Shown piece by piece: positions 1-64,000 of a stretch of 64,000 bases of DNA. Source of the DNA: a virus; IMG/VR virus record IMGVR_UViG_3300042463_000877, positions 1 through 64,000 of that record. One strand, written 5' to 3'. Below the pieces are notes generated by a model, which saw only the letters and a program-made list of their open reading frames with translations, was not told the DNA's origin and ran no database searches. Each line of letters begins with the position of its first letter. Within the stretch, counting starts at the first letter, position 1. The position numbers and the translations under genes are program-made.

Positions 1-40
1 AAAATATACCCATATTTAATTAAAATATCAACTATAAAAC

Positions 41-66
41 AAAAAACCCCAACAATTATGTTGAGG
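41..66 (-). terminator. Intrinsic terminator of the left minus-strand operon
   Basis: Read on the minus strand, an 8-bp stem with one mismatch and a 4-nt loop (positions 66 to 47) runs directly into six Ts (46 to 41). It lies just after the stop codon of the 89-676 gene, so it would end the transcript of the five minus-strand genes that begins near 2942. Confidence 0.75.
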
Positions 67-88
67 TCTGATGATACGCAAAAATTAA

Positions 89-676
89 TTACTTACTTAT
101 CTTTTTAATATTAGTTACCTTACCTTCAAATATGTGATTACCAACTCTAAATTTAAAAGCTTCGTTAGACCTAGTTGTTGATTCAACAAGAAGTCCGTTT
201 TCTTTTAACACATCTTCAACAGTCTCTCTTACTATATTTCTAACCTCATCATAATTTATTGAAACGTTAACTGTTTGTGTTTTTTGTGGTGCTACAGATT
301 TTTGTGTTTGATTTGTACCCATTAATCTTGATGCTTTCTCAACAAGTTCATTAGATAATGTTGCACTACCGTTATAAGATGTTGGTTGTTCAATGGGATG
401 TTCTAACATAAGTCTTTTTATTTCGTCAGGTAGTTTTGAATTTTTAATTCTTTCTTCTGATGATCCTTGCGAAACATTACTTTGCATTTTTACTTCATTT
501 TCCGATAAAAATTCTTGTGGAATATTGTAATTTCCACTCACTGGTTGGAACTCGTCAACTTGTGGTGTGTTAAAACTTGTTGGTTGGGTTACTGACCCTC
601 TGCCAATTTCATTATGTTTTTCCATTATTTTTTTGGAAATCATAAGTTTATTTATTAAATCTTGTTCTGATTTCAT
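89..676 (-). CDS. Hypothetical virion-associated protein
   Basis: 195 residues, not recognised. The first 110 residues are polar, rich in Gln, Ser and Asn, and look disordered. The last third (about 135-195) looks folded, with a helical stretch (YDEVRNIVRETVEDVLKENG) followed by a small beta-type end containing FRVGNHIFEGKVTNIKK. It is the last gene of a minus-strand operon that starts at 2927 and is followed by a terminator. The neighbours look like head or virion genes, so a structural or assembly role is inferred from context only. An early IMEK resembles a T4 prohead-protease site (I/L-x-E), which is weak evidence. Confidence 0.7.
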   Translation of the reverse strand: MKSEQDLINKLMISKKIMEKHNEIGRGSVTQPTSFNTPQVDEFQPVSGNYNIPQEFLSENEVKMQSNVSQGSSEERIKNSKLPDEIKRLMLEHPIEQPTSYNGSATLSNELVEKASRLMGTNQTQKSVAPQKTQTVNVSINYDEVRNIVRETVEDVLKENGLLVESTTRSNEAFKFRVGNHIFEGKVTNIKKISK

Positions 677-681
677 TTTAT

Positions 682-1062
682 TTAAAATACTGCGTTTATT
701 ATTATCCTCGTCATACTTTTATCTCCAGCCGGATTATAATTTGGTCTTGGTTCGTTAAAAGTTTCGGTTGTTGGTTTAAATGTAATTATTTTATCAACCC
801 TAAACAATCGCCAACTTGGTAATGGTTTTTTACCTAAGTAAGCTCTATGTGACGCACCTTCCAAATCCCAAGCTCGTAAAACTGGATTTCCAGCCTTACT
901 ATAACCATAACAAACAGGTTCTATAATTCTTAATCCTTTTCCACCTGGTTCGTCACCATCATAGTAAACAATAACTCGTTGACGTTTCTTAATAGCATCT
1001 ACAATACTATTTATAGAAGCTACTTCAACAATAAGGTTATTATATACATTGTAAAGTTTCAT
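682..1062 (-). CDS. Stand-alone WYL-like domain protein
   Basis: 126 residues. The pattern IVDAIKKRQRVIVYYDG, then RIIEPVCYGYSKAGNPVLRAW, then WRLFRVDKIITFKP follows the WYL fold: an N-terminal beta strand after an 'AI..+..V.I.Y' start, the 'R.IEP' strand, a 'G...L.A' strand at the place of the WYL signature, and the 'R.FR.D+I' end. In bacteria WYL domains usually sit on HTH regulators or defence proteins and bind ligands or nucleic acid. Here there is no HTH and the whole protein is the domain. It overlaps the upstream gene by one base (TAATG), so it is translationally coupled in the virion operon. The fold call is by eye; the function is unknown. Confidence 0.6.
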   Translation of the reverse strand: MKLYNVYNNLIVEVASINSIVDAIKKRQRVIVYYDGDEPGGKGLRIIEPVCYGYSKAGNPVLRAWDLEGASHRAYLGKKPLPSWRLFRVDKIITFKPTTETFNEPRPNYNPAGDKSMTRIIINAVF

Positions 1063-1349
1063 TAAGCTGTTGGTGTCGTGTATGGTTTGTCCTTTTGATA
1101 TTCATTAATTTTTATTTCATTAATTCTTTCAAACACGTCTGTGGATGACCCACCGTTAGCGGTATCCAAAAATGTTCCAGTACCTTTACCAAATTCATCA
1201 CCATCGGAAATTGCATCTTTATTAGTTGCCGAATAAGAATTTGTTGGTTTATAATCATTTTTTGGGATTAACTTTTTTCTTTGGTCTTCACCAATCATAC
1301 CAAGATCATTCATTGGTTGACTAAAATCTAATCTTTCACTTGTTGCCAT
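1062..1349 (-). CDS. Hypothetical small polar protein
   Basis: 95 residues, not recognised. The composition is Asp-, Asn-, Gly- and Thr-rich, with no hydrophobic core, no cysteine and no membrane segment, so it is probably flexible or an accessory of a larger complex. It shares one base with each neighbour (TAATG junctions at 1349 and 1062). This tight coupling supports it as a real gene despite its low complexity. A minor virion or assembly protein is possible from context. Confidence 0.6.
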   Translation of the reverse strand: MATSERLDFSQPMNDLGMIGEDQRKKLIPKNDYKPTNSYSATNKDAISDGDEFGKGTGTFLDTANGGSSTDVFERINEIKINEYQKDKPYTTPTA

Positions 1350-1819
1350 TAAAGTAGTTTTTTCATTATTTCGTTTATCCTTTTAAGGTTTTCTGTTATT
1401 TTAATATCATCTTGGAACTTACTATGTTCTTTTGATGGTCTATTCATATCTGCCAACCAACCCATATCATCAACTAATTTATCATCAATTGGTTCTGGGT
1501 GGTAATCTTGTCTAATTTGTTTAGACATTTGGTCACCATTTCTCATTGATTCAAGCGTCCTATCAACCCAACTTCTCATATAATCAGCACCATTTAATAC
1601 ATATGGCGCGTCTTTTCCATCTCCACTATAATTATCAAACCAATTTTTAATTCTACCTAATTGTTGATAAGTTACATATCCAGTATCTCTTAATTCTTGA
1701 TTTCTATTGTGCCCTTCGGTATTTGCATCAGAATTACCAACGTGATTAAAACAAGTTTCAAGATATTCAGTTATCTCTTTTGGTAAATGAATTGTTTGGT
1801 TATATAAATCTTTATTCAC
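1349..1819 (-). CDS. Hypothetical protein of the virion operon
   Basis: 156 residues, not recognised. It starts with helical, polar sequence and contains YVTYQQLGRIKNWFDNYSG and a following MRSWVDRTLESMRNG stretch, so it is probably mainly alpha-helical. The C-terminus (RINEIMKKLL) is amphipathic. It overlaps the upstream 371-residue gene by 8 bases and the downstream gene by one. The compact operon suggests joint production with head or packaging components, but nothing in the sequence fixes a function. Confidence 0.65.
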   Translation of the reverse strand: MNKDLYNQTIHLPKEITEYLETCFNHVGNSDANTEGHNRNQELRDTGYVTYQQLGRIKNWFDNYSGDGKDAPYVLNGADYMRSWVDRTLESMRNGDQMSKQIRQDYHPEPIDDKLVDDMGWLADMNRPSKEHSKFQDDIKITENLKRINEIMKKLL

Positions 1820-2927
1820 CGTCTTTAAGATGTTTTATTAGTTTATCTAAACTTATTCCTTCTTTTTCTGCTAATTTTTTTACCGATTCTAAATTGCGCA
1901 TTAAAATTTTGTTAATTGGTGAATCATCATTACTGTCTTTTGTTTTGATGTCTTTATCTTTTGACTTTTTATTAAGTAAAAGTTCATCAATCATATGTCT
2001 CATTTTTTCTTTTCTTAGTTCAACAATTCTTTGTTTTCCTTCTTCGTCAAGTTCTGGATCAAAACCAAAAGACATACATCTTTCATACCTTTCAAACGGG
2101 TCTGCAATTTCTAAGTTTTTAAAAACAGCAATACAACCTTTAAATGTTTTTATATTATCATCGTCAATTTCTTCATACCCATAAGCATCAGAAAAATCTT
2201 CTTCTTCCAACGGTTCTTGTTTTTCTTCTGACTCACCAAAATAAATTCTAGCTTTAAACGGAAAGTTACCATTAGCCATTCTATTTAAACCAGCCCTCAT
2301 ATCTTGTGTCCATTGTGTATGTTGTCCTTGGTCTAAAATTGGAATATTAGAACTAGACATACTACCATCGGCATCAACTAATTCATCTATTTCACCACCT
2401 TCTTTTTTTGAATCTTTTTTATATTTTTCTGGAACTTTACTGGTTAATTTTATACCAATTTTTTCCGCTAACGCAACAATAAATGGTGTTGCTATAGTTG
2501 AACCAGGTACAATTTGAAAAACAACTAGAGGTAAAATTTTTAATATGTCTTTTGATTGTGATTTTATAAAAACAATATCGTCTTCATCTAAATTTAATTC
2601 ACCTTCTTTTACATAAGAATTTAAGGCTTTAGCTAAAATCTTAGCAAGAAGTTTTGTTTCGCCTACTTCTTTTTTCGTGTTATCCAGCATCTTTTTAAAA
2701 GCGTTTTTAATGCTTGCCGCACTAAAAGTTTTGTTGCTCTTAAGAATATTACCAACAAGATTTTTAACTTTTTTTTCTTGTGTTTTAGGTATATCAATTT
2801 TTTCATCTTTTTCTTTGGCTTCGTTTAATGTACTAGAAACCGAATAATATAATGAAATTTTACTCCCTTTGTCTTTCAAAAAGAAATAATAAGGTTTTTT
2901 AAAATATTCTTTATTCAGCTCAATCAT
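1812..2927 (-). CDS. LETM1-like-segment virion-operon protein
   Basis: 371 residues, first gene of the minus-strand operon, with a TATTTAT element 14 bases ahead of its start (2942-2948, minus). Residues 125-165 read SKDILKILPLVVFQIVPGST and then ATPFIVALAEKIGIKL. This hydrophobic, Pro-interrupted pattern resembles the membrane-proximal LETM1 motif, which also occurs in some bacterial proteins. The rest is Lys/Glu-rich and helical, with an acidic segment near 235-250 (EEEDFSDAYGYEEIDDD) and a Lys-rich C-terminus ending LDKLIKHLKDGE. The LETM1 resemblance is a visual match over 40 residues only. Role unknown; context suggests a virion or head-associated protein. Confidence 0.6.
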   Translation of the reverse strand: MIELNKEYFKKPYYFFLKDKGSKISLYYSVSSTLNEAKEKDEKIDIPKTQEKKVKNLVGNILKSNKTFSAASIKNAFKKMLDNTKKEVGETKLLAKILAKALNSYVKEGELNLDEDDIVFIKSQSKDILKILPLVVFQIVPGSTIATPFIVALAEKIGIKLTSKVPEKYKKDSKKEGGEIDELVDADGSMSSSNIPILDQGQHTQWTQDMRAGLNRMANGNFPFKARIYFGESEEKQEPLEEEDFSDAYGYEEIDDDNIKTFKGCIAVFKNLEIADPFERYERCMSFGFDPELDEEGKQRIVELRKEKMRHMIDELLLNKKSKDKDIKTKDSNDDSPINKILMRNLESVKKLAEKEGISLDKLIKHLKDGE

Positions 2928-2941
2928 AAAATAGTTTTAAT

Positions 2942-2968
2942 ATAAATACTTTGAATTGTTGTATTTAT
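2942..2968. promoter_or_regulatory. Divergent pair of TATTTAT late-type promoter elements
   Basis: The 52-base gap between divergent genes carries TATTTAT on the minus strand (2948-2942) facing the 2927 start, and TATTTAT on the plus strand (2962-2968) facing the ATG at 2980. Both are 11-14 bases from the start codon they serve. The same element recurs ahead of about 20 transcription units in this window. Confidence 0.6.
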
Positions 2969-2979
2969 TAATAAAAAAG

Positions 2980-5844
2980 ATGTCACAACAGAATATTAAT
3001 CAATATGTTTATAAAAAAATCAATATAGGTTTAGTATCTGATAGTATGGATATGTCCCTAGCTTCGGATGAAAGGGACTATAAAGAAGAAGTTATATTTT
3101 CACCATATATTATAGCACAAACCTACGGTAACAAGCTTCCGTTTTATTTTGATATAAACGATTCATTAACAGCACAAAAACTTAATTTAAAATATAAAAA
3201 TTATAATAAAAACAACATTTTTGTTTCACAAAATTATTATAACCCAGAAAATTCTAATTTTTGTTTTTTTACTGCATCAACTTCTTGTGATATTGGATTT
3301 ACCGGTATTGATAATGGATTAGTCGATACAATGAGTGGTCAAACAATATATTTTACAAATGGTATATTTGAGGACGGAGTTAAGTTTGATAGAATGTATT
3401 ACGATAGAAGACTTAAACTTTTTCAAGTTACGGGGCATACAACAAATTTAAATAGGTTTGAGGCGTTTAGTGCTCAGACATTATATGAAGTCATCAGTAA
3501 GACTGGGGCAACAGAAGGTGTTTATCACGAATTATATGGTGGTTTTTATCAAGGATTTTATAAATTGTTTGGTTTTGACTATGATATTTTCCCAGAAAGA
3601 ATGAACAAAGGATGGAGTGTTGAGTTACTTTTAAAACCAAGATTGTGTAATGAATACTTACCAAGTTCTGGTGAAACAACACTAAACGGATTATATCCAA
3701 ATAATAAAAATACTTTTTTCTATTGGGGAACTAGAGCTGAAAATAAGTTTTATCACTATGCTGACGGAACACCAAGATGTTTTACTGGTTATACAAGAGT
3801 TACAACACCGCTTGCAAATTGTTTACAGACTTGTGCTTGTTGTAATTTAAATATTACAAATAGTAGGTGTATATATCTTTATCCACCACGTTCGTTAAAT
3901 GGTATTCACGACCCACATATAAATTATGGTTGTGGTTCTTGTAAAGGTAATCCTATGAGTGCAGCAACGTGTGGTTGTGGTTGTAATCAATTTGCTTGTG
4001 AAACTTGTGGTTGGGAATGTCAGACACACTATTGTGGTGATGTAATACAACCAACACCAACACCTACACCACTTCCTAGTCCTACACCAAGTTGTGATAC
4101 ACCACTTCCTGAATGTACACCGACTTGTACAACTTGTGATACTTGTCTTGATTGTTTGGATTGTCCTACTTCTGGGTTTACATCCGTAGAGGATACTTGC
4201 GAAAAAGACCCGCTACTCGATTCAATGTCGAATAACATCTCATTCAAATTATGTGGTGACCCACAAAATCCAGGTATAGGTATAAAAGTTTTAAGATTTA
4301 CTGGTGAATGTATTACAACTGGAAATACAGTAACTGGAACTGGAACAACATTTGTTACCGGTTATACAATCCAAGAATGGTGTACACCACCAATATATTC
4401 TTATTGTGAACAACAAAATCCAGCATTTATAGAACAAGAACATTGGTTTTTATTAGATGTTGTCTGGAAACGATATACAAATTTAGATAACTGTGACTTA
4501 TGGTGGTTTGGTGGTCTAGGAGATATTACAAAAAAAGAATACCTTGAAAGTTTAGCAAACAATAGTTTTACTTTAATTGCTCCACCATATTCAAACGGTA
4601 AAAAAGAATCTGAACAAATAGAAACTGTTAAGTTAAATGATAGTTGGTTATTAGATGAAAAATATAGAAAAGGTAAATTACTAATTTATGTTAATGGTAA
4701 ATTAATATACACAATAAAAGATTTTGAAGAACTAATCCCAAGGGCATTACCGACAGACAAAGAAAAACAAGTTGGGGTTCCATTTAACATTTCTTGGGGT
4801 GGTGGTACACAAGGACTTCACGAAAATTTAGTACCATCAACTTGTGAAAATTTAAGTAGTGATTTTATACAGGACCCAGAGTTGTTCCCAACATCTGTTT
4901 TATCTGGTACATCATTGTCTGGTCTTACAACAAATATATTATTGGAAAAAGAATTTGGTGGTACGTTTGAAGGGGGTATTTCACAATTTAGGATGTATGT
5001 ACAACCTTTAGATTCTTCTGAAATAAGACACAACTTTAATATACTAAAAGATAAATTTAGATTGTTTAATCCTTTCTGTCCAGATTGTGATACAGAAATT
5101 TGTTTAACAAATGATTTTACATATACAATAAGTGGTGAAACTGAAATAACACCATCAAGTGCATCAACATTACCTTTTGAATTAGGAAGAATTTATGTTG
5201 AAGACAAAAGAGATTTAAATTACCTAATTAAAAATAATCAAAAATTAATACAGTCAATCTCAACAAAACCACAAATATTAACACAAAGATTTTGGGACGC
5301 AAATGGATGGTGGGGTAATCAAGGAGCACTACCACAATGTGTTGGGTATTCCTGGTCACATTGGTTGGAAGATGGACCGGTTCAACAGTCCGGCAAACCA
5401 CCAGTTGTACATCCAAGTACAATTTATTTTAATGCACAAAAATTAGACCAATGGCCAGGTGAAAATTATAATGGTACATCAGTTAGGGGTGCTGTAAAAT
5501 ATTTACAACAAATTGGTAAAGTAAAATCTTATTATTGGGCATTTGATTTATCAACACTTGTAAATACAGTATTAAAGGTTGGTCCTGTTGTAGTTGGTAC
5601 AAATTGGTATAATGGAATGTTTTTTCCAGATAGAAATGGAAACATAAGATTAACTGGTAGATTTGTTGGTGGTCACGCTTATCTTATAAATGGTGTGGAC
5701 TTAAATAAAAAAGTTTTTAGAATTAAAAATAGTTGGGGAAAATCTTGGGGTCTTGGTGGTCATGCTTATATATCTTTTAACGATATGACTAGACTTATTA
5801 GAGAAAATGGAGAAATTTGTCTTGCAACAGAAGTTGGTTCTTAA
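2980..5844 (+). CDS. Fibre protein: lectin-like, Cys-rich and papain-like domains
   Basis: 954 residues from the ATG at 2980. An in-frame TTG at 2956 lies before the promoter element and was not used. The N-terminal part looks beta-rich. Residues about 282-400 are very cysteine-rich (for example TCGCGCNQFACETCGWEC) and enclose a Thr/Pro run (PTPTPTPLPSPTP). About 410-700 resembles a concanavalin/LamG-like lectin fold ending GGISQFRMYVQPLDSSEIRH. The last 190 residues are a papain-family (C1) peptidase: QGALPQCVGYSW with Cys787, GGHAYLINGVD with His899 and RIKNSWGKSWG with Asn917, so the triad is complete. It lies divergent from the virion operon and next to the giant fibres, so a tail-tip adhesin or surface-degrading protein is likely. 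Self-cleavage or fibre maturation is an alternative for the peptidase. Confidence 0.85.
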   Translation: MSQQNINQYVYKKINIGLVSDSMDMSLASDERDYKEEVIFSPYIIAQTYGNKLPFYFDINDSLTAQKLNLKYKNYNKNNIFVSQNYYNPENSNFCFFTASTSCDIGFTGIDNGLVDTMSGQTIYFTNGIFEDGVKFDRMYYDRRLKLFQVTGHTTNLNRFEAFSAQTLYEVISKTGATEGVYHELYGGFYQGFYKLFGFDYDIFPERMNKGWSVELLLKPRLCNEYLPSSGETTLNGLYPNNKNTFFYWGTRAENKFYHYADGTPRCFTGYTRVTTPLANCLQTCACCNLNITNSRCIYLYPPRSLNGIHDPHINYGCGSCKGNPMSAATCGCGCNQFACETCGWECQTHYCGDVIQPTPTPTPLPSPTPSCDTPLPECTPTCTTCDTCLDCLDCPTSGFTSVEDTCEKDPLLDSMSNNISFKLCGDPQNPGIGIKVLRFTGECITTGNTVTGTGTTFVTGYTIQEWCTPPIYSYCEQQNPAFIEQEHWFLLDVVWKRYTNLDNCDLWWFGGLGDITKKEYLESLANNSFTLIAPPYSNGKKESEQIETVKLNDSWLLDEKYRKGKLLIYVNGKLIYTIKDFEELIPRALPTDKEKQVGVPFNISWGGGTQGLHENLVPSTCENLSSDFIQDPELFPTSVLSGTSLSGLTTNILLEKEFGGTFEGGISQFRMYVQPLDSSEIRHNFNILKDKFRLFNPFCPDCDTEICLTNDFTYTISGETEITPSSASTLPFELGRIYVEDKRDLNYLIKNNQKLIQSISTKPQILTQRFWDANGWWGNQGALPQCVGYSWSHWLEDGPVQQSGKPPVVHPSTIYFNAQKLDQWPGENYNGTSVRGAVKYLQQIGKVKSYYWAFDLSTLVNTVLKVGPVVVGTNWYNGMFFPDRNGNIRLTGRFVGGHAYLINGVDLNKKVFRIKNSWGKSWGLGGHAYISFNDMTRLIRENGEICLATEVGS

Positions 5845-5884
5845 TTTTTTTTATATAAAAAACAATACTTTGTATAATTCTTAA

Positions 5885-5891
5885 TATTTAT
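5885..5891 (+). promoter_or_regulatory. TATTTAT late-type promoter element
   Basis: TATTTATT followed by an A-rich leader, 33 bases ahead of the fibre start at 5925. No terminator is evident between 5844 and here, so this may add to read-through from 2962. Confidence 0.5.
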
Positions 5892-5924
5892 TAAAAAATA
5901 AAATAAACGAAAAAAAAATAAATA

Positions 5925-8900
5925 ATGTCAAATTATGTTATTATTACAGATCCAGTAGGTGGATTAACAACAACAGTTAGGAGTGGGCAAACAAATTCTG
6001 CTTCAGCTCTTTATTCTACCGTTTCTGGGGGTAGAGCAAACACGACAAGTGGAAATACCGGATACTCAACAATTGCCGGTGGTAGAGGAAATACGGCAAA
6101 CGGAAGTTATTCAAGTATAAATGGTGGTTACCTTAACCGTTCTAACGGATTACTAAGTAATATTGGTGGTGGATGTAGTAACTTTGCAAATGGTAAATCA
6201 TCGATTGTTAATGGTGGTGCATTTAATACAGCACAATCAGATTATACAATTATTGGTGGTGGTTATTATAACACGGCAATTGGTTTGAAATCTATTGTTC
6301 TTGGTGGAGACAATAACACAGCATGTTGTAGTAGTAGTATTGTTGGTGGGGATAATAATATAGCAATTGGGTGCGACACTTTTATTGGGAATGGTAGATT
6401 AAATAATTTGAACGGGAGCTACTCTTCAATTGTTGGTGGTTTTGGTAATAATCTTAACGGAACATTTGCTAACATAAATGGTGGTTGTGAAAACGTTGCA
6501 AATGGAAAATCAGCAATTGTTGTTGGTGGTGTTTTAAATTCTGCCATGTCAGATTACACAATTGTTGGTGGGGGATACTGCAACACAGCAATAAATTTAA
6601 AATCTAACATTCTTGGTGGTGATAATAACACCGCGATGTCAGGATCAACAATAGTTGGTGGTGATAATAACATTGCAAGAGGTGTAAATTCTTTTGTTGG
6701 GAATGGTCAATTAAATAAAGTTAGTGGGAATTACTCCGCAACTATTGGTGGAAATGGAAATGTACTAACTGGTACAAGGTCGGTTATCCTTGGTGGTGCT
6801 GGCTTAACAGGAACATCAGCTGATACTGTTTATGTACCAAAATTAAATATCGATTCAATTGGTACTACAACATCTGTTAATAATTTAGGAATAGATGCTA
6901 ATGGTAATGTTGTAATTGGTGGTGATAATGATATATTTTTAAGTGCGTCAACATTAGATAATGTTACAGGTGTTTTAACATTAATTAATAGTAATGGTAG
7001 TAACGTGGTTCAAGGTGGATTTGTTACAGGAGACAATTTTGTGACTGGTGGTACATTTAATTATAATGCTGGTGGTCTTACTTTAGAAATGAAAAACGGA
7101 ACAAATGTTTCTATATCTGGTTTAGAAGATAAATATTTTACCGGTGTAACATTTGATACAAATAGTTTTGATTTAACTATTGGAAGAAATGATGGTTTTA
7201 GTGATACAATAAATCTTGGTGTTCTAGCAACTGACTTAGGTTTAACAGGTGGAACATATAACGCAAATACTGGTGTTGTAACATTTATAAACACATCTGG
7301 AAATACAGTACAAATTTCTGGTTTCACAACTGGATACACAGACACATATTTGACTGGTGGTACATTTACTGCCGGCAATTTGACTTTAACAAATACAGAT
7401 GGTTCATCAGTTCTTGTAACTGGGTTTACATCTATCGACACATATGTTACGGGAGGTACATATGATAACTCAACTGGTAGTGCAACATTTGAAAACAACC
7501 AGGGTGGTTCTTTTGTTGTGACTGGTTTTACAACTGGCGCTACAGATTACTTTACAACTGGATTTACATTTGACCAAAGTACTTACGCCTTAACAGTTGA
7601 ACTAAACAACTATAGTGCCTACACGGTTAATTTAGGTATTTTAGCTGGTGATTTAAGAGTAACTGGTGGTACATATGATTTAAACTCTGGTACTGCAACT
7701 TTTACAAATAACTCTGGTGGTACATTTAGTGTTACTGGTTTCTTAACTGGATATACAGATACATATGTTACTGGTGGTTTTTATACTCCATCAACATCAA
7801 CCTTAACAATCCAACAACAAAATGGTACAGTAGATATTTCTGGAATTGAAGATGCTGTAATTGTTGGAGGTAATGGATTTTCTTCTTCAGTAAGGAAAAA
7901 CTCAGGAAATAACGCTAACGGTCAATATTCAACTGTGTTTGGTGTTAATAATAATGCAAATGGATTTGCAAGTACAATTGGTGGTGGTTGTCAAAACCAA
8001 GCAAATAATAATAGTGACGTTGTTGCCGGTGGTTTTGTTAATATTGCTAGTGGTAATTATTCATTTGTTGGTGGTGGTTTTGCTAACAACAACTTTGGAT
8101 ATATGGGTGTTATTAATGGTGGGGCTGTTAACCAATTAAATGGGTCATTCTCAACAATTAATGGTGGTTGTAATAATCAAACATTTAGTAACTACACAGC
8201 TATAGGTGGTGGTAGATCTAACAAAACTTGTAATTTGAGTGATACTGTTGCTGGTGGTTGTTGTAATACTGGTTGTGGTGGAAGCATCGCAATTGGTGGT
8301 GGATTTGGGAATAAAGCATACGGTTTTGCGTCAGTAATTGGTGGTGGATATTGTAATGAAACTTATAATTTCCAATCATCAGTAGGTGGTGGTTTATATA
8401 ACTCAGCAGTTGGGAATAGATCAAATGTAGGTGGTGGTTCATTTAATACATCATTTGGTATAAATAACACAATAAGTGGTGGATATAGAAATACCGCATC
8501 TGGTTATAGATCAACAATTGGTGGTGGTAGATGTAATACTGCTCTTAATTTTGAATCATCAATTCTTGGAGGTCTAAGAAATACTGCGACTGGAAATAAC
8601 TCAGTTATTGCTGGTGGTGTAGAAAACAGAGCTCAAGCAACACAATCTATGATTCTTGGTGGATGTCAAAACGTTGTAACAGGAAATAGGTCAGCTGTAA
8701 TAGGTGGACAAAATATTACTGGTACAACAAATGATACTGTTTATGTTCCACAATTAAATATTCAAACAGTTGGTGCAACAACGCCAGTTTCTACATTAGG
8801 TGTTGATGCGTCTGGTAATGTTGTTTCGGTAGTATCTCAAACAGATTACTTTTTAACTGGATTAACATTTGATAATAGTTCATTTATTTTAACAGCATCG

Positions 8901-10361
8901 GTTAATGATGGAAATGATTTACAAGTAAATTTAGGTGTTTTAGCAACTGACTTAGGTTTAACTGGTGGTACATATGATGCAAATACAGGTGTTGTAACAT
9001 TTGTTAACACATCTGGAAATACAGTACAAATTTCTGGATTTACAACTGGATACACGGACACATATTTGACTGGTGCAACAAAAGTTGGTGATACATTAAC
9101 TTTAACAAATACCGATGGCTCTCAAGTTACGGCAACTGGATTTACAGATTATTTTGTAACAGGAAGTACATTAACATCTGGAAATGATAATACAAATGTA
9201 CAAACATCAACTTTAGAATATAATTTAACACCAAATGGTGGTCCGTTTACAATTGTAACTGAAAACACATACGTTACTGGTGGTACGTATGATAACGTAC
9301 TTTCACAAATTACATTTGATAGAAATGATGGAAATTCATTTAATGTTGATTTAGCAACATTAATTGATAGTGATAAATATTTAACTGGTGGTACATATAA
9401 CCCAACAATAGGTGAATTAGTATTATCACAATCAAATGGTGCTACCGATGTAAGTATTCTTGGGTTCCAAACACAAAACACATTTGTAACTGGTGGGACA
9501 TATTCAAATGGTACCTTAACTCTTGGTCAAAACAATGGTACTAATGTTACTGTACCTGGTTTCCAAAGTAATGATTTCTTTGTTACTGGTGGTACATATA
9601 ATAACGCTAACGGTTTAATCACATTAAATAGACAAAATGGCGTTGCAACTGTAAGTGGATTACCAGCTGGTTTAACATCAATTCCAACTCAAATTGTTGT
9701 TGCGGGTACAGGCTCACTTTCAACTCTTAGAACTGGATCAGCAAACATTGCTAGCGGTCCTTGTTCTGTTGTTTTAGGTAGTACAAATACTGCAGCATCT
9801 ACAGTAGCAGGTATCTTAGGTGGTATTTCAAACTCAATATCTGCAACAGGTTATGCGTCAACAATTGGTGGTGGAGCTTTTAACTGTCTAATCCAATCTT
9901 ATTCAACAATTGGTGGTGGTCAATCTAACTGTGTATTACAGTCTCACTCAAGTATTGTTGGTGGTAGATTAAATACAAACAATTCTTGTTGTAGTACAAT
10001 TGGTGGTGGTGAAAGTAACATAATTGGTACTAATGTTCCTTGGTCAACAATTAAAGGTGGTTGTGGAAACAACATTAGTAATCTTGCCTCTTATTCATCG
10101 GCCGTTGGTAGAGCAAACACAGTTTGTTTAAGTGATTCACACGTTTTAGGATGTAACATTACAACTGATCAATGTTTCACAACTTTTGTAAATAACTTTA
10201 CAGTTAATGGTGGCGGTATTTCATCTCCAAACACTTGTTCAAGAGTTACTTTAAAAAGTTTACCAACCGAAACTGAAGTTACAGCACTTCCAAGTGGTAC
10301 TGTTTATAGGTGTACAACAAGTGCGTCAGGTGGTGGTACTCAACTTTGGGTTAAACTTTAA
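5925..10361 (+). CDS. Giant tail fibre with YadA-like beta-roll repeats
   Basis: 1478 residues. Three blocks of about 14-16-residue repeats of the type GGxxNTAxGxxSxIxGG (roughly residues 24-297, 650-930 and 1275-1420) match the left-handed beta-roll of YadA/trimeric autotransporter heads. Between them are two blocks of about 30-residue repeats (YVTGGTYDNxTGxxTF...VTGF), each following a conserved VYVPxLNI linker. The C-terminus (LPSGTVYRCT...QLWVKL) resembles the tips of the two other fibres. It is probably a trimeric, elongated receptor-binding fibre. Large internal duplications are visible at DNA level. The sequence is rich in Ser, Thr and Asn exposed in loops, which would suit glycosylation by the enzymes encoded at 13.7-21.8 kb. 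It ends in a strong terminator. Confidence 0.9.
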   Translation: MSNYVIITDPVGGLTTTVRSGQTNSASALYSTVSGGRANTTSGNTGYSTIAGGRGNTANGSYSSINGGYLNRSNGLLSNIGGGCSNFANGKSSIVNGGAFNTAQSDYTIIGGGYYNTAIGLKSIVLGGDNNTACCSSSIVGGDNNIAIGCDTFIGNGRLNNLNGSYSSIVGGFGNNLNGTFANINGGCENVANGKSAIVVGGVLNSAMSDYTIVGGGYCNTAINLKSNILGGDNNTAMSGSTIVGGDNNIARGVNSFVGNGQLNKVSGNYSATIGGNGNVLTGTRSVILGGAGLTGTSADTVYVPKLNIDSIGTTTSVNNLGIDANGNVVIGGDNDIFLSASTLDNVTGVLTLINSNGSNVVQGGFVTGDNFVTGGTFNYNAGGLTLEMKNGTNVSISGLEDKYFTGVTFDTNSFDLTIGRNDGFSDTINLGVLATDLGLTGGTYNANTGVVTFINTSGNTVQISGFTTGYTDTYLTGGTFTAGNLTLTNTDGSSVLVTGFTSIDTYVTGGTYDNSTGSATFENNQGGSFVVTGFTTGATDYFTTGFTFDQSTYALTVELNNYSAYTVNLGILAGDLRVTGGTYDLNSGTATFTNNSGGTFSVTGFLTGYTDTYVTGGFYTPSTSTLTIQQQNGTVDISGIEDAVIVGGNGFSSSVRKNSGNNANGQYSTVFGVNNNANGFASTIGGGCQNQANNNSDVVAGGFVNIASGNYSFVGGGFANNNFGYMGVINGGAVNQLNGSFSTINGGCNNQTFSNYTAIGGGRSNKTCNLSDTVAGGCCNTGCGGSIAIGGGFGNKAYGFASVIGGGYCNETYNFQSSVGGGLYNSAVGNRSNVGGGSFNTSFGINNTISGGYRNTASGYRSTIGGGRCNTALNFESSILGGLRNTATGNNSVIAGGVENRAQATQSMILGGCQNVVTGNRSAVIGGQNITGTTNDTVYVPQLNIQTVGATTPVSTLGVDASGNVVSVVSQTDYFLTGLTFDNSSFILTASVNDGNDLQVNLGVLATDLGLTGGTYDANTGVVTFVNTSGNTVQISGFTTGYTDTYLTGATKVGDTLTLTNTDGSQVTATGFTDYFVTGSTLTSGNDNTNVQTSTLEYNLTPNGGPFTIVTENTYVTGGTYDNVLSQITFDRNDGNSFNVDLATLIDSDKYLTGGTYNPTIGELVLSQSNGATDVSILGFQTQNTFVTGGTYSNGTLTLGQNNGTNVTVPGFQSNDFFVTGGTYNNANGLITLNRQNGVATVSGLPAGLTSIPTQIVVAGTGSLSTLRTGSANIASGPCSVVLGSTNTAASTVAGILGGISNSISATGYASTIGGGAFNCLIQSYSTIGGGQSNCVLQSHSSIVGGRLNTNNSCCSTIGGGESNIIGTNVPWSTIKGGCGNNISNLASYSSAVGRANTVCLSDSHVLGCNITTDQCFTTFVNNFTVNGGGISSPNTCSRVTLKSLPTETEVTALPSGTVYRCTTSASGGGTQLWVKL
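7225..7360 (+). repeat. Internal duplication, copy 1 (fibre gene)
   Basis: About 136 bases coding for the TGGTYxANTGVVTF...QISGFTTGYTDTYLTG segment recur at 8941-9075 with only scattered substitutions. This is a within-gene duplication of one strand-repeat unit. Confidence 0.8.
8941..9075 (+). repeat. Internal duplication, copy 2 (fibre gene)
   Basis: Second copy of the 7225-7360 segment, about 1.7 kb downstream in the same reading frame. Long identical stretches include the codons for NTSGNTVQISGFTTGYTDTY. Confidence 0.8.
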
Positions 10362-10366
10362 TAAAA

Positions 10367-10392
10367 AAACCCCCATTTAATAGTGGGGGTTT
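10367..10392 (+). terminator. Intrinsic terminator after the 5925 fibre
   Basis: AAACCCCCA (10367-10375) pairs perfectly with TGGGGGTTT (10384-10392) around an 8-base loop. It lies 5 bases after the stop codon. The T tract is short, but the A-rich arm on the left makes it able to work in both directions. Confidence 0.75.
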
Positions 10393-10422
10393 AAACATAA
10401 ATTAAAAATAAAAAAAACAAAT

Positions 10423-13400
10423 ATGGCTTACGTTATAATTGATGACCCGGTAGGTGGGATAAACTCTACAGTTAGATGTGATAATAATAATGCTGCTAGA
10501 TGTAATTATTCAACAGTATTAGGTGGGTATTCAAACACAGCAGATAAAAACTACGGAACAATAGTTGGTGGTTTTTTTAATACAACAACTGGTTGTATGG
10601 GTGTAATTACTGGTGGTAGATGTAATAAATCAACTGGGAATAATGGAACATTTGGTTCAATTACTGGTGGTTATTGCAATACAAACACAACAAATTCATC
10701 ATCAACATTTATTGGTGGCGGAGAATTAAATACAATAAATGGCGACCTTTCAACAATTGTTGGTGGTTGTAAAAATACAATTTTAGATAGCTGTACATTT
10801 ATTGGTGGTGGTTACTTAAATGTTGCATCACAAAATTATGCTTCTGTTGTTGCTGGTTGTAACAATACTTCTTCTGGAAAATATTCGGCAATTGGTGGTG
10901 GAGAATCAAACACTGCTTCTGATTATAACACAACTGTTGGTGGTGGTTTTGAAAATGTTGCATTAAATGCTTGCTCAACCGTTGGTGGTGGAGCACAGAA
11001 TAGTGCTATTGGAGATTTTGCAATTGTTGCTGGTGGTAGATTTAACACAGCAGCCGACACAACAGCTTTTGTTGGTGGGGGTAACTCAAACATCGCAAAT
11101 TGTGATTTTACAGTTGTTGGTGGTGGAGAATACAATACGGTTGATTCTTGTGGTAGTGCAATTCTTGGTGGGTGCTGTAACACATCAGACGCAAACTTTT
11201 CTATTATTGTTGGTGGATGTAATAACGCAAACTTAGGATCTGGTTCATTTGTAGGTGGTGGATGTGGAAACACAACGGTATCAAACATTTCTGTTGTTGC
11301 AGGTGGTTCACAAAATAAAAACTACGGAACATACGCATCAATATTAGGTGGTTTATCAAATGAAACTTATTCTGATGGTACAACAATTGCCGGTGGACAA
11401 TTTAATACAGTAATAGGATTTAATAGTAATATTGCCGGTGGATATAGTAATACAGTTTCTGGTTATTGTTCTGCAATTGCCGGTGGTGCTAATAACATAG
11501 TTATTGGTGATTGCTCAATGGTATTTTCAAATAACTCTACTTTACAAGCAGATAGGAGTGTTATTTTAGGTGGACAAAATATTTCTGGAACAACAGATGA
11601 TACTGTTTATGTACCAGGATTAAATATAGGTATTATTAGTACTGGTACGTCAATAAATGATTTGGGTATTGATGCTCAAGGTAATGTTGTTGTTGGTGGA
11701 GGAATTGGTTCTGGACCTTATGAAATTGGTTCTGGGGTAGATTCAACACAAAGAATTGGTACATTAAATGACGCTCTTGGTAACTTTTCACTTGTTAGTG
11801 GAGGTTTTCAAAATACATCGTATACTAACTTTTCAACAATAAGTGGTGGTTATGGAAATAAAGCAGGGATAAAAAATACTGTTAGTAATTACTACAATAC
11901 AGTATATACCGGAGGAACCTTTAATGGTATATACGGTGGTATTACACCAACATCAACTGTTTCTGGATATGGTACGGGTGCGGTATTTAATTTTACTTTT
12001 AATACAGGTTCTTTTTCATCTCTTAATATTGTATCTGGTGGTTCTAATTATGTTAATGGTGATACATTATTTTTTGATGGAACTAATTTTAGTGGTGTAT
12101 CAGGTACTGATGATGTTACATTACAAATAAACACAAATTCAGGACCTTTTTCATTTGTTGGTGGTGGTTGTAATAATGCTTCATTGGGTGAATACTCGAC
12201 TGTGAGCGGTGGATATAGTAATTTTGCAACAGGTTATGCGTCAACAATTGCCGGAGGTTGTGGAAATACAGCATCAGCTTTTTACTCAACTGTAAGTGGT
12301 GGATATTGTAACACATCAAGTGGAATTCGTTCAAATGTAAGTGGTGGTGATTGTAACACAGCAAGTGGAGATATTTCAACTGTAAGTGGTGGTGGTTGTA
12401 ATAATGCAAGTGGGATTAGTTCAACAGTAAGTGGTGGAATTCGTAATGAATCAAGTAATACATTTTCAACCGTAAGTGGTGGCTATAAAAACACAGCAAG
12501 TAATCCATTTTCATTTATTGGTGGTGGAGAATTTAATACAACAAGTGGGAATTATTCAACAGTAAGTGGTGGTTATCAAAACACAGCACGTACTATTGGT
12601 TCATCAATTGGTGGTGGTAAAGTAAACATTGCAGGTATAAACGGAACTGTAAGTAATTATTATAATTTAAATACAAGTGGATCAACAACAACTGGTATTT
12701 TTCCGGGAGTATCTTCTTCATTTACAACTAGTGTTAACGGTTTTGGCTCTTTGTTTAACTTTAACTTGACCGCAGGTGTTGTTAACAGCATTACCATTTC
12801 AGCGGCTGGTCAAAACTATATTGATGGTGATTTTTTATTATTTGACGGAACATTGTTTGGTGGAACTTCTGGTGTTGATGATATATCATTCCTTGTATCA
12901 ACAACTGATTATAATTTTGCAACCGTAGGTGGTGGTTGTGGTAACAGAGCAAGTAATACATTTTCAACCGTAAGTGGTGGAGTTTCAAACACAACAAGTG
13001 GTTGTTATTCAACCGTAAGTGGGGGGCGATGTAACACTGCAATTGGTTATCACTCAAATATAAATGGTGGACGACAAAATACAGCAAGTGGTAATAATTC
13101 AACCGTAAGTGGTGGTTATTTTAACTTATCAAGTGGAGATATTTCAACTGTAGGTGGTGGTTTATATAACACATCAAGTGGAGTTTATTCAACCGTAAGT
13201 GGTGGACGATGTAACACATCAATCGGAGGTTATTCTGTAATTGGCGGCGGACAACAAAACACATCAAGTGGAACTAATTCAACCGTAAGTGGTGGACGAT
13301 GTAACACATCAAGTGGAACTAATTCAACCGTAAGTGGTGGTTATCAAAACACTATAACAACACAATATTCTGGTATTCTTGGTGGATCCGGAAATACAGT

Positions 13401-13572
13401 TTCACACAATTGCTCATTTATTGTTGGTTATGGAATTACAACAAGTTGTCCAAATACAACATATGTAAACTGTTTAAGTATTATTGATTTACCAACTAGT
13501 TCTGCTGGTTTACCTTCAAAATCCGTTTACTACTGTCCAACAGATTTAAATAGAATATATTTTGTTCCTTAA
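10423..13572 (+). CDS. Second giant beta-roll tail fibre
   Basis: 1049 residues. The N-terminus (MAYVIIDDPVGGINSTVR) parallels that of the preceding fibre (MSNYVIITDPVGGLTTTVR), so the two are paralogues with the same attachment end. Nearly the whole protein is GGxxNTASGxxSTVSGG beta-roll repeat, interrupted by one VYVPGLNI linker and by two copies of a non-repeat insert of about 90 residues (nt about 11868-12150 and 12640-12912). The inserts have the signature YVNGDTLFFDG...DDVTLQI. The C-terminus (LPTSSAGLPSKSVYYC) matches the tip of the 23598 fibre (IPTSSVGLAPGTVW). A role in host binding is likely. No TATTTAT element is seen in the short gap after the 10367 terminator, so its promoter is unclear. 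Confidence 0.9.
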   Translation: MAYVIIDDPVGGINSTVRCDNNNAARCNYSTVLGGYSNTADKNYGTIVGGFFNTTTGCMGVITGGRCNKSTGNNGTFGSITGGYCNTNTTNSSSTFIGGGELNTINGDLSTIVGGCKNTILDSCTFIGGGYLNVASQNYASVVAGCNNTSSGKYSAIGGGESNTASDYNTTVGGGFENVALNACSTVGGGAQNSAIGDFAIVAGGRFNTAADTTAFVGGGNSNIANCDFTVVGGGEYNTVDSCGSAILGGCCNTSDANFSIIVGGCNNANLGSGSFVGGGCGNTTVSNISVVAGGSQNKNYGTYASILGGLSNETYSDGTTIAGGQFNTVIGFNSNIAGGYSNTVSGYCSAIAGGANNIVIGDCSMVFSNNSTLQADRSVILGGQNISGTTDDTVYVPGLNIGIISTGTSINDLGIDAQGNVVVGGGIGSGPYEIGSGVDSTQRIGTLNDALGNFSLVSGGFQNTSYTNFSTISGGYGNKAGIKNTVSNYYNTVYTGGTFNGIYGGITPTSTVSGYGTGAVFNFTFNTGSFSSLNIVSGGSNYVNGDTLFFDGTNFSGVSGTDDVTLQINTNSGPFSFVGGGCNNASLGEYSTVSGGYSNFATGYASTIAGGCGNTASAFYSTVSGGYCNTSSGIRSNVSGGDCNTASGDISTVSGGGCNNASGISSTVSGGIRNESSNTFSTVSGGYKNTASNPFSFIGGGEFNTTSGNYSTVSGGYQNTARTIGSSIGGGKVNIAGINGTVSNYYNLNTSGSTTTGIFPGVSSSFTTSVNGFGSLFNFNLTAGVVNSITISAAGQNYIDGDFLLFDGTLFGGTSGVDDISFLVSTTDYNFATVGGGCGNRASNTFSTVSGGVSNTTSGCYSTVSGGRCNTAIGYHSNINGGRQNTASGNNSTVSGGYFNLSSGDISTVGGGLYNTSSGVYSTVSGGRCNTSIGGYSVIGGGQQNTSSGTNSTVSGGRCNTSSGTNSTVSGGYQNTITTQYSGILGGSGNTVSHNCSFIVGYGITTSCPNTTYVNCLSIIDLPTSSAGLPSKSVYYCPTDLNRIYFVP
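12181..13350 (+). repeat. Tandem beta-roll coding repeats
   Basis: About 42-48-base coding units with recurring blocks such as TCAACCGTAAGTGGTGG and AACACATCAAGTGG. Units are nearly identical to those in the third fibre; for example, 12351-12394 equals 26003-26046 over 44 bases. The insert at about 12640-12912 interrupts the array. Confidence 0.85.
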
Positions 13573-13595
13573 TAACAAATTATAAAATTTTTAAT

Positions 13596-13622
13596 AACCC
13601 CAATTTTAAAACAGTTGGGGTT
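13596..13622 (+). terminator. Intrinsic terminator after the second fibre
   Basis: AACCCCAA (13596-13603) pairs with TTGGGGTT (13615-13622) around an 11-base loop and is followed by CTTTATTTTT. It separates the fibre genes from the glycosyltransferase island. Confidence 0.8.
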
Positions 13623-13657
13623 CTTTATTTTTATAATGTTTTTTTTATACTTGAGGT

Positions 13658-14401
13658 ATGTTTGTAACTGTATGTAATAAAGATTATCTTATAGGATTTG
13701 AGGTAATGTTAAAATCGTTAATAGATAATAACCCAAGAGTTGTTAGTGAAAAATTACCATTTGTAATCATCACAAATGATTTAACACCAGAAGATTTAGT
13801 CGCCTCAAGAAGAATGTACAATAATATACACATAAAAAGATTTGACACCGAAAAATATTCTGAAATAGAAAAACTAAAAGAAAAACAAATGTCTTTTGGT
13901 GATTATACTAAATATGAAATTTTTTCATTAACTGAATTTAACAAAATTATATTTTTAGATTCAGATGTTGTTATTTTAGGAAACATTGATTATCTAATTG
14001 ATTTTGATGGTGATATTGGTGGTGTTAGAGATTTATATATTGACCAATACAACACAGGTGTTCTTGTTATCTCAAAAAAATATTTATCTGAAAAAATAAC
14101 AGATGATTTAATACATCTTACAACAATATATGGGATTACAGAACATCTGGACCAAGATATTATTAATAATTATTTTTATGATGAAATAACTGAAATACCA
14201 GTATCATATAATTACTTAAAAACATATTCAAAAGAAATATTCAAAAATACAGGACTACCAAAACATATTAAAATTTTACACTACATTGTAAAAAAACCTT
14301 GGCAACAAAAACCATTGGTGTATTTGGAAGAAGGTACAATCTGGCAAGAAAGATATTGGTTTGAATATTACTCTAAACTTTTAAAATATAAAAATGGTTA
14401 A
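13658..14401 (+). CDS. GT8-family glycosyltransferase
   Basis: 247 residues with the GT-A fold of family GT8 (glycogenin/LgtC type), which transfers a sugar from a nucleotide-sugar. The start MFVTVCNKDYLIGFEVMLKS is the nucleotide-binding strand. NKIIFLDSDVVILGNI holds the metal-binding DxD (D101-S-D103), QYNTGVLVIS is the NTG acceptor-side motif, LDQD (164-167) is the usual second acidic motif, and IKILHYIVKKPW carries the C-terminal metal-binding His (H208). It is the first gene of the island after the terminator at 13596. The sequence TTGAGG before the ATG is one of the few Shine-Dalgarno-like sites here. It overlaps the next gene by 8 bases. The acceptor is unknown; fibre protein or host surface glycan are both possible. 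Confidence 0.85.
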   Translation: MFVTVCNKDYLIGFEVMLKSLIDNNPRVVSEKLPFVIITNDLTPEDLVASRRMYNNIHIKRFDTEKYSEIEKLKEKQMSFGDYTKYEIFSLTEFNKIIFLDSDVVILGNIDYLIDFDGDIGGVRDLYIDQYNTGVLVISKKYLSEKITDDLIHLTTIYGITEHLDQDIINNYFYDEITEIPVSYNYLKTYSKEIFKNTGLPKHIKILHYIVKKPWQQKPLVYLEEGTIWQERYWFEYYSKLLKYKNG

Positions 14402-15311
14402 AAGACATTACGACAATTCTGAGTTGATGAACTATAAAGAAAGAGAGCCAAACTTAGAAACCTTTGAAGGAAAAGAATTATTATTACACTTTGACTCATT
14501 TTGTTTAGGTGATACAATTTGTTTTTCATCTTTGATGGATGCTTTTATGGATTATCACAAACCAAAGTACGTTTGGGTTACAACTTTTTTTCCACACCTA
14601 TTAAAATCAAATAGACCAGACTATGAGTTTATTAACGCAAATGAAAGTGGTTTTTTAGAAATTGATAAACTAGTTGATGTTGGTTATGATAAAAATAATA
14701 TGGCACACACTTTAGGTGGTATGTTTTATGCTGCTAAAGATACAATGCGATTACCGCAAGAAACAAAACCAGGTAAATGTCCAGTAATTCCAAAACTAAG
14801 AACAATAGACCCAAATAAAATTACTATGGGTCCAGAAACAATTAAAGAAATTTCACAATGGAAATATAATGGGAATGAGGGTTGGCAAACAATTGTAAAT
14901 TCATTACATAATGTAGGTTACAACGTTTATAACATTTCTTATGAAAATACAATGAATTTAGAAAATGTTATTGGTTTTCACGGTCACGATGATTTAAATG
15001 TTGCAATTGACCATATTGTTAGTTCAAGGTTCTTTGTTGGTTTATCTTCAGGTCTTTCTTGGCTTGCTTGGGCCTATGACGTACCAGTTGTTATGATTTC
15101 AAATTTTACAAAAAGTCAAAACGAATTTGATTGTTTTAGAGTCACAAACCCTTATGTTTGTAATGGATGTTTTAATATGTTTCCAAATATAAAAACTAAA
15201 TGTCCAATATTTTTAGGAACAGAAAGAGAAAACGAATGTCACACAAAAATAAAACCAAAAATGGTAATAGATAAGATTAACGAAGCAATTATCTTTACTA
15301 ACAAAAATTAA
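14394..15311 (+). CDS. Autotransporter heptosyltransferase-like GT (four-Cys finger)
   Basis: 305 residues. It resembles the bacterial autotransporter heptosyltransferase family (TibC/AAH type; strand-loop-strand O-heptosyltransferases). The C-terminal GT-B half reads FFVGLSSGLSWLAWAYDVPV, then VMISNFT and a cysteine finger C256-x2-C259-x10-C270-x11-C282. In TibC-type enzymes a CxxC...C...C set binds iron and is a family hallmark. Those enzymes glycosylate serines in the repeat loops of AIDA-I/TibA autotransporters in the cytoplasm. Here the gene directly follows two phage fibres made of adhesin-like repeats, which are plausible substrates. It overlaps the GT8 gene by 8 bases. The family call rests on motifs and the finger; the donor sugar cannot be read from sequence. 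Confidence 0.75.
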   Translation: MVKRHYDNSELMNYKEREPNLETFEGKELLLHFDSFCLGDTICFSSLMDAFMDYHKPKYVWVTTFFPHLLKSNRPDYEFINANESGFLEIDKLVDVGYDKNNMAHTLGGMFYAAKDTMRLPQETKPGKCPVIPKLRTIDPNKITMGPETIKEISQWKYNGNEGWQTIVNSLHNVGYNVYNISYENTMNLENVIGFHGHDDLNVAIDHIVSSRFFVGLSSGLSWLAWAYDVPVVMISNFTKSQNEFDCFRVTNPYVCNGCFNMFPNIKTKCPIFLGTERENECHTKIKPKMVIDKINEAIIFTNKN

Positions 15312-15327
15312 AAATTATAATCTTATT

Positions 15328-16212
15328 ATGGAAAAAAAATATAGTATATTTCATTTAGAAGGTGGTTTAGGAAAACACGTTCTATCAACTGCTGTTGCAA
15401 AATGTATAAAAAACAATCACCCAGATAGGGAATTAATTATTGTCTGTGCTTACCCAGAAATATTTTTAAATTTAGATTTTATTGATAGAGTATATAGAAT
15501 TGGTATGACACCATATTTTTATGATGATTACATTAAAGATAAAGATAGTTTAATTTTTAAACACGAACCTTATTTTACAACAGACCACATCCAAAAAAAG
15601 TTACCATTAATTATGAATTGGTGTAAACTTTTTGGTTTAGAATATAACGGTGAAATGCCATCACTTTCATTTAATTTAAGACAACAACAAGTTGCATTTA
15701 ATAAATGGAAAAGAGAAAAACCTGTAATGGTCATTCAAACAAACGGTGGTCCATTACAAGAACAGCCATATCCATATTCTTGGACAAGGGATATTCCTTT
15801 TGATGTTGCTCAAAAAATTGTTGACCACTTTTCACAATATTATCACATAATTCAAATTTGTAGAGACCAAACAAATGTTTTACAAAATGTTGAGGCTCAC
15901 GTAGAACCTATGTCTAATATGGAATTATTTTCATTATTAGCTTATGCTCAAAAAAGATTATTAATTGATTCTTGTTTACAACATGCGGCAGCTGCTATGG
16001 GTCTACCATCAACCATATTGTGGATTGGTACATCACCAAAAGTATTTGGTTATCCATTACACACAAACATTATAGCAGAACTACCAACAACAGTTAAGTT
16101 ACCAGATAGTTACTTATTTGATTACAACTTTAATGGTACAATACACGAATGTCCTTTATTTGATACAAACATCTTTAATATAAACGAAATAATAGAAACA
16201 CTAAAAAATTAA
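15328..16212 (+). CDS. GT9-like (heptosyltransferase-fold) glycosyltransferase
   Basis: 294 residues. The start IFHLEGGLGKHVLSTAVAKC is the GT-B N-terminal loop of GT9-like proteins. VMVIQTNGG opens the second Rossmann domain, and FSLLAYAQKRLLIDSCLQHA with AAAMGLPSTILWIGT is the nucleotide-sugar site with the 'D..x.H.A...G.P....' pattern typical of GT9. The last 40 residues are less conserved. It sits between the heptosyltransferase-like gene and the sulfotransferase (16- and 3-base gaps), so it is co-transcribed. It probably adds a further sugar to the same glycan as its neighbours. Donor and acceptor are unknown. Confidence 0.75.
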   Translation: MEKKYSIFHLEGGLGKHVLSTAVAKCIKNNHPDRELIIVCAYPEIFLNLDFIDRVYRIGMTPYFYDDYIKDKDSLIFKHEPYFTTDHIQKKLPLIMNWCKLFGLEYNGEMPSLSFNLRQQQVAFNKWKREKPVMVIQTNGGPLQEQPYPYSWTRDIPFDVAQKIVDHFSQYYHIIQICRDQTNVLQNVEAHVEPMSNMELFSLLAYAQKRLLIDSCLQHAAAAMGLPSTILWIGTSPKVFGYPLHTNIIAELPTTVKLPDSYLFDYNFNGTIHECPLFDTNIFNINEIIETLKN

Positions 16213-16215
16213 ATT

Positions 16216-17034
16216 ATGGTAGAAAAAATATTTTTCCAAAGTTCATTACCAAGAGCTGGATCAACATTACTTCAAAATGTTATGGGACAAAATCCAGAGT
16301 TTTACGTAACACCAACATCTGGTGTTTTAGAATTAGTTTATGCTGCAAGAGCAAACTACACTTCATCACCTGAGTTTAAAGCACAAGATTCAGAATTAAT
16401 GAAACAAGGTTTTCTAAACTTTTGTAATCAAGGTATGTTAGGTTTTTTTAATGGTGTAACAGATAAACCATATGTTTTAGATAAAAGTAGAGGTTGGGGT
16501 ATTCATTATGGGTTTTTAAATTCTTTTTATCCAGAACCAAAGATTATTTGTATGGTAAGAGACTTACGTGGAATCTTTGCCTCAATGGAAAAGAATTTTA
16601 GAAAGAGTCAACATATGGATTCTGGTGTTGTTAATCACGCGCAAATGCAAGGAACTACAACAGAAAAAAGAATTGATATTTGGTCACAATCACAACCAGT
16701 TGGTTTGGCTGTCGAAAGACTTTATCAAATCTTCAAAGAAGGTATTAATCATAAAATGTTATTTGTTAAATTCGAAGACTTCACTTCAAATCCAAAAAAA
16801 GAAATGGAAAGAATTTATAAATATCTTGAGTTACCATACTTTGAACACGACTTTGATAATGTTACACAAATAACACAAGAAGATGATTCTGTTTATGGAA
16901 TTTATGGTGACCATAATATTAAATCTAAAATTGAACCATTAAAATTAGATTATAAAGAAGTTCTTGGAACACCAGCTTGTAACTGGATAAAACAAAAACA
17001 TCAATGGTTTTACGACCAATTCGGTTATTTTTGA
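16216..17034 (+). CDS. PAPS-dependent sulfotransferase
   Basis: 272 residues. Sulfotransferases move the sulfuryl group of PAPS to a hydroxyl or amine. The 5'-phosphosulfate loop is at the N-terminus (FFQSSLPRAGSTLLQNVM, residues 6-23), with the usual R-x-G-[ST]-T order. The 3'-phosphate site is KIICMVRDLRGIFASM (109-124), with Arg115 and Ser123 in the expected places. KFEDFTSNPKKEMERIYKYL is the characteristic 'yEdl..dP...+..i..fL' segment. It is followed at once by an APS kinase that makes PAPS. It is likely to sulfate a glycan or tyrosine-like acceptor made or exposed by the adjoining glycosyltransferases. Confidence 0.88.
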   Translation: MVEKIFFQSSLPRAGSTLLQNVMGQNPEFYVTPTSGVLELVYAARANYTSSPEFKAQDSELMKQGFLNFCNQGMLGFFNGVTDKPYVLDKSRGWGIHYGFLNSFYPEPKIICMVRDLRGIFASMEKNFRKSQHMDSGVVNHAQMQGTTTEKRIDIWSQSQPVGLAVERLYQIFKEGINHKMLFVKFEDFTSNPKKEMERIYKYLELPYFEHDFDNVTQITQEDDSVYGIYGDHNIKSKIEPLKLDYKEVLGTPACNWIKQKHQWFYDQFGYF

Positions 17035-17036
17035 TT

Positions 17037-17492
17037 ATGAAAGAAAAAAAGATTTATTGGTTTACAGGACAACCAGGAGCTGGTAAAACTGTATTAGCGA
17101 CAATGTTAAAAACAATTTTAGAAAAAGAATATGGAAATAAAGTATTCCATATTGACGGTGATGAATTAAGAAGACTTTTCAATAACCAAAAATACGGTAG
17201 AGAAGGTAGAGAAGAAAACATCAAAAGAGCTCAAGACATTGCAAAATTTTTATTAGTACAAGGATACGATGTAATTGTAAGTCTTGTTGCACCTTACAAA
17301 GAATTAAGAGAAAGTTTTAAATATGATTTACAAAATTTATTAGTTGAGTTTTATGTTCATACAACAGACATTAGAGGCAGAGAACATTTCCATACAGATG
17401 AGTATGAACAACCATCAGAAAATTTTGTTGATATTAATACAACAGGTGTTAATCCACAAGAATCATTAAACGAAATAATTAAACACATATGA
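17037..17492 (+). CDS. cysC: Adenylylsulfate (APS) kinase
   Basis: 151 residues from the ATG at 17037; an upstream in-frame ATG (17004) lies inside the sulfotransferase gene. The enzyme phosphorylates APS with ATP to give PAPS. Visible motifs are the Walker A GQPGAGKT (11-18), VFHIDGDELRR (37-46), the GREENIKRAQDIAKFL helix, a VSLVAPYKELR loop (81-91) at the place of the family's 'SFISPY' loop, and FVDINTTG (130-137) near the end. Length is slightly short but complete for a single-domain kinase. It overlaps the next gene by four bases (ATGA). Directly downstream of the sulfotransferase, it would supply that enzyme's donor. Confidence 0.88.
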   Translation: MKEKKIYWFTGQPGAGKTVLATMLKTILEKEYGNKVFHIDGDELRRLFNNQKYGREGREENIKRAQDIAKFLLVQGYDVIVSLVAPYKELRESFKYDLQNLLVEFYVHTTDIRGREHFHTDEYEQPSENFVDINTTGVNPQESLNEIIKHI

Positions 17493-17944
17493 GTTGGGAA
17501 AAGAAAAACCACGGAGGAAATCCAACAAATAACGAAAGTAAAAAGTATGCAGTTTTTGTAGGTCGTTATCAACCTTATCATTTTGGTCACATTGAGTTAA
17601 TCCAACAAAAATTAAATGAAGGAGTACCAGTTTTAATTATGATTAGAGATATTGAACCTGATGAAAAAAATCCTTTTACAACAGAACAAACAGTTTCTAT
17701 GATTGAGAAGTACCATAAATCAAAAGGTGATGATGTTAAAGTTATCATTATTCCAGATATTGAATCTGTTAATTTTGGTCGCGGTGTTGGATATGAAGTA
17801 AATGAATTTACACCACCAAAAGAAATTGGTGGGATTTCTGCAACTGGTATTAGAAATTGTATAAAAAATAAAGATGATTACTGGAAAAAATTAGTTGACC
17901 CAATCATACAAGATGATGTTTTATTGATATTGGAAAAAAATTAA
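17489..17944 (+). CDS. HIGH-superfamily nucleotidyltransferase
   Basis: 151 residues. VGRYQPYHFGHIELIQ (24-39) is the nucleotide-binding HxGH motif, and GGISATGIR (114-122) is the 'ISxTxxR' motif of the cytidylyl-/adenylyltransferase superfamily. KNPFTTEQTVSMI and VKVIIIPDIESVNFGRGVGY fit the NMN/nicotinamide- or pantetheine-type members. ATP sulfurylase belongs to the same superfamily, so the location between APS kinase and DUF2061 makes an APS-forming role conceivable. However, the protein is far shorter than known ATP sulfurylases. A sugar-nucleotide or NAD-related role is equally possible. Reaction undecided. Confidence 0.75.
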   Translation: MSWEKKNHGGNPTNNESKKYAVFVGRYQPYHFGHIELIQQKLNEGVPVLIMIRDIEPDEKNPFTTEQTVSMIEKYHKSKGDDVKVIIIPDIESVNFGRGVGYEVNEFTPPKEIGGISATGIRNCIKNKDDYWKKLVDPIIQDDVLLILEKN

Positions 17945-17945
17945 A

Positions 17946-18149
17946 ATGAAGTCAGACTTAAAAAGACATTTATTAAAAACAATTTCTTATAGAATTTTTG
18001 GGACAATCACCACAGTTGTAGTCGCATATTGTCTTGGGGCGTCAGTAGAAATATCTTCTTTATTAGGTTTAGGTGAATTAATATTAAAACCAATTATTTA
18101 TTTTTTACACGAAAGAGTTTGGTTCAAATACATTAAAATTAAAAAATAA
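17946..18149 (+). CDS. DUF2061-like small membrane protein
   Basis: 67 residues, with two predicted membrane helices. The pattern HLLKTISYRIFGTITTVVVA, a short loop (GASVEISSLLGLGE), then LILKPIIYFLHERVWFKYI is that of DUF2061 proteins, including the conserved 'K..s.R...t..T' start and 'K...Y..HER.W' end. From memory, such genes recur near sulfate-activation genes in bacteria, which would fit this position right after APS kinase; I could not check that. It could be a sulfate- or nucleotide-related membrane helper. Function unknown. Confidence 0.8.
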   Translation: MKSDLKRHLLKTISYRIFGTITTVVVAYCLGASVEISSLLGLGELILKPIIYFLHERVWFKYIKIKK

Positions 18150-18162
18150 GTCTGTTTGATTG

Positions 18163-18169
18163 TATTTAT
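18163..18169 (+). promoter_or_regulatory. TATTTAT late-type promoter element
   Basis: TATTTATAAAAAAA, 11 bases ahead of the ATG at 18181. It lies in the 31-base gap after the DUF2061 gene and gives the mucin-like gene and the GTs behind it their own promoter. Confidence 0.55.
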
Positions 18170-18180
18170 AAAAAAATACA

Positions 18181-18699
18181 ATGAGTCAGATAATTACAAT
18201 ACAAAGTGTAAATTTTAGCGGTGAACCTGCTCAAATATTATTCAAACCAGATAATAGTACTATTACAATAAATATTGGTTCTGTTATACTTCCATACACT
18301 TTTCAACCAGATTTATTAACACCCCAACAAGAAATTTATGGGACATATACAATATCAACAGATGGTGGTAATTGTACAAACTTTTTAAATGTACCAAGGC
18401 CAACACCTACACCAACTCCAACAAATACACCTACTAGAACACCAACTCCAACACCTACTAGAACACCAACGCAGACTCCTACTAACACACCAACACCAAC
18501 GCAGACTCCTACACCTACAAATACTCCGACGGCAACAACAACTGCAACACCAACACCTACACCAACTCCTACTTGGGACTTGTGTGTTACTCCGTTGCCT
18601 CCAAATTTTACACCGTCAAATACACCGACTAATACACCTACACCGTCAAATACACCGACTAATACACCTACACCAACATTAAGTCCTATATGTAGTTAA
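18181..18699 (+). CDS. Thr/Pro mucin-like protein
   Basis: 172 residues. Residues 1-70 form a small beta-rich domain of unknown family ([20 protein letters not shown] onward). From about residue 72 to the end the chain is almost only Thr and Pro with Asn, Ser, Arg or Gln ([12 protein letters not shown] type), apart from a short break [12 protein letters not shown]. Such tracts are extended and are classic O-glycosylation targets. The DNA shows a perfect 30-base tandem duplication (18611-18670). A GT60-type peptide GlcNAc-transferase lies 240 bases downstream. It may be a virion surface decoration protein or fibre linker. Similar, shorter Thr/Pro runs occur in the 2980 and 22654 proteins. Confidence 0.8.
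18611..18670 (+). repeat. Perfect 30-bp tandem duplication
   Basis: 18611-18640 and 18641-18670 are identical, each coding ten residues of the Thr/Pro tract. The repeat unit keeps the frame, so copy-number change would alter tract length without breaking the protein. Confidence 0.9.
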
Positions 18700-18700
18700 T

Positions 18701-18919
18701 ATGTTACACGAAATTACAATATCTGGAACCACTGGAACACCACCATACGATGTGTATGTTTGTGATGTCACAAACACTTATTGTTATTTAGTTTCCGGCG
18801 GAACATACATTTCCGCATATACCTTTGAGGTTCCACCCCCATTAAATAACGTTGGTTCGCTACTTGTAAAACTTATCGATTCAAACGATTGTGAAATATT
18901 TAATTTTTATCAGTGTTAG
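18701..18919 (+). CDS. Small beta-rich hypothetical protein
   Basis: 72 residues, not recognised. Alternating hydrophobic residues (HEITISGTTGTPPYDVYVCD, then YLVSGGTYISAYTFEVP, then SLLVKLIDSNDCEIFNFYQC) suggest a small beta sandwich with four cysteines (in VCD, YCY, DCE and the C-terminal YQC). It starts one base after the stop of the mucin-like gene and is followed by a hairpin at the next gene's start. It is possibly a domain partner of the mucin-like protein or a small virion protein. Confidence 0.65.
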   Translation: MLHEITISGTTGTPPYDVYVCDVTNTYCYLVSGGTYISAYTFEVPPPLNNVGSLLVKLIDSNDCEIFNFYQC

Positions 18920-18934
18920 TTATTTTTAACTAAC
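18915..18934 (+). promoter_or_regulatory. Inverted repeat at the GT60 start
   Basis: GTTAGTTA (18915-18922) pairs perfectly with TAACTAAC (18927-18934) around TTTT. The stem contains the stop codon of the previous gene and ends one base before the ATG at 18936. It could fold over the start region and couple translation of the glycosyltransferase to its upstream gene. It has no T tract to the right, so it is not a normal terminator. Confidence 0.45.
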
Positions 18935-18935
18935 T

Positions 18936-20180
18936 ATGACAATATTTGTACAAATAGCCTCTTATCGAGACCCCCAGCTTATACCAACAATTAAAGATAT
19001 GTTGAACAAAGCAAAATACCCAGAAAATTTAAGATTGGGGATTGCAAGACAATATCACCCAGAAGATGGTTTTGATGACCTTTCAGAATATGAGAGTGAT
19101 GATAGATTTAGAATTTTAGATATTGTCTACACAGCGTCCACTGGTGTGTGTTGGGCAAGACATCAAGTACAACAATTATATAGTGGTGAAACATACACGT
19201 TACAATTAGATTCTCATATGCGTTTTGAAAAAAATTGGGATGAGACATTAATTAATATGTTAAAAGAATTACAAGAAGATGGTTATAAAAAACCACTTCT
19301 TACCGGTTATGTTTCATCTTTTGATCCAGACAACGACCCACAAGGAAGAGTTACAGAACCCTGGAGAATGGTATTTGATAGATTTACACCAGAAGGTGTT
19401 GTTTTCTTTTTACCAGAAGTAATACCAGGTTGGCAAGAATTAAAAAAACCAATCCCAGCAAGATTTTATTCGGCACATTTCTGTTTTACATTAGGTGAAT
19501 TTTCAATAGAAGTTCAACACGACCCAGAATATTATTTTCACGGAGAAGAAATATCAATTGCTGTTAGAGCTTATACTCACGGATATGATTTATTCCATCC
19601 ACATAAAATTGTAATTTATCACGAGTACACAAGAAAAGGTAGAACAAAACAGTGGGATGATGATAGCGTATGGTATAAGAAAAATGAAAGTTCACATAGT
19701 AAAAATAGAAAAGTATTAGGTGTTGACGGTGAAAAATTTAAAGGAAAATTAAAATATGGTTTTGGAAAAGAAAGAACAATACGTGATTACGAAAAATACG
19801 CTGGTGTTCTTTTTGAAAAAAGATCCGTACAACAATATACAATAGATAAAAACTATCCACCAAATCCTTATGATTATAAAAATGATAAAGAATGGAAAGA
19901 AAGTTTTTTAAGAATATTCAAACATTGTATAGATATTCCATTAGATAAAATACCAGAAGACGATTATGATTTTTTAGTTGTTGCATTTCATAACGATAAA
20001 GATGAAACAATATATCGTATGGACGCACAAGAAGAAGAAATCAAAAGAATAAAAACAGACGCCGACGGTTATGGAAAAATATGGAGGGAGTTTAACGCAA
20101 AAGAAAAACCGAAATATTGGGTTGTTTGGCCACATTCAAAATCAAAAGGTTGGTGTGATAGATTAATTGGTGATTTATGA
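18936..20180 (+). CDS. GT60-type polypeptide GlcNAc-transferase
   Basis: 414 residues. It matches the GlcNAc glycosyltransferase family (CAZy GT60, Pfam GlcNAc): IFVQIASYRDPQLIPTIKDM at the start, TGVCWARHQVQQLYSGE, then the metal site TLQLDSHMRFEKNWD (D92-S-H94). Further signatures are ARFYSAHFCFTLGEFS, YYFHGEEISIAVRAYTHGYD and LFHPHKIVIYHEYTR. Characterised relatives (Dictyostelium, trypanosomes) attach alpha-GlcNAc to hydroxyproline or threonine of proteins, including mucin-like Thr/Pro tracts. The last 110 residues are an extra domain of unknown type. It lies just behind the phage's own Thr/Pro protein. It overlaps the next gene by four bases. Family confident; protein substrate inferred. 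Confidence 0.88.
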   Translation: MTIFVQIASYRDPQLIPTIKDMLNKAKYPENLRLGIARQYHPEDGFDDLSEYESDDRFRILDIVYTASTGVCWARHQVQQLYSGETYTLQLDSHMRFEKNWDETLINMLKELQEDGYKKPLLTGYVSSFDPDNDPQGRVTEPWRMVFDRFTPEGVVFFLPEVIPGWQELKKPIPARFYSAHFCFTLGEFSIEVQHDPEYYFHGEEISIAVRAYTHGYDLFHPHKIVIYHEYTRKGRTKQWDDDSVWYKKNESSHSKNRKVLGVDGEKFKGKLKYGFGKERTIRDYEKYAGVLFEKRSVQQYTIDKNYPPNPYDYKNDKEWKESFLRIFKHCIDIPLDKIPEDDYDFLVVAFHNDKDETIYRMDAQEEEIKRIKTDADGYGKIWREFNAKEKPKYWVVWPHSKSKGWCDRLIGDL

Positions 20181-21838
20181 TAACACTTGTTACAGGTCTT
20201 TGGGATATTGGAAGGGGTAATCTTAATGAAGGATGGAATAGATCTTTTGATTATTATTTAGAAAAATTTAAAGAACTTTTAGAAATAGATTGTAATTTAA
20301 TTATTTTTGGTGATAACCACTTAGAAGAATTTGTATTCAAATATAGAAACCCAACTAATACAAAATTTATCAATAGGGATTTATCTTGGTTTAGAAATAA
20401 CGAATACTTTGATAAAATCCAAAAAATAAGAACAAATGAAAATTGGTATAATATTTCTGGTTGGTTAAAAGAATCAACACAAGCAAGATTAGAATATTAC
20501 AATCCACTTGTAATGTCCAAAATGTTTTTACTACACGACGCTTCTATTTTGGATCCTTTTAATTCCGAAAAACTTTACTGGATAGACGCTGGATTAACTA
20601 ACACGGTTAATCTTGGGTATTTTACTCGTGATAATGTATTAGATAAAATAGAAAGTTTATTTGATAAATTTATGTTTGTTGTTTTTCCTTATGAAGCGGA
20701 AAACGAAGTGCACGGATTTGATTATAAAAAAATGTGTGACTACGCAAAAACAAAAACAGAGTTTGTCTCAAGAGGTGGATTTTTTGGTGGAACAAAACAA
20801 AAAATTGCTGACTTAAATGTTTTATATTACCAATTACTTATTGATACATTAAATAAAAATTTAATGGGTACCGAAGAGAGTATTTTTACAATTATGACTT
20901 ATCTTTATCCATCAATGATTGATTATTGTGAAATAGAATCAAATGGTTTGGTATATAAATTTTTTGAAGACGTAAAAAATAATACGGTTGTAATTAAAAA
21001 TAAGGGAAAAAAAGTTGTAACAAAATATAAAGGAGATATTGGTTTATATGTAATCACGTTTAACTCACCAAAACAATTTGAAACTTTAATAAAATCAATG
21101 TTGGGTTATGACCCAAATTTTATACATAAAACAAAAAAATATTTACTTGATAACTCAACAGATCTTTCAACAACACCAAGGTATAAAGAGTTATGTGATG
21201 AATATGGTTTTGAACACATTAAGAAGAATAATTTGGGTATTTGTGGTGGAAGACAATTTGTTGCCGAACATTTTGCTAACACGGATTTACAATATATGTG
21301 GTGGTCAGAGGATGATATGTTTTTCCAAAATAAACCAGATGAAACTTGTAAAAACGGATTTAATAGATACACACCAAATTTATTTAACAAGTGTTTTGAA
21401 ATAATGGATAAAGAAGATTTTGAATTTCTCAAAATAAATTATAGTGAATTTTACGGTGACAACGGGACTTGTTGGCCCTGGTATAACCTACCACAAGAAA
21501 AAAGAAATGAGTATTTTCCTGAAAAACCCAATTTACCAACCAATGGATTAGAACCAAATGTACCAAAAACCAAGTTTAATAATATAATGTCACATAAAGG
21601 ATTACCATATGTTGATGGTGAAATATACTATTGTAATTGGACACATATTATAAGTCAAGAAGGTAATAAAAAAATGTTTTTGGATACAAAATGGACACAC
21701 CCTTTTGAAAATACTTGGATGAGTCATCATTACCAATTAACAAAGAAAAATCAATTAAGGGGTGGTTTGTTATTATTAACACCAGTTGAGCATGAACGCT
21801 TTGATCATTATTCTAAAGAATTAAGAAAAGAAAGTTAA
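20177..21838 (+). CDS. HtrL/YibB-like plus GT-A two-domain glycosyltransferase
   Basis: 553 residues. Residues 1 to about 250 match the HtrL/YibB family: LVTGLWDIGRGNLNEGWNRS, NLIIFGDNHL, YYNPLVMSKMFLLHDA and LYWIDAGLTNTV. That family is found in surface-polysaccharide loci and is thought to be a glycosyltransferase. From about 285 a second GT-A-like domain begins (GLYVITFNSPKQFETLIKSM, LLDNSTD, then YMWWSEDDMFFQ near 375, where the acidic cluster would be the metal site). It ends around HPFENTWMSHHY. It is likely bifunctional, adding two sugars. It is last in the GT run and converges with the HNH gene, sharing four bases at the stops. Confidence 0.8.
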   Translation: MITLVTGLWDIGRGNLNEGWNRSFDYYLEKFKELLEIDCNLIIFGDNHLEEFVFKYRNPTNTKFINRDLSWFRNNEYFDKIQKIRTNENWYNISGWLKESTQARLEYYNPLVMSKMFLLHDASILDPFNSEKLYWIDAGLTNTVNLGYFTRDNVLDKIESLFDKFMFVVFPYEAENEVHGFDYKKMCDYAKTKTEFVSRGGFFGGTKQKIADLNVLYYQLLIDTLNKNLMGTEESIFTIMTYLYPSMIDYCEIESNGLVYKFFEDVKNNTVVIKNKGKKVVTKYKGDIGLYVITFNSPKQFETLIKSMLGYDPNFIHKTKKYLLDNSTDLSTTPRYKELCDEYGFEHIKKNNLGICGGRQFVAEHFANTDLQYMWWSEDDMFFQNKPDETCKNGFNRYTPNLFNKCFEIMDKEDFEFLKINYSEFYGDNGTCWPWYNLPQEKRNEYFPEKPNLPTNGLEPNVPKTKFNNIMSHKGLPYVDGEIYYCNWTHIISQEGNKKMFLDTKWTHPFENTWMSHHYQLTKKNQLRGGLLLLTPVEHERFDHYSKELRKES

Positions 21839-22422
21839 TTTAAAATTTTATTACTTTTTTTTAAATTATCTTCAGCCCAAAGTGGTTGGAGATTTGTATA
21901 ATGACAAAGTTTATATGTTTCTTCTTCTGTTTTTGCAAAAGATAATGGGATTATGTGGTCAATATGTATGTGACTACCAAATAACTCCCAATTCATACCT
22001 TTAGTAAATTGCTTTTCAATATATTCTTTTAAAAATTCAGGTGAACACCCTACGATTTCAAATGTATTGTTTTTCTTCCTAATATTTTTTGATTTTAAAA
22101 AAAGTCTTGTTCTTGCTCTCATTATATTGACTAATCTGAAAAGAAAATCATTTTTATAATTATTAATAGTCCATTCATTTCTATAGTTAGGATTTTTATC
22201 AAACCATTCTTTTTTACTTTGTTTTACTTTTTCTTTGTTATTATCAACATATTTTTGTTTAATAGAGTTAACTCTATCTTTATTTTTTTTAACATATAAA
22301 GTGTTTTGTAAATTTAAACATTTTTTACATCTTGACCTTTTACTGTCTTTTGATTTTCTATCCTTATAGAACTCACAAATTTCTTTTTCTTCTTTACATT
22401 TTTTACAAATTTTTGTTTCCAT
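21835..22422 (-). CDS. HNH homing-type endonuclease with N-terminal zinc ribbon
   Basis: 195 residues. The N-terminus has two CxxC pairs (C6/C9 and C32/C35) forming a zinc ribbon. The middle is Lys/Asn-rich and helical, for DNA binding. The C-terminus is an HNH nuclease core (IHIDHIIPLS ... CHYTNLQPLWAEDNLKKSNK) with His, Asn and His ligands in place. It is a free-standing mobile endonuclease, inserted on the minus strand among plus-strand fibre and GT genes. It overlaps a small RHH gene by 20 bases and shares its promoter. Likely a selfish element cutting related phage genomes that lack it. Confidence 0.88.
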   Translation of the reverse strand: METKICKKCKEEKEICEFYKDRKSKDSKRSRCKKCLNLQNTLYVKKNKDRVNSIKQKYVDNNKEKVKQSKKEWFDKNPNYRNEWTINNYKNDFLFRLVNIMRARTRLFLKSKNIRKKNNTFEIVGCSPEFLKEYIEKQFTKGMNWELFGSHIHIDHIIPLSFAKTEEETYKLCHYTNLQPLWAEDNLKKSNKILN

Positions 22423-22558
22423 AATATTCTTTCAATAATTTTTCAATCAACCGAGATTTATTTTCTTTTTCATCAACCATTCTATCAAAAATTTTACGAT
22501 TTAAACTAATTCCAAATTTAATTTTTCGTTCTTTTTCTTCCATTAATTTTCTTCCCAT
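22403..22558 (-). CDS. Small ribbon-helix-helix (RHH) DNA-binding protein
   Basis: 51 residues. KIKFGISLNRKIFDRMVDEK, then ENKSRLIEKLLKEYY, is a CopG/Arc-type RHH: one beta strand (KFGISL) and two helices. The ATG at 22558 lies 4 bases after a minus-strand TATTTAT element, and the gene runs 20 bases into the HNH start. The pair probably moves as a unit, with the RHH protein repressing the endonuclease or aiding its DNA targeting. Confidence 0.75.
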   Translation of the reverse strand: MGRKLMEEKERKIKFGISLNRKIFDRMVDEKENKSRLIEKLLKEYYGNKNL

Positions 22559-22562
22559 ACTA

Positions 22563-22569
22563 ATAAATA
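22563..22569 (-). promoter_or_regulatory. TATTTAT element for the RHH-HNH pair
   Basis: Minus-strand TATTTAT ends only 4 bases before the ATG of the RHH gene. A transcript starting downstream of the element would be nearly leaderless. It shows that the HNH insert uses the phage's own promoter type. Confidence 0.5.
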
Positions 22570-22633
22570 TCTTTCAATATAAAAAAGTTTCACCTTTTTA
22601 ATTTTTTTATTAAAAATTTTTTAAATAACTAAC

Positions 22634-22640
22634 TATTTAT
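22634..22640 (+). promoter_or_regulatory. TATTTAT late-type promoter element
   Basis: TATTTATGAATAAA, 13 bases ahead of the start at 22654. It gives the 22654 gene a separate transcription start after the minus-strand HNH unit. Confidence 0.55.
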
Positions 22641-22653
22641 GAATAAAAGTTAA

Positions 22654-23550
22654 ATGGAATTCTTTATTAAGAAAAATGCAACTCTTCCTTTATTAAAAAT
22701 GCAAGTTGTCAAGGATGGCAGAAGTGATTATAATAGAATGATGAGTCTTATTGAAGAATCTGCGATATTCTTTTCAATGGTTGATGTTGATACTGGAATA
22801 CCAAAGATTATCACAAGACCAGCAGGATTTGTTGCAAAAGAAATGTTGGACCCAAATGCCGAACCAGAATATTATGTTTATTATCAGTTTTCAAATACAG
22901 ATACAAGAAAGGTTGGTAGATATGAAGGACAATTTTTATTTAGAAATGATGAAGGTGTTTTAATACTACCTTTAAGAGACAAACTATATATTAATGTACA
23001 AGAAAGTTTTATTGGTGATTCATTAGAATATAATAATTGTTATGTTAGTGAATTTCCTTGTTGTAATACAAGTCCGGTTATTACTGCGACTACAACAACA
23101 ATTTGTGTACAACCAATCCCACTTAATTTACAATTAACGGCCGTTGTTACATCTGGGTCTGTTGTTGTTGATTATTATTTAACAGCAAATAAAACAATAC
23201 TAGGTCAAGACGTACAATTTAATTTTGACCACATATTAGGTGTTTATAGTGGAAATCCAATTACAATATCAACTGGTCTTACAATATCGACTGGTTTTAC
23301 ATCTGGAACGACACAAGTTATATTAGATGAAAATTTTGATAATTTATCAAGGAATGACGCGTTTGGAAATATTGTTGTGACACCAAGTGATGCTACTTGG
23401 GAAATATTTGAACAGTTCCCAATTACACCAACACCAACACCAACACCTTTTCCAACACCAACACCAAGTCCGTTACCAGAAACTTTCTATATACTCACTG
23501 AAAACGGAAATGTGTTAAAGACAGAAAACAATGATAAAATAATTTACTAA
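22654..23550 (+). CDS. Baseplate/fibre-attachment protein with Ig-like domain
   Basis: 298 residues. The N-terminal 130 residues (FFIKKNATLPLLKMQVVKDG ... YEGQFLFRNDEG) have the shape of phage upper-baseplate or fibre-connector domains (BppU-like pattern, tentative). After a TATTTT linker, residues about 150-255 form an Ig-like beta domain (LTAVVTSGSVVVDYYL ... GNPITIS) that resembles the one inserted in the tail sheath gene (36967). A Thr/Pro run ([16 protein letters not shown]) leads to a short tip, ETFYILTENGNVLKTENNDK. It lies directly before the third giant fibre and may anchor it to the baseplate. Confidence 0.65.
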   Translation: MEFFIKKNATLPLLKMQVVKDGRSDYNRMMSLIEESAIFFSMVDVDTGIPKIITRPAGFVAKEMLDPNAEPEYYVYYQFSNTDTRKVGRYEGQFLFRNDEGVLILPLRDKLYINVQESFIGDSLEYNNCYVSEFPCCNTSPVITATTTTICVQPIPLNLQLTAVVTSGSVVVDYYLTANKTILGQDVQFNFDHILGVYSGNPITISTGLTISTGFTSGTTQVILDENFDNLSRNDAFGNIVVTPSDATWEIFEQFPITPTPTPTPFPTPTPSPLPETFYILTENGNVLKTENNDKIIY

Positions 23551-23577
23551 AAGTAATGAATTTAAAAAAAATAAAAC

Positions 23578-23584
23578 TATTTAT
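23578..23584 (+). promoter_or_regulatory. TATTTAT late-type promoter element
   Basis: TATTTATAAGATAAA, 13 bases ahead of the fibre start at 23598, in the 47-base gap after the previous stop. Confidence 0.55.
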
Positions 23585-23597
23585 AAGATAAAAAAAA

Positions 23598-26507
23598 ATG
23601 GCAGATAAAAGAATTTCGGAATTACCATACTTAGGTAATTCAGGTTATACAACAAACGACATTATTCCAATTGTAAATTACTTGGGTAGTGTAACTGGTG
23701 AAACAAAACAAACACCAATAGTACAATTTAAAAATTATGTTTTAAGTGGTATATCAGATAACTTTGTTACTGGTGGTACATATTCTAACGGTACAATAAC
23801 ACTTAATAGACAAAATGGTTCTGTATCAATTAATGGTTTATATACTGGTGGTACAGATTTTTATGTTACTGGCGGTACATATTCTAATGGTACAATAACA
23901 TTAGGGAGACAAAATGGTTCTTTATCAATTAGTGGTTTATATACTGGTTCTACTGATGTATTTGTTACTGGTGGAACTTATGATAATACAACTGGTACAT
24001 TAACACTAAAAGATAATAACGGAACGTCATTTGGTGTAACTGGATTTACAACTGGTGGTACTGGAACTTCATTATATGAAGTTGGTTCTGGTTTAGATTC
24101 AACACAAAGAATTGGTGTTAACTCGGCAGCATTAGGTAATATTTCAATTATTGCCGGAGGTTCTGGAAATACCGCAAGTGGTTATGTATCAACAATCAGT
24201 GGTGGTATACTTAACACATCGTTAGGTAATAGTTCTGTTATTGGTGGTGGCTCTTGTAATACATCCGGAATTAATGGCGTTGTCGATTCAATATATAACC
24301 AAACTTTTACCGGTAATATTCCATCTAGTGGTTTTTATGGTTCATTTTCACCATCATCAACACTTTCTGGTCTTGGTTCTGGTTCAACATTTTCTTTTTA
24401 CTTTTCATCACCAACAACCTTAAGTAATGTATATGTTAATCAAATTGGTCAAGGATATGTTAGTGGCGATACTTTAACATTTAACGGATTATTATTTGGT
24501 GGTGCTATACCACAAGATAATGTTACATTACAAATTAATACTACTAATGGTGGTAATAATATTGCAATTGGTGGTGGTTGTTTAAATACCGCATATAGAA
24601 ATACGTCAACAATTGGTGGTGGGTGTAGAAATATAAGTAGTGCAAATTGTTCAACAATTGGTGGTGGTCGTTGTAATATTATAAATATTGATTCTTGTTA
24701 TTCAACAATAAGTGGTGGTAGACAAAATACAACTTATGGTTGTTATAGTACAATATCTGGTGGTAGATGTAATGAAGGTGGTGTTAGAAATGGTGTAAGC
24801 GGTGTTTATAACCAAACATACACAGGAGGAACACTTAATGGATTATTTACAAATATACAACCAACCTCAACAAATTCACTTTATGGTTTTGCTGCAACTT
24901 TTAATTTTCAATTCTTTTTAGGAACACTTAATAATGTTACGGTTAACAATAGAGGAAATTTTTATGAATCAAATGATTTATTTTTCTTTGATGGTAGTAT
25001 ATTTGGCGGAACATCTGGAATTGATGATGTAACATTTAATGTAAATACAACAACAAATAACTATGCAACTATTGCCGGTGGATGTCAAAATACTGCATCT
25101 GGAGAATACTCAACAATAAGTGGTGGTTATGAAAATACAACATCTGCTGATTACTCAACAATTGCCGGTGGTGCAAATAATACAATATCAACATATAGCG
25201 AATATGCAACAATCGGTGGTGGTGATGATAACACAATTATAGGTAGTGAAACTGCAACAATTGCCGGAGGAGAAAATAACACAATTACAACAAATAGTGA
25301 TTATTCATTTATTGGTGGTGGTTTTGATAATGTTGTAAAAAGTTCTTTTTCATCAATTGTTGGTGGATGTAACAATACCGCAAGTAGTTACAACTCATTT
25401 ATTGGTGGTGGAGAAAATAACGTTTCTGGAATAAATAATTATGTTAGTGGAATACCTGGTTTTACATATACTGGTGGAACTTTAAATAGTTCTTATGGTA
25501 GTATTGCACCAACATCAACATCAAGTGGTACCGGATCTGGAGCATACTTTAGTTTTGATTTTGTTCTTGGTGTATTACAAACCGTTCAAATACAAAACGG
25601 AGGTTCTGGGTATTCTAATGGTGAAACACTATATTTTAACGGTGGATTATTTGGTGGATCTTCACCTTTGGATGATGTTTGGTTAAATATCCAAACACAA
25701 AACAATACTCATGCAACCGTAAGTGGTGGACGAAATAACACATCAAGTGGTCGGTATTCAACAGTAAGTGGTGGAATAAATAACACATCAAGTGGATATC
25801 GCTCAACTGTAAGTGGTGGATATTGTAACACATCAACTGGAAATTCTGCAACCGTAAGTGGTGGGTATGTTAACACATCAAGTGGAAATTATTCAACAAT
25901 AAGTGGAGGTTATCAAAACACATCAAGTGGGGCTGGCTCGACCGTAAGTGGTGGATATAGAAACACATCAAGTTGTAATTATTCAACCGTAAGTGGTGGT
26001 GTTTGTAACACAGCAAGTGGAGATATTTCAACTGTAAGTGGTGGTGTTTGTAACACAGCAAGCGGTTGTTATTCAACTATTGGTGGTGGTGGTTCATCAT
26101 CTGGATATTCTGGACATTTAGCATTAGGTTGCTTTTCAACAGTAAGTGGTGGTAATAGAAATACAACAAGCGGAGGTTATTCAACTGTAAGTGGTGGACG
26201 AAATAACACATCAAGTGGAGATGTTTCAACTGTAGGTGGTGGAAATATTAACACAGCAAACGGACCACTTTCGACAATTAGTGGTGGGTATTGTAATACG
26301 ATAAATAATCAATTTAGTGGTATACTTGGTGGTTGTAATAATAAAATTGTAAACGATTGTTCTTTTATTATTGGAAATGGGATTACTAGTACTGCTGCAA
26401 ACACAACACACGTAAATTGTTTACACATCAGTAATATACCAACAAGTTCGGTAGGTCTTGCACCAGGAACAGTATGGAGTAACGGAGGAGTATTAAATAT
26501 AGCGTAA
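23598..26507 (+). CDS. Third giant beta-roll tail fibre
   Basis: 969 residues. The N-terminus (MADKRISELPYLGNSGYTTN, then DIIPIVNY) differs from the other two fibres and looks like a separate virion-attachment module. It is followed by YVTGGTYSNGTITL strand repeats, then long GGxxNTSSGxxSTVSGG beta-roll arrays. Three copies of the roughly 90-residue insert seen in the 10423 fibre interrupt the arrays (nt about 24262-24549, 24778-25056 and 25426-25708). The tip is IPTSSVGLAPGTVW. It is probably a trimeric adhesin. Sharing of 44-base identical stretches with the 10423 gene implies recent exchange between fibre genes. Confidence 0.9.
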   Translation: MADKRISELPYLGNSGYTTNDIIPIVNYLGSVTGETKQTPIVQFKNYVLSGISDNFVTGGTYSNGTITLNRQNGSVSINGLYTGGTDFYVTGGTYSNGTITLGRQNGSLSISGLYTGSTDVFVTGGTYDNTTGTLTLKDNNGTSFGVTGFTTGGTGTSLYEVGSGLDSTQRIGVNSAALGNISIIAGGSGNTASGYVSTISGGILNTSLGNSSVIGGGSCNTSGINGVVDSIYNQTFTGNIPSSGFYGSFSPSSTLSGLGSGSTFSFYFSSPTTLSNVYVNQIGQGYVSGDTLTFNGLLFGGAIPQDNVTLQINTTNGGNNIAIGGGCLNTAYRNTSTIGGGCRNISSANCSTIGGGRCNIINIDSCYSTISGGRQNTTYGCYSTISGGRCNEGGVRNGVSGVYNQTYTGGTLNGLFTNIQPTSTNSLYGFAATFNFQFFLGTLNNVTVNNRGNFYESNDLFFFDGSIFGGTSGIDDVTFNVNTTTNNYATIAGGCQNTASGEYSTISGGYENTTSADYSTIAGGANNTISTYSEYATIGGGDDNTIIGSETATIAGGENNTITTNSDYSFIGGGFDNVVKSSFSSIVGGCNNTASSYNSFIGGGENNVSGINNYVSGIPGFTYTGGTLNSSYGSIAPTSTSSGTGSGAYFSFDFVLGVLQTVQIQNGGSGYSNGETLYFNGGLFGGSSPLDDVWLNIQTQNNTHATVSGGRNNTSSGRYSTVSGGINNTSSGYRSTVSGGYCNTSTGNSATVSGGYVNTSSGNYSTISGGYQNTSSGAGSTVSGGYRNTSSCNYSTVSGGVCNTASGDISTVSGGVCNTASGCYSTIGGGGSSSGYSGHLALGCFSTVSGGNRNTTSGGYSTVSGGRNNTSSGDVSTVGGGNINTANGPLSTISGGYCNTINNQFSGILGGCNNKIVNDCSFIIGNGITSTAANTTHVNCLHISNIPTSSVGLAPGTVWSNGGVLNIA
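25711..26240 (+). repeat. Tandem beta-roll coding repeats
   Basis: About 45-base units built on GTAAGTGGTGG and AACACATCAAGTGG, nearly identical to units at 12181-13350 in the second fibre. 26003-26046 equals 12351-12394 exactly (44 bases). Confidence 0.85.
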
Positions 26508-26530
26508 TAAATAAAAATAAAACAAAAAAA

Positions 26531-26713
26531 ATGGAAATCAAATTATTATTTAAGTATGAAGAACCAATTACAATTGGTGAACACAAAGTAAAAGCGATTA
26601 GACAAGTTCCAAGAGGAATTAGATTCAGAACTGAAAATGGACCAGTTCTTAAAGAGGTTGAATTTAAAGAAGTTTGGACTGAGCAAGAATTACACGCTTT
26701 ATTGTTAAATTAA
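26531..26713 (+). CDS. Hypothetical small protein
   Basis: 60 residues, not recognised. The sequence is charged and mixed alpha/beta (EIKLLFKYEEPITIGEHKVK, then IRQVPRGIRFRTENG, then KEVEFKEVWTEQELHALL). It follows the third fibre by 23 bases and is followed at once by a terminator, so it closes the fibre transcript. It could be a small chaperone or accessory of the fibre, but there is no direct evidence. Confidence 0.65.
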   Translation: MEIKLLFKYEEPITIGEHKVKAIRQVPRGIRFRTENGPVLKEVEFKEVWTEQELHALLLN

Positions 26714-26725
26714 AAAATTAAACCC

Positions 26726-26746
26726 ACCCCAATCAAAAGTTGGGGT
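26726..26746 (+). terminator. Intrinsic terminator of the fibre unit
   Basis: ACCCCAA (26726-26732) pairs with TTGGGGT (26740-26746) around TCAAAAG and is followed by TTTTTATTT. It separates the fibre region from DNA polymerase. Confidence 0.8.
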
Positions 26747-26753
26747 TTTTTAT

Positions 26754-26785
26754 TTGACATTAGTTAGGTAAATCAATATATTTAT
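26754..26785 (+). promoter_or_regulatory. Sigma70-like promoter of DNA polymerase, overlapping TATTTAT
   Basis: TTGACA (26754-26759), a 17-base spacer, then TATATT (26777-26782) is a near-perfect sigma70-type promoter. A TATTTAT element (26779-26785) overlaps the -10 box, so early and late transcription could both start here. The next best example of this class lies before the SSB gene (58618-58646). Confidence 0.6.
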
Positions 26786-26798
26786 TTAGGTAAGGTAA

Positions 26799-29639
26799 AT
26801 GTCGTTTTACACGACAGCAAATGAACCACTCAAAAAATATATTATGATTACAGCAGAAGAAATTAAATCGTTTCTAGAAGGAAACGACCCTGAAGAACAC
26901 ATTGTGGCAATAGAGTTTGATTATCAAAAAGACCACATTTATAAAATCAAAGAAGTACCCGAAAAGGGAAAATCAATCGTTAGAGATAGTTTAATAGCAT
27001 TTGCGTGGGTCGGTGACTTACGTGGACTTAACTTTTATCAAGGTTCAAAAGCATTACAAAAAGAAGCAATGTCCAAATACGGAATTGTTATTGAGAAGTT
27101 AAGAACAGACGGAAATGAACAATTAGAAAAAGGTTTAACATTCCTTGTTAAATCATTAAAAGGGTATAGAGCTCTATCACAATTTTTTAGAGATGGTGGT
27201 ATAGATCCTTGGGGTGAAAAAGCAAAAGACAAGTTTTTAATGTTAACACCGACAGAACAATTCTTAGTTTCAAAAGAAAAAAGGTTGTTTAAAGGATTTG
27301 AAGATTACAATGATATCACAAGACTTGTATTTGACCTTGAGACCACATCTCTAGAACCTAGAGATGGGAGAATCTTTATGATTGGAATTAAAACAAATAA
27401 AGGTTATAGAAAAGTAATTGAATGCTCAAATGAAGACGAAGAACGAAAAGGTCTTGTTGAGTTCTTTAAAATTATAGACGAAATAAAACCATCAATCATT
27501 TCTGGTTATAACTCAGCAAACTTTGACTGGTATTGGATTTACGAAAGATGTAAGATGTTAAATCTTGATATTAAAAAAATTGCAAAGTCACTTCACGGTG
27601 AAAGGTCAATCACACAAAAAGATTCAATGTTAAAACTTGGTAATGAGGTTGAGAAATTTACCCAAACTCAAATGTGGGGTTATAACATTATTGATATTAT
27701 ACATTCAGTTCGTAGAGCACAAGCAATTAATTCGTCAATCAAAGAGGCGGGTCTTAAATACATCACAAAATTTATTGATGGTGAAGCTGCTGACCGAGTG
27801 TACATAGACCACGATAAGATTGGTTCTTTATACAAAGAAAAAAACTTATACTGGTTAAATATAGAAAACGGTAAATATAAAAAGGTTGGTGTAGATGAGA
27901 AGATAGATGAGGTTTGTTCAAGAAGAACTGACATCTATATTCAAACAACGGGTGATGATATTGTTGAACGTTACCTTGACGATGACTTAGAAGAGACGCT
28001 ACTTGTTGATGAAGAATTTAACCAAGGGTCCTTTCTTCTAGCATCACTTCTTCCAACAACATATGAAAGAGTATCAACAATGGGTACAGCCACAATCTGG
28101 AAGCTTGTAATGCTTGCCTGGTCGTATAAGAATGGTCTTGCAATTCCAGCAAAAAAAGAAAAAAGAAACTTTGTTGGTGGATTATCAAGATTATTAAAGA
28201 CTGGTTATTCAAAAGACGTATTAAAACTTGACTACTCATCCCTTTATCCTTCAATTCAATTAACACACGATGTATTCCCAGAATCGGACATAACTGGTGT
28301 AATGAAAGGTTTATTATCTTATTTTAGGGATAGCCGTATTATGTATAAGAACTTGGCATCAGAATACAAATCAATTGATAAAAAGAAGGCCAAATCTTAT
28401 GATACAAAACAGTTACCAATTAAGATTTTTATTAACTCTTTATTTGGTGCTCTTTCCGCCCCACAAGTATTTCCGTGGGGTGATATGGATATGGGAGAAC
28501 AAATTACTTGTACTGGTAGACAGTATTTAAGACAGATGTTAAAATTCTTTATGAAAAGAGGGTACACTCCACTTGTATGTGATACGGACGGTATGAACTT
28601 TTCATTACCAGATGGGGGAGTTGAGGATAGAAAATACATTGGTCGTGGATTAAATTGGTTAGTTAAAGAAGGAAAAGAATATACTGGGTATGATGCTGAT
28701 GTGGCCGAATTTAACGACCGGTTCATGCGTGGTACAATGGGTCTTGATTGTGACGGAACTTGGGATTCTTGTATTAACTTAGCTCGTAAAAACTATGCAA
28801 CATTAGAACATAATGGTAAAGTAAAACTTACAGGAAATACAATTAAATCTAAAAAGATGCCAAAGTATATTGAGTTATTTTTAGATAAAGGAGTTAAACT
28901 ATTACTTAATGGTAATGGACAAGGGTTTGTTGAATGGTACTATGAATACCTACAAAAAATATTTGACCAAAAAATTCCTTTAATGGATATCGCAAGTAAG
29001 GCAAAAATTAAACAATCAATTGATGACTACATCAAAAGAAGTAAAACTAAAACAAAGGCCGGTGCTTTAATGTCACGACAAGCCCATATGGAACTTGCAA
29101 TAAATGAAGGTCTTAATGTTAATCTTGGTGATGTAATCTATTATGTAAACAACGGAACAAAAGCTTCACACGGTGATGTTCAGAAAGTTAATAAACCAAA
29201 GAAAGGGTGGAATGACGAACAACTAAAAACTTTCTTTTCAAATACAAAATTAAATCCAGATACGATAGAATCTGTTATACAACTTAACTGTTATAGAATT
29301 AATCCCCAAGAATTAGAAAGTAACCCAGGACTTACTGGTGAATATAATATTCAAAGAGCGATTGCAACATTTAATAAAAGAGTGGAACCATTACTTGTTG
29401 TTTTTAAAGAAGAAGTAAGAGATGGACTTTTAGTTAAGAATCCAGAAGAAAGACCATTCTTTACAAAAGACCAGTGTGAATTAATTAATGGAGTTCCATT
29501 TGAGGAAAAAGATCAGGATGATATACAAAAAGACCTCATCGATATGGAAAAGGGAGAAGTTGAGTTTTGGGAAAATGTTGGTATAAACCCACAATATATT
29601 TACGAATTAGCAGAAGAAGGGTGGGAAGAATATATTTAA
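26799..29639 (+). CDS. 43: Family B DNA polymerase (T4 gp43-like)
   Basis: 946 residues; the replicative polymerase with 3'-5' proofreading. Exo I is VFDLETTSLEPRDGR (near 177) and Exo II is SGYNSANFDWYWIYE. Motif A is DYSSLYPSIQL (near 478), motif B is KIFINSLFGALSAP (near 541) and motif C is VCDTDGMNF (near 594). All catalytic aspartates are present. Size is close to T4 gp43 (898). The start at 26799 follows the sigma70-like promoter; an ATG at 26844 (MITAEE) is a possible alternative start that would drop 15 poorly conserved residues. It is alone on the plus strand here and converges with minus-strand structural genes, overlapping the next stop by four bases. Confidence 0.95.
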   Translation: MSFYTTANEPLKKYIMITAEEIKSFLEGNDPEEHIVAIEFDYQKDHIYKIKEVPEKGKSIVRDSLIAFAWVGDLRGLNFYQGSKALQKEAMSKYGIVIEKLRTDGNEQLEKGLTFLVKSLKGYRALSQFFRDGGIDPWGEKAKDKFLMLTPTEQFLVSKEKRLFKGFEDYNDITRLVFDLETTSLEPRDGRIFMIGIKTNKGYRKVIECSNEDEERKGLVEFFKIIDEIKPSIISGYNSANFDWYWIYERCKMLNLDIKKIAKSLHGERSITQKDSMLKLGNEVEKFTQTQMWGYNIIDIIHSVRRAQAINSSIKEAGLKYITKFIDGEAADRVYIDHDKIGSLYKEKNLYWLNIENGKYKKVGVDEKIDEVCSRRTDIYIQTTGDDIVERYLDDDLEETLLVDEEFNQGSFLLASLLPTTYERVSTMGTATIWKLVMLAWSYKNGLAIPAKKEKRNFVGGLSRLLKTGYSKDVLKLDYSSLYPSIQLTHDVFPESDITGVMKGLLSYFRDSRIMYKNLASEYKSIDKKKAKSYDTKQLPIKIFINSLFGALSAPQVFPWGDMDMGEQITCTGRQYLRQMLKFFMKRGYTPLVCDTDGMNFSLPDGGVEDRKYIGRGLNWLVKEGKEYTGYDADVAEFNDRFMRGTMGLDCDGTWDSCINLARKNYATLEHNGKVKLTGNTIKSKKMPKYIELFLDKGVKLLLNGNGQGFVEWYYEYLQKIFDQKIPLMDIASKAKIKQSIDDYIKRSKTKTKAGALMSRQAHMELAINEGLNVNLGDVIYYVNNGTKASHGDVQKVNKPKKGWNDEQLKTFFSNTKLNPDTIESVIQLNCYRINPQELESNPGLTGEYNIQRAIATFNKRVEPLLVVFKEEVRDGLLVKNPEERPFFTKDQCELINGVPFEEKDQDDIQKDLIDMEKGEVEFWENVGINPQYIYELAEEGWEEYI

Positions 29640-30010
29640 CCAAGTTTTAAACCGTCACTTGATAGGATATACCAGTTTCCTTCAACAAACTGAAACTGAA
29701 CACAAGCTCCTTTTTCTAAAAGGAGTTCATCCCATTCTTCATCAATTTGACCAATATCAGTTTTTACAATAACACTAGATAAAGATTTTATTGTAATTTT
29801 AGAACTTGTTTCAGAATTTAAAGTAACTTCGGATTGTTCTACGTTTCTTACAATTAATAAAGATTCTTCACCAGTTTTATAAATTGGTTCTGAAATTACT
29901 TTATTAGTAACTTGTGGTACCACCACAACCTCACTTGGTATTTCAATCGGAATATGTGTTTGATATTTTACAATATTTTTTCTTGGTGTTATGTTTTCAA
30001 CTCTTATCAT
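29636..30010 (-). CDS. Hypothetical beta-rich structural protein
   Basis: 124 residues, not recognised. Strand-rich sequence (SSKITIKSLSSVIVKTD ... EWDELLLEKGACVQFQFVEG ... WYILSSDGLKLG) suggests a small beta-barrel or sandwich, as in decoration or fibre-attachment proteins. The start overlaps the upstream neck-like gene by four bases (ATGA), so the two are translated together. It is probably a minor virion protein at the neck or head. The C-terminal 'NWYI.SSDG' resembles surface-exposed tips. Confidence 0.6.
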   Translation of the reverse strand: MIRVENITPRKNIVKYQTHIPIEIPSEVVVVPQVTNKVISEPIYKTGEESLLIVRNVEQSEVTLNSETSSKITIKSLSSVIVKTDIGQIDEEWDELLLEKGACVQFQFVEGNWYILSSDGLKLG

Positions 30011-31134
30011 ATCACATAAATTTGTCTTGGCATAGCTCTAAACTTGAGCTGTTTATTTAAGTTTTCAGCAAGTAATGCTTCACGTTCCATAACTTTTTCT
30101 GGTTTCAATCTTGTAAGTCTTCCTTCAGCACCAATAAGTTCATCAATAAGTTTTGTCTTTTCATCTTTAGCTTCAGTTGCCAGTGATGTGTAATCCATAG
30201 TTAAATCACCACCTTCACCTGTTTTTAAGTTTCCACTAAACTTACCTCGTACTCTAGATAATGTTTCCTTACAATAAGCAATAAACCATCTTCTAACCCA
30301 AACTTGTGCTGGATTATTTAAATCGTTCCAACCCATTTTATCAAATGGAACATCCGATGGTAGTCTTATTATGTCTGGATTTTCAGCCAAACATTTATCT
30401 CTATCACCACCATCATCGTAATACCAATACCAAACTCTACCTCTCATTAATGTCCCATTACCAAAGTCAAATTTACCACCAGGTGTATTCATTAAATGAA
30501 CAGCTTTTTTACCTTCTGGTAATGCTGTTACACGATATGTTAATTCACCGGCAATAATTCTTCTTTGTATGTTAATTTCTTGCATTCTTAATAACATATC
30601 AAAAGCTGGCATCATAAAATAACTACCACCCATATTACCCATTTGAGCTAAACCTCCACCTCCTCCGAGACCTCCACCAACACCTAAAGATCCAAAAGAC
30701 CAAGGGTCAAATACCATATTATTTAATTCTGGTGGAGAATACCATAACAATTCGTTTAATTCACGACCAGCGGGAATTTCATATATCTGTTGTTTAGGTA
30801 CTAATTGTATATAATCCTTTTTCAACACAGAGTCACCACCAGCTTGTAGACCTACGATTTTTGAATAGGCATATGTGTATCTTGTTTCATAATCAAGACT
30901 TCTAGTTGTAAAAGCTTTTGTTAATGATTGTGTGTCTAAATTAAGATTATAAAGTGCGGTCCATTGTGATTCAATTAACCAGTCTTGAACATATTGTGAA
31001 TACTCGTCGATAGAAAATTCTAAAAGAGTGTCCATTTGTTCATCTTCTAACTCAACACTTCTAAGTGGTGCACCAAGTAAATGCCTTACTTTTGTGTATA
31101 ATTTACTTCTGTTTGGTTCATCAATAATTGCCAT
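30007..31134 (-). CDS. Neck protein-like (T4 gp13-type) structural protein
   Basis: 375 residues. The conserved-looking parts are YSQYVQDWLIESQWTALYNL near the start, KKDYIQLVPKQQIYEIPAGR in the middle and VWVRRWFIAYCKETLSRVRG with LIDELIGAEGRLTRLK near the end. This pattern resembles neck/head-completion proteins of distant T4-like phages. A Gly-rich loop (LGVGGGLGGGGGLAQMG) sits at about residue 150. A TATTTAT element lies 14 bases ahead of the start. The role would be joining the filled head to the tail. The assignment is by resemblance from memory, not a firm family match. Confidence 0.55.
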   Translation of the reverse strand: MAIIDEPNRSKLYTKVRHLLGAPLRSVELEDEQMDTLLEFSIDEYSQYVQDWLIESQWTALYNLNLDTQSLTKAFTTRSLDYETRYTYAYSKIVGLQAGGDSVLKKDYIQLVPKQQIYEIPAGRELNELLWYSPPELNNMVFDPWSFGSLGVGGGLGGGGGLAQMGNMGGSYFMMPAFDMLLRMQEINIQRRIIAGELTYRVTALPEGKKAVHLMNTPGGKFDFGNGTLMRGRVWYWYYDDGGDRDKCLAENPDIIRLPSDVPFDKMGWNDLNNPAQVWVRRWFIAYCKETLSRVRGKFSGNLKTGEGGDLTMDYTSLATEAKDEKTKLIDELIGAEGRLTRLKPEKVMEREALLAENLNKQLKFRAMPRQIYVI

Positions 31135-31148
31135 TGTGATTTTTTTAT

Positions 31149-31155
31149 ATAAATA
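31149..31155 (-). promoter_or_regulatory. TATTTAT late-type promoter element
   Basis: Minus-strand TATTTATATAAAAAA, 14 bases ahead of the neck-like gene start at 31134. Confidence 0.55.
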
Positions 31156-31165
31156 TCACAATAAA

Positions 31166-33262
31166 TTATTTTAGTATTCTTCTTACGTCTATTTTGAATC
31201 TTTCATTTCTAGAAAGGTTCCTAATTATATCTTGTGGGATGTTATCACCTAATTTACCAACACCATATTTTTGACCTAAGTTATTAAATAAATCAAGAAC
31301 TTCTTTTGTTTTATCGTCACCTAATAAAAATTCTGAATATTCTTGGGTTGATATTTCTGGAAACTTTATTGCACCTCTTTGTGGTGCCACATCAGAATTG
31401 GTTAATTTTAATATCTTTGTTGAAAATCTTATTTGTTGTGAATTTTTTGATTTTGGTGCTGTCGTCATACCAGGTAATTTAAGAATGTTTTTAATGGCAT
31501 TCTTATCATAATAATATAGTGATATATTATAACTTTCATTTGGAACTCCTAATAACATACCGTCAATATCACTTAATAAGTACTCAATTAAATCTTCGGC
31601 AACATTAACAATGTCTTGGTTTTGACTGCTAATCAACTGAGCAATAAAATTAGACTCACTTTCGATTGACTGTAAATATTTTTTATTTTCTTCACTACCG
31701 GTGTATGAATTAATATACCCAGAAAGTGATGCTTTAATTCCTTTCAAAACCGGTGACTCACTTGTGTTTCTTACTATCTTACAAGAAATCTTTAATCCTT
31801 CTGGTGTTACTAAATCATAAGGTGTGTTTAAACCAGAAGAAATTTGTCCACCAAGTAAACCAGAAATCAACGCTTCAAAATCTAAACCTCTAGATCTACT
31901 TCTAATAAATCTTTGGTAATAATTATTAAATCTAAATCTTGTTCTTTCTGATGTTTCAGATAAATCTAAATTCATAAGACCTTCTATTGTTCTATTAAAT
32001 TTTAAACCACGTTCTTCAATTTCAGTTGTTATAATATTATTAATAGCAACTTCAGCGGCTTCAGCATCTAAAGGAATTAATCTAATTTTTTGTAGTTCTC
32101 TATTCATCGCTCGTTTAACATCGGGTTCAAACTCTTCACTTTCTAATAGAACCCTCAAATATGTTTCGTTTAATTTTTTCTTAGATTTACCAACATAAAG
32201 TTCATTAACAAATTCCCAATTTATATGGTTCCAGAACTTTTTAATGTATTCATCTCTTTTATTTCTATATCTAAGATAATATGCGTGTTCCCACAAATCA
32301 AGACCAAGAAGTGGATATCCACCATCTTTAATAATATTCATAAGTGGATTATCTTGGTTTGGTGTGGACATAATTTTTAATCTATTTGTCTTTGTTAAAA
32401 CAAGCCAAACCCAACCAGAACCAAACCTTTCTTTAGCAACTTCATTAAACTCGTCCTTCATTTTTTTAATATTACCATATTGTTTGGTAATTTTTTCAAA
32501 AATCTCACCTTTTGGGATTTGTTTTTTTGGTGATAACATTTTCCAAAACAATGCGTGATTAAATGCACCACCTGCGTTGTTTCTAACTTTTGTATCGTAC
32601 TTACTAATAGATTTTATAATATCTTCTAAATCAACATCTTTATAATTTTTTTTAGAAAGAGCATCATTTAATTTTTTAACATAACCTTTATAATGTTTGT
32701 TATAATGTATGTTCATTGTTTCTGGATCAACAAATTGTTTTAATGCTGAGTACGAATACGGTAACTTTTCAATTCCAATCTTTTTCATCTCTAAAAGAAA
32801 TTCTTTTTTGATGTTTTCTTTTTCAGTAATTAAAATATTTTCTTTTAATAAATTAATTTTTTTATTTAAACCTTCATACATCATTTCTTCTTTTTCTGGA
32901 AATCGTTTTTCAAATTTCTTTAATAAAAAACCGGCTTTAGCATTTGCTTCATCTTCCAAAGGACCACCAATACCATCGTTAGTTGGTTTTTTTCCTTTTA
33001 CATTCATTTGCCATTCGTGTACCCATTCGTGTGCTAAAGTTCTAAAAATATCTCTATTCATTCTTCCTTTAGTTAATATTTTTAATTCAGAATCTTGAGT
33101 TCTACTTCCAGATGTCATTGTACCAAATCTTTCACCAGTAAAAATAATTGTAATTTCTTCTTTTAATGGATATTTTTTTTGTAAAAATTTTATAAAATCG
33201 TTTGCTAACTTTCTGTCTTTTTCGGACATCTCACACTTTATATGTTTTACCTTAACTTTCAT
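31166..33262 (-). CDS. Zincin - superoxide dismutase - nuclease-like fusion protein
   Basis: 698 residues with three parts. Residues 1-130 contain RTLAHEWVHEWQ (H78-E-x-x-H82) and a following PLEDEANAKAGFLL, the HExxH plus downstream Glu layout of zinc metallopeptidases. Residues about 167-356 are a complete Fe/Mn superoxide dismutase: LPYSYSALKQFVDPETMNIH, NNAGGAFNHALFW, GSGWVWLVL, TPNQDNPL and LDLWEHAYYLRYRN, with all four metal ligands (H186, H236, D322, H326). The TPNQDNPL glutamine is at the Mn-type position. About 455-698 has DFEALISGLLGGQ, then PYDLVTPEGLKISCK, which suggests a PD-(D/E)XK nuclease fold (weak). It is the only gene of its transcript, with a TATTTAT element 5 bases ahead. 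A virion-packaged protein is possible given the neighbours. Confidence 0.85.
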   Translation of the reverse strand: MKVKVKHIKCEMSEKDRKLANDFIKFLQKKYPLKEEITIIFTGERFGTMTSGSRTQDSELKILTKGRMNRDIFRTLAHEWVHEWQMNVKGKKPTNDGIGGPLEDEANAKAGFLLKKFEKRFPEKEEMMYEGLNKKINLLKENILITEKENIKKEFLLEMKKIGIEKLPYSYSALKQFVDPETMNIHYNKHYKGYVKKLNDALSKKNYKDVDLEDIIKSISKYDTKVRNNAGGAFNHALFWKMLSPKKQIPKGEIFEKITKQYGNIKKMKDEFNEVAKERFGSGWVWLVLTKTNRLKIMSTPNQDNPLMNIIKDGGYPLLGLDLWEHAYYLRYRNKRDEYIKKFWNHINWEFVNELYVGKSKKKLNETYLRVLLESEEFEPDVKRAMNRELQKIRLIPLDAEAAEVAINNIITTEIEERGLKFNRTIEGLMNLDLSETSERTRFRFNNYYQRFIRSRSRGLDFEALISGLLGGQISSGLNTPYDLVTPEGLKISCKIVRNTSESPVLKGIKASLSGYINSYTGSEENKKYLQSIESESNFIAQLISSQNQDIVNVAEDLIEYLLSDIDGMLLGVPNESYNISLYYYDKNAIKNILKLPGMTTAPKSKNSQQIRFSTKILKLTNSDVAPQRGAIKFPEISTQEYSEFLLGDDKTKEVLDLFNNLGQKYGVGKLGDNIPQDIIRNLSRNERFKIDVRRILK

Positions 33263-33267
33263 TAACT

Positions 33268-33274
33268 ATAAATA
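33268..33274 (-). promoter_or_regulatory. TATTTAT late-type promoter element
   Basis: Minus-strand TATTTATAGTTA directly before the ATG at 33262, leaving only 5 bases between the element and the start codon. The transcript would be almost leaderless. Confidence 0.5.
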
Positions 33275-33291
33275 TATTATAAAATAAAAAA

Positions 33292-33309
33292 CCCCACTTT
33301 TAGGTGGGA
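33292..33309 (-). terminator. Intrinsic terminator after the SNF2 helicase
   Basis: On the minus strand TCCCAC (33309-33304) pairs with GTGGGG (33297-33292) around CTAAAA, followed by TTTTTTATTTT. It lies 4 bases after the helicase stop and before the next minus-strand promoter. Confidence 0.8.
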
Positions 33310-33313
33310 TTAG

Positions 33314-35074
33314 CTAATTTCTTTTGTTTATTAAATTTAGTATTTCTTCAACAACATCACCAGATTCTTGTAATTCATCTCCCATTACAGTACCAATAAC
33401 TTTTTTCTTTTTATTTAGTATATCATAGATAACACCTTCAATTGTGTTTTCAAAAATTGGGTAATAAACAAGAACATTATTTTTCTGACCGTAACGATAT
33501 GCTCTATCTTCTGCTTGAGCGTGTTCGGCTGGTACGAATGATAAATCATTCATTATTACAACTTCGGCAGCTGTTAAAGTAAGTCCAACACCGGCCGCTT
33601 TTAGGTTACCAACAAATACTTTAATTTTTTCATTTTCCTGGAATTGGTCAACAGCATACTGTCTTTGTACTTTATTACAACTACCATCAAGGTATACTGA
33701 TTCTTTACCAAAGTGATTATGAATTAACTGCAACGTGTCTGTGAAATTTGTAAATATGATTACTTTTTTTCCTTGGTCTATAATGTTCTGTGCAAACTCA
33801 ATTGTATCTTTTACTTTTTCATTTGCAATTACTTTTCTTACTTTCATTAATTTTGAAAACTGAACGGTAAGTGAAGATGATTCTTCTTTTTTATTTTCTA
33901 ACCATTCGTAGTATTCCCCCATCAAATCTTTGTATTCTTTTGATGAAGTCCTTAGATAAACTGGTGTAATAATTTTATCTGGTAAATCTAAAACATTTTC
34001 TTTTAATCTTCTCAGAATTTGTTTTGAAGTTCTATCCCTTAATTCTTCTAGGTTTGACGCTCCAGTAACATTCCACACCTTTCTATTTCCAGCTCTAAAC
34101 TGAAATCCTTGACAATAACGAATAGCATAAGCCATCCAGTTTTGTGCTACTGGACTTTCAATTATATTTAATAAGTTATAATAATTAATTGGTCTAGATG
34201 TCATTGGTGTACCAGTTAACAACCAAACTCTTTTTATATTTTTTACAAAATCATTTATAAGTTTTGTTCTTTGAGCTTGAGCGTTAGAAACCATATGGGC
34301 TTCATCTAAAATCACAAGTTCAAACTTTGATTGTAATAATAATGAGTTTTCTTTATCTTCCTTACTGTGAAAGTTTTTTAATATATCATAGTTTACAATA
34401 ACAAAATCAGCTTCAGTTGAAAATTTTTTACCTTCAGCAATAAAACAGGTTCTATCTGAATAATTTGCAATTTCTCTTTCCCAGTTTATTTTAAGTGACG
34501 CTGGACAAACAATCAAAATTTTCTTTGCGCCAGTTTCTAAAGCAGCAATAATTGTTGAGGTTGTTTTACCAAGTCCCATATCATCAGCTAAAATAAATCT
34601 TCTGGAACCAACCAGTTTTTCTATAGCTTCTTTCTGGTGTGATAGGGGTGGTCTGTGTTCGTATTTAGAATAATCAATATTAACCTCATCCACAGTTTGT
34701 GATTTAATTAAAGATGATTTGGGAACCCAAAATTCAGAAAGATTATCTTTTTCAAAAAACTTACCCCAGATATGATATGATTTATCTTTTTCAACAAGTA
34801 GTTTTTCAATATAAACTTTTTCTGGTGTTTCTAACAAATATCTTTCTTGTGCAAACTTTTTAGCAAAGTAAGGGTCAAGTTCAACCCACTTACGAGCAAC
34901 CTTTGGTTTTGTATCAAAATACGTTACTACATATTCTGCTTGAGTCCTTGTTGGGTAAAACTTTTTATTAGTTTCTTTTTTGGTTTTCATATAAAGAATA
35001 TGGTTATTACCTCCACTATATGAATCCAACAAATCGAGTGCTTTATGTTCTATTAATTGTTTTTGTAATTCCAA
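33314..35074 (-). CDS. SNF2-family DNA helicase/translocase
   Basis: 586 residues. SNF2 motifs are complete: HQKEAIEKL (Q-like), I LADDMGLGKTTS (163-173), Ia VCPASLKINWEREI, II LDEAH (255-259), III LLTGTPMTSRP, IV KKVIIFTNFTDTL, V AAGVGLTLTAAEVVI and VI HAQAEDRAYRYGQ. The compact form without large insertions resembles SMARCAL1/HARP-type annealing helicases. In a T4-like phage it may take the place of UvsW in fork remodelling and recombination. The best start is TTG at 35074: a stop codon lies four codons upstream and the minus-strand TATTTAT element is 11 bases ahead. The first in-frame ATG (MKTKKETNKK) would cut 28 residues. Confidence 0.9.
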   Translation of the reverse strand: MELQKQLIEHKALDLLDSYSGGNNHILYMKTKKETNKKFYPTRTQAEYVVTYFDTKPKVARKWVELDPYFAKKFAQERYLLETPEKVYIEKLLVEKDKSYHIWGKFFEKDNLSEFWVPKSSLIKSQTVDEVNIDYSKYEHRPPLSHQKEAIEKLVGSRRFILADDMGLGKTTSTIIAALETGAKKILIVCPASLKINWEREIANYSDRTCFIAEGKKFSTEADFVIVNYDILKNFHSKEDKENSLLLQSKFELVILDEAHMVSNAQAQRTKLINDFVKNIKRVWLLTGTPMTSRPINYYNLLNIIESPVAQNWMAYAIRYCQGFQFRAGNRKVWNVTGASNLEELRDRTSKQILRRLKENVLDLPDKIITPVYLRTSSKEYKDLMGEYYEWLENKKEESSSLTVQFSKLMKVRKVIANEKVKDTIEFAQNIIDQGKKVIIFTNFTDTLQLIHNHFGKESVYLDGSCNKVQRQYAVDQFQENEKIKVFVGNLKAAGVGLTLTAAEVVIMNDLSFVPAEHAQAEDRAYRYGQKNNVLVYYPIFENTIEGVIYDILNKKKKVIGTVMGDELQESGDVVEEILNLINKRN

Positions 35075-35085
35075 AATTGCAAGTT

Positions 35086-35118
35086 ATAAATAAAAATAAT
35101 AATAAAAACAATATTTAT
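35086..35118. promoter_or_regulatory. Divergent pair of TATTTAT elements
   Basis: Minus-strand TATTTAT (35092-35086) faces the TTG start at 35074, and plus-strand TATTTATCAATAAA (from 35112) faces the ATG at 35135. It marks the switch from minus-strand genes to the main tail block. Confidence 0.6.
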
Positions 35119-35134
35119 CAATAAATAATACAAA

Positions 35135-35647
35135 ATGCAAAATAGACTTCCAATAACAAGACTTGGTAAATTTTTTGGGGATAGTGATTTTAACCTTGAA
35201 CTTGAGATGGGTCAAGAGTGGTTAATTGGTGATTTGAATTTTACTTGTGTTCTTTACAAAGTTGATAAAACAAAAACAAAAACTGATGATGTTTATGGTG
35301 AAACTGTATCAGACGGTATTAAATTTTTACCACCAATCGAGTTTGGAGCATTTGTTCAAATTGCAACGCCAGAAAATAAAAATGTTGGTACTACTAAAAA
35401 CGTACAACTTGAACCAGGTAATATAACAATATCTGTTTATTTAAAAACACTTGAGGAACTTGGAATAGACATTGACCTTGGTGACTATGTTGGGTACTAC
35501 GACACAGAAAATTTTGTAAGATACTATACGGTTGTTAATGACGGTAGGGTTGTATCTGATTTTAAACATACATATAAAGGATACAGACCTTTTTATAAAA
35601 CAATTGTTGCGGCACCAGTCGGACCTAACGAATTTAGAGCATTATAA
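35135..35647 (+). CDS. Tail/neck-region structural protein, function unknown
   Basis: 170 residues, not firmly recognised. It looks beta-rich, with a conserved-looking end: ITISVYLKTLEELGIDIDLG, then DYVGYYDTENFVRYYTVVNDG. The gene is first in the tail block and is followed by a tail-completion-like protein after two bases, then the sheath. Position suggests a head-tail connector or tail-completion component. Confidence 0.65.
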   Translation: MQNRLPITRLGKFFGDSDFNLELEMGQEWLIGDLNFTCVLYKVDKTKTKTDDVYGETVSDGIKFLPPIEFGAFVQIATPENKNVGTTKNVQLEPGNITISVYLKTLEELGIDIDLGDYVGYYDTENFVRYYTVVNDGRVVSDFKHTYKGYRPFYKTIVAAPVGPNEFRAL

Positions 35648-35649
35648 TA

Positions 35650-36687
35650 ATGGCATTACCAAAAAAAATAAAAAAATACATTCCGTTAACCGAATCTAAA
35701 ACTTTACTACCACGAAGAAGAGAACTTCGTGATATGATAGAAGCTGATGGAACATTCCTACCAAAAAGTTTATTACATGCTGATTTGGATAGGGGGTTTT
35801 TGGATTTTGTTCGTGATGAATTAAAATGTGTTGTTGAAGGAAAGACTATCCCAATGATAGATATTTTAATTACAACACAAAATTGGTCACAGTTTGTTGA
35901 AACTTGGGATTTCCAAAACATCGACAAGAACACCGAACCACCTTTTATTACAGTAATTAGAACACCAGAAGTTAAATATGGTAACAACCCCTCAATAGTT
36001 TATACAATACCTAATAGGAGATTGTATTTTTACGCTAAAGTACCAACTTGGGATGGAAACAAAAATGGTTACGACATTTATAAAATACCACAACCAGTAC
36101 CAGTAGACATAACATACACTGTTGCAATTATCTGTAATAGAATGCGTGAAGTTAATAAATTTAACCAAATTGTTATTGAAAAATTTTCATCACTACAAGC
36201 TTACCAAACTATTAAGGGACATTATATTCCAATTAAAATGAATAGTATTACAGATGAATCTGTTATGGATTTGGAAAAAAGAAAATATTATATTCAAAAA
36301 TACGAATTTACAATGATGGGGTTTTTAATAGATGAGGATCAATTTGAAGTAAGTCCAGCAATTACAAGGTCGTTTCAACTATTTGAAACTGAAACACCAT
36401 ATAAAAAGAAAAGACAAAAAAGAGCACAACCACCAGAGCCAACAGTTTATGATGTTGTATTTCCTGTGACAAGTGATGAGGTTGAGGAACTGTTTAATTA
36501 TACGTTTAAAATGAGTCTAACACAATCAAATAACGTAAGTTCGTTTCAAGTCTATATTAATGGTGATTATTATGGAAATGATTTAACTGAAATACAAATT
36601 AATACAAATGATACAATTTTGTTTCAAATTGTAAGATTAGATGCAACAAAAGTTGCAAGTTTAGTATATGTTGAAGCGTTAAATTAA
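35650..36687 (+). CDS. Tail terminator/sheath-stabiliser-like protein
   Basis: 345 residues. The central part (about 80-260) has IPMIDILITTQNWSQFVETW, RRLYFYAKVPTWDGNKNGYD, ITYTVAIICNRMREVNKFNQ and a MGFLIDEDQFEV strand. This reads like the beta-rich proteins at the head-proximal end of contractile tails (T4 gp3/gp15 type). After a basic patch KKKRQKRAQ, the last 75 residues (VYDVVFPVTSDEVEELFNYT onward) form a separate beta domain. It directly precedes the sheath gene, apart from the opposed RHH gene. The exact T4 equivalent is uncertain. Confidence 0.6.
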   Translation: MALPKKIKKYIPLTESKTLLPRRRELRDMIEADGTFLPKSLLHADLDRGFLDFVRDELKCVVEGKTIPMIDILITTQNWSQFVETWDFQNIDKNTEPPFITVIRTPEVKYGNNPSIVYTIPNRRLYFYAKVPTWDGNKNGYDIYKIPQPVPVDITYTVAIICNRMREVNKFNQIVIEKFSSLQAYQTIKGHYIPIKMNSITDESVMDLEKRKYYIQKYEFTMMGFLIDEDQFEVSPAITRSFQLFETETPYKKKRQKRAQPPEPTVYDVVFPVTSDEVEELFNYTFKMSLTQSNNVSSFQVYINGDYYGNDLTEIQINTNDTILFQIVRLDATKVASLVYVEALN

Positions 36688-36848
36688 TCTTCGCCATATA
36701 TATCTTTTTTTTCTTTACATTTTTCTAAAATAAGACCTTCCAAAAACTTATACATTTTTAGTCCACGTTTATCACAATATTTTTTTAAGACATCGTGAAC
36801 GTCTTTATCAATCTTTAAATTTTTAATCTTTTTTTGTTGTTCTGACAT
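36684..36848 (-). CDS. Small ribbon-helix-helix (RHH) DNA-binding protein
   Basis: 54 residues from the in-frame ATG at 36848. KIKNLKIDKDVHDVLKKYCD, then KRGLKMYKFLEGLILEKCKE, is a strand-helix-helix pattern of the Arc/MetJ/CopG kind. A TATTTAT element lies 36 bases upstream on the minus strand. An in-frame TTG at 36881 would add 11 hydrophobic residues and is less likely. It converges on the previous plus-strand gene (four shared bases) and sits just before the sheath promoter, so local transcription control is plausible. Confidence 0.65.
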   Translation of the reverse strand: MSEQQKKIKNLKIDKDVHDVLKKYCDKRGLKMYKFLEGLILEKCKEKKDIYGED

Positions 36849-36884
36849 AGGTAGAAAAAAGGTAGAAAAAAAACATACCAAAAT

Positions 36885-36934
36885 ATAAATAGTTTATAAT
36901 AAGTAAAGTTTTTAGTAAAAAGGCTAATATTTAT
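36885..36934. promoter_or_regulatory. Divergent pair of TATTTAT elements before the sheath gene
   Basis: Minus-strand TATTTAT (36891-36885) serves the RHH gene. Plus-strand TATTTATATTAAAA (from 36928) precedes the sheath start at 36967 with a 32-base leader, one of the longest here. Confidence 0.55.
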
Positions 36935-36966
36935 ATTAAAATAAATGAATAAATTAAAAAAAGACA

Positions 36967-39900
36967 ATGGCTACTAATAGTAAAGTTTTTGTATCACCAG
37001 GAGTTTATACATCAGAAGTTGATTTGAGTTTTGTTGCTCAAAGCGTTGGTGTTACAACTCTAGGAATTGCCGGAGAAACAATTAAAGGTCCAGCATTTGA
37101 ACCTATCTTTGTTAGAAACTACGATGAATTCCAACAGTATTTTGGTGGGACATCACCAGAAAAATTTGTAAACACACAGATTCCTAAATATGAATCTGCT
37201 TATATTGCTAAGGCATATTTACAACAATCAAATCAATTATTTGTCACCAGAATTTTAGGATTATCTGGTTATGATGCTGGACCTTCTTGGTCTATATTAA
37301 CTAAAGCAAACTTAGACCCAAAAACTTTAGATTATTGGTGTTTAAGTGCTGGTACCGTTTTGTGTGAACCGGCTTGCGTTATTAAAAAAGAATTACCATT
37401 TACAGTAAAATTTAGCGCTTGTACATTAAATACTGGTTTTGTTTCATACACAACAAGTTTTCCAAGCGACATTCAAAACATCTTAACTTCTTCTTATGAA
37501 GAATTTGATGGAGATTTATCAACACTACAAACACAAATTAATGCTTTAATTTCTGATGTAATAAATAGTAGTAACCCAACTGCAGCACAGAATAATTTTA
37601 TTAGATATTTTGGTTCTGTTCCACAAGCAGATTATAATAGTTTATTTGCTGGTGGTTACACAGCTGAAACAAACGTATTTGCGGTTGACAATTTACAGCA
37701 AACAAATGTTTATACAAGTTTAAGTAACCCACTTAATAATCCTTTTTTATTAACAACAACTACAACAACTGGGAATTTTGGTCCTTATAATTTAGTTGTT
37801 AGTGTTGCACCAGGTTCAATTGTTGTACAGTTTTGTTTATCTTCAACATTACCAGTACCAAATGATGTAACATTATCCTTTGATGCAACAATAGATGTAA
37901 CAAGTGGATTACCAATATTAATTAGTGATTCTGTAACAATCGAAGCTGGTGAAGTTAGTGGTTGTACTATTGTTAGTTTCCCTAATGATGATTATCAAAG
38001 ATTAGCTGGTACAGGGTCTTTAAGTAATTTAGTTTCGAGTGACCCTACTGAATTAGACCCTAATGACGTTACAATTACACTTCAGTTTGTTTGTGACCCA
38101 ATTTTACCAGTAACCACTACAACAACAGTACCACCAATACCAAATGTATGTTTTACAGGTTCTGTAGTTGGTATGATTTATTATTATACTGGTTCATCAT
38201 TTACTGAATACGATGATTTAGTTGTTACAACTTTACGCTCAAGAGGTATTTCACCATATTCTGACGGAACAAATCCAATTTATGAAGTTACTGGTGTAAC
38301 TGATGTAACAATTGATATGACTGGTCAATATAGTGGTGTTCTTAAAAATCCATTCTTACCATTTAGTGTTGGAGTCACTAACTATGATGGTAAAGAATTT
38401 GATTTTGAAGTTTCACTATCGAATAGTGACGCTAAAAATATTAACAAAGTATTTGGTCGCGGTAATTTTGAAAAACCTAGAACTCAAGTTCCATTAATGG
38501 TTGAAGAATCATATTTAAATTTACTTAACTACGCTTGGAGTAAAGGATATATTAGAGGTTTAAATGCCGAACTAGTTGTTAGTGAAGGTGCTCAAAGTAA
38601 TGATTTAAACAGTATTGGATACTATTTAGAAAGATTCCAATCACCAAGTACACCTTGGGTTGTATCAGAATTAAGAGGTACAAAAGTTTATAACTTATTT
38701 AAACTATATACAATTTCTGATGGTAATAGTGCTAACACAGAAGTTAAAATATCATTTACTGACTTATCATTTAATAACGAAACGTTTACTGTTTTAATTA
38801 GAGATTATTTTGATACGGATGCTAATCCAGTTGTGTTAGAAAAATTCACAAACTGTTCTATGAATCCACAAGAAAACAATTTTATTGCTAAAAAAATTGG
38901 TACATTAGATGGTGAATATGAATTGAAATCTAGATACGTTCTTGTTGAGATTAACGAAGATGCTCCGATAGATGCAATTCCTTGTGGTTTTGAAGGTTAT
39001 ACATTTAGAGAGTATCCAGGCGGAAAATCACCATTCCCAGTTTATAAAACTAAATATTTCACACCAGGTGAATTAGTGTTTAACCCTCCTTTTGGTTTAT
39101 CTAGTGGTGGTGACGATGCTTTCACAAGTCCTGGAGATAATGTTAGAAGAACATATTTAGGTTTAGGTTCTTACTGGGGTTATGATACTGACTTTTTCCA
39201 ATATAAAGGAAAAAGAAAACCATTTAACTTATGTACTGGAGAACCATTTGATTGGGATTTCAAAACCAAAGGTTTCCATATGGACCAACTTGCTAGTGGA
39301 ATTACAATTTCAGGAGCATTTGCTTCAAGCGGTACTTCGGCTTTTGAAGTTGGTGATGCCACATTCTCTTCAGAACCTACAGACCCAACTGATCCTTACT
39401 ACAGATTAAACGCTAGAAAATTCACAGTCATGGTTTATGGTGGATTTGACGGTTGGGATATCTATAGAGAATACAGAACAAATGCCGATAAATATACTTT
39501 AGGTAGAGCAGGATTCTTAAATGGTGCTTGTTCATCTTTAAGATATCCAAAAGGTAAAGGAAATGGATTGTTTAAACAAATTGCAATCGGTGATGGAAGT
39601 GTTGAATATGGTAATACAGATTATTATGCTTACTTATTAGGTATTAGAACATTTGCCAACCCAGAAGCCGTAAATATCAATATATTAACAACACCAGGTA
39701 TTGATTTGTATAATAATAATAATCTTGTTGAAGCAACAATTGATATGGTTGAAAATGAAAGAGCAGATTCACTTTATATTACAACAATGCCAGATTACCA
39801 AATGTTTGTTGCAACAACAACTGAAGGTGATAACTTTATCTATCCACAAGAAGCTGTTGATTTGTTAGAAGAAACAGGAATTGATTCTAACTATACCGCA

Positions 39901-40506
39901 ACTTATTATCCTTGGGTATTAACAAGAGATAGTGTAAACAACACACAGATTTATATTCCAGCAACGGCTGAGGTTACAAGAAACTTGGCACTTACTGATA
40001 ATATTGCATTCCCTTGGTTTGCGGCAGCAGGTTATACTCGTGGTATTGTAAACTCAATTAAAGCTCGTAAGAAGTTAACACAAGAAGACAGAGACGTTCT
40101 TTATCTTGGAAGAATTAACCCAATTGCTACGTTTGCTGATGTAGGTACAGTAATCTGGGGTAACAAAACACTTCAAGTAAGAGAATCAGCACTTGATAGA
40201 ATCAACGTAAGAAGATTGTTGTTACAAGCGCGTAAGTTAATTTCTGCTGTGTCTGTAAGATTATTGTTTGATCAAAACGACCAACAAGTAAGACAAGACT
40301 TCTTAAATGCGGTTAACCCAATTTTAGATTCAATAAGAAGAGATAGAGGTTTATATGATTTCCGAGTAACAGTTTCTAACGACACTGAAGATTTGGATAA
40401 AAATCAAATGGTAGGTAAAATCTACATTAAACCAACTAAGTCTTTAGAATTTATTGATATCACATTCTACATTACACCAACTGGTGCGTCGTTTGATGAT
40501 GTATAA
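36967..40506 (+). CDS. 18: Tail sheath protein (T4 gp18-like) with Ig-like insertion
   Basis: 1179 residues, far longer than T4 gp18 (659). The N-terminus is typical (KVFVSPGVYTSEVDLSFVAQ, then GIAGETIKGPAFEPIFVRNY). The C-terminal core is also typical: PWFAAAGYTRGIVNSIKARK, DRDVLYLGRINPIATFADVG and VRRLLLQARKLISAVSVRLL. Between about residues 260 and 395 sits a beta domain (YNLVVSVAPGSIVVQFCLSS onward) flanked by Thr-rich linkers (LTTTTTTGN and VTTTTTVPPIP). It resembles the Ig-like domain of the 22654 protein and probably decorates the outside of the tail. The gene has its own promoter and a strong terminator. Confidence 0.92.
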   Translation: MATNSKVFVSPGVYTSEVDLSFVAQSVGVTTLGIAGETIKGPAFEPIFVRNYDEFQQYFGGTSPEKFVNTQIPKYESAYIAKAYLQQSNQLFVTRILGLSGYDAGPSWSILTKANLDPKTLDYWCLSAGTVLCEPACVIKKELPFTVKFSACTLNTGFVSYTTSFPSDIQNILTSSYEEFDGDLSTLQTQINALISDVINSSNPTAAQNNFIRYFGSVPQADYNSLFAGGYTAETNVFAVDNLQQTNVYTSLSNPLNNPFLLTTTTTTGNFGPYNLVVSVAPGSIVVQFCLSSTLPVPNDVTLSFDATIDVTSGLPILISDSVTIEAGEVSGCTIVSFPNDDYQRLAGTGSLSNLVSSDPTELDPNDVTITLQFVCDPILPVTTTTTVPPIPNVCFTGSVVGMIYYYTGSSFTEYDDLVVTTLRSRGISPYSDGTNPIYEVTGVTDVTIDMTGQYSGVLKNPFLPFSVGVTNYDGKEFDFEVSLSNSDAKNINKVFGRGNFEKPRTQVPLMVEESYLNLLNYAWSKGYIRGLNAELVVSEGAQSNDLNSIGYYLERFQSPSTPWVVSELRGTKVYNLFKLYTISDGNSANTEVKISFTDLSFNNETFTVLIRDYFDTDANPVVLEKFTNCSMNPQENNFIAKKIGTLDGEYELKSRYVLVEINEDAPIDAIPCGFEGYTFREYPGGKSPFPVYKTKYFTPGELVFNPPFGLSSGGDDAFTSPGDNVRRTYLGLGSYWGYDTDFFQYKGKRKPFNLCTGEPFDWDFKTKGFHMDQLASGITISGAFASSGTSAFEVGDATFSSEPTDPTDPYYRLNARKFTVMVYGGFDGWDIYREYRTNADKYTLGRAGFLNGACSSLRYPKGKGNGLFKQIAIGDGSVEYGNTDYYAYLLGIRTFANPEAVNINILTTPGIDLYNNNNLVEATIDMVENERADSLYITTMPDYQMFVATTTEGDNFIYPQEAVDLLEETGIDSNYTATYYPWVLTRDSVNNTQIYIPATAEVTRNLALTDNIAFPWFAAAGYTRGIVNSIKARKKLTQEDRDVLYLGRINPIATFADVGTVIWGNKTLQVRESALDRINVRRLLLQARKLISAVSVRLLFDQNDQQVRQDFLNAVNPILDSIRRDRGLYDFRVTVSNDTEDLDKNQMVGKIYIKPTKSLEFIDITFYITPTGASFDDV

Positions 40507-40529
40507 TAAATTAAAGATTATTATAAAGT

Positions 40530-40554
40530 GGGGGTCAATGACCCCCTTTTTTTT
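40530..40554 (+). terminator. Intrinsic terminator after the sheath gene
   Basis: GGGGGTC (40530-40536) pairs perfectly with GACCCCC (40540-40546) around AAT and is followed by eight Ts. This is the strongest terminator in the window, as expected after a highly expressed gene. Confidence 0.92.
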
Positions 40555-40564
40555 ATTAATAATA

Positions 40565-40571
40565 TATTTAT
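40565..40571 (+). promoter_or_regulatory. TATTTAT late-type promoter element
   Basis: TATTTATAAAAATAAA, 17 bases ahead of the ATG at 40589 and just after the sheath terminator. Confidence 0.6.
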
Positions 40572-40588
40572 AAAAATAAATTAATACT

Positions 40589-40951
40589 ATGAAAAAAATC
40601 ATAAGACTAACAGAATCAGATTTAACAAAAATTGTAAAAGGAGTTCTAATAAGTGAATCAAACGATAACATTAATAAAATAAAAGAATTAAATAAAAAAT
40701 ACCCAGGTGAAAAAAATGCTGAATGGTGTGCTTATGCTGTTTTGGACGGTAATCTCAGAAACTGTTACATAAAGAATTGTTTGGGTCTTGAAGATAAGTA
40801 TTGTAAAAACGCTAAAAATTGCCCTAGTTGTTTTAGTGAAGAATTTATTCTAACACATACTAAAGTTTTAAGTTGTGTTACAGCTTGTGTTACAACAGGA
40901 AAATATGACGATATGAATTGTGGTGATTATGAAGGTAATTTTTATTGTTAA
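40589..40951 (+). CDS. Small Cys-rich protein with capsid-targeting-like N-terminus
   Basis: 120 residues, not recognised. It begins KKIIRLTESDLTKIVKGVLI-SE, an amphipathic helix ending in I-S-E. This looks like the cleavable targeting peptides that T4 places on internal head proteins (cut after I/L-x-E). The remaining 97 residues hold ten cysteines (NAEWCAYAV, LRNCYIKNC, CKNAKNCPSCF, LSCVTACVTT and others), so the protein is disulfide-bonded or metal-binding. It has its own promoter between sheath and the HAD-like gene. It may be an injected internal protein; this is an inference. Confidence 0.65.
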   Translation: MKKIIRLTESDLTKIVKGVLISESNDNINKIKELNKKYPGEKNAEWCAYAVLDGNLRNCYIKNCLGLEDKYCKNAKNCPSCFSEEFILTHTKVLSCVTACVTTGKYDDMNCGDYEGNFYC

Positions 40952-40969
40952 TAAAATTATTTAATGTAA

Positions 40970-40976
40970 TATTTAT
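40970..40976 (+). promoter_or_regulatory. TATTTAT element, nearly leaderless
   Basis: TATTTAT ends four bases before the ATG at 40981. It is a useful test case for whether the element is a promoter with leaderless mRNA. Confidence 0.5.
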
Positions 40977-40980
40977 TACT

Positions 40981-41949
40981 ATGAATTATAAAAAATTAGT
41001 AAAAGATATTATTCTTGAAATTGCTGTAGATAGGAGATTAAGATTATATGGTTTTGACTGGGACGACAATATTTTGGAAATGCCTACTAAGATTTATTTA
41101 AAAAGTGATGAAGGTAGCGTTGTTGGAATGTCTACTGAAGACTTTGCAAACTATAGATCACAAATAGGTTCAAAACCTTTTAAATATAAAAAACACATAA
41201 TTGTTGGTTTTGATGACGATGCTTTTAGGGATTTTAGAAGACCAGATACTTTTTTAAGAGATACAAAAAAAGCAATATTAAAAAATAAAACAGCACCAAG
41301 TTTTAAAAAATTTAAAGAAAATTTAATTTACGCAAATCCGTTTTCAATAATTACAGCAAGAGGACACGACCCGAAAGTAATTAGAAAAGGTGTTAGAATG
41401 TTTGTTGATTATGTTTTCGAACCAGAGGAAAAAGAAAAAATGGTTAAAAACATTATTTCAACGTTTAAACATGAAGAATTATTTAGTAAAGATTTTATAA
41501 CAAAATTAAATAGACTTAATCAAGACCAATTAATTGATTTATATCTTGATGAAAAAGGTGATTATTATCCAGTATCGTCAGAAGAATTTGGAGAAAAATT
41601 TGGTTTGGACACAAGTGGGGGTGCGGCAAATCCTGAACACGCAAAAAAAGTAGCACTTTTAGATTTTGTTAACAAATACGATGAATTAATTAGAAGCGGG
41701 AAATATGTTAGTGCTTCATTAGGTTTTTCAGATGACGACCCAAGAAATGTTAAAGCAATGGTGGAGTTTATTCAAGATGAGTTATCTAAAATGTATCCAG
41801 ATATAAAATTTAGAGTTTATGATACTTCAGAAGGAGGATATAAACAAATTAAAATAGAAACTGAAAACAATCAAGAAAATAAAAATGAAGATGAATTAAT
41901 GTTAGAAAGTGTTATTAATAGGATAATATTTAAAATTAAATCAAAGTAA
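40981..41949 (+). CDS. HAD-superfamily phosphatase-like protein
   Basis: 322 residues from the ATG at 40981; an in-frame ATG at 40945 lies before the TATTTAT element and was not used. RLYGFDWDDNILEMPT (21-36) is HAD motif I (D26-x-D28). FSIITARGHDP is motif II with Thr. SASLGFSDDDPRNVKAM is motif IV with the acidic pair followed by R-N-V. A large helical cap lies between. It probably hydrolyses a phosphomonoester. The N-terminus (KKLVKDIILEIA) is again a short amphipathic helix with I-L-E, like the previous gene, and the C-terminus is another amphipathic helix. The pair with its own promoters inside the tail block is unusual. Confidence 0.75.
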   Translation: MNYKKLVKDIILEIAVDRRLRLYGFDWDDNILEMPTKIYLKSDEGSVVGMSTEDFANYRSQIGSKPFKYKKHIIVGFDDDAFRDFRRPDTFLRDTKKAILKNKTAPSFKKFKENLIYANPFSIITARGHDPKVIRKGVRMFVDYVFEPEEKEKMVKNIISTFKHEELFSKDFITKLNRLNQDQLIDLYLDEKGDYYPVSSEEFGEKFGLDTSGGAANPEHAKKVALLDFVNKYDELIRSGKYVSASLGFSDDDPRNVKAMVEFIQDELSKMYPDIKFRVYDTSEGGYKQIKIETENNQENKNEDELMLESVINRIIFKIKSK

Positions 41950-41973
41950 ATAGAAAAATTTTTCATAAGCATA

Positions 41974-41980
41974 TATTTAT
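41974..41980 (+). promoter_or_regulatory. TATTTAT late-type promoter element
   Basis: TATTTATCAATAAA, 39 bases ahead of the tail-tube start, giving a longer A-rich leader for this highly expressed gene. Confidence 0.6.
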
Positions 41981-42019
41981 CAATAAAGAAAAATAAACAT
42001 TAAAAAAAAATAAAAAATT

Positions 42020-42508
42020 ATGGCTGATTTATTAATGAAAATGCCAGTTCCGTACGAACCGAAAAGACAGAATAGGTTTATCGTTAGGTTTCCTTCAAGT
42101 TTGGGGATTAACGAATGGTTTGTTGAAAGTGCATCAAGACCGTCAATTAAAGTAGGTTCAACAGAAATCCAATTTCTAAACACTTCAACTTATGTTGCTG
42201 GTAGATTTAACTGGGACCCAATTACAGTTAAATTTAGAGATCCAATTGGACCTTCAGCATCACAAGCTCTAATGGAATGGATGCGTCTATGTGCTGAATC
42301 TGTTACTGGTCGTATGGGTTATGCCGCTGGTTACAAAAAGAATGTAGATTTGGAAATGTTAGATCCAACTGGAGTTGTTGTAGAAAAATGGATTTTAGAA
42401 GGTACATTTATGACAGATTTAAATTTTGGTTCTTTATCATATTCACAAGATGCAATAGCTGATATTTCAGCAACACTTCGTATGGACCGTTGTATACTCG
42501 TGTACTGA
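42020..42508 (+). CDS. 19: Tail tube protein (T4 gp19-like)
   Basis: 162 residues, the same size as T4 gp19 (163). KRQNRFIVRFPSSLGINEWF, VESASRPSI, FNWDPITVKFRDPIGPSASQ and ALMEWMRLCAESVTGRMGYA are the signature of the tube family. ILEGTFMTDLNFGSLSYSQD precedes the final strand. It polymerises into the inner tube around the tape measure. It has its own promoter and a perfect terminator, as expected for a major virion protein. Confidence 0.93.
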   Translation: MADLLMKMPVPYEPKRQNRFIVRFPSSLGINEWFVESASRPSIKVGSTEIQFLNTSTYVAGRFNWDPITVKFRDPIGPSASQALMEWMRLCAESVTGRMGYAAGYKKNVDLEMLDPTGVVVEKWILEGTFMTDLNFGSLSYSQDAIADISATLRMDRCILVY

Positions 42509-42530
42509 TTTACTTCAAATATTATTTACT

Positions 42531-42557
42531 ACCCACATAATTTTAGGTTATGTGGGT
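42531..42557 (+). terminator. Intrinsic terminator after the tube gene
   Basis: ACCCACATAA (42531-42540) pairs perfectly with TTATGTGGGT (42548-42557) around a 7-base loop and is followed by TTTTTATTT. Confidence 0.92.
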
Positions 42558-42608
42558 TTTTTATTTACAAAAAACATAAGTAAGATATTTTTATAATAAA
42601 AAAAGAAT

Positions 42609-43379
42609 ATGGAAACTAATGTTAATGATTACGGCCAAATGAATTTTAATTTACCACACGACGTGGTACCACTTCCATCTGGGGGGATTTTCTATCCAAA
42701 TAAAAAGAAAAGTGTTAAGGTTGGTTATTTAACAGCGGCAGATGAAAACATATTAGTCAATATGGAAGGTAATAAATCAATTAAAGAAACATTGATATTA
42801 CCTTTATTACGAAATAAATTATATGAACCAGATTTGAGACCAGAAGACTTATTAGATGGTGATTTGGAAGCAATTCTTTTATTTTTAAGAAATACATCTT
42901 TTGGACCAGAATACGTTGTTTCAGTTCCAGATCCACAATCAGGAAAATTATTTGATGCAACAATTGTTCTTGATGAATTAAACATTAAAAAAAATTCAGT
43001 AGAACCAGATAGTGACGGTACATTTACTGTTACATTACCTAGGAGTAAATCAACAGTTAAATTAAAACCCTTAACTATGAAGGACTACTTAGAAATGGAA
43101 AGAACCTTAGATTCATACCCACAAGGAAGAATCCAACCAACAGTTACTTTAAGACTTAACAAACTTATTATTGAATTGGATGGAAAGACAAACAAAGGTG
43201 ATATTGCAAAATTTGTTGAATCAATGCCTATTTCTGATTCTAAGTATATTAGAAACTTTATGTTTGAAAACGAACCTAGACTTGATCTATCAAAAGAAGT
43301 TATAGCCCCGTCTGGAGAAAGAGCAGTAGTATCTATTGCTTTTGGGGTGGAATTTTTTCGGCCTTTCTTCTCAATATAA
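42609..43379 (+). CDS. T4_baseplate-family (gp26-like) protein / tail assembly chaperone frame 1
   Basis: 256 residues. The start DVVPLPSGGIFYPNKKKSVK, then VGYLTAADENILVNM, is the hallmark of the T4 baseplate hub family that includes gp26. DLLDGDLEAILLFLRNTSFG and FDATIVLDELNIKK follow the family. The in-frame end is GVEFFRPFFSI. It lies between tube and tape measure, where tailed phages keep tail-assembly chaperones that are extended by frameshifting; a +1 frame continues for 49 codons (43360-43509). A variant promoter element TATTTTTATAATAAA lies at 42586. Confidence 0.8.
   Translation: METNVNDYGQMNFNLPHDVVPLPSGGIFYPNKKKSVKVGYLTAADENILVNMEGNKSIKETLILPLLRNKLYEPDLRPEDLLDGDLEAILLFLRNTSFGPEYVVSVPDPQSGKLFDATIVLDELNIKKNSVEPDSDGTFTVTLPRSKSTVKLKPLTMKDYLEMERTLDSYPQGRIQPTVTLRLNKLIIELDGKTNKGDIAKFVESMPISDSKYIRNFMFENEPRLDLSKEVIAPSGERAVVSIAFGVEFFRPFFSI
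43353..43361 (+). promoter_or_regulatory. Candidate +1 ribosomal frameshift site
   Basis: Frame 1 reads TTT TTT CGG. CGG is a rare Arg codon in this AT-rich genome, so the ribosome may pause. The Phe tRNA on TTT (43356-43358) can slip one base forward onto TTC (43357-43359), its preferred codon, and continue at GGC (43360). Confidence 0.6.
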
Positions 43380-43509
43380 GTTAAGACTTATTGACGAATA
43401 TATCTATTTAGCTAGAATGTTAAAACTTTCTTATAGTGATTATCTGATTATGCCAACATATTTCAGAAGATATGTTATTGATAAAATTTCAGAACAAAAT
43501 CAACAATAA
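43360..43509 (+). CDS. +1-frame extension of the chaperone-like protein
   Basis: 49 codons open in the +1 frame after the slippery site, starting GLSSQYKLRLIDEYIYLARM and continuing LKLSYSDYLIMPTYFRRYVI to a stop at 43507-43509. There is no start codon near its beginning (the first ATG, 43417, would leave only 30 residues). The sequence is well-formed helical protein with the 'L..EI..L....SY.d.L.MP...RR' pattern of gp51/tail-chaperone tails. It therefore looks like translated sequence reached only by frameshift. Confidence 0.65.
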   Translation, partial: GLSSQYKLRLIDEYIYLARMLKLSYSDYLIMPTYFRRYVIDKISEQNQQ

Positions 43510-43511
43510 AG

Positions 43512-43518
43512 TATTTAT
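43512..43518 (+). promoter_or_regulatory. TATTTAT late-type promoter element
   Basis: TATTTATCAATAAA immediately after the frameshift stop, 17 bases ahead of the tape measure start. Confidence 0.6.
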
Positions 43519-43535
43519 CAATAAAATAGATTCCA

Positions 43536-45566
43536 ATGATGTTTGACGATAATAAAGCTAAAACAAGTGGTGCTGATTTAGAACAAGCAAATAAAGACTT
43601 GGAAACCGCATCAACACTACAAAATGCAACTAAATACTCAAACCTTTTAACTGAAGCAGCTAAAAATGGTGTTTTAGGTGTTGAAAAAACGGTAAAAACT
43701 GTAGTAGCTGACATAAAAGCAAGTGTTACTGATTTATTATCCTTAGAAGGTAATCTAAATAGATTAAAATTTTTAGATCAAGAAACTGCTAAAATTAATG
43801 AAGCTTTAGGAACTGGTACCAAAAAAGCCGATGAATTTAGAAAATTAATTGCTGACGGCGCCCCAAAATTTGCTGAACTTGGTTTATCAATTGGTGAAGT
43901 ACAAAAACAATACATCGATTTGTCTGCTGTTTTTGGGACAAACATATCAATTAGTGATGAACGTATGGCTGAACTAGCAGCAACAGCTAAAGTAACTGGT
44001 GTTAGTGCAAAAGATTTAGCATCATCATTTAGAGGTGTTGGTGTTAATTTAAGTGGTGTTGCAGATAAGATGATGGATGTTACAAAAGTAGCAAAAGAAT
44101 CTGGAGCTATCGTAAGGGACGTTTCAGACAAAGTTGTTAAAAACATTGATAAATTAAATTTATATAATTTCCAAGGAGGAGTTACTGGTTTAGCTAAAAT
44201 GTCCGCCCAGTCATCCAAACTTGGTATAGATATGGGTAAAATTTTTGAAATAACCGAAAAAGTTTTTAACCCAGAAAATGCAATAGAAATGGCAGCTGGT
44301 CTACAAAGGTTAGGTGTTCAAACAAGTGCATTAACCGATCCACTAAAATTAATGGATTTATCAGCAAATGACCCGGCCGAATTACAAAACCAAATTGTAA
44401 AAATGTCAAAAGATTTTGTTAGTTTTAATAAAAATTTAGGTGAGTTTCAAATTATGCCAGGCGAAAAAAGAAGATTAAGAGAGGTCGCTGAAGCTTTAGG
44501 TATGACAAGTGGTGAATTAGCAAAAATGTCAATCAATGCGGCAAACTTAGATTATAAAATGAAACAAATCAAATTTTCACCTGGAACATCAAAAGAAGAT
44601 AGGGAAATGATTGCAACTATGGCACAAATTAATAAACAAGGTGTTGCTGAAGTTAAGGTTAAACAATTTGTGGTAGACGAAAAAACTGGAAAAAAAGATA
44701 AATGGACTGGTGAATATGTAATGAAAGAAGTTACAGATTTACAAGTTAACGAAATCCAATCTTTGAAAGAATCCCAAGAATTACAAGGGAAATCTATGGA
44801 AGAACTTGCAATTGACCAACTTTCTTCTTTACAAGCAATTGACGCAAAAATGTCGGCAACATTAACAGCTATGGGTTTTGGTGCCGCAACAACTTCACTA
44901 ATGCAAACTGGATATGAAGCAATAACAACTGGTGTTAGAAAAGCTGGTTTTGAAGCTCCAGAATCACCAGGAGGAGTTGTAAAAGATGAATTTAGAGAAT
45001 CCGAAAATATAAGAGTTGGTTTAGGTGTGATAGGCGATAGAGTTGCTGGAGTAACAACTGAAGTTGAAAGTCTATATAACAAAATAAAAAGTGTAAAAAG
45101 TGTCCAAGACTTAAAAGATTTAACATCATCAACAATCGAAACATTAGCTAAGGCCTATAATACAATTACAAGTGATCAATTTTTTGAAGAAATGGGAAAG
45201 GATTTTGAAACTAATTCACCAGAATTAGAAACGTTGTTCAGAAAAGAAAGTATAAAAGCAACAAGCGGTGTAAGTAACACAGCAATAAACACTTCTAATA
45301 ATGCAGTTAGTTCTAATAATGTTGTAAATAATAATATAGCAACACCATCAAACATTCAGAACAAACCATTAGAGTCTAAGATTGATTTAACAAATAAAGT
45401 TGATGTTAATGTTACAATGGATCCTAACATAAGAAATCAAGCTTTAAGTACATTTTTAGCTGAGGAATTAAATAAGTATTACAGTGATAAAACCAATATG
45501 TCAACATTAATACAGAACATTACCAAATTTCAAAACGAAAACAATCTTATACCTGCGGGTAAATAA
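43536..45566 (+). CDS. Tape measure protein
   Basis: 676 residues, somewhat longer than T4 gp29 (590). Mostly long helices with Ala, Lys and Glu (LEQANKDLETASTLQNATKY, SVTDLLSLEGNLNRLKFLDQ, LAATAKVTGVSAKDLASSFR). A more hydrophobic, Gly-rich stretch near 435-460 (LTAMGFGAATTSLMQTGYEA) could be the membrane-active part. An Asn/Ser-rich linker precedes the C-terminal helix (NQALSTFLAEELNKYY). Two consecutive ATGs (43536 and 43539) open the frame. Its position after tube and chaperone-like genes and before baseplate genes supports the call. Its length would set tail length. Confidence 0.8.
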   Translation: MMFDDNKAKTSGADLEQANKDLETASTLQNATKYSNLLTEAAKNGVLGVEKTVKTVVADIKASVTDLLSLEGNLNRLKFLDQETAKINEALGTGTKKADEFRKLIADGAPKFAELGLSIGEVQKQYIDLSAVFGTNISISDERMAELAATAKVTGVSAKDLASSFRGVGVNLSGVADKMMDVTKVAKESGAIVRDVSDKVVKNIDKLNLYNFQGGVTGLAKMSAQSSKLGIDMGKIFEITEKVFNPENAIEMAAGLQRLGVQTSALTDPLKLMDLSANDPAELQNQIVKMSKDFVSFNKNLGEFQIMPGEKRRLREVAEALGMTSGELAKMSINAANLDYKMKQIKFSPGTSKEDREMIATMAQINKQGVAEVKVKQFVVDEKTGKKDKWTGEYVMKEVTDLQVNEIQSLKESQELQGKSMEELAIDQLSSLQAIDAKMSATLTAMGFGAATTSLMQTGYEAITTGVRKAGFEAPESPGGVVKDEFRESENIRVGLGVIGDRVAGVTTEVESLYNKIKSVKSVQDLKDLTSSTIETLAKAYNTITSDQFFEEMGKDFETNSPELETLFRKESIKATSGVSNTAINTSNNAVSSNNVVNNNIATPSNIQNKPLESKIDLTNKVDVNVTMDPNIRNQALSTFLAEELNKYYSDKTNMSTLIQNITKFQNENNLIPAGK

Positions 45567-45591
45567 ACACTTAATTACATTTCAAAAAAAT

Positions 45592-45609
45592 TATTTATAA
45601 TCTATTTAT
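45592..45609 (+). promoter_or_regulatory. Two TATTTAT elements before the baseplate operon
   Basis: TATTTAT at 45592-45598 and again at 45603-45609 (TATTTATAAATAAA). The second also contains TATAAATA, the T4 late promoter core. They precede the 12-kb unit of three baseplate genes. Confidence 0.6.
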
Positions 45610-45626
45610 AAATAAAATTAAAATTA

Positions 45627-48600
45627 ATGTCTGAAAGTTCATTATCGTTTAATTCAACCGCCACATTTAGGAATACCCTAATGGGTAGGAATTTAACACC
45701 CTATAATGTCCCAGGGGCTTATAGTCCACCATCTGGAAATGTGAATTACGAAGTATCACCAATGAATGATAGTTCAGTTATTGATTCACCAAATGATTTA
45801 ATTGGGACTACTGTACAAGCAAACCAACTTTATTCATTAAATGAATATGGACCAGAAGGTGGTTATAATAATATTATATCAACTGATGGTGAACCATTAC
45901 CAGTAACACCAAATCAAGGTGAATACGGACAAGACAATGCAGAAATAGATTTAGTTAATGAATTTTATATTGATTCGGCATACATAAAAAATGTTTATGG
46001 TCCAGAAAGTGGTTATAAAGATTTAGTAATTATTACAGATAATTTTAATAACCTACAATACTTTTCACCATATGCAACATCTAATGGTAGTGTATTTCAA
46101 TCAGTACCTATTAATTTTTTATATTCTATCTATAGTCCTTTTGAAATTCTGTCATCTTCAAATCCGACTGGAACACCAGGACCATTATCACAAGATTCAT
46201 TACTAGCACAGATTGGTGCAAAAAAATTAAAAGAAGCCTTTGAAAAAAGAATTGCTGATGAGGTTAATAATACAATTAATAGTATTGTTAATTTAGATTC
46301 ATTACAAGACCCATTTGAAGCTTCACTTGTTGCAAGTGGTCAACAACCACTAATTAATAAAAATTGGAAAATTACAGTTCCAGACAATCCGTTATTAGCG
46401 GCTGTTTCTTTTGCAAATAGATTAAGTGGTACGTATTTTCCGGTATCATTAATACCTGGTGATTACTTTACAAAACCATTACAAGGTCAAAATGCTCAAA
46501 CACAAGGAGCTCTTAATGTTGTAAATAATCTTACTGGTGGTGCTTTAGGTTCGTTATTACCAAACGCTAAAAATCCTTCGGTTTTATTTTTGGAAAACAC
46601 AGGCTATGGTCAAAAATCAGTATTGTTTAAAAGTATTGAATATAACATCTATAGACCAAACTACGATAAGGGATTGATACTTGGTGTAACAGACGCTATT
46701 AATAATCTCTTAGGTGGAAACACAGAGGCCGGTGGTAGTGGTTATTACGTTGGTAGTAGTCAAGCTGAACCGTCATCAATAAATTCACCAGCAAATGAAA
46801 TTCCTGTTGATAGATTTGGAAACCAACAACCAAGTCCAGTTTATGGTCCAGACACGTTAGGTAAACTTTACGAAGGAAACGAAGATAAAATTAAATTTGG
46901 TCTGGCCGGAAAGTCATATTCAAACCAAGGAGGGATTACAGGGCAGTTTACTTGGGTTTCACCAAAATATAAAGATAACTTAGGATTTAAGGTTGCACCT
47001 GGTGGTGACCCAGTACAACCACAAGATAAGGAATTTGACTCAGTTAAAGGAGAATTTAACGCGGATACAGAATCAACCGGTTTTGAATTTAAAGGTGGTT
47101 CTATTTTAGATAACACACAAAGATTAATTAATGCTGCCGATAATGTCACGGGAGCAAAAAGATTACAACACGTAGGAAACGCAATTAATCAAGTATCCAA
47201 AGTCTTTAATGACGGATACAAAGAAATGACGAAAGGTTCACAAGTAATTGCTTATTATGATAGTGTAACTGATTCAGAAACAATAGGTATTGAAGGTTCG
47301 GAAGTCGGAAGAGAATATTGTAGAGTTTTCCAAAAAGATACTCCTTACTTAACTTATGCCGACTTACAAAAAACAGACGGTATTACAATTTCTGGTAGAA
47401 AATTTGACTATTCAGTATTAGATAATACATATAATTTAAACATTGCACCATTAAGAAATCCTGGATCAACAAACATATTTGACCAAAAAGTTAAAAAATA
47501 TATGTTTTCTTTGGAAAATCTTGCATGGAGAACGTCAAGTCAACCAGGGTTTACGTATGACGATTTACCAGTATGTGAAAGAGGACCTAACGGTGGTAGA
47601 ATTATGTGGTTTCCACCATATGATTTAACCTTTAGCGATTCATCAACAGCTAACTGGAACCCAACATCGTTCCTTGGTAGACCAGAACCAATACATACAT
47701 ATAAAAATACAACAAGGACTGGTTCTATATCTTGGAAAATTGTGGTTGACCATCCTGCTATGATGAACACAATTATTAGAAAACAATTAGATAAGTTTTC
47801 GCCAGAACAAGTTGATTCTATTATGGATTCATTTTTTGCTGGTTGTGTTAAATATGATTTATATGATTTGGCAGCTAAATTTAATACAATTCCAGTCAAT
47901 CAACTTTATGAATATCAAAAATTATTAGCCGACCCAAGACTTACGGATGAAGAAAAATACGGAATTCTTGATGAAATACCAAAAAGTCCTGAACCACAAA
48001 TTGATGCAAATTCAAGTGGGAGTGACGATGGTGGTATTAGTACTGGTAACAATACAAATGTCTCAAATAATAATGGTAATGGTGGTACTAATACAACAGT
48101 CGTTAGTGACCAACAACAAGAAATGACAAATACTGAATTAACAGAATGGGAAGGATATGCTTTTTATTTTGATAATGATTATCCATTTGGGTCTGGAAGT
48201 TGGGAAACCACAGTACCTAATAATCAAGATTACCAATATTGGTATGACATCTATTTGAAAAGAAAAACAGTATATAATTCAAGTTCAGCACCTCTAAAAG
48301 TAAGTAGTGGTGGTGATTTATTTACAAGAGCCCAAGTAATACCATTCTTTGATCAAGTAATTATTGGTAATTTTCAAAAAATTAAAAACGAACTGCTACC
48401 AAAACTCAAAGAAATTATTGTAGATCAAGGTGGTACTGTTATTTTGGAATTACAAGGATCCGCATCCGCCCCAGCTTCAGTTGGATATAATGATAATTTA
48501 TCACAAAGAAGGAATGATTCTGTAAAAAAATGGTTTTTAAAACAAAAACTTGGTAATGACACAATAGCGACATTACAAAGTCAAGGTAAAGTTAAATTTA

Positions 48601-50777
48601 AATACACGGCAAGTGGTGAACAATTTATAATACCACAGACAAACAATGGTGCCGGAAAAGGTGTCAATTGCACCAACAACATAAAAGATGTTAATTTGGG
48701 GTATGTAACTAATGAATCACAATGGTATAGTGTTCCTGCAATGGTTTGTCGTAGAGTTGGTATTGGTAAAATTAAAGTTACAAAACCAGTACCAACAACC
48801 ACAACTACTACTACCGTACCTCCTCCACCGCCTACAACTACAACTACAACATTACCAATACCACCAATAACATCAGTAACAACATCAACAACAACTATTG
48901 ATATTGTACCTATTCCACCCCTAGTCACACCTAAACCAATTGATCCGGCAAAAAAAATAAAAGAAGGGATATCAAAGAAAGTACTTAGGTTTTTATTTTC
49001 TGAATGTGATTATTTTGATTTAATAAAAGAAGACCAACCGATGGTACTTGCGAGCATCCAAGACAAAATAAAATACTTTCATCCTGCCTTTCACTCAACA
49101 ACACCAGAAGGTTTAAACGCTAGATTAACATTTCTTAATCAATGTGTTAGACCAGGTCAAACAATTCCAGTAATTGGTCCAGATGGTAAACCAAAATATA
49201 ATGACGCAAGAAATACTTCTTTTGGAACACCACCAATATTGGTATTAAGAGTTGGAGATTTTTATCACACTAAAATTGTACCAACACAATTACAAATAAC
49301 TTATGACCCATTAATATACGACATTAATCCAGAAGGAATTGGTGTTCAACCGATGATTGCTAAAGTTTCATTGAGTTTTGATTTTATTGGTGGACATGGA
49401 CTAGCAGAACCAGTAGCTCAATTACAAAATGCGTTGTCGTTTAATTTTTACGCTAACACCGAAATATACGACGATAGAGCTGTTGCAACAGATCAAAGTG
49501 GAAAAAAGAATGATGAAGACTTCGCTAAAAAATTACTTTCAGTTAAAGAAACCCCACCACCACCAGTACAAGTAACTAGTGCTGATGTTCCAGATATTAT
49601 AACAAATACTGGAGGTTCAACAATCGGTAAAATTTTGAGTACAATATCATTTGATAATGGTGAATATGAAGAAGGTGAAATAGAATATACTGATATCTTT
49701 AAAGAACTATCTGATAAAACTAAAAATTATTTTACAACAATTTTTGACCAATTAAAAACAGTTAATGATGTAACAAATTATGGTTTTATACAATATTTTT
49801 ATAAAAATGTTAAATATTTTTCAGGTAAATTAGCACAATATGATGATGATGAACAGTTTACTGAAATTTTTGGGAAACCAACAAAAGTTGAAGATGATGT
49901 TGAAAACATTATTAGACAAACTAAAAATGATGTAAAAGACGATAAAAACCCAATTATTAAAAAAGTTATTAATCCTAACAATTATCCAGATTCAGCAATT
50001 AGACAACTTAAAAATAAATTAATTGATATAATAACCGAAAGATTAGATGAATTAAATGAAACACTTATAGGACCACAAAATGAAATTACAAAATATCAAG
50101 AAGATTATGTACAAACCTTTAGAAAGTTAGATTTAGTTAATCACAAAATAGATGGTTATAGATTAGATACTGGTAAATTTAAAGTTTATAACTTACAACT
50201 ACCAACACCATCACCAAACCCAACACCATTTAATTTGATTGCAGAAAATTATCAAACTAATGTAAGTTTCATATTACTTGATTATATTACGAAACTTCAA
50301 TCCAGCAATGTATTAAACGAAGATGTAATAACAGACGATTATAATTTTAAACCATTATTAAAATCAGACTCACCACTCTTTAAGTTTTCAACAGCAGAGG
50401 AAGAAAGATTTTATCTATGTATGTCAAGTATTTTTACTGATGACGCAAGATATAAACCATTTGTTGAAAGTTTAATGACCGAACTAGTTAAGAAAAATAC
50501 TTTAATGGAAAAAGACATAAGAGATATTTGTGAGAAATTAAAATTACTTTTTGTTAAAGAAAAAGAAACCGAAATAAAACTTTTAAAAGATTTTGAAGAC
50601 GGACCTTCTTATCAAACTTTCAAAAACTACGTAATTGAACCATTTGAAACTAAAATGAAATATTCAACTGAAAAAGATAATAACTATAAAGATAATGAAA
50701 AATTATTAAAACAAACTTATTCTGATAATAATATCAATAATGATAATAACTTTAATAATAAAATAACATTTAACTAA
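45627..50777 (+). CDS. Very large baseplate protein with OmpA-like domain
   Basis: 1716 residues. The N-terminal 150 residues carry two similar motifs (LNEYGPEGGYNN and KNVYGPESGYKD). A long structural region follows, with RTGSISWKIVVDHPAMMNTI near 700. Residues about 915-1000 are OmpA-C-like: TVILELQGSASAPASVGYND, then NLSQRRNDSVKKWFL. That is the peptidoglycan-binding fold. A Thr/Pro linker (TTTTTTTVPPPPPTTTTTT, about 1055-1100) leads to another beta region (LRVGDFYHTKIVPTQLQITY, VSLSFDFIGGHGLAEPV), and the last 350 residues are helical and charged. It is probably a baseplate hub or wedge component that contacts the cell wall during injection. No single T4 homologue is obvious. Confidence 0.75.
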   Translation: MSESSLSFNSTATFRNTLMGRNLTPYNVPGAYSPPSGNVNYEVSPMNDSSVIDSPNDLIGTTVQANQLYSLNEYGPEGGYNNIISTDGEPLPVTPNQGEYGQDNAEIDLVNEFYIDSAYIKNVYGPESGYKDLVIITDNFNNLQYFSPYATSNGSVFQSVPINFLYSIYSPFEILSSSNPTGTPGPLSQDSLLAQIGAKKLKEAFEKRIADEVNNTINSIVNLDSLQDPFEASLVASGQQPLINKNWKITVPDNPLLAAVSFANRLSGTYFPVSLIPGDYFTKPLQGQNAQTQGALNVVNNLTGGALGSLLPNAKNPSVLFLENTGYGQKSVLFKSIEYNIYRPNYDKGLILGVTDAINNLLGGNTEAGGSGYYVGSSQAEPSSINSPANEIPVDRFGNQQPSPVYGPDTLGKLYEGNEDKIKFGLAGKSYSNQGGITGQFTWVSPKYKDNLGFKVAPGGDPVQPQDKEFDSVKGEFNADTESTGFEFKGGSILDNTQRLINAADNVTGAKRLQHVGNAINQVSKVFNDGYKEMTKGSQVIAYYDSVTDSETIGIEGSEVGREYCRVFQKDTPYLTYADLQKTDGITISGRKFDYSVLDNTYNLNIAPLRNPGSTNIFDQKVKKYMFSLENLAWRTSSQPGFTYDDLPVCERGPNGGRIMWFPPYDLTFSDSSTANWNPTSFLGRPEPIHTYKNTTRTGSISWKIVVDHPAMMNTIIRKQLDKFSPEQVDSIMDSFFAGCVKYDLYDLAAKFNTIPVNQLYEYQKLLADPRLTDEEKYGILDEIPKSPEPQIDANSSGSDDGGISTGNNTNVSNNNGNGGTNTTVVSDQQQEMTNTELTEWEGYAFYFDNDYPFGSGSWETTVPNNQDYQYWYDIYLKRKTVYNSSSAPLKVSSGGDLFTRAQVIPFFDQVIIGNFQKIKNELLPKLKEIIVDQGGTVILELQGSASAPASVGYNDNLSQRRNDSVKKWFLKQKLGNDTIATLQSQGKVKFKYTASGEQFIIPQTNNGAGKGVNCTNNIKDVNLGYVTNESQWYSVPAMVCRRVGIGKIKVTKPVPTTTTTTTVPPPPPTTTTTTLPIPPITSVTTSTTTIDIVPIPPLVTPKPIDPAKKIKEGISKKVLRFLFSECDYFDLIKEDQPMVLASIQDKIKYFHPAFHSTTPEGLNARLTFLNQCVRPGQTIPVIGPDGKPKYNDARNTSFGTPPILVLRVGDFYHTKIVPTQLQITYDPLIYDINPEGIGVQPMIAKVSLSFDFIGGHGLAEPVAQLQNALSFNFYANTEIYDDRAVATDQSGKKNDEDFAKKLLSVKETPPPPVQVTSADVPDIITNTGGSTIGKILSTISFDNGEYEEGEIEYTDIFKELSDKTKNYFTTIFDQLKTVNDVTNYGFIQYFYKNVKYFSGKLAQYDDDEQFTEIFGKPTKVEDDVENIIRQTKNDVKDDKNPIIKKVINPNNYPDSAIRQLKNKLIDIITERLDELNETLIGPQNEITKYQEDYVQTFRKLDLVNHKIDGYRLDTGKFKVYNLQLPTPSPNPTPFNLIAENYQTNVSFILLDYITKLQSSNVLNEDVITDDYNFKPLLKSDSPLFKFSTAEEERFYLCMSSIFTDDARYKPFVESLMTELVKKNTLMEKDIRDICEKLKLLFVKEKETEIKLLKDFEDGPSYQTFKNYVIEPFETKMKYSTEKDNNYKDNEKLLKQTYSDNNINNDNNFNNKITFN

Positions 50778-50778
50778 T

Positions 50779-51102
50779 ATGACACAACAATATTATAACA
50801 GATATGCAATGTTTTTACAAAATGGTCAACAAACTGTTGTACCATACGTAAATGTAGCTAGTAAACCATCTGATAAAAAACATATATATAGGTTTGGACA
50901 ATCAAGATTAGATAAAATATCACAACAACATTATGGCAGTCCACTATTTGGTTGGTTAATAATGCAAGCAAACCCAAGATATACCGGGATGGAAAGTAAT
51001 ATACCAGATGGTGCTGTATTGACTATTCCATATCCGTTACTAACTTCTGTACAGGAATATAAAAGTGCGATAGATAACCATTTCCTATATTATGGAAGAT
51101 AA
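50779..51102 (+). CDS. LysM-like baseplate protein (gp53/tail protein X type)
   Basis: 107 residues. FGQSRLDKISQQHYGSPLFG, then WLIMQANPRY ... IPDGAVLTIPYPL, is the LysM-like motif of phage tail protein X and of the N-terminal part of T4 baseplate wedge gp53. It lies one base after the giant baseplate gene and overlaps the next by 11 bases. It probably docks on the hub or binds peptidoglycan. Confidence 0.8.
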   Translation: MTQQYYNRYAMFLQNGQQTVVPYVNVASKPSDKKHIYRFGQSRLDKISQQHYGSPLFGWLIMQANPRYTGMESNIPDGAVLTIPYPLLTSVQEYKSAIDNHFLYYGR

Positions 51103-54100
51103 CTCAGAAAACATATTAGTTGAATTTGATTACCAAAACATATCAGTAATAGACCCAAACAAAGTAATAGATAACGATGGGAATGTTAAAGATAGGTTAA
51201 TTAGACAGGAAGATTTGGTAATGTATGCCAACCTTGAATGTTCGGTAATACCCAGAACTAAATTAGCCGTTGGTGTTCCAGCAAATGAAGCTGTAAAAAC
51301 AGTTTCGGTTGGAAAGATTAATTTTTTGAACCCAGGATTTAAACAATTTTTAGATACTAATTGGTCTGACGAATTAACTGGTAAAGGTACAATAGAAGGT
51401 AAGGGTGTGAATCAACCAAGAATCACGGTAACTCAAAACCCAAACTTGTCTGACGATTATTATATTAACCAAAGTTTATATTCAAACGGAGTTGAAGGTG
51501 CTGTTGATAATGGATTACTTGGTATAACCCAAATAAACATTGATTATGGTTTAGATTTTTTACCAGTAATTAGTATAACATTTGAAGACATTAAAGGTCG
51601 GGCATTATTTGAAGCCGGAAACAACTCACCTTATGCCGCATTTTTTCAATTACCTTATCCTGTTTTCTATTTAACAATAAAAGGTTATTTAGGTAAAGCA
51701 ATAAGGCTTCCATTAATGTTACATTCATTTACAAGTTCTTTTGATCCTTCTTCACATAACTTTAGAATCAACTGTCAGTTTTATACTTACAAATATACAA
51801 TTATGAGTCAGGTAAGTTGGGCCGCTATGTATGCGGTTCCATCTATGTACCAACTTTCAATAACAAAACCAACAACAGTAACAACAAATTCAAGCGGAGG
51901 AAATTCACAAACAGAAACAGTTACAAGTAGCTTGGGTCTTCAGAAAATGAAAGAACTTTATTCTGAATATAAATCAAAAGGGTTAATCGATGATAATTTT
52001 CCGGAAATAACAATACTACAATTAAAAGAAAAACTTGAAAAACTAATAACAACAATTGAAGAAAAATTCAAAAAGAAAAATTTGGATGTTTTAAATAAAG
52101 TTGAAGATTATTTAATTAAGTTAGGTGAATACACTAGTGAAATATATTTGTATTCTGGTATTAATTCTTGGAAAGGAAGATGGTTTGACGATGAAAATGT
52201 TTTTATAAAAAACAACAAAGAAAAAACAGTTCTTTATAAATACAAACCAGAATTTAGTGATGCTCAACAAAAATCAAAAGCAATCACAGATTTAGATGGT
52301 ATTATAAAAAAATATAACAATATACTAACATCTAATTCTGCTATAGGTAAAGATATATCAATACCAATTACTATAGGTACATTTTTCCAAAATGTTAATA
52401 TTGGTGATATTAATATATCTGAAACATACAAAAAAAGAATTGGACAAACTTTTTCTGGTTTATCAACCAGTGAAGAATATATTAAATATAGAAATGACCT
52501 TAATAAAGAACTAACCGATTACTCAAATGTCGGACAATATCCTGGTTTAACATATTTTGAAGGACCAAAATCATATGAAGACTTGATTAAAAAAATTCAA
52601 GAAAAATATGAAATAAAGAAAAAAGAAATTGAAGAAAATATAACCAAAGAAATCCAAGCAGAATTTTCTAACCCAACAAATGGATTAGGTTTCCAACCAA
52701 CAATTAGAAATATTTTAGCAGTATTTTTTGCACAAGGTGAAGCTTTTTTACGAATGATGGATGATGTTCATACAAAAGCTTGGGATTTGAGGGATGACGC
52801 AAATAGAAAAAAAGCCGTTTTTAACACAAGCCTTACGGTACAAAGTGTTGATTATAAAAATGGTGAATATGATTCACCAATTTATCCTTGGCCACAAATT
52901 ATAAAATCTTCAGTCGAGGAAGGTAAAGAAAAATATGAATTAGCATATCCTGGTGATGATGAGTTAGCTTTACAATTTAACGCGTATAATCCAGAAATTT
53001 GGCCAGAAGTACAATTTGTTGAAGAATTTTTAAGAGGTTATACACAAGTTAGTCCACCAAAATTTGATAACGGACCGACTGGTAATTTCTTAGAAAGACC
53101 AAATAGATTTAGTTTTAATGCCACAGAATTTACAATTGGAAATGATGTTTACCAAAATACTGAAGAAGTAAAATTCTTCTATGAAATTTATGAAAGAATG
53201 TTTGTAAATTCTTTTTATTCTAAATTTAATCGAAAAAGCATTAAAGATAATAATATACAACAATATGTTGGTGAGTCAGAAACAACAGACATACTTAAAG
53301 CTATAAGTGATGATAACCCATTCATAAGTCAAAAACTAAAAGAGTATAATATAAACGCCTCAATCTATGGTGGATTTTTAAGACACATCTCAAATCAAGG
53401 CGAAGGGCAAAGTTGGCAAAACTTTATTCGTGGGATTATTAATACACCATATTTGAAAAATGATACTGACGTTTCATTTTTTATGTATAAAGGTTCTATC
53501 CTAGACGAAGACAAGGCACTCCCAAACGTTGGTTTAACAAATGAACAACCAGTGATAAATTATTTTGGTGGGTCTGTAATAAATGATGATTATGATTTTA
53601 CAGATTTATACCCATTAACTGATTTAGATTGGTGTAAAGACCATTTAGCAAATGGTAATGCAATCCAATCAAAGGTAGATGTATTTAAAACAAGTGATAC
53701 GTTAGAATATAATAAATCTATCAAACTTGTAAAAAACAAAGAAAATCTTTTACCTATTGTTAATTTTAATTATAAGACTAGTGTTTTTGACCAAACACTT
53801 AATTTACAAAATTTAGAAACTTTTTATAAAGAAAGAAAAATCAAAGAACAATATACAACCGAAGGAAATGTTGTTTATGAAAATTATGACGGCAAACTTG
53901 TTGCAAAACAAACAACATCATTATTTAATACACCATATTTTGCAAACGCAATCCAAAAAGGTTTATATGAATTTAAATATAGTTTAATAGAAAAATCACC
54001 TTATAAGGCCGCGGCTTATCTATTTTTAAATAGTTTACCACTAGCGACATTAAGAGATAAATATAAAACATATAATTCAGATGGTTCTATAATAACAAAT

Positions 54101-57100
54101 AGTTATATACTTCCTTCATTAAAAAAATTCGGAGCAATACACGAGGTACCTTATGCTTGGGTTTTAAAGTATGGTGGAATTTGGCACAGATACAAAAAAT
54201 TCAAACTTGATGGTGTTGATATTTTAGACGGAATCTGGGATAACACAGACTATGTTGGTAATTATGATCCAGCATTTTCATCAACAACAACACAATATAA
54301 CTTACAAGTTGATGGTACTAATTACGATATTGTATTAGATGGTGTTAACACATTAGGACCAAATCAAAAAACAATTATTAATACTGGATTTTATCCTAAA
54401 TTACTTGATGATTTTCACCTTTTCTTTAAAGGAACAAAATTATTTAGTCAAACATCAAACATTGAAGGAACGTATTATGTTACAGGTAATACCTTGGAGG
54501 TTGTTTCATTAAATTTTATTGCTTTAGAACCAGGATTAGTTTTATCCGGATCAACCTTAGCCCCAGGTACAACAATTATAGAACAAATAAGTGGTGCTAC
54601 TGGAAGTACTGGAACTTATATAATAAGTCCCGTACAAGGTGTTGTGGTTTCACCACCAACAGTCGCACAACCATTTATTGTTACAAATAAACCAATACCT
54701 GGTTACCAAAACTCAAGTATACAAAACGCATTAAGTGAAAACTTTAGAATGGTCCCAACAACTAGTGCCTTAATTAATGAAGGACCTGGGATTCTTTCAC
54801 CTAATAGTTCATTAATTTGTCTTCCTTGGAGTTGTTATACTCTTACACCAGATAAAAAATCAATTTACGTCCTACCATCTTTTGGTTCAAATGTTAATCA
54901 AGCAAAACAAGAATGTTTTAATAACAATGGTAGTATGAAAATTAATATAAGTAATAATCCCGCACTTCACAATGGGGCGGTAAGATTATTCTGGAAGGCA
55001 CCAAACTACGGTTATTTTGATAATTCAAAATTAGCAAAACCACAACCAGACGAATATATAAGAGAAATTTTTACAAACGAAGAAGAACAACAAAATTTTG
55101 GAATTTTTGGAGACCAAACAAAATACTCAAAAATAAGTGAATTATTTACAACATTTACACCAGAAATATTAGACCAATTTGAAAACCAATTCTTATTGTT
55201 TAGTAAGTCTGTTTATGATTTTGAAAGTAATTTACAACCAAGGGAAGATGAAATCACTGTTGAAGAAACATACGAAAATTTCCACGGATTAATGCGAACA
55301 ATGTTTAAAACAATTAATCCAGAAGGATTAACTGGAACTGCGTTAATTAATGAAATAACAGAAAACCAAAAAAAATCTTTTCAAAAAACAATTGAAACAT
55401 TTATGGATTACCAAGTCGTATTCAAATATGGTAACCCGTCTAATTTTGATAAAAAAATGTTTTATACATTCTCAACTGATTTTATACAAGACCCATACAC
55501 TTGGGCAGGATATGTTCAAAATTCTCCTGGTTTATTACCAACGCAAGGAGGTACAATTACATTAGCACAATCTAAAATACAAAGTCCAGAAACTTGGAAA
55601 GCTTTAGAAACGTATGTTGGTTTTTCTGAAATACCAGAATTAGAATATACAAATAATGGTTCATACATTACCGATTTCTTTATTGATATGGATATGGAGT
55701 TTACAGAAAGTAATGTAAAATTTTACGCACCAATGATTAAATTGTATGCAACACAAAAATTAAAAGACCCAACTTTAACAATGAATAAGTTTTTTGGTCT
55801 TATGAACAGTTACATAAGGGATGGTGAAACATATTTGAATCTAATTTTAGATAACACTTTAACATCGGTTAGAAACAAACTAGGTAGTGTTTCGATTAAA
55901 CAAAATCAAACTGGTGTAAAATTTAAAGAATATCTTGGTGAAATATCAAGATATGAAATGTGGGACTCTTTTAAAGGTATGAACGATTCCTGGATTGCAG
56001 GCGCTGATTTAAGAAGTAAAACATTATTTGAAGATGTTTTAATTGTTGATAGAGCGAGTAGAGATGTCGGACAAAAAATATTTGTTGATATTTTCTTACT
56101 TAAAGATAGGATAGGTCAATGGATGCACACAAATAATATGTTGGGTATTGTTAATACAATATTTTCCGATAATAGATTTACATACTGGATTTTACCAGCA
56201 TATGCTAATTTCTATAATGTACAAGACGTTTCTAAAAACCCAAATCCAAGACCAGAAGGTACTTTAGAGTTTGCTAAAACTTTATTTGGAACACACACAA
56301 CAGTTGACTATCGTGAAACTGGATCAAAAATAGTTGCAATGTACGCACATGCTACTAGTCAACATTTGGCTATGAATGAAAATGCTGATTATAGATTTAG
56401 AGACGATGCTTTTGATATGAGAAGAGCTAGTGATAATCCCTTAATAGAAAATCAAGAAGGTAAAACAAATTGGGATAAATCAAATAAAGTGGTCGGGTTC
56501 AATGTTGATTTTGGACCACAAAATCAACAAATATTTAAACAAATAGATATTGGTCAAGACGTTGGAAAACCAACCGCAGAATCACTTGAAATGTTGAACC
56601 AAATGGCAAACCAATCAAGAAATAGAACAAGTGCGTCACAGAGTGTTTCGTTATATAACATATATAGAAATAGAAGTTATAAATGTTCTATTGATATGTT
56701 GGGATGTGCACTTATACAACCAACGATGTACTTCAATCTTAGACACATTCCAATGTTTAGTGGTCCATATATGATTACAAATGTAAGTCACAGAATTAGT
56801 GAAAATGGTTTCGATACTTCAATTGAAGGTCAAAGACAACCTTTTTATAGTATTCCAGCAATTGACTCGTTATTACAATCATTAAGTACAAATATTCTTA
56901 CAACAATCAAAGAAAGAATTAAAGAAGAAGAAGAAGTTAAAAAAACAACTGAAACAAACAATGTAATAAAAGAAACTTCTGACGCAACTAATAAAGTACA
57001 AGAAGGAAATATATTCAAACCAGCCGAAATACAAAATTGTTCAAGTACGTTAAATAGTGCGTATGTAAATTATACAACAACAACACCAGTAAAAACAACA

Positions 57101-57628
57101 ATTACAATTGCTGAAGCTTACAATAAAATTACACAAATTGTTAATCAAAGCTCACAAAATAAACCACCACAAGAAATAAGTGCTGTAATTAACACTTTAT
57201 TCTCTTTGATTTATTTTGCTAGTAAAAACGGTGAAAGTCTCTCAAGCTACAATAATAATTTTGCTTTGATACCACTAAATGCGAACTATGGTAGTTTGGC
57301 GTCAAAATATTTTAACAATAATTATTTTTGTTTATCAGGTTTTAATGAACAATTGTCATATGCAACATTTTCAAGTTTTGAATCACATATTAAATTTTTA
57401 GGTGAAAAATATGCTGAAAAAATATCGGCATCACAAATACCAAGTATAGTGCCAAATTCACCAATAAAAATACAATTATATGTTGTTAGTATTTCAGAAT
57501 TCATTGTTAATAATTTCCCAACAGAAAAAAATGTTTGGACTTCATTATCTGAACAAATTAAAACAGAATATATAAAAATTGTTTCAAACCCAATTAACTT
57601 TGTTTTAAACAATGTTCCTAAACCATAA
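51092..57628 (+). CDS. Giant baseplate hub/wedge protein
   Basis: 2178 residues, the largest gene here. The N-terminal region has INIDYGLDFLPVISITFEDI, AFFQLPYPVFYLTIKGYLGK and HNFRINCQFYTYKYTI, a beta-sandwich pattern seen in contractile-tail hub proteins. Coiled segments lie near 310-350 and 500-530. Around 1130-1200 a Gly/Thr-rich beta insert (LVLSGSTLAPGTTIIEQISG onward) looks like a surface domain. Towards the C-terminus, CSIDMLGCALIQPTMYFNLR and MFSGPYMITNVSHRISENGF with a following EGQ-R read like the final hub domain of gp27-type proteins. The last 280 residues are an extra helical module. The exact T4 counterpart is not assignable by eye. Confidence 0.75.
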   Translation: MEDNSENILVEFDYQNISVIDPNKVIDNDGNVKDRLIRQEDLVMYANLECSVIPRTKLAVGVPANEAVKTVSVGKINFLNPGFKQFLDTNWSDELTGKGTIEGKGVNQPRITVTQNPNLSDDYYINQSLYSNGVEGAVDNGLLGITQINIDYGLDFLPVISITFEDIKGRALFEAGNNSPYAAFFQLPYPVFYLTIKGYLGKAIRLPLMLHSFTSSFDPSSHNFRINCQFYTYKYTIMSQVSWAAMYAVPSMYQLSITKPTTVTTNSSGGNSQTETVTSSLGLQKMKELYSEYKSKGLIDDNFPEITILQLKEKLEKLITTIEEKFKKKNLDVLNKVEDYLIKLGEYTSEIYLYSGINSWKGRWFDDENVFIKNNKEKTVLYKYKPEFSDAQQKSKAITDLDGIIKKYNNILTSNSAIGKDISIPITIGTFFQNVNIGDINISETYKKRIGQTFSGLSTSEEYIKYRNDLNKELTDYSNVGQYPGLTYFEGPKSYEDLIKKIQEKYEIKKKEIEENITKEIQAEFSNPTNGLGFQPTIRNILAVFFAQGEAFLRMMDDVHTKAWDLRDDANRKKAVFNTSLTVQSVDYKNGEYDSPIYPWPQIIKSSVEEGKEKYELAYPGDDELALQFNAYNPEIWPEVQFVEEFLRGYTQVSPPKFDNGPTGNFLERPNRFSFNATEFTIGNDVYQNTEEVKFFYEIYERMFVNSFYSKFNRKSIKDNNIQQYVGESETTDILKAISDDNPFISQKLKEYNINASIYGGFLRHISNQGEGQSWQNFIRGIINTPYLKNDTDVSFFMYKGSILDEDKALPNVGLTNEQPVINYFGGSVINDDYDFTDLYPLTDLDWCKDHLANGNAIQSKVDVFKTSDTLEYNKSIKLVKNKENLLPIVNFNYKTSVFDQTLNLQNLETFYKERKIKEQYTTEGNVVYENYDGKLVAKQTTSLFNTPYFANAIQKGLYEFKYSLIEKSPYKAAAYLFLNSLPLATLRDKYKTYNSDGSIITNSYILPSLKKFGAIHEVPYAWVLKYGGIWHRYKKFKLDGVDILDGIWDNTDYVGNYDPAFSSTTTQYNLQVDGTNYDIVLDGVNTLGPNQKTIINTGFYPKLLDDFHLFFKGTKLFSQTSNIEGTYYVTGNTLEVVSLNFIALEPGLVLSGSTLAPGTTIIEQISGATGSTGTYIISPVQGVVVSPPTVAQPFIVTNKPIPGYQNSSIQNALSENFRMVPTTSALINEGPGILSPNSSLICLPWSCYTLTPDKKSIYVLPSFGSNVNQAKQECFNNNGSMKINISNNPALHNGAVRLFWKAPNYGYFDNSKLAKPQPDEYIREIFTNEEEQQNFGIFGDQTKYSKISELFTTFTPEILDQFENQFLLFSKSVYDFESNLQPREDEITVEETYENFHGLMRTMFKTINPEGLTGTALINEITENQKKSFQKTIETFMDYQVVFKYGNPSNFDKKMFYTFSTDFIQDPYTWAGYVQNSPGLLPTQGGTITLAQSKIQSPETWKALETYVGFSEIPELEYTNNGSYITDFFIDMDMEFTESNVKFYAPMIKLYATQKLKDPTLTMNKFFGLMNSYIRDGETYLNLILDNTLTSVRNKLGSVSIKQNQTGVKFKEYLGEISRYEMWDSFKGMNDSWIAGADLRSKTLFEDVLIVDRASRDVGQKIFVDIFLLKDRIGQWMHTNNMLGIVNTIFSDNRFTYWILPAYANFYNVQDVSKNPNPRPEGTLEFAKTLFGTHTTVDYRETGSKIVAMYAHATSQHLAMNENADYRFRDDAFDMRRASDNPLIENQEGKTNWDKSNKVVGFNVDFGPQNQQIFKQIDIGQDVGKPTAESLEMLNQMANQSRNRTSASQSVSLYNIYRNRSYKCSIDMLGCALIQPTMYFNLRHIPMFSGPYMITNVSHRISENGFDTSIEGQRQPFYSIPAIDSLLQSLSTNILTTIKERIKEEEEVKKTTETNNVIKETSDATNKVQEGNIFKPAEIQNCSSTLNSAYVNYTTTTPVKTTITIAEAYNKITQIVNQSSQNKPPQEISAVINTLFSLIYFASKNGESLSSYNNNFALIPLNANYGSLASKYFNNNYFCLSGFNEQLSYATFSSFESHIKFLGEKYAEKISASQIPSIVPNSPIKIQLYVVSISEFIVNNFPTEKNVWTSLSEQIKTEYIKIVSNPINFVLNNVPKP

Positions 57629-57649
57629 TAACTTTTTTATAAAGTAAGA

Positions 57650-57656
57650 TATTTAT
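57650..57656 (+). promoter_or_regulatory. TATTTAT late-type promoter element
   Basis: TATTTATAAATAAA, 15 bases ahead of the ATG at 57672, after the end of the baseplate operon. No hairpin terminator is visible between 57628 and 57650. Confidence 0.6.
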
Positions 57657-57671
57657 AAATAAATAAAAAAT

Positions 57672-57896
57672 ATGAACACAAAACTAATATTGGATAATTA
57701 CTTAGGTAAGAACACAAGAATGTCAGAAAAAGACGCTGGTAATGGATTTAAAGAAGTATGTGATTTAGATACTGGTGATTGTTATACAGTTAGAATGAAA
57801 GATGGTCTAATTGAAAGAGTTGATAACACAATGAAACAATTTAAAAAAATTCAGGTTGAAACAAAATCTGGAATAAAAACATTATTAAACGGATAA
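57672..57896 (+). CDS. Hypothetical small protein
   Basis: 74 residues, not recognised. The sequence NGFKEVCDLDTGDCYTVRMK, then DGLIERVDNTMKQFKKIQV, suggests two or three strands and a helix. A Cys pair sits in an acidic loop. It is followed after one base by the Pro-rich acidic protein, and both share one promoter and terminator. Context suggests a minor virion or assembly role. Confidence 0.65.
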   Translation: MNTKLILDNYLGKNTRMSEKDAGNGFKEVCDLDTGDCYTVRMKDGLIERVDNTMKQFKKIQVETKSGIKTLLNG

Positions 57897-57897
57897 G

Positions 57898-58581
57898 ATG
57901 AGTGTAGACCAAAAAATTCTAGAAGAAATTGCAAGATACAATAGTATCAACAAATACATTATGGAGCAAGTTCCACCCCCTCCTCCAGGAGACGAATTAG
58001 GAGCACCACCACCCCCAGGAGGTGAAGCACCAATAGGTGGAGAAACACCACCACCGGCAGGAGGAGCACCACCACCGGCAGGAGCTGTACCGGGTGCACC
58101 AGCGCCACCAACAGAAGGTGAACCAGTTGATGTTGAAGCTGATGCTGACGTAGAAGAAATTGGTGCTGATGAAGAAGGTGGAGAAGAAGAAATTGATATT
58201 ACAGATCTTGTTGATACACAAAAAACAATGTCAGATAAACAAGAAGAATATTTTAATAATCTTTTTTCACAACTTTCAAACCTAGAATCAAAACTTGGTG
58301 AAATGGACCAACTTGTTAATAAAATTAATTCGCTTGAAACTAAGTTTGACCAATTTAGACCAAAAACACCAGAAGAAAAACTTGAATTAAGAAGTTTAGA
58401 TTCTGGACCATTTAAACAAAAACTATCTGATTTCTTTGTTGATAAACAAGAAGAAATGAAACAATCTGGTAAAAATGAATATGTATTAACATCTGATGAT
58501 GTTGAAGAGTATTCACCAGAAGAAGTAAAAACCTCTTTTAATGACTACGAAGATGAAGATGAAAACAATATGATGAGATAA
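57898..58581 (+). CDS. Pro-rich, acidic coiled-coil protein
   Basis: 227 residues, no known family. After a short helix (QKILEEIARYNSINKYIMEQ) comes a Pro/Gly/Ala-rich stretch (about 22-75). An acidic run follows (about 78-105, for example EGGEEEIDITDLVD), then a coiled coil (YFNNLFSQLSNLESKLGEMD to about 155), and an acidic C-terminus. The layout (helix, flexible linker, acidic coiled coil) recalls T4-type prohead core or assembly proteins. The I-M-E at residues 21-23 fits a prohead-protease site, but this is weak. Pro codons give it locally higher GC than its neighbours. Confidence 0.65.
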   Translation: MSVDQKILEEIARYNSINKYIMEQVPPPPPGDELGAPPPPGGEAPIGGETPPPAGGAPPPAGAVPGAPAPPTEGEPVDVEADADVEEIGADEEGGEEEIDITDLVDTQKTMSDKQEEYFNNLFSQLSNLESKLGEMDQLVNKINSLETKFDQFRPKTPEEKLELRSLDSGPFKQKLSDFFVDKQEEMKQSGKNEYVLTSDDVEEYSPEEVKTSFNDYEDEDENNMMR

Positions 58582-58611
58582 TTTTAAGGTCGCACAAGAC
58601 GACCTTAAAAT
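58581..58611. terminator. Bidirectional-type hairpin terminator
   Basis: ATTTTAAGGTCG (58581-58592) pairs perfectly with CGACCTTAAAAT (58600-58611) around CACAAGA. The T-rich right side (TTTCTTGTT) is modest. It divides the virion genes from the replication cluster and ends 6 bases before the SSB promoter. Confidence 0.75.
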
Positions 58612-58617
58612 TTCTTG

Positions 58618-58646
58618 TTGACTGCGACACAAATTTTAACTATAAT
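58618..58646 (+). promoter_or_regulatory. Sigma70-like promoter of the SSB/replication cluster
   Basis: TTGACT (58618-58623), exactly 17 bases, then TATAAT (58641-58646), 31 bases ahead of the ATG. There is no TATTTAT here. With the DNA polymerase promoter it suggests a separate early/middle class recognised by the host enzyme. Confidence 0.7.
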
Positions 58647-58677
58647 TTCTATTGTAAACTTTTAATAAATAATATAT

Positions 58678-59544
58678 ATGGCGACAAACAATGTTTTAGA
58701 TGCAGTTTTGGCTCAGTATGAAAGCTCAAAACAAAGTGGTTCTTCTTCCACTTCAAAAATGTCTCAAGAAGAAAGAATGAAAAAGTATTTTGCTGCAATA
58801 CTTAAAGACAATGAAAAGCAAGCACAAAAAAGAATCCGTATCTTACCTACACCGGACGGTTCTTCACCATTCAAAGAAGTTTGGTTTCACGAAATCAATG
58901 TTGATGGTAAATGGCAAAAATTCTATGATCCAGGAAAAAACGACAACGAACGCTCACCTTTAAGTGAAGTTTACGATGTCCTTATGTCTACTGGTAAAGA
59001 ATCAGACAAAGAATTAGCAAAACAATACAAACCACGTAAGTTTTATATTGTTAAAGTTATTGACCGTGATAACGAACAAGATGGTCCTAAATTCTGGAGA
59101 TTCAAACACAATTACAAACAAGAAGGAATTTTTGATAAAATCATTCCAATCTACAAAGCAAAAGGTGATGTAGCTGATGGTGAAAAAGGTAGAGACCTTA
59201 TTTTAGAATTAACAAAAGCAAAAACACCAAAAGGTGCGTTCTATACTGTAATCCAAACAGTTATGTATGATGATCCATCTCAAGTACACGAAGATGAAGA
59301 TACAATGAAAGAATGGATTGAAGATGAACTTACTTGGGAGGATGTTTATTCTAAAAAACCTGCTGAATACCTTGAATCAATCGCTCGTGGTGAAACACCA
59401 AGATGGGACTCAGATACTGGAAAATACATTTATTCTAACAATGAAGAAAGTGAAGTTTCTATGGGTGGCAAGAAAGTAAAAGAAGAAAAAAAGGTTGTTG
59501 ACCCACAGGAAGATGACGATATCGACGAAGAATTACCGTTCTAA
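58678..59544 (+). CDS. 32: Single-stranded DNA-binding protein (T4 gp32-like)
   Basis: 288 residues, close to T4 gp32 (301). RMKKYFAAILKDNEKQAQKR, then IRILPTPDGSSPFKEVWFHE, and FYIVKVIDRDNEQDGPKFWR, then FKHNYKQEGIFDKIIP, follow the gp32 OB-fold core. The N-terminal 30 residues would be the cooperative arm. There are no cysteines, so the T4-type zinc site is absent. The tail is strongly acidic and ends DDDIDEELPF, very like the partner-binding tip of bacterial SSB. It coats ssDNA during replication and recombination. It has its own sigma70-like promoter and a strong terminator. Confidence 0.93.
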   Translation: MATNNVLDAVLAQYESSKQSGSSSTSKMSQEERMKKYFAAILKDNEKQAQKRIRILPTPDGSSPFKEVWFHEINVDGKWQKFYDPGKNDNERSPLSEVYDVLMSTGKESDKELAKQYKPRKFYIVKVIDRDNEQDGPKFWRFKHNYKQEGIFDKIIPIYKAKGDVADGEKGRDLILELTKAKTPKGAFYTVIQTVMYDDPSQVHEDEDTMKEWIEDELTWEDVYSKKPAEYLESIARGETPRWDSDTGKYIYSNNEESEVSMGGKKVKEEKKVVDPQEDDDIDEELPF

Positions 59545-59552
59545 TATTAATT

Positions 59553-59585
59553 AACTTGGACATTTAACTAAAAGATGTCCAAGTT
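59553..59585 (+). terminator. Intrinsic terminator after SSB
   Basis: AACTTGGACAT (59553-59563) pairs perfectly with ATGTCCAAGTT (59575-59585) around an 11-base loop, followed by TTATCTTATTTT. It probably makes SSB more abundant than the genes behind it. Confidence 0.85.
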
Positions 59586-59597
59586 TTATCTTATTTT

Positions 59598-60278
59598 ATG
59601 ATTTCAGTATTAACATTAACTTATCAAAGACACCATATTTTAGAAGAAGCAATTCATTCGTTTTTATTACAGAACGAACCAGATTCTGAAATGATTGTTG
59701 TAAACGATAGCCCAGGTACATTCTACAACTTTTCACACCCACAGGTTAAAATTTTTAATTTGGACAAAAGATTTTCAAGCATCTCTAAAAAATTAGAATG
59801 GGGTTTTAAAAATTGTTCTTTTGATTTTATATATAGACTTGACGACGACGATCTTTTAGTACCAAAAGGGTTGAAACAGTCAAAAGAAATGATTATAAAT
59901 AATCCTGGATATGAAATATACCGACCAAAATCTTTTTATTATTTTGAAAATAATAATTTTATAAGTATAGAAAGTAACTTAAATAGTGGAAATATCTACA
60001 CTAAAAAATATATTGAAAGAATACAATTTGGTGATAAAAGTTGGGGTGAAGATTATGATATAACCCTTGGTTTTAACGCAAAAATATTTGAAGACGAAAC
60101 TGTAAAAACTATGATTTATAGGTGGGGTATGGGAACGTATCACGTTTCTGGAATGGGTAACATATCAAATGAGGAAATATTTAAATGGACAGATAAAATA
60201 ACTAAAAATAATGTTGGAAATATTACATTAAATCCATGTTTTAATGATGATTATTATAAAATGATTGATTATATTTAA
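59598..60278 (+). CDS. GT2-family glycosyltransferase
   Basis: 226 residues. ISVLTLTYQRHHILEEAIHS, MIVVNDSPG, and the metal site FIYRLDDDDLLVPKGL, followed by FGDKSWGEDYDITLGF with the acidic catalytic-region motif, identify a GT-A fold GT2-like enzyme. It lies between SSB and the recombinase, away from the main sugar-transfer island. Possible roles are modification of DNA bases, of a virion protein or of a host glycan. No hydroxymethyl-pyrimidine synthesis gene is visible here, so DNA glucosylation is only one option. Confidence 0.85.
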   Translation: MISVLTLTYQRHHILEEAIHSFLLQNEPDSEMIVVNDSPGTFYNFSHPQVKIFNLDKRFSSISKKLEWGFKNCSFDFIYRLDDDDLLVPKGLKQSKEMIINNPGYEIYRPKSFYYFENNNFISIESNLNSGNIYTKKYIERIQFGDKSWGEDYDITLGFNAKIFEDETVKTMIYRWGMGTYHVSGMGNISNEEIFKWTDKITKNNVGNITLNPCFNDDYYKMIDYI

Positions 60279-60289
60279 ATAAAATAATT

Positions 60290-61300
60290 ATGGCAATTAA
60301 GAAAAATGACTTTAGTTCGATTAAGAAAAAATTCTCTTCGGACGCAAAATACAAACCACAAAGATACTTTGATTTAGGACCGGCATTTTTAGATGCTGTT
60401 GGTCTTCCAGGTCCTGCGATGGGACATATTAATATGTTTTTGGGACACTCAGATACCGGTAAAACAACAGCACTTGTTAAAACAGCTGTTGATGCTCAAA
60501 AGAAAGAAATACTACCAGTTTTTATTATCACAGAACAAAAATGGTCTTTTGAACACTCAAAACTTATGGGGTTTGAATGTGATGAAGTTGTTGATGAAGA
60601 AACAGGTGAATTGACTTGGGATGGATTCTTTTTGTTTAATAATAATTTTAGTTATATTGAACAAATTACAGATTACATTAATGATTTGTTAGATGCTCAA
60701 GAAAAAGGTGAACTTGATTATTCATTATGTATTATGTGGGATTCTGTTGGTTCCGTTCCTTGTAAAATGACCTATGAAGGTAAAGGTGGTAAACAACACA
60801 ATGCAAGTGTTTTAGCCGATAAGATTGGAATGGGAATTAACCAAAGAATTTCTGGTTCAAGAAAAGCAGATTCAAAATTTGAGAATACATTAATTATTGT
60901 AAATCAACCTTGGGTAGAATTACCAGACAATCCATTTGGTCAACCAAAAATTAAAGCAAAAGGTGGTGAAGCAATTTGGTTAAATTCATCTTTAGTATTT
61001 TTATACGGAAATCAAAAAGGTGCTGGAACAACAAAAATTACAGCAACAAAAGATAAAAGAACTGTTAAATTTGCATCAAGAACAAAAGTATCGGTTATGA
61101 AAAACCACATTAATGGACTTGGTTTTGAAGATGGTAAAATTATTGTAACACCTCACGGGTTTTTACCTGGAAAGGATGCTACGGAAGAAAAAAAGTCTAT
61201 TGAAGACTACAAAAAAGATTATGCCGAATATTGGAAAACAATTATTGGTGTAGATGGTGAATTTGATTTAAAAGAAGAAAAGGTTTATGAACAAGAATAA
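60290..61300 (+). CDS. uvsX: UvsX-like RecA-family recombinase
   Basis: 336 residues. Walker A is FLGHSDTGKTTAL (51-62) and Walker B is SLCIMWDSVGSVPC. VFIITEQKWSFEH is the strand before the Glu, LIIVNQPWVEL carries the Gln-containing switch, and GGEAIWLNSSLVFLYG matches the UvsX/RecA core. Size is near T4 UvsX (391), slightly shorter. It catalyses strand exchange for recombination-dependent replication with SSB as partner. The end overlaps the methyltransferase start by 14 bases. Confidence 0.92.
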   Translation: MAIKKNDFSSIKKKFSSDAKYKPQRYFDLGPAFLDAVGLPGPAMGHINMFLGHSDTGKTTALVKTAVDAQKKEILPVFIITEQKWSFEHSKLMGFECDEVVDEETGELTWDGFFLFNNNFSYIEQITDYINDLLDAQEKGELDYSLCIMWDSVGSVPCKMTYEGKGGKQHNASVLADKIGMGINQRISGSRKADSKFENTLIIVNQPWVELPDNPFGQPKIKAKGGEAIWLNSSLVFLYGNQKGAGTTKITATKDKRTVKFASRTKVSVMKNHINGLGFEDGKIIVTPHGFLPGKDATEEKKSIEDYKKDYAEYWKTIIGVDGEFDLKEEKVYEQE

Positions 61301-62309
61301 ATTAAAAGTAGTATCGTTATTTTCCGGTTACGGAACACAAGAGTTAGCACTTAAATACATTGGTGTTGACTATGAAAATGTTGCAAACTGTGATAACTTC
61401 AAACAGGCAAACGAATGTTATGATGTTTTACATACAACAACTTATGGAAATTTAGGTGATATTACAAAAATTGATGAAAATAACTTTCCAAGTTGTGACT
61501 TACTAACATATTCATTTCCTTGCCAAGACATTTCAATATCTGGAGTACAAAGAGGAATTAAAGAAGGAACAAGAAGTGGATTATTATTTGATGTTGAAAG
61601 ATTATTATCGGCAAATAGACCAAAATTTTTGTTAATGGAAAACGTTAAAAACTTGGTTTCAAAAAATCATTACGAAAATTTTAAAAAACATATCTATTTT
61701 TTAAGAGGACTTGGGTATAGTTCTTATTGGAGAGTCCTTAATGGTGCCGACTTCGGTTGTCCACAAAATAGAGAAAGAGTTTTTATGATGTCAGTTCTAA
61801 ATAGTAGTATTGAAGAAGTACAAGAAAAAATGATGAACGTTGATAGTCATAAAAAAACAAGAGTACCAATGAAATCTTTTATTGACGAAAACTTTAGTGA
61901 ATCTTTGATTGTTGATTGTCCATTCACACCACATGAACCAAAAAAACATACGATTTGTAAATTAGTTGGTAGAAGAGACGATGTTAGTTATGACCAAACA
62001 AGAAGAATTTACTCTGTTGAAGGCTGTTCACCTTGTCTTACAACAAGTGGTTCACCACAGTTATTAACTGAAGATGGTAGAGTGAGAACAATTACAGCAA
62101 GAGAAGGTTATAGATTTATGGGTGTTAGAGAAGAAGATATTAATTTGTTATTAACAACTACTTTATCAAACACGGCACACGTAGCACTAGCTGGAAACTC
62201 AATCTGTGTTCCAGTTATGGAAGCGATTTTCAGTGAATTTTTTTCTGAATATATGGAAGAAAAAGAACCAGCAATGTCAAATCCAATAAACGAAATATCT
62301 AATGACTAA
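61287..62309 (+). CDS. DNA (cytosine-5) methyltransferase
   Basis: 340 residues. Motif I is VVSLFSGYGTQELAL (8-22), motif IV is YSFPCQDIS with catalytic Cys79, motif VI is LLMENVKNL (E118-N-V) and motif VIII is CPQNRERVFMM. Motif X near the C-terminus is ALAGNSICVPVMEAIF. The target-recognition region lies about residues 190-270. All catalytic motifs are intact. There is no cognate nuclease nearby, so an orphan enzyme guarding phage DNA against host restriction is likely. It is tightly packed between UvsX and the exonuclease (14- and 8-base overlaps). Confidence 0.93.
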   Translation: MNKNKLKVVSLFSGYGTQELALKYIGVDYENVANCDNFKQANECYDVLHTTTYGNLGDITKIDENNFPSCDLLTYSFPCQDISISGVQRGIKEGTRSGLLFDVERLLSANRPKFLLMENVKNLVSKNHYENFKKHIYFLRGLGYSSYWRVLNGADFGCPQNRERVFMMSVLNSSIEEVQEKMMNVDSHKKTRVPMKSFIDENFSESLIVDCPFTPHEPKKHTICKLVGRRDDVSYDQTRRIYSVEGCSPCLTTSGSPQLLTEDGRVRTITAREGYRFMGVREEDINLLLTTTLSNTAHVALAGNSICVPVMEAIFSEFFSEYMEEKEPAMSNPINEISND

Positions 62310-63318
62310 GACTTTATTAGTTGATGGAAACAATCTATTAAAAATTGGGTTTCACGGTGTTAGAGACTTTTTTAATAAAGGAGAACACGTTGGTGGTACC
62401 TGGCATTTTTTAAACACTCTAAGACGATTTTTAGAGGAAAGTAATTATAATAAAGTTGTAGTATTTTGGGATAGTCAAACAGGTTCTTCTCAGAGAAGAC
62501 TAATCTATCCCAAGTACAAACTTAATCGAAAACAAAAAGACGACGAAGATTTTAAAGAACAGTCTTTTACAACCCAAAAAAATAGGGTAAAACAATACCT
62601 AGAAGAAATGTTTGTTAGACAATTAGAAGTTGAACAATCGGAGGCCGACGATTTGATAGCTTACTATTGTCAGATTTCAGAAGATGAAGATAAAACAATA
62701 TTTTCATCAGATAGAGATTTAACACAACTTATTTCTGAGAGGGTAACTATATATTCACCCCAACAAAAGCGATATTATAAGAATGGTGACGGAATTAAAA
62801 TATATGAATCCGAAATACCACACTATAATGTTAAAACCTATAAAATATTAACTGGTGATAGTTCAGATAATATTGATGGTATTTTTTATTTGGGTGAAAA
62901 AACATTTCTTAAACTGTTTCCTGAAATACTTGATACTGAATTAAAATATACCGATATTTTAACAAAGGCAGAAATGTTACTTTCAGAACAGAAGGGAAAT
63001 GTTGCTTTACAAAATCTCCTTAGTGGGAAAACCAAAGAGGGAATATTTGGAGAAGAGTTTTTCACAATTAATGAAAAATTGGTGGACCTAGCTAATCCAC
63101 TCATTTCTCAGGAAGGAAAAGAACTTGTTAGGTCATATTACTCAGAGTCATTGGATCCTGATGGACGAGGACACAGAAACCTAATAAGAATGATGATGGA
63201 AGACGGATTCTTCAAATTTCTCCCAAAGGGTGACGACGCTTGGGTAAATTTTTTAAAACCATTTTTAAAACTATCAAGAAAAGAAAAAACAAATTTTAGA
63301 AACAAAACAAAAAAGTAA
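62302..63318 (+). CDS. rnh: FEN-type 5'-3' exonuclease (T4 RNase H-like)
   Basis: 338 residues. TLLVDGNNLLKIGF is the first metal-site strand. VVVFWDSQTGSSQRRLIYPK, then YKLNR, is the clamp region. EQSEADDLIAYYC and IFSSDRDLTQLIS give the central acidic residues, and ILTGDSSDNIDGI is the helix-hairpin-helix with the last Asp residues. Length fits T4 RNase H (305). It would remove RNA primers and flaps beside gp43 and gp32. It overlaps the methyltransferase by 8 bases. Confidence 0.9.
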   Translation: MTKTLLVDGNNLLKIGFHGVRDFFNKGEHVGGTWHFLNTLRRFLEESNYNKVVVFWDSQTGSSQRRLIYPKYKLNRKQKDDEDFKEQSFTTQKNRVKQYLEEMFVRQLEVEQSEADDLIAYYCQISEDEDKTIFSSDRDLTQLISERVTIYSPQQKRYYKNGDGIKIYESEIPHYNVKTYKILTGDSSDNIDGIFYLGEKTFLKLFPEILDTELKYTDILTKAEMLLSEQKGNVALQNLLSGKTKEGIFGEEFFTINEKLVDLANPLISQEGKELVRSYYSESLDPDGRGHRNLIRMMMEDGFFKFLPKGDDAWVNFLKPFLKLSRKEKTNFRNKTKK

Positions 63319-63323
63319 AAAAA

Positions 63324-63773
63324 ATGAAAGATCAAGATGTAACAAAAGTAGAATTTCTTCTTATGTGTAATGATAATATCGTTGTACAAAGATTCTTTAA
63401 TGTTAAAGGATTTAACAAAAACGCACATAAGTCTGAACAATTCTACGACTACATTAAATCATTTTGTAATGGATTACAATATGATTTAAAAATGAGATCG
63501 GTTGTTTATATGATGGAGAACCAGTATGAAATTATGGAAAATCCAGATGTATTAAACACCTCAATTACCGAAGGACAAGAAAATTTTAACCTTTATATTA
63601 AGGTTGAGAACATGACAATTTGTCAGAGGACATTTGACGCAAAAGTATACCCCCCAAAGGTAAGATATACCGTAGACCTACGCCCAAGGCTGAAAAGCAT
63701 ATTATCTGAACTTACTGACATTTTTTCAGGTAGAAAATTTAATTATTTTTATCCACAATTTATTCAAAACTAA
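63324..63773 (+). CDS. Hypothetical protein of the replication cluster
   Basis: 149 residues, not recognised. It starts with a beta-hairpin-like segment (VEFLLMCNDNIVVQRFFNVK) and continues mixed alpha/beta (RSVVYMMENQYEIMENPDVL, then IKVENMTICQRTFDAKVYPP), ending in a helix with FSGRKFNYFYPQF. It sits 5 bases after the exonuclease and before the helicase gene, so a replication accessory role (for example helicase loading) is conceivable. Nothing in the sequence proves it. Confidence 0.7.
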   Translation: MKDQDVTKVEFLLMCNDNIVVQRFFNVKGFNKNAHKSEQFYDYIKSFCNGLQYDLKMRSVVYMMENQYEIMENPDVLNTSITEGQENFNLYIKVENMTICQRTFDAKVYPPKVRYTVDLRPRLKSILSELTDIFSGRKFNYFYPQFIQN

Positions 63774-63776
63774 TAG

Positions 63777-63783
63777 TATTTAT
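63777..63783 (+). promoter_or_regulatory. TATTTAT element before the helicase gene
   Basis: TATTTATCTTTACTG, 23 bases ahead of the ATG at 63807. The leader contains AAAGGA, one of the few Shine-Dalgarno-like sites. It shows that the element is not limited to virion genes. Confidence 0.5.
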
Positions 63784-63806
63784 CTTTACTGATAAAAGGA
63801 AAAATT

Positions 63807-64000
63807 ATGGCGACAAACAAAAACTTTGAATATCTTGGCAACAATTTTCAAATACAATTACTTAATCAAATCATTGTAGACAAAGACTTTTCACATTCGA
63901 TTATTGACGTAATAGAGAACAATTATTTTGAAAACAAGTATTTCAAAATCATCATTCAAATGATAAAAGAATACTATAAAAAGTATGACCATACACCATC
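63807..64000 (+). CDS. 41: Replicative DnaB-like helicase, 5' part (T4 gp41-like)
   Basis: The first 64 residues are present; the gene is cut by the window edge. The reading MATNKNFEYLGNNFQIQLLN, then QIIVDKDFSHSIIDVIENNY and FENKYFKIIIQMIKEYYKKY, matches the N-terminal collar domain of gp41/DnaB-type helicases. These start with 'eYLG..FQ..Ll..ll.D..F...i.d.l...YF.n.y...iv..I..Yy..y'. The ATPase domain would lie beyond 64000. Its place after SSB, UvsX and RNase H fits a T4-type replication cluster. Confidence 0.75.
   Translation, partial: MATNKNFEYLGNNFQIQLLNQIIVDKDFSHSIIDVIENNYFENKYFKIIIQMIKEYYKKYDHTP

Follow-up and report, generated by a model that had tools for sequence, protein, structure and literature searches.

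Beta-roll fibres and the genes behind them

The window, i.e., the whole stretch of 64,000 nucleotides of viral DNA which was analysed (IMG/VR record IMGVR_UViG_3300042463_000877), encodes large repeat fibres and, behind the second of them, a row of closely spaced enzyme genes. The features are:

5925–10361, + strand: beta-roll fibre 1, about 34 repeats (LbR_Ice_bind, weak, in three stretches)
10423–13572, + strand: beta-roll fibre 2 with about 45 repeats, probably the substrate (UspA1 3pr7, E 1.9e-32; LbR_Ice_bind, 7.7e-8)
13658–14401, + strand: GT8 family glycosyltransferase (Pfam Glyco_transf_8, 2e-25)
14394–15311, + strand: TibC/AAH-like (BAHT-type) GT-B glycosyltransferase without N-terminal barrel (TIGR04414, PDB match to TibC, AF2/Foldseek, residue census)
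15328–16212, + strand: second, divergent GT9-like glycosyltransferase (Pfam Glyco_transf_9, E 4e-4, 20.2 bits, below cut-off)
16216–17034, + strand: PAPS-dependent sulfotransferase (Sulfotransfer_3, 1.4e-19)
17037–17492, + strand: APS kinase-like protein, PAPS supply (Pfam APS_kinase, 3.6e-19)
17489–17944, + strand: HxGH-superfamily nucleotidyltransferase, NMNAT-like (CTP_transf_like, 4.7e-7; NCBIfam PRK01153, 2.5e-13; PDB NMNAT, 6e-7)
23598–26507, + strand: beta-roll fibre 3, farther downstream, about 29 repeats (LbR_Ice_bind, 4.6e-4)

The fibre repeats have a period of 15 residues in which Tyr recurs at positions 7 and 15. Among PDB sequences, fibre 2 matches, besides the UspA1 head structure 3pr7, 3ntn (E 5e-6) and an ice-recrystallization protein; its Pfam match to LbR_Ice_bind lies above the cut-off of that family. 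In NCBIfam no family, autotransporter repeats included, was matched by the fibres at E values up to 1. The beta-roll assignment rests on sequence because a Foldseek search of PDB with the model of a monomeric fibre fragment returned no significant match. On this basis the fibres are predicted to be of the UspA1/YadA-like left-handed beta-roll adhesin type, i.e., that of trimeric adhesin heads. The earlier note had described the two genes upstream of 14394 as fibres of strand-loop-strand repeats. Large adhesin-like repeat fibres they are; AIDA-type strand-loop-strand repeats, however, are ruled out in view of the UspA1 match and the 15-residue left-handed beta-roll units. These units are shared with the heads of the trimeric autotransporter adhesins UspA1 and YadA, yet in the window they are part of phage structural genes, and they belong to an adhesin class other than that of the known BAHT substrates. 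Probably the fibres are the structures with which the phage grips its host. Upstream of them, at 2956–5844, lies a large structural-type protein with a C-terminal papain-like peptidase domain (phrog_16701, E 4e-55); a relative in locus L011 stops ahead of the peptidase part.

An overlap of 8 bases (ATGGTTAA) joins the GT8 gene to the TibC-like gene, and this overlap is conserved. In PDB the GT8 protein matches glycogenin and the Skp1 alpha-galactosyltransferase (E 3e-11). In the sulfotransferase the 5'-PSB motif PRxGST and the 3'-PB residues R115 and S123 are invariant in 11 diverse phage members. The APS kinase-like protein also matches adenylyl-sulfate kinase in NCBIfam (7e-20, below cut-offs); its ORF was listed from 17004, and relatives suggest the start at 17037. 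The small NMNAT-like nucleotidyltransferase travels with the APS kinase and the sulfotransferase; that it takes part in APS synthesis, perhaps as an unusual ATP sulfurylase, is only a guess.

In all 12 close relatives the triplet of GT8, TibC-like and GT9-like genes is located directly behind a beta-roll fibre. Sulfotransferase, APS kinase and nucleotidyltransferase usually follow downstream of the triplet and are absent in the group L008–L012. TibC-like enzyme, sulfotransferase and beta-roll fibres also occur together in the high-GC phages L024 and L028 (GC 0.61), whose enzymes are 48% identical. The earlier note had considered a lone enzyme; five genes absent from it, i.e., those for sulfotransferase, APS kinase, nucleotidyltransferase, GT8 and GT9-like enzyme, turn it into a member of a cassette whose link to this type of fibre is much wider.

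The TibC-like enzyme

The ORF at 14394–15311, for which an autotransporter heptosyltransferase-like enzyme had been claimed, is real, and its coordinates were exact (305 aa). It is kept in 12 close relatives at 62–90% identity and is under purifying selection (dN/dS 0.09–0.12); hence a chance ORF is ruled out. In NCBIfam the sole strong match is TIGR04414, hepto_Aah_TibC (E 2.9e-34, residues 24–297), with 118.6 bits and thus below its cut-off of 200 bits. TibC is the single PDB match in a phmmer search (E 1e-14). An AlphaFold (AF2) model calculated with 37 sequences has a pLDDT of 90.4 and a pTM of 0.89. When this model was submitted to Foldseek, TibC was on top (4rap/4rb4, E 3e-18, TM up to 0.80), followed by WaaF/WaaC-type GT9 enzymes (E about 1e-7, 9e-8). 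Because the E-value of TibC is better by some ten orders of magnitude, the nearest structure is one with an iron finger and not a glycosyltransferase lacking it. Sequence and model alike point to a TibC/AAH-like, BAHT-type glycosyltransferase.

For a residue census 198 BAHT-type domains were aligned, among them 18 members of a subfamily to which the window's enzyme (P0001) belongs, 60 other viral domains and 119 bacterial relatives; the roles of the TibC residues were taken from PMC4358343. The catalytic Asp, Asp-110 in TibC, is D40 in P0001 and is kept in 18/18 subfamily members. Equally invariant in all 18 are the four finger cysteines; Cys 256, 259, 270 and 282 of P0001 align with Cys 339, 342, 358 and 370 of TibC, which there have an iron role (PMC4358343), and metal binding is predicted. 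The GT-B core and finger which had been recognised earlier are upheld by this alignment as well as by TIGR04414 and the PDB match. The finger itself is shorter, with 12 residues in the stretch C259–C270 compared to 13–19 in relatives. Trp-305 of TibC corresponds to W223, invariant in the subfamily.

A different picture emerges at the donor site. P0001 has I150, S154 and A204 in place of three of the four TibC donor contacts, Thr-226, Lys-230 and Arg-286, respectively. Lys-230, which in TibC binds the beta-phosphate (PMC4358343), is conserved in 60/60 other viral and 119/119 bacterial domains, whereas the 18 subfamily members uniformly have Ser or Ala. At the position of Arg-286, the contact to adenine (PMC4358343), 115 of 118 bacterial sequences carry Arg and 39 of 60 other viral ones Thr, compared to Ala, Ser or Val in every subfamily member. 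The Thr-226 position is Leu, Ile or Thr in the subfamily. Two other residues, Glu-148 and Lys-151, do not vary within the subfamily and are candidates for a substitute role in donor binding. Further, the N-terminal barrel is absent in all 18 members, with 40–78 residues ahead of the catalytic Asp compared to a bacterial median of 148; deletion of this beta-barrel abolishes the activity of TibC on TibA (PMC4358343). By sequence length the thumb region, W164–G216, has 53 residues, i.e., 8 fewer than the bacterial median of 61. The subfamily is a single clade (support 100/100) which a long stem (1.67) separates from every other BAHT sequence in the sample.

Evidently, the enzyme looks like a BAHT enzyme in sequence and fold, yet fails several tests by which the family is defined. 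With TibC/AAH (BAHT; PMC4358343) it shares the GT-B core, the catalytic Asp, Trp-305, the four finger cysteines and the position next to solenoid adhesin-like proteins. It differs in that it is phage-borne, has no N-terminal barrel, a shorter thumb region and a shorter finger, has lost the Lys-230 and Arg-286 contacts and, in P0001, that of Thr-226, has a UspA1/YadA-like beta-roll partner, and falls into a separate clade. Classification as a plain BAHT enzyme was discarded, since features which define the family, i.e., barrel, donor residues and the TIGR04414 cut-off, are missed. As the donor contacts are replaced and the barrel is absent, heptose is unproven. Of the designation heptosyltransferase the BAHT-like GT-B enzyme remains, and its heptose part is weakened, also by the other adhesin class of the fibres. 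With donor residues lost, a different donor or acceptor might be used.

BAHT-type domains as such are common in phages, with at least 565 matches in IMG/VR. In loci L014, L015 and L029–L091 they are mostly C-terminal in long multi-domain proteins; 46 of the 60 other viral domains have more than 400 residues ahead of the catalytic Asp, and some are situated near collagen-like GTSGSSG fibres.

Association of the cassette with beta-roll fibres

IMG/VR was searched with beta-roll repeats alone. An alignment of repeat units as query gave 75 loci (single-protein fibre queries gave few), which together with 3 from an earlier fibre search make up 78 fibre loci; 119 viral loci picked for other BAHT domains served for comparison. 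A sulfotransferase is present within about 10 kb in 51/78 fibre loci compared to 12/119 (Fisher P 4e-16), and when whole contigs are considered, 22 of the 24 sulfotransferases are at most 10 kb from the fibre anchor with 4.7 expected (P 9e-15); both P values presuppose independence and, as related phages share layout by descent, come out too small. Counted by distinct contig, since a few loci share one, the sulfotransferase is found in 49 of 74. The corresponding counts are 40/78 and 11/119 for the GT9-like gene, 29/78 and 13/119 for the APS kinase, and 27/78 and 11/119 for the nucleotidyltransferase. The median distance between sulfotransferase and fibre in whole contigs is 3.7 kb. The sulfotransferases fall into 33 clusters at 90% identity and 6 at 60%, and the link spans phages with GC contents of 0.30–0.61. 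A BAHT-type match occurs in just 7 of the 78 fibre-selected loci. Since most beta-roll loci are devoid of it, the TibC-like gene is an add-on and not the core of the fibre cassette. A counter-case is a contig of 180,758 bp (L179/L286), where some 66 kb separate the TibC-like gene from the beta-roll fibre with its cassette.

Similar cassettes near such fibres in many unrelated phages suggest fibre decoration. In its general form we regard this, at slightly less than an even chance, as a dedicated cassette of GT9-like enzyme, sulfotransferase, APS kinase and nucleotidyltransferase with which many unrelated phages would equip their own UspA1/YadA-like fibres with sulfated glycans, GT8 and BAHT-type enzyme having been added in the window's lineage. 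For 14394–15311 itself the best explanation, to which we give an even chance, is a stand-alone, diverged BAHT-type O-glycosyltransferase which performs one step of a cassette decorating the phage's own beta-roll fibres. Gene identities, the fold, the conservation of catalytic residues and the close clustering with this type of fibre in many phages are observed; the fibre as substrate, the sugar, the acceptor of sulfate, the benefit and the following likely order of steps are inferred. The TibC-like enzyme would attach a first sugar, not necessarily heptose, to Ser (or Thr) within the 15-residue units; Ser of solenoid adhesins is a known BAHT glycosylation target (PMC4358343). GT8 and the GT9-like enzyme would lengthen the glycan, and the sulfotransferase would cap it with sulfate from PAPS, part of which the phage APS kinase would provide. 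The benefit may lie in tuning of receptor binding or in protection of the fibre.

Instead, the enzymes may alter the host surface, LPS or capsule, and thereby block superinfection or change the receptor, with fibre proximity reflecting nothing but a shared host-recognition region. Phage glycosyltransferases which modify the host surface are well known, as is also stated in PMC12619734, and polysaccharides can be substrates for the products of the GT9-like and sulfotransferase genes. However, none of the matched families is lipid-carrier-dependent or membrane-anchored, BAHT enzymes target proteins, and the association is with one fibre fold across the whole GC range at a short distance. We consider a host-surface function unlikely.

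Even less likely, in our judgment the least probable of the alternatives, is that the TibC-like enzyme acts on another neighbour, e.g., the Pro/Thr-rich protein at 18181–18699, and leaves the fibres unmodified. A Pro/Thr-rich protein, followed by a PF11397 GlcNAc-transferase, is indeed found downstream in most close relatives. Yet in L017 and L176 the triplet is kept and in L024 and L028 the beta-roll fibres are present, and in these four a homologue of the Pro/Thr-rich protein was not detected.

If fibre decoration is true, phages post-translationally decorate, and probably sulfate, their host-finding fibres as bacteria do their adhesins. This would add a layer of receptor-binding tuning which is unreadable from the fibre sequence alone, and would extend BAHT-type chemistry to a barrel-less form with different donor contacts.

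The presumed sulfate acceptor and known phage systems

The sulfate may be placed on glycan or on protein. The sulfotransferase profile matches protein-tyrosine sulfotransferases in PDB (9e-13), its closest relatives there, and with the recurrent Tyr at repeat positions 7 and 15 this fits a fibre which is sulfated on tyrosine, the sugars being a separate modification. Loci L244, L246, L309 and L320 would agree, as they have beta-roll and sulfotransferase with no cassette glycosyltransferase detected. Yet an alignment did not reveal the EETR active-site segment of protein-tyrosine sulfotransferases in the window's enzyme; because GEETR is aligned to TPTSG, this active-site region is not conserved. 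Moreover, the GT9-like gene is usually directly 5' of the sulfotransferase gene, which therefore suggests a sulfated glycan. Tyrosine sulfation appears improbable to us, somewhat more so than a host-surface function, and we favour a sulfated glycan on the fibre.

The window's sulfotransferase is nearly absent in isolated phages. Among 50,697 phage records it had 10 matches, all below 60% identity, from Synechococcus phages (26–29%) and marine single-cell records. The GT9-like gene had one match, Marine virus AG-345-L05 (57%), the TibC-like gene four distant ones, and GT8 and the repeat segment used had no match in these records. The sulfotransferases of the marine phages S-SKS1, S-SRM01 and S-SCSM1 (Synechococcus) and of OM43 phages (PMC10580990) are of the same broad family, Sulfotransfer_3, yet just 26–30% identical to that of the window, and in the respective regions of S-SKS1, S-SRM01 and S-SCSM1 no cassette like the window's is annotated. 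The function of phage sulfotransferases has been called unclear (PMC10580990); fibre decoration, if true, would suggest a testable one. A literature search in which few subscription papers were covered yielded no paper tying a phage sulfotransferase to fibres, and an earlier description may exist. The virions of mycobacteriophages are reported to be glycosylated by the phage's own glycosyltransferases (Freeman et al. 2023, as cited in PMC12619734). Decoration of virion proteins by phage-encoded glycosyltransferases is thus the common trait, which for the window we infer from the genes. In mycobacteriophages, however, capsid and tail tube subunits are modified, and neither a BAHT-type enzyme nor a sulfotransferase nor a beta-roll fibre is mentioned in the passage on them in PMC12619734.

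As to the host, the tail sheath is nearest to those of a Microcystis phage and Flavobacterium phages, the polymerase is nearest to Salinibacter phages, and psbA was not found in the window. The tail sheath (36967–40506) is unusually large with 1179 aa and has a long N-terminal part beyond the sheath match. Downstream of the cassette the Pro/Thr-repeat protein (18181–18699) precedes the PF11397 GlcNAc-transferase (18936–20180, E 1e-70), possibly a second protein-glycosylation set. PF11397 is the family of the Skp1 hydroxyproline GlcNAc-transferase, and the GT8 at 13658 resembles the Skp1 alpha-galactosyltransferase. A two-part protein with an HtrL_YibB domain (20177–21838, E 5e-21) adjoins the GlcNAc-transferase in many relatives.
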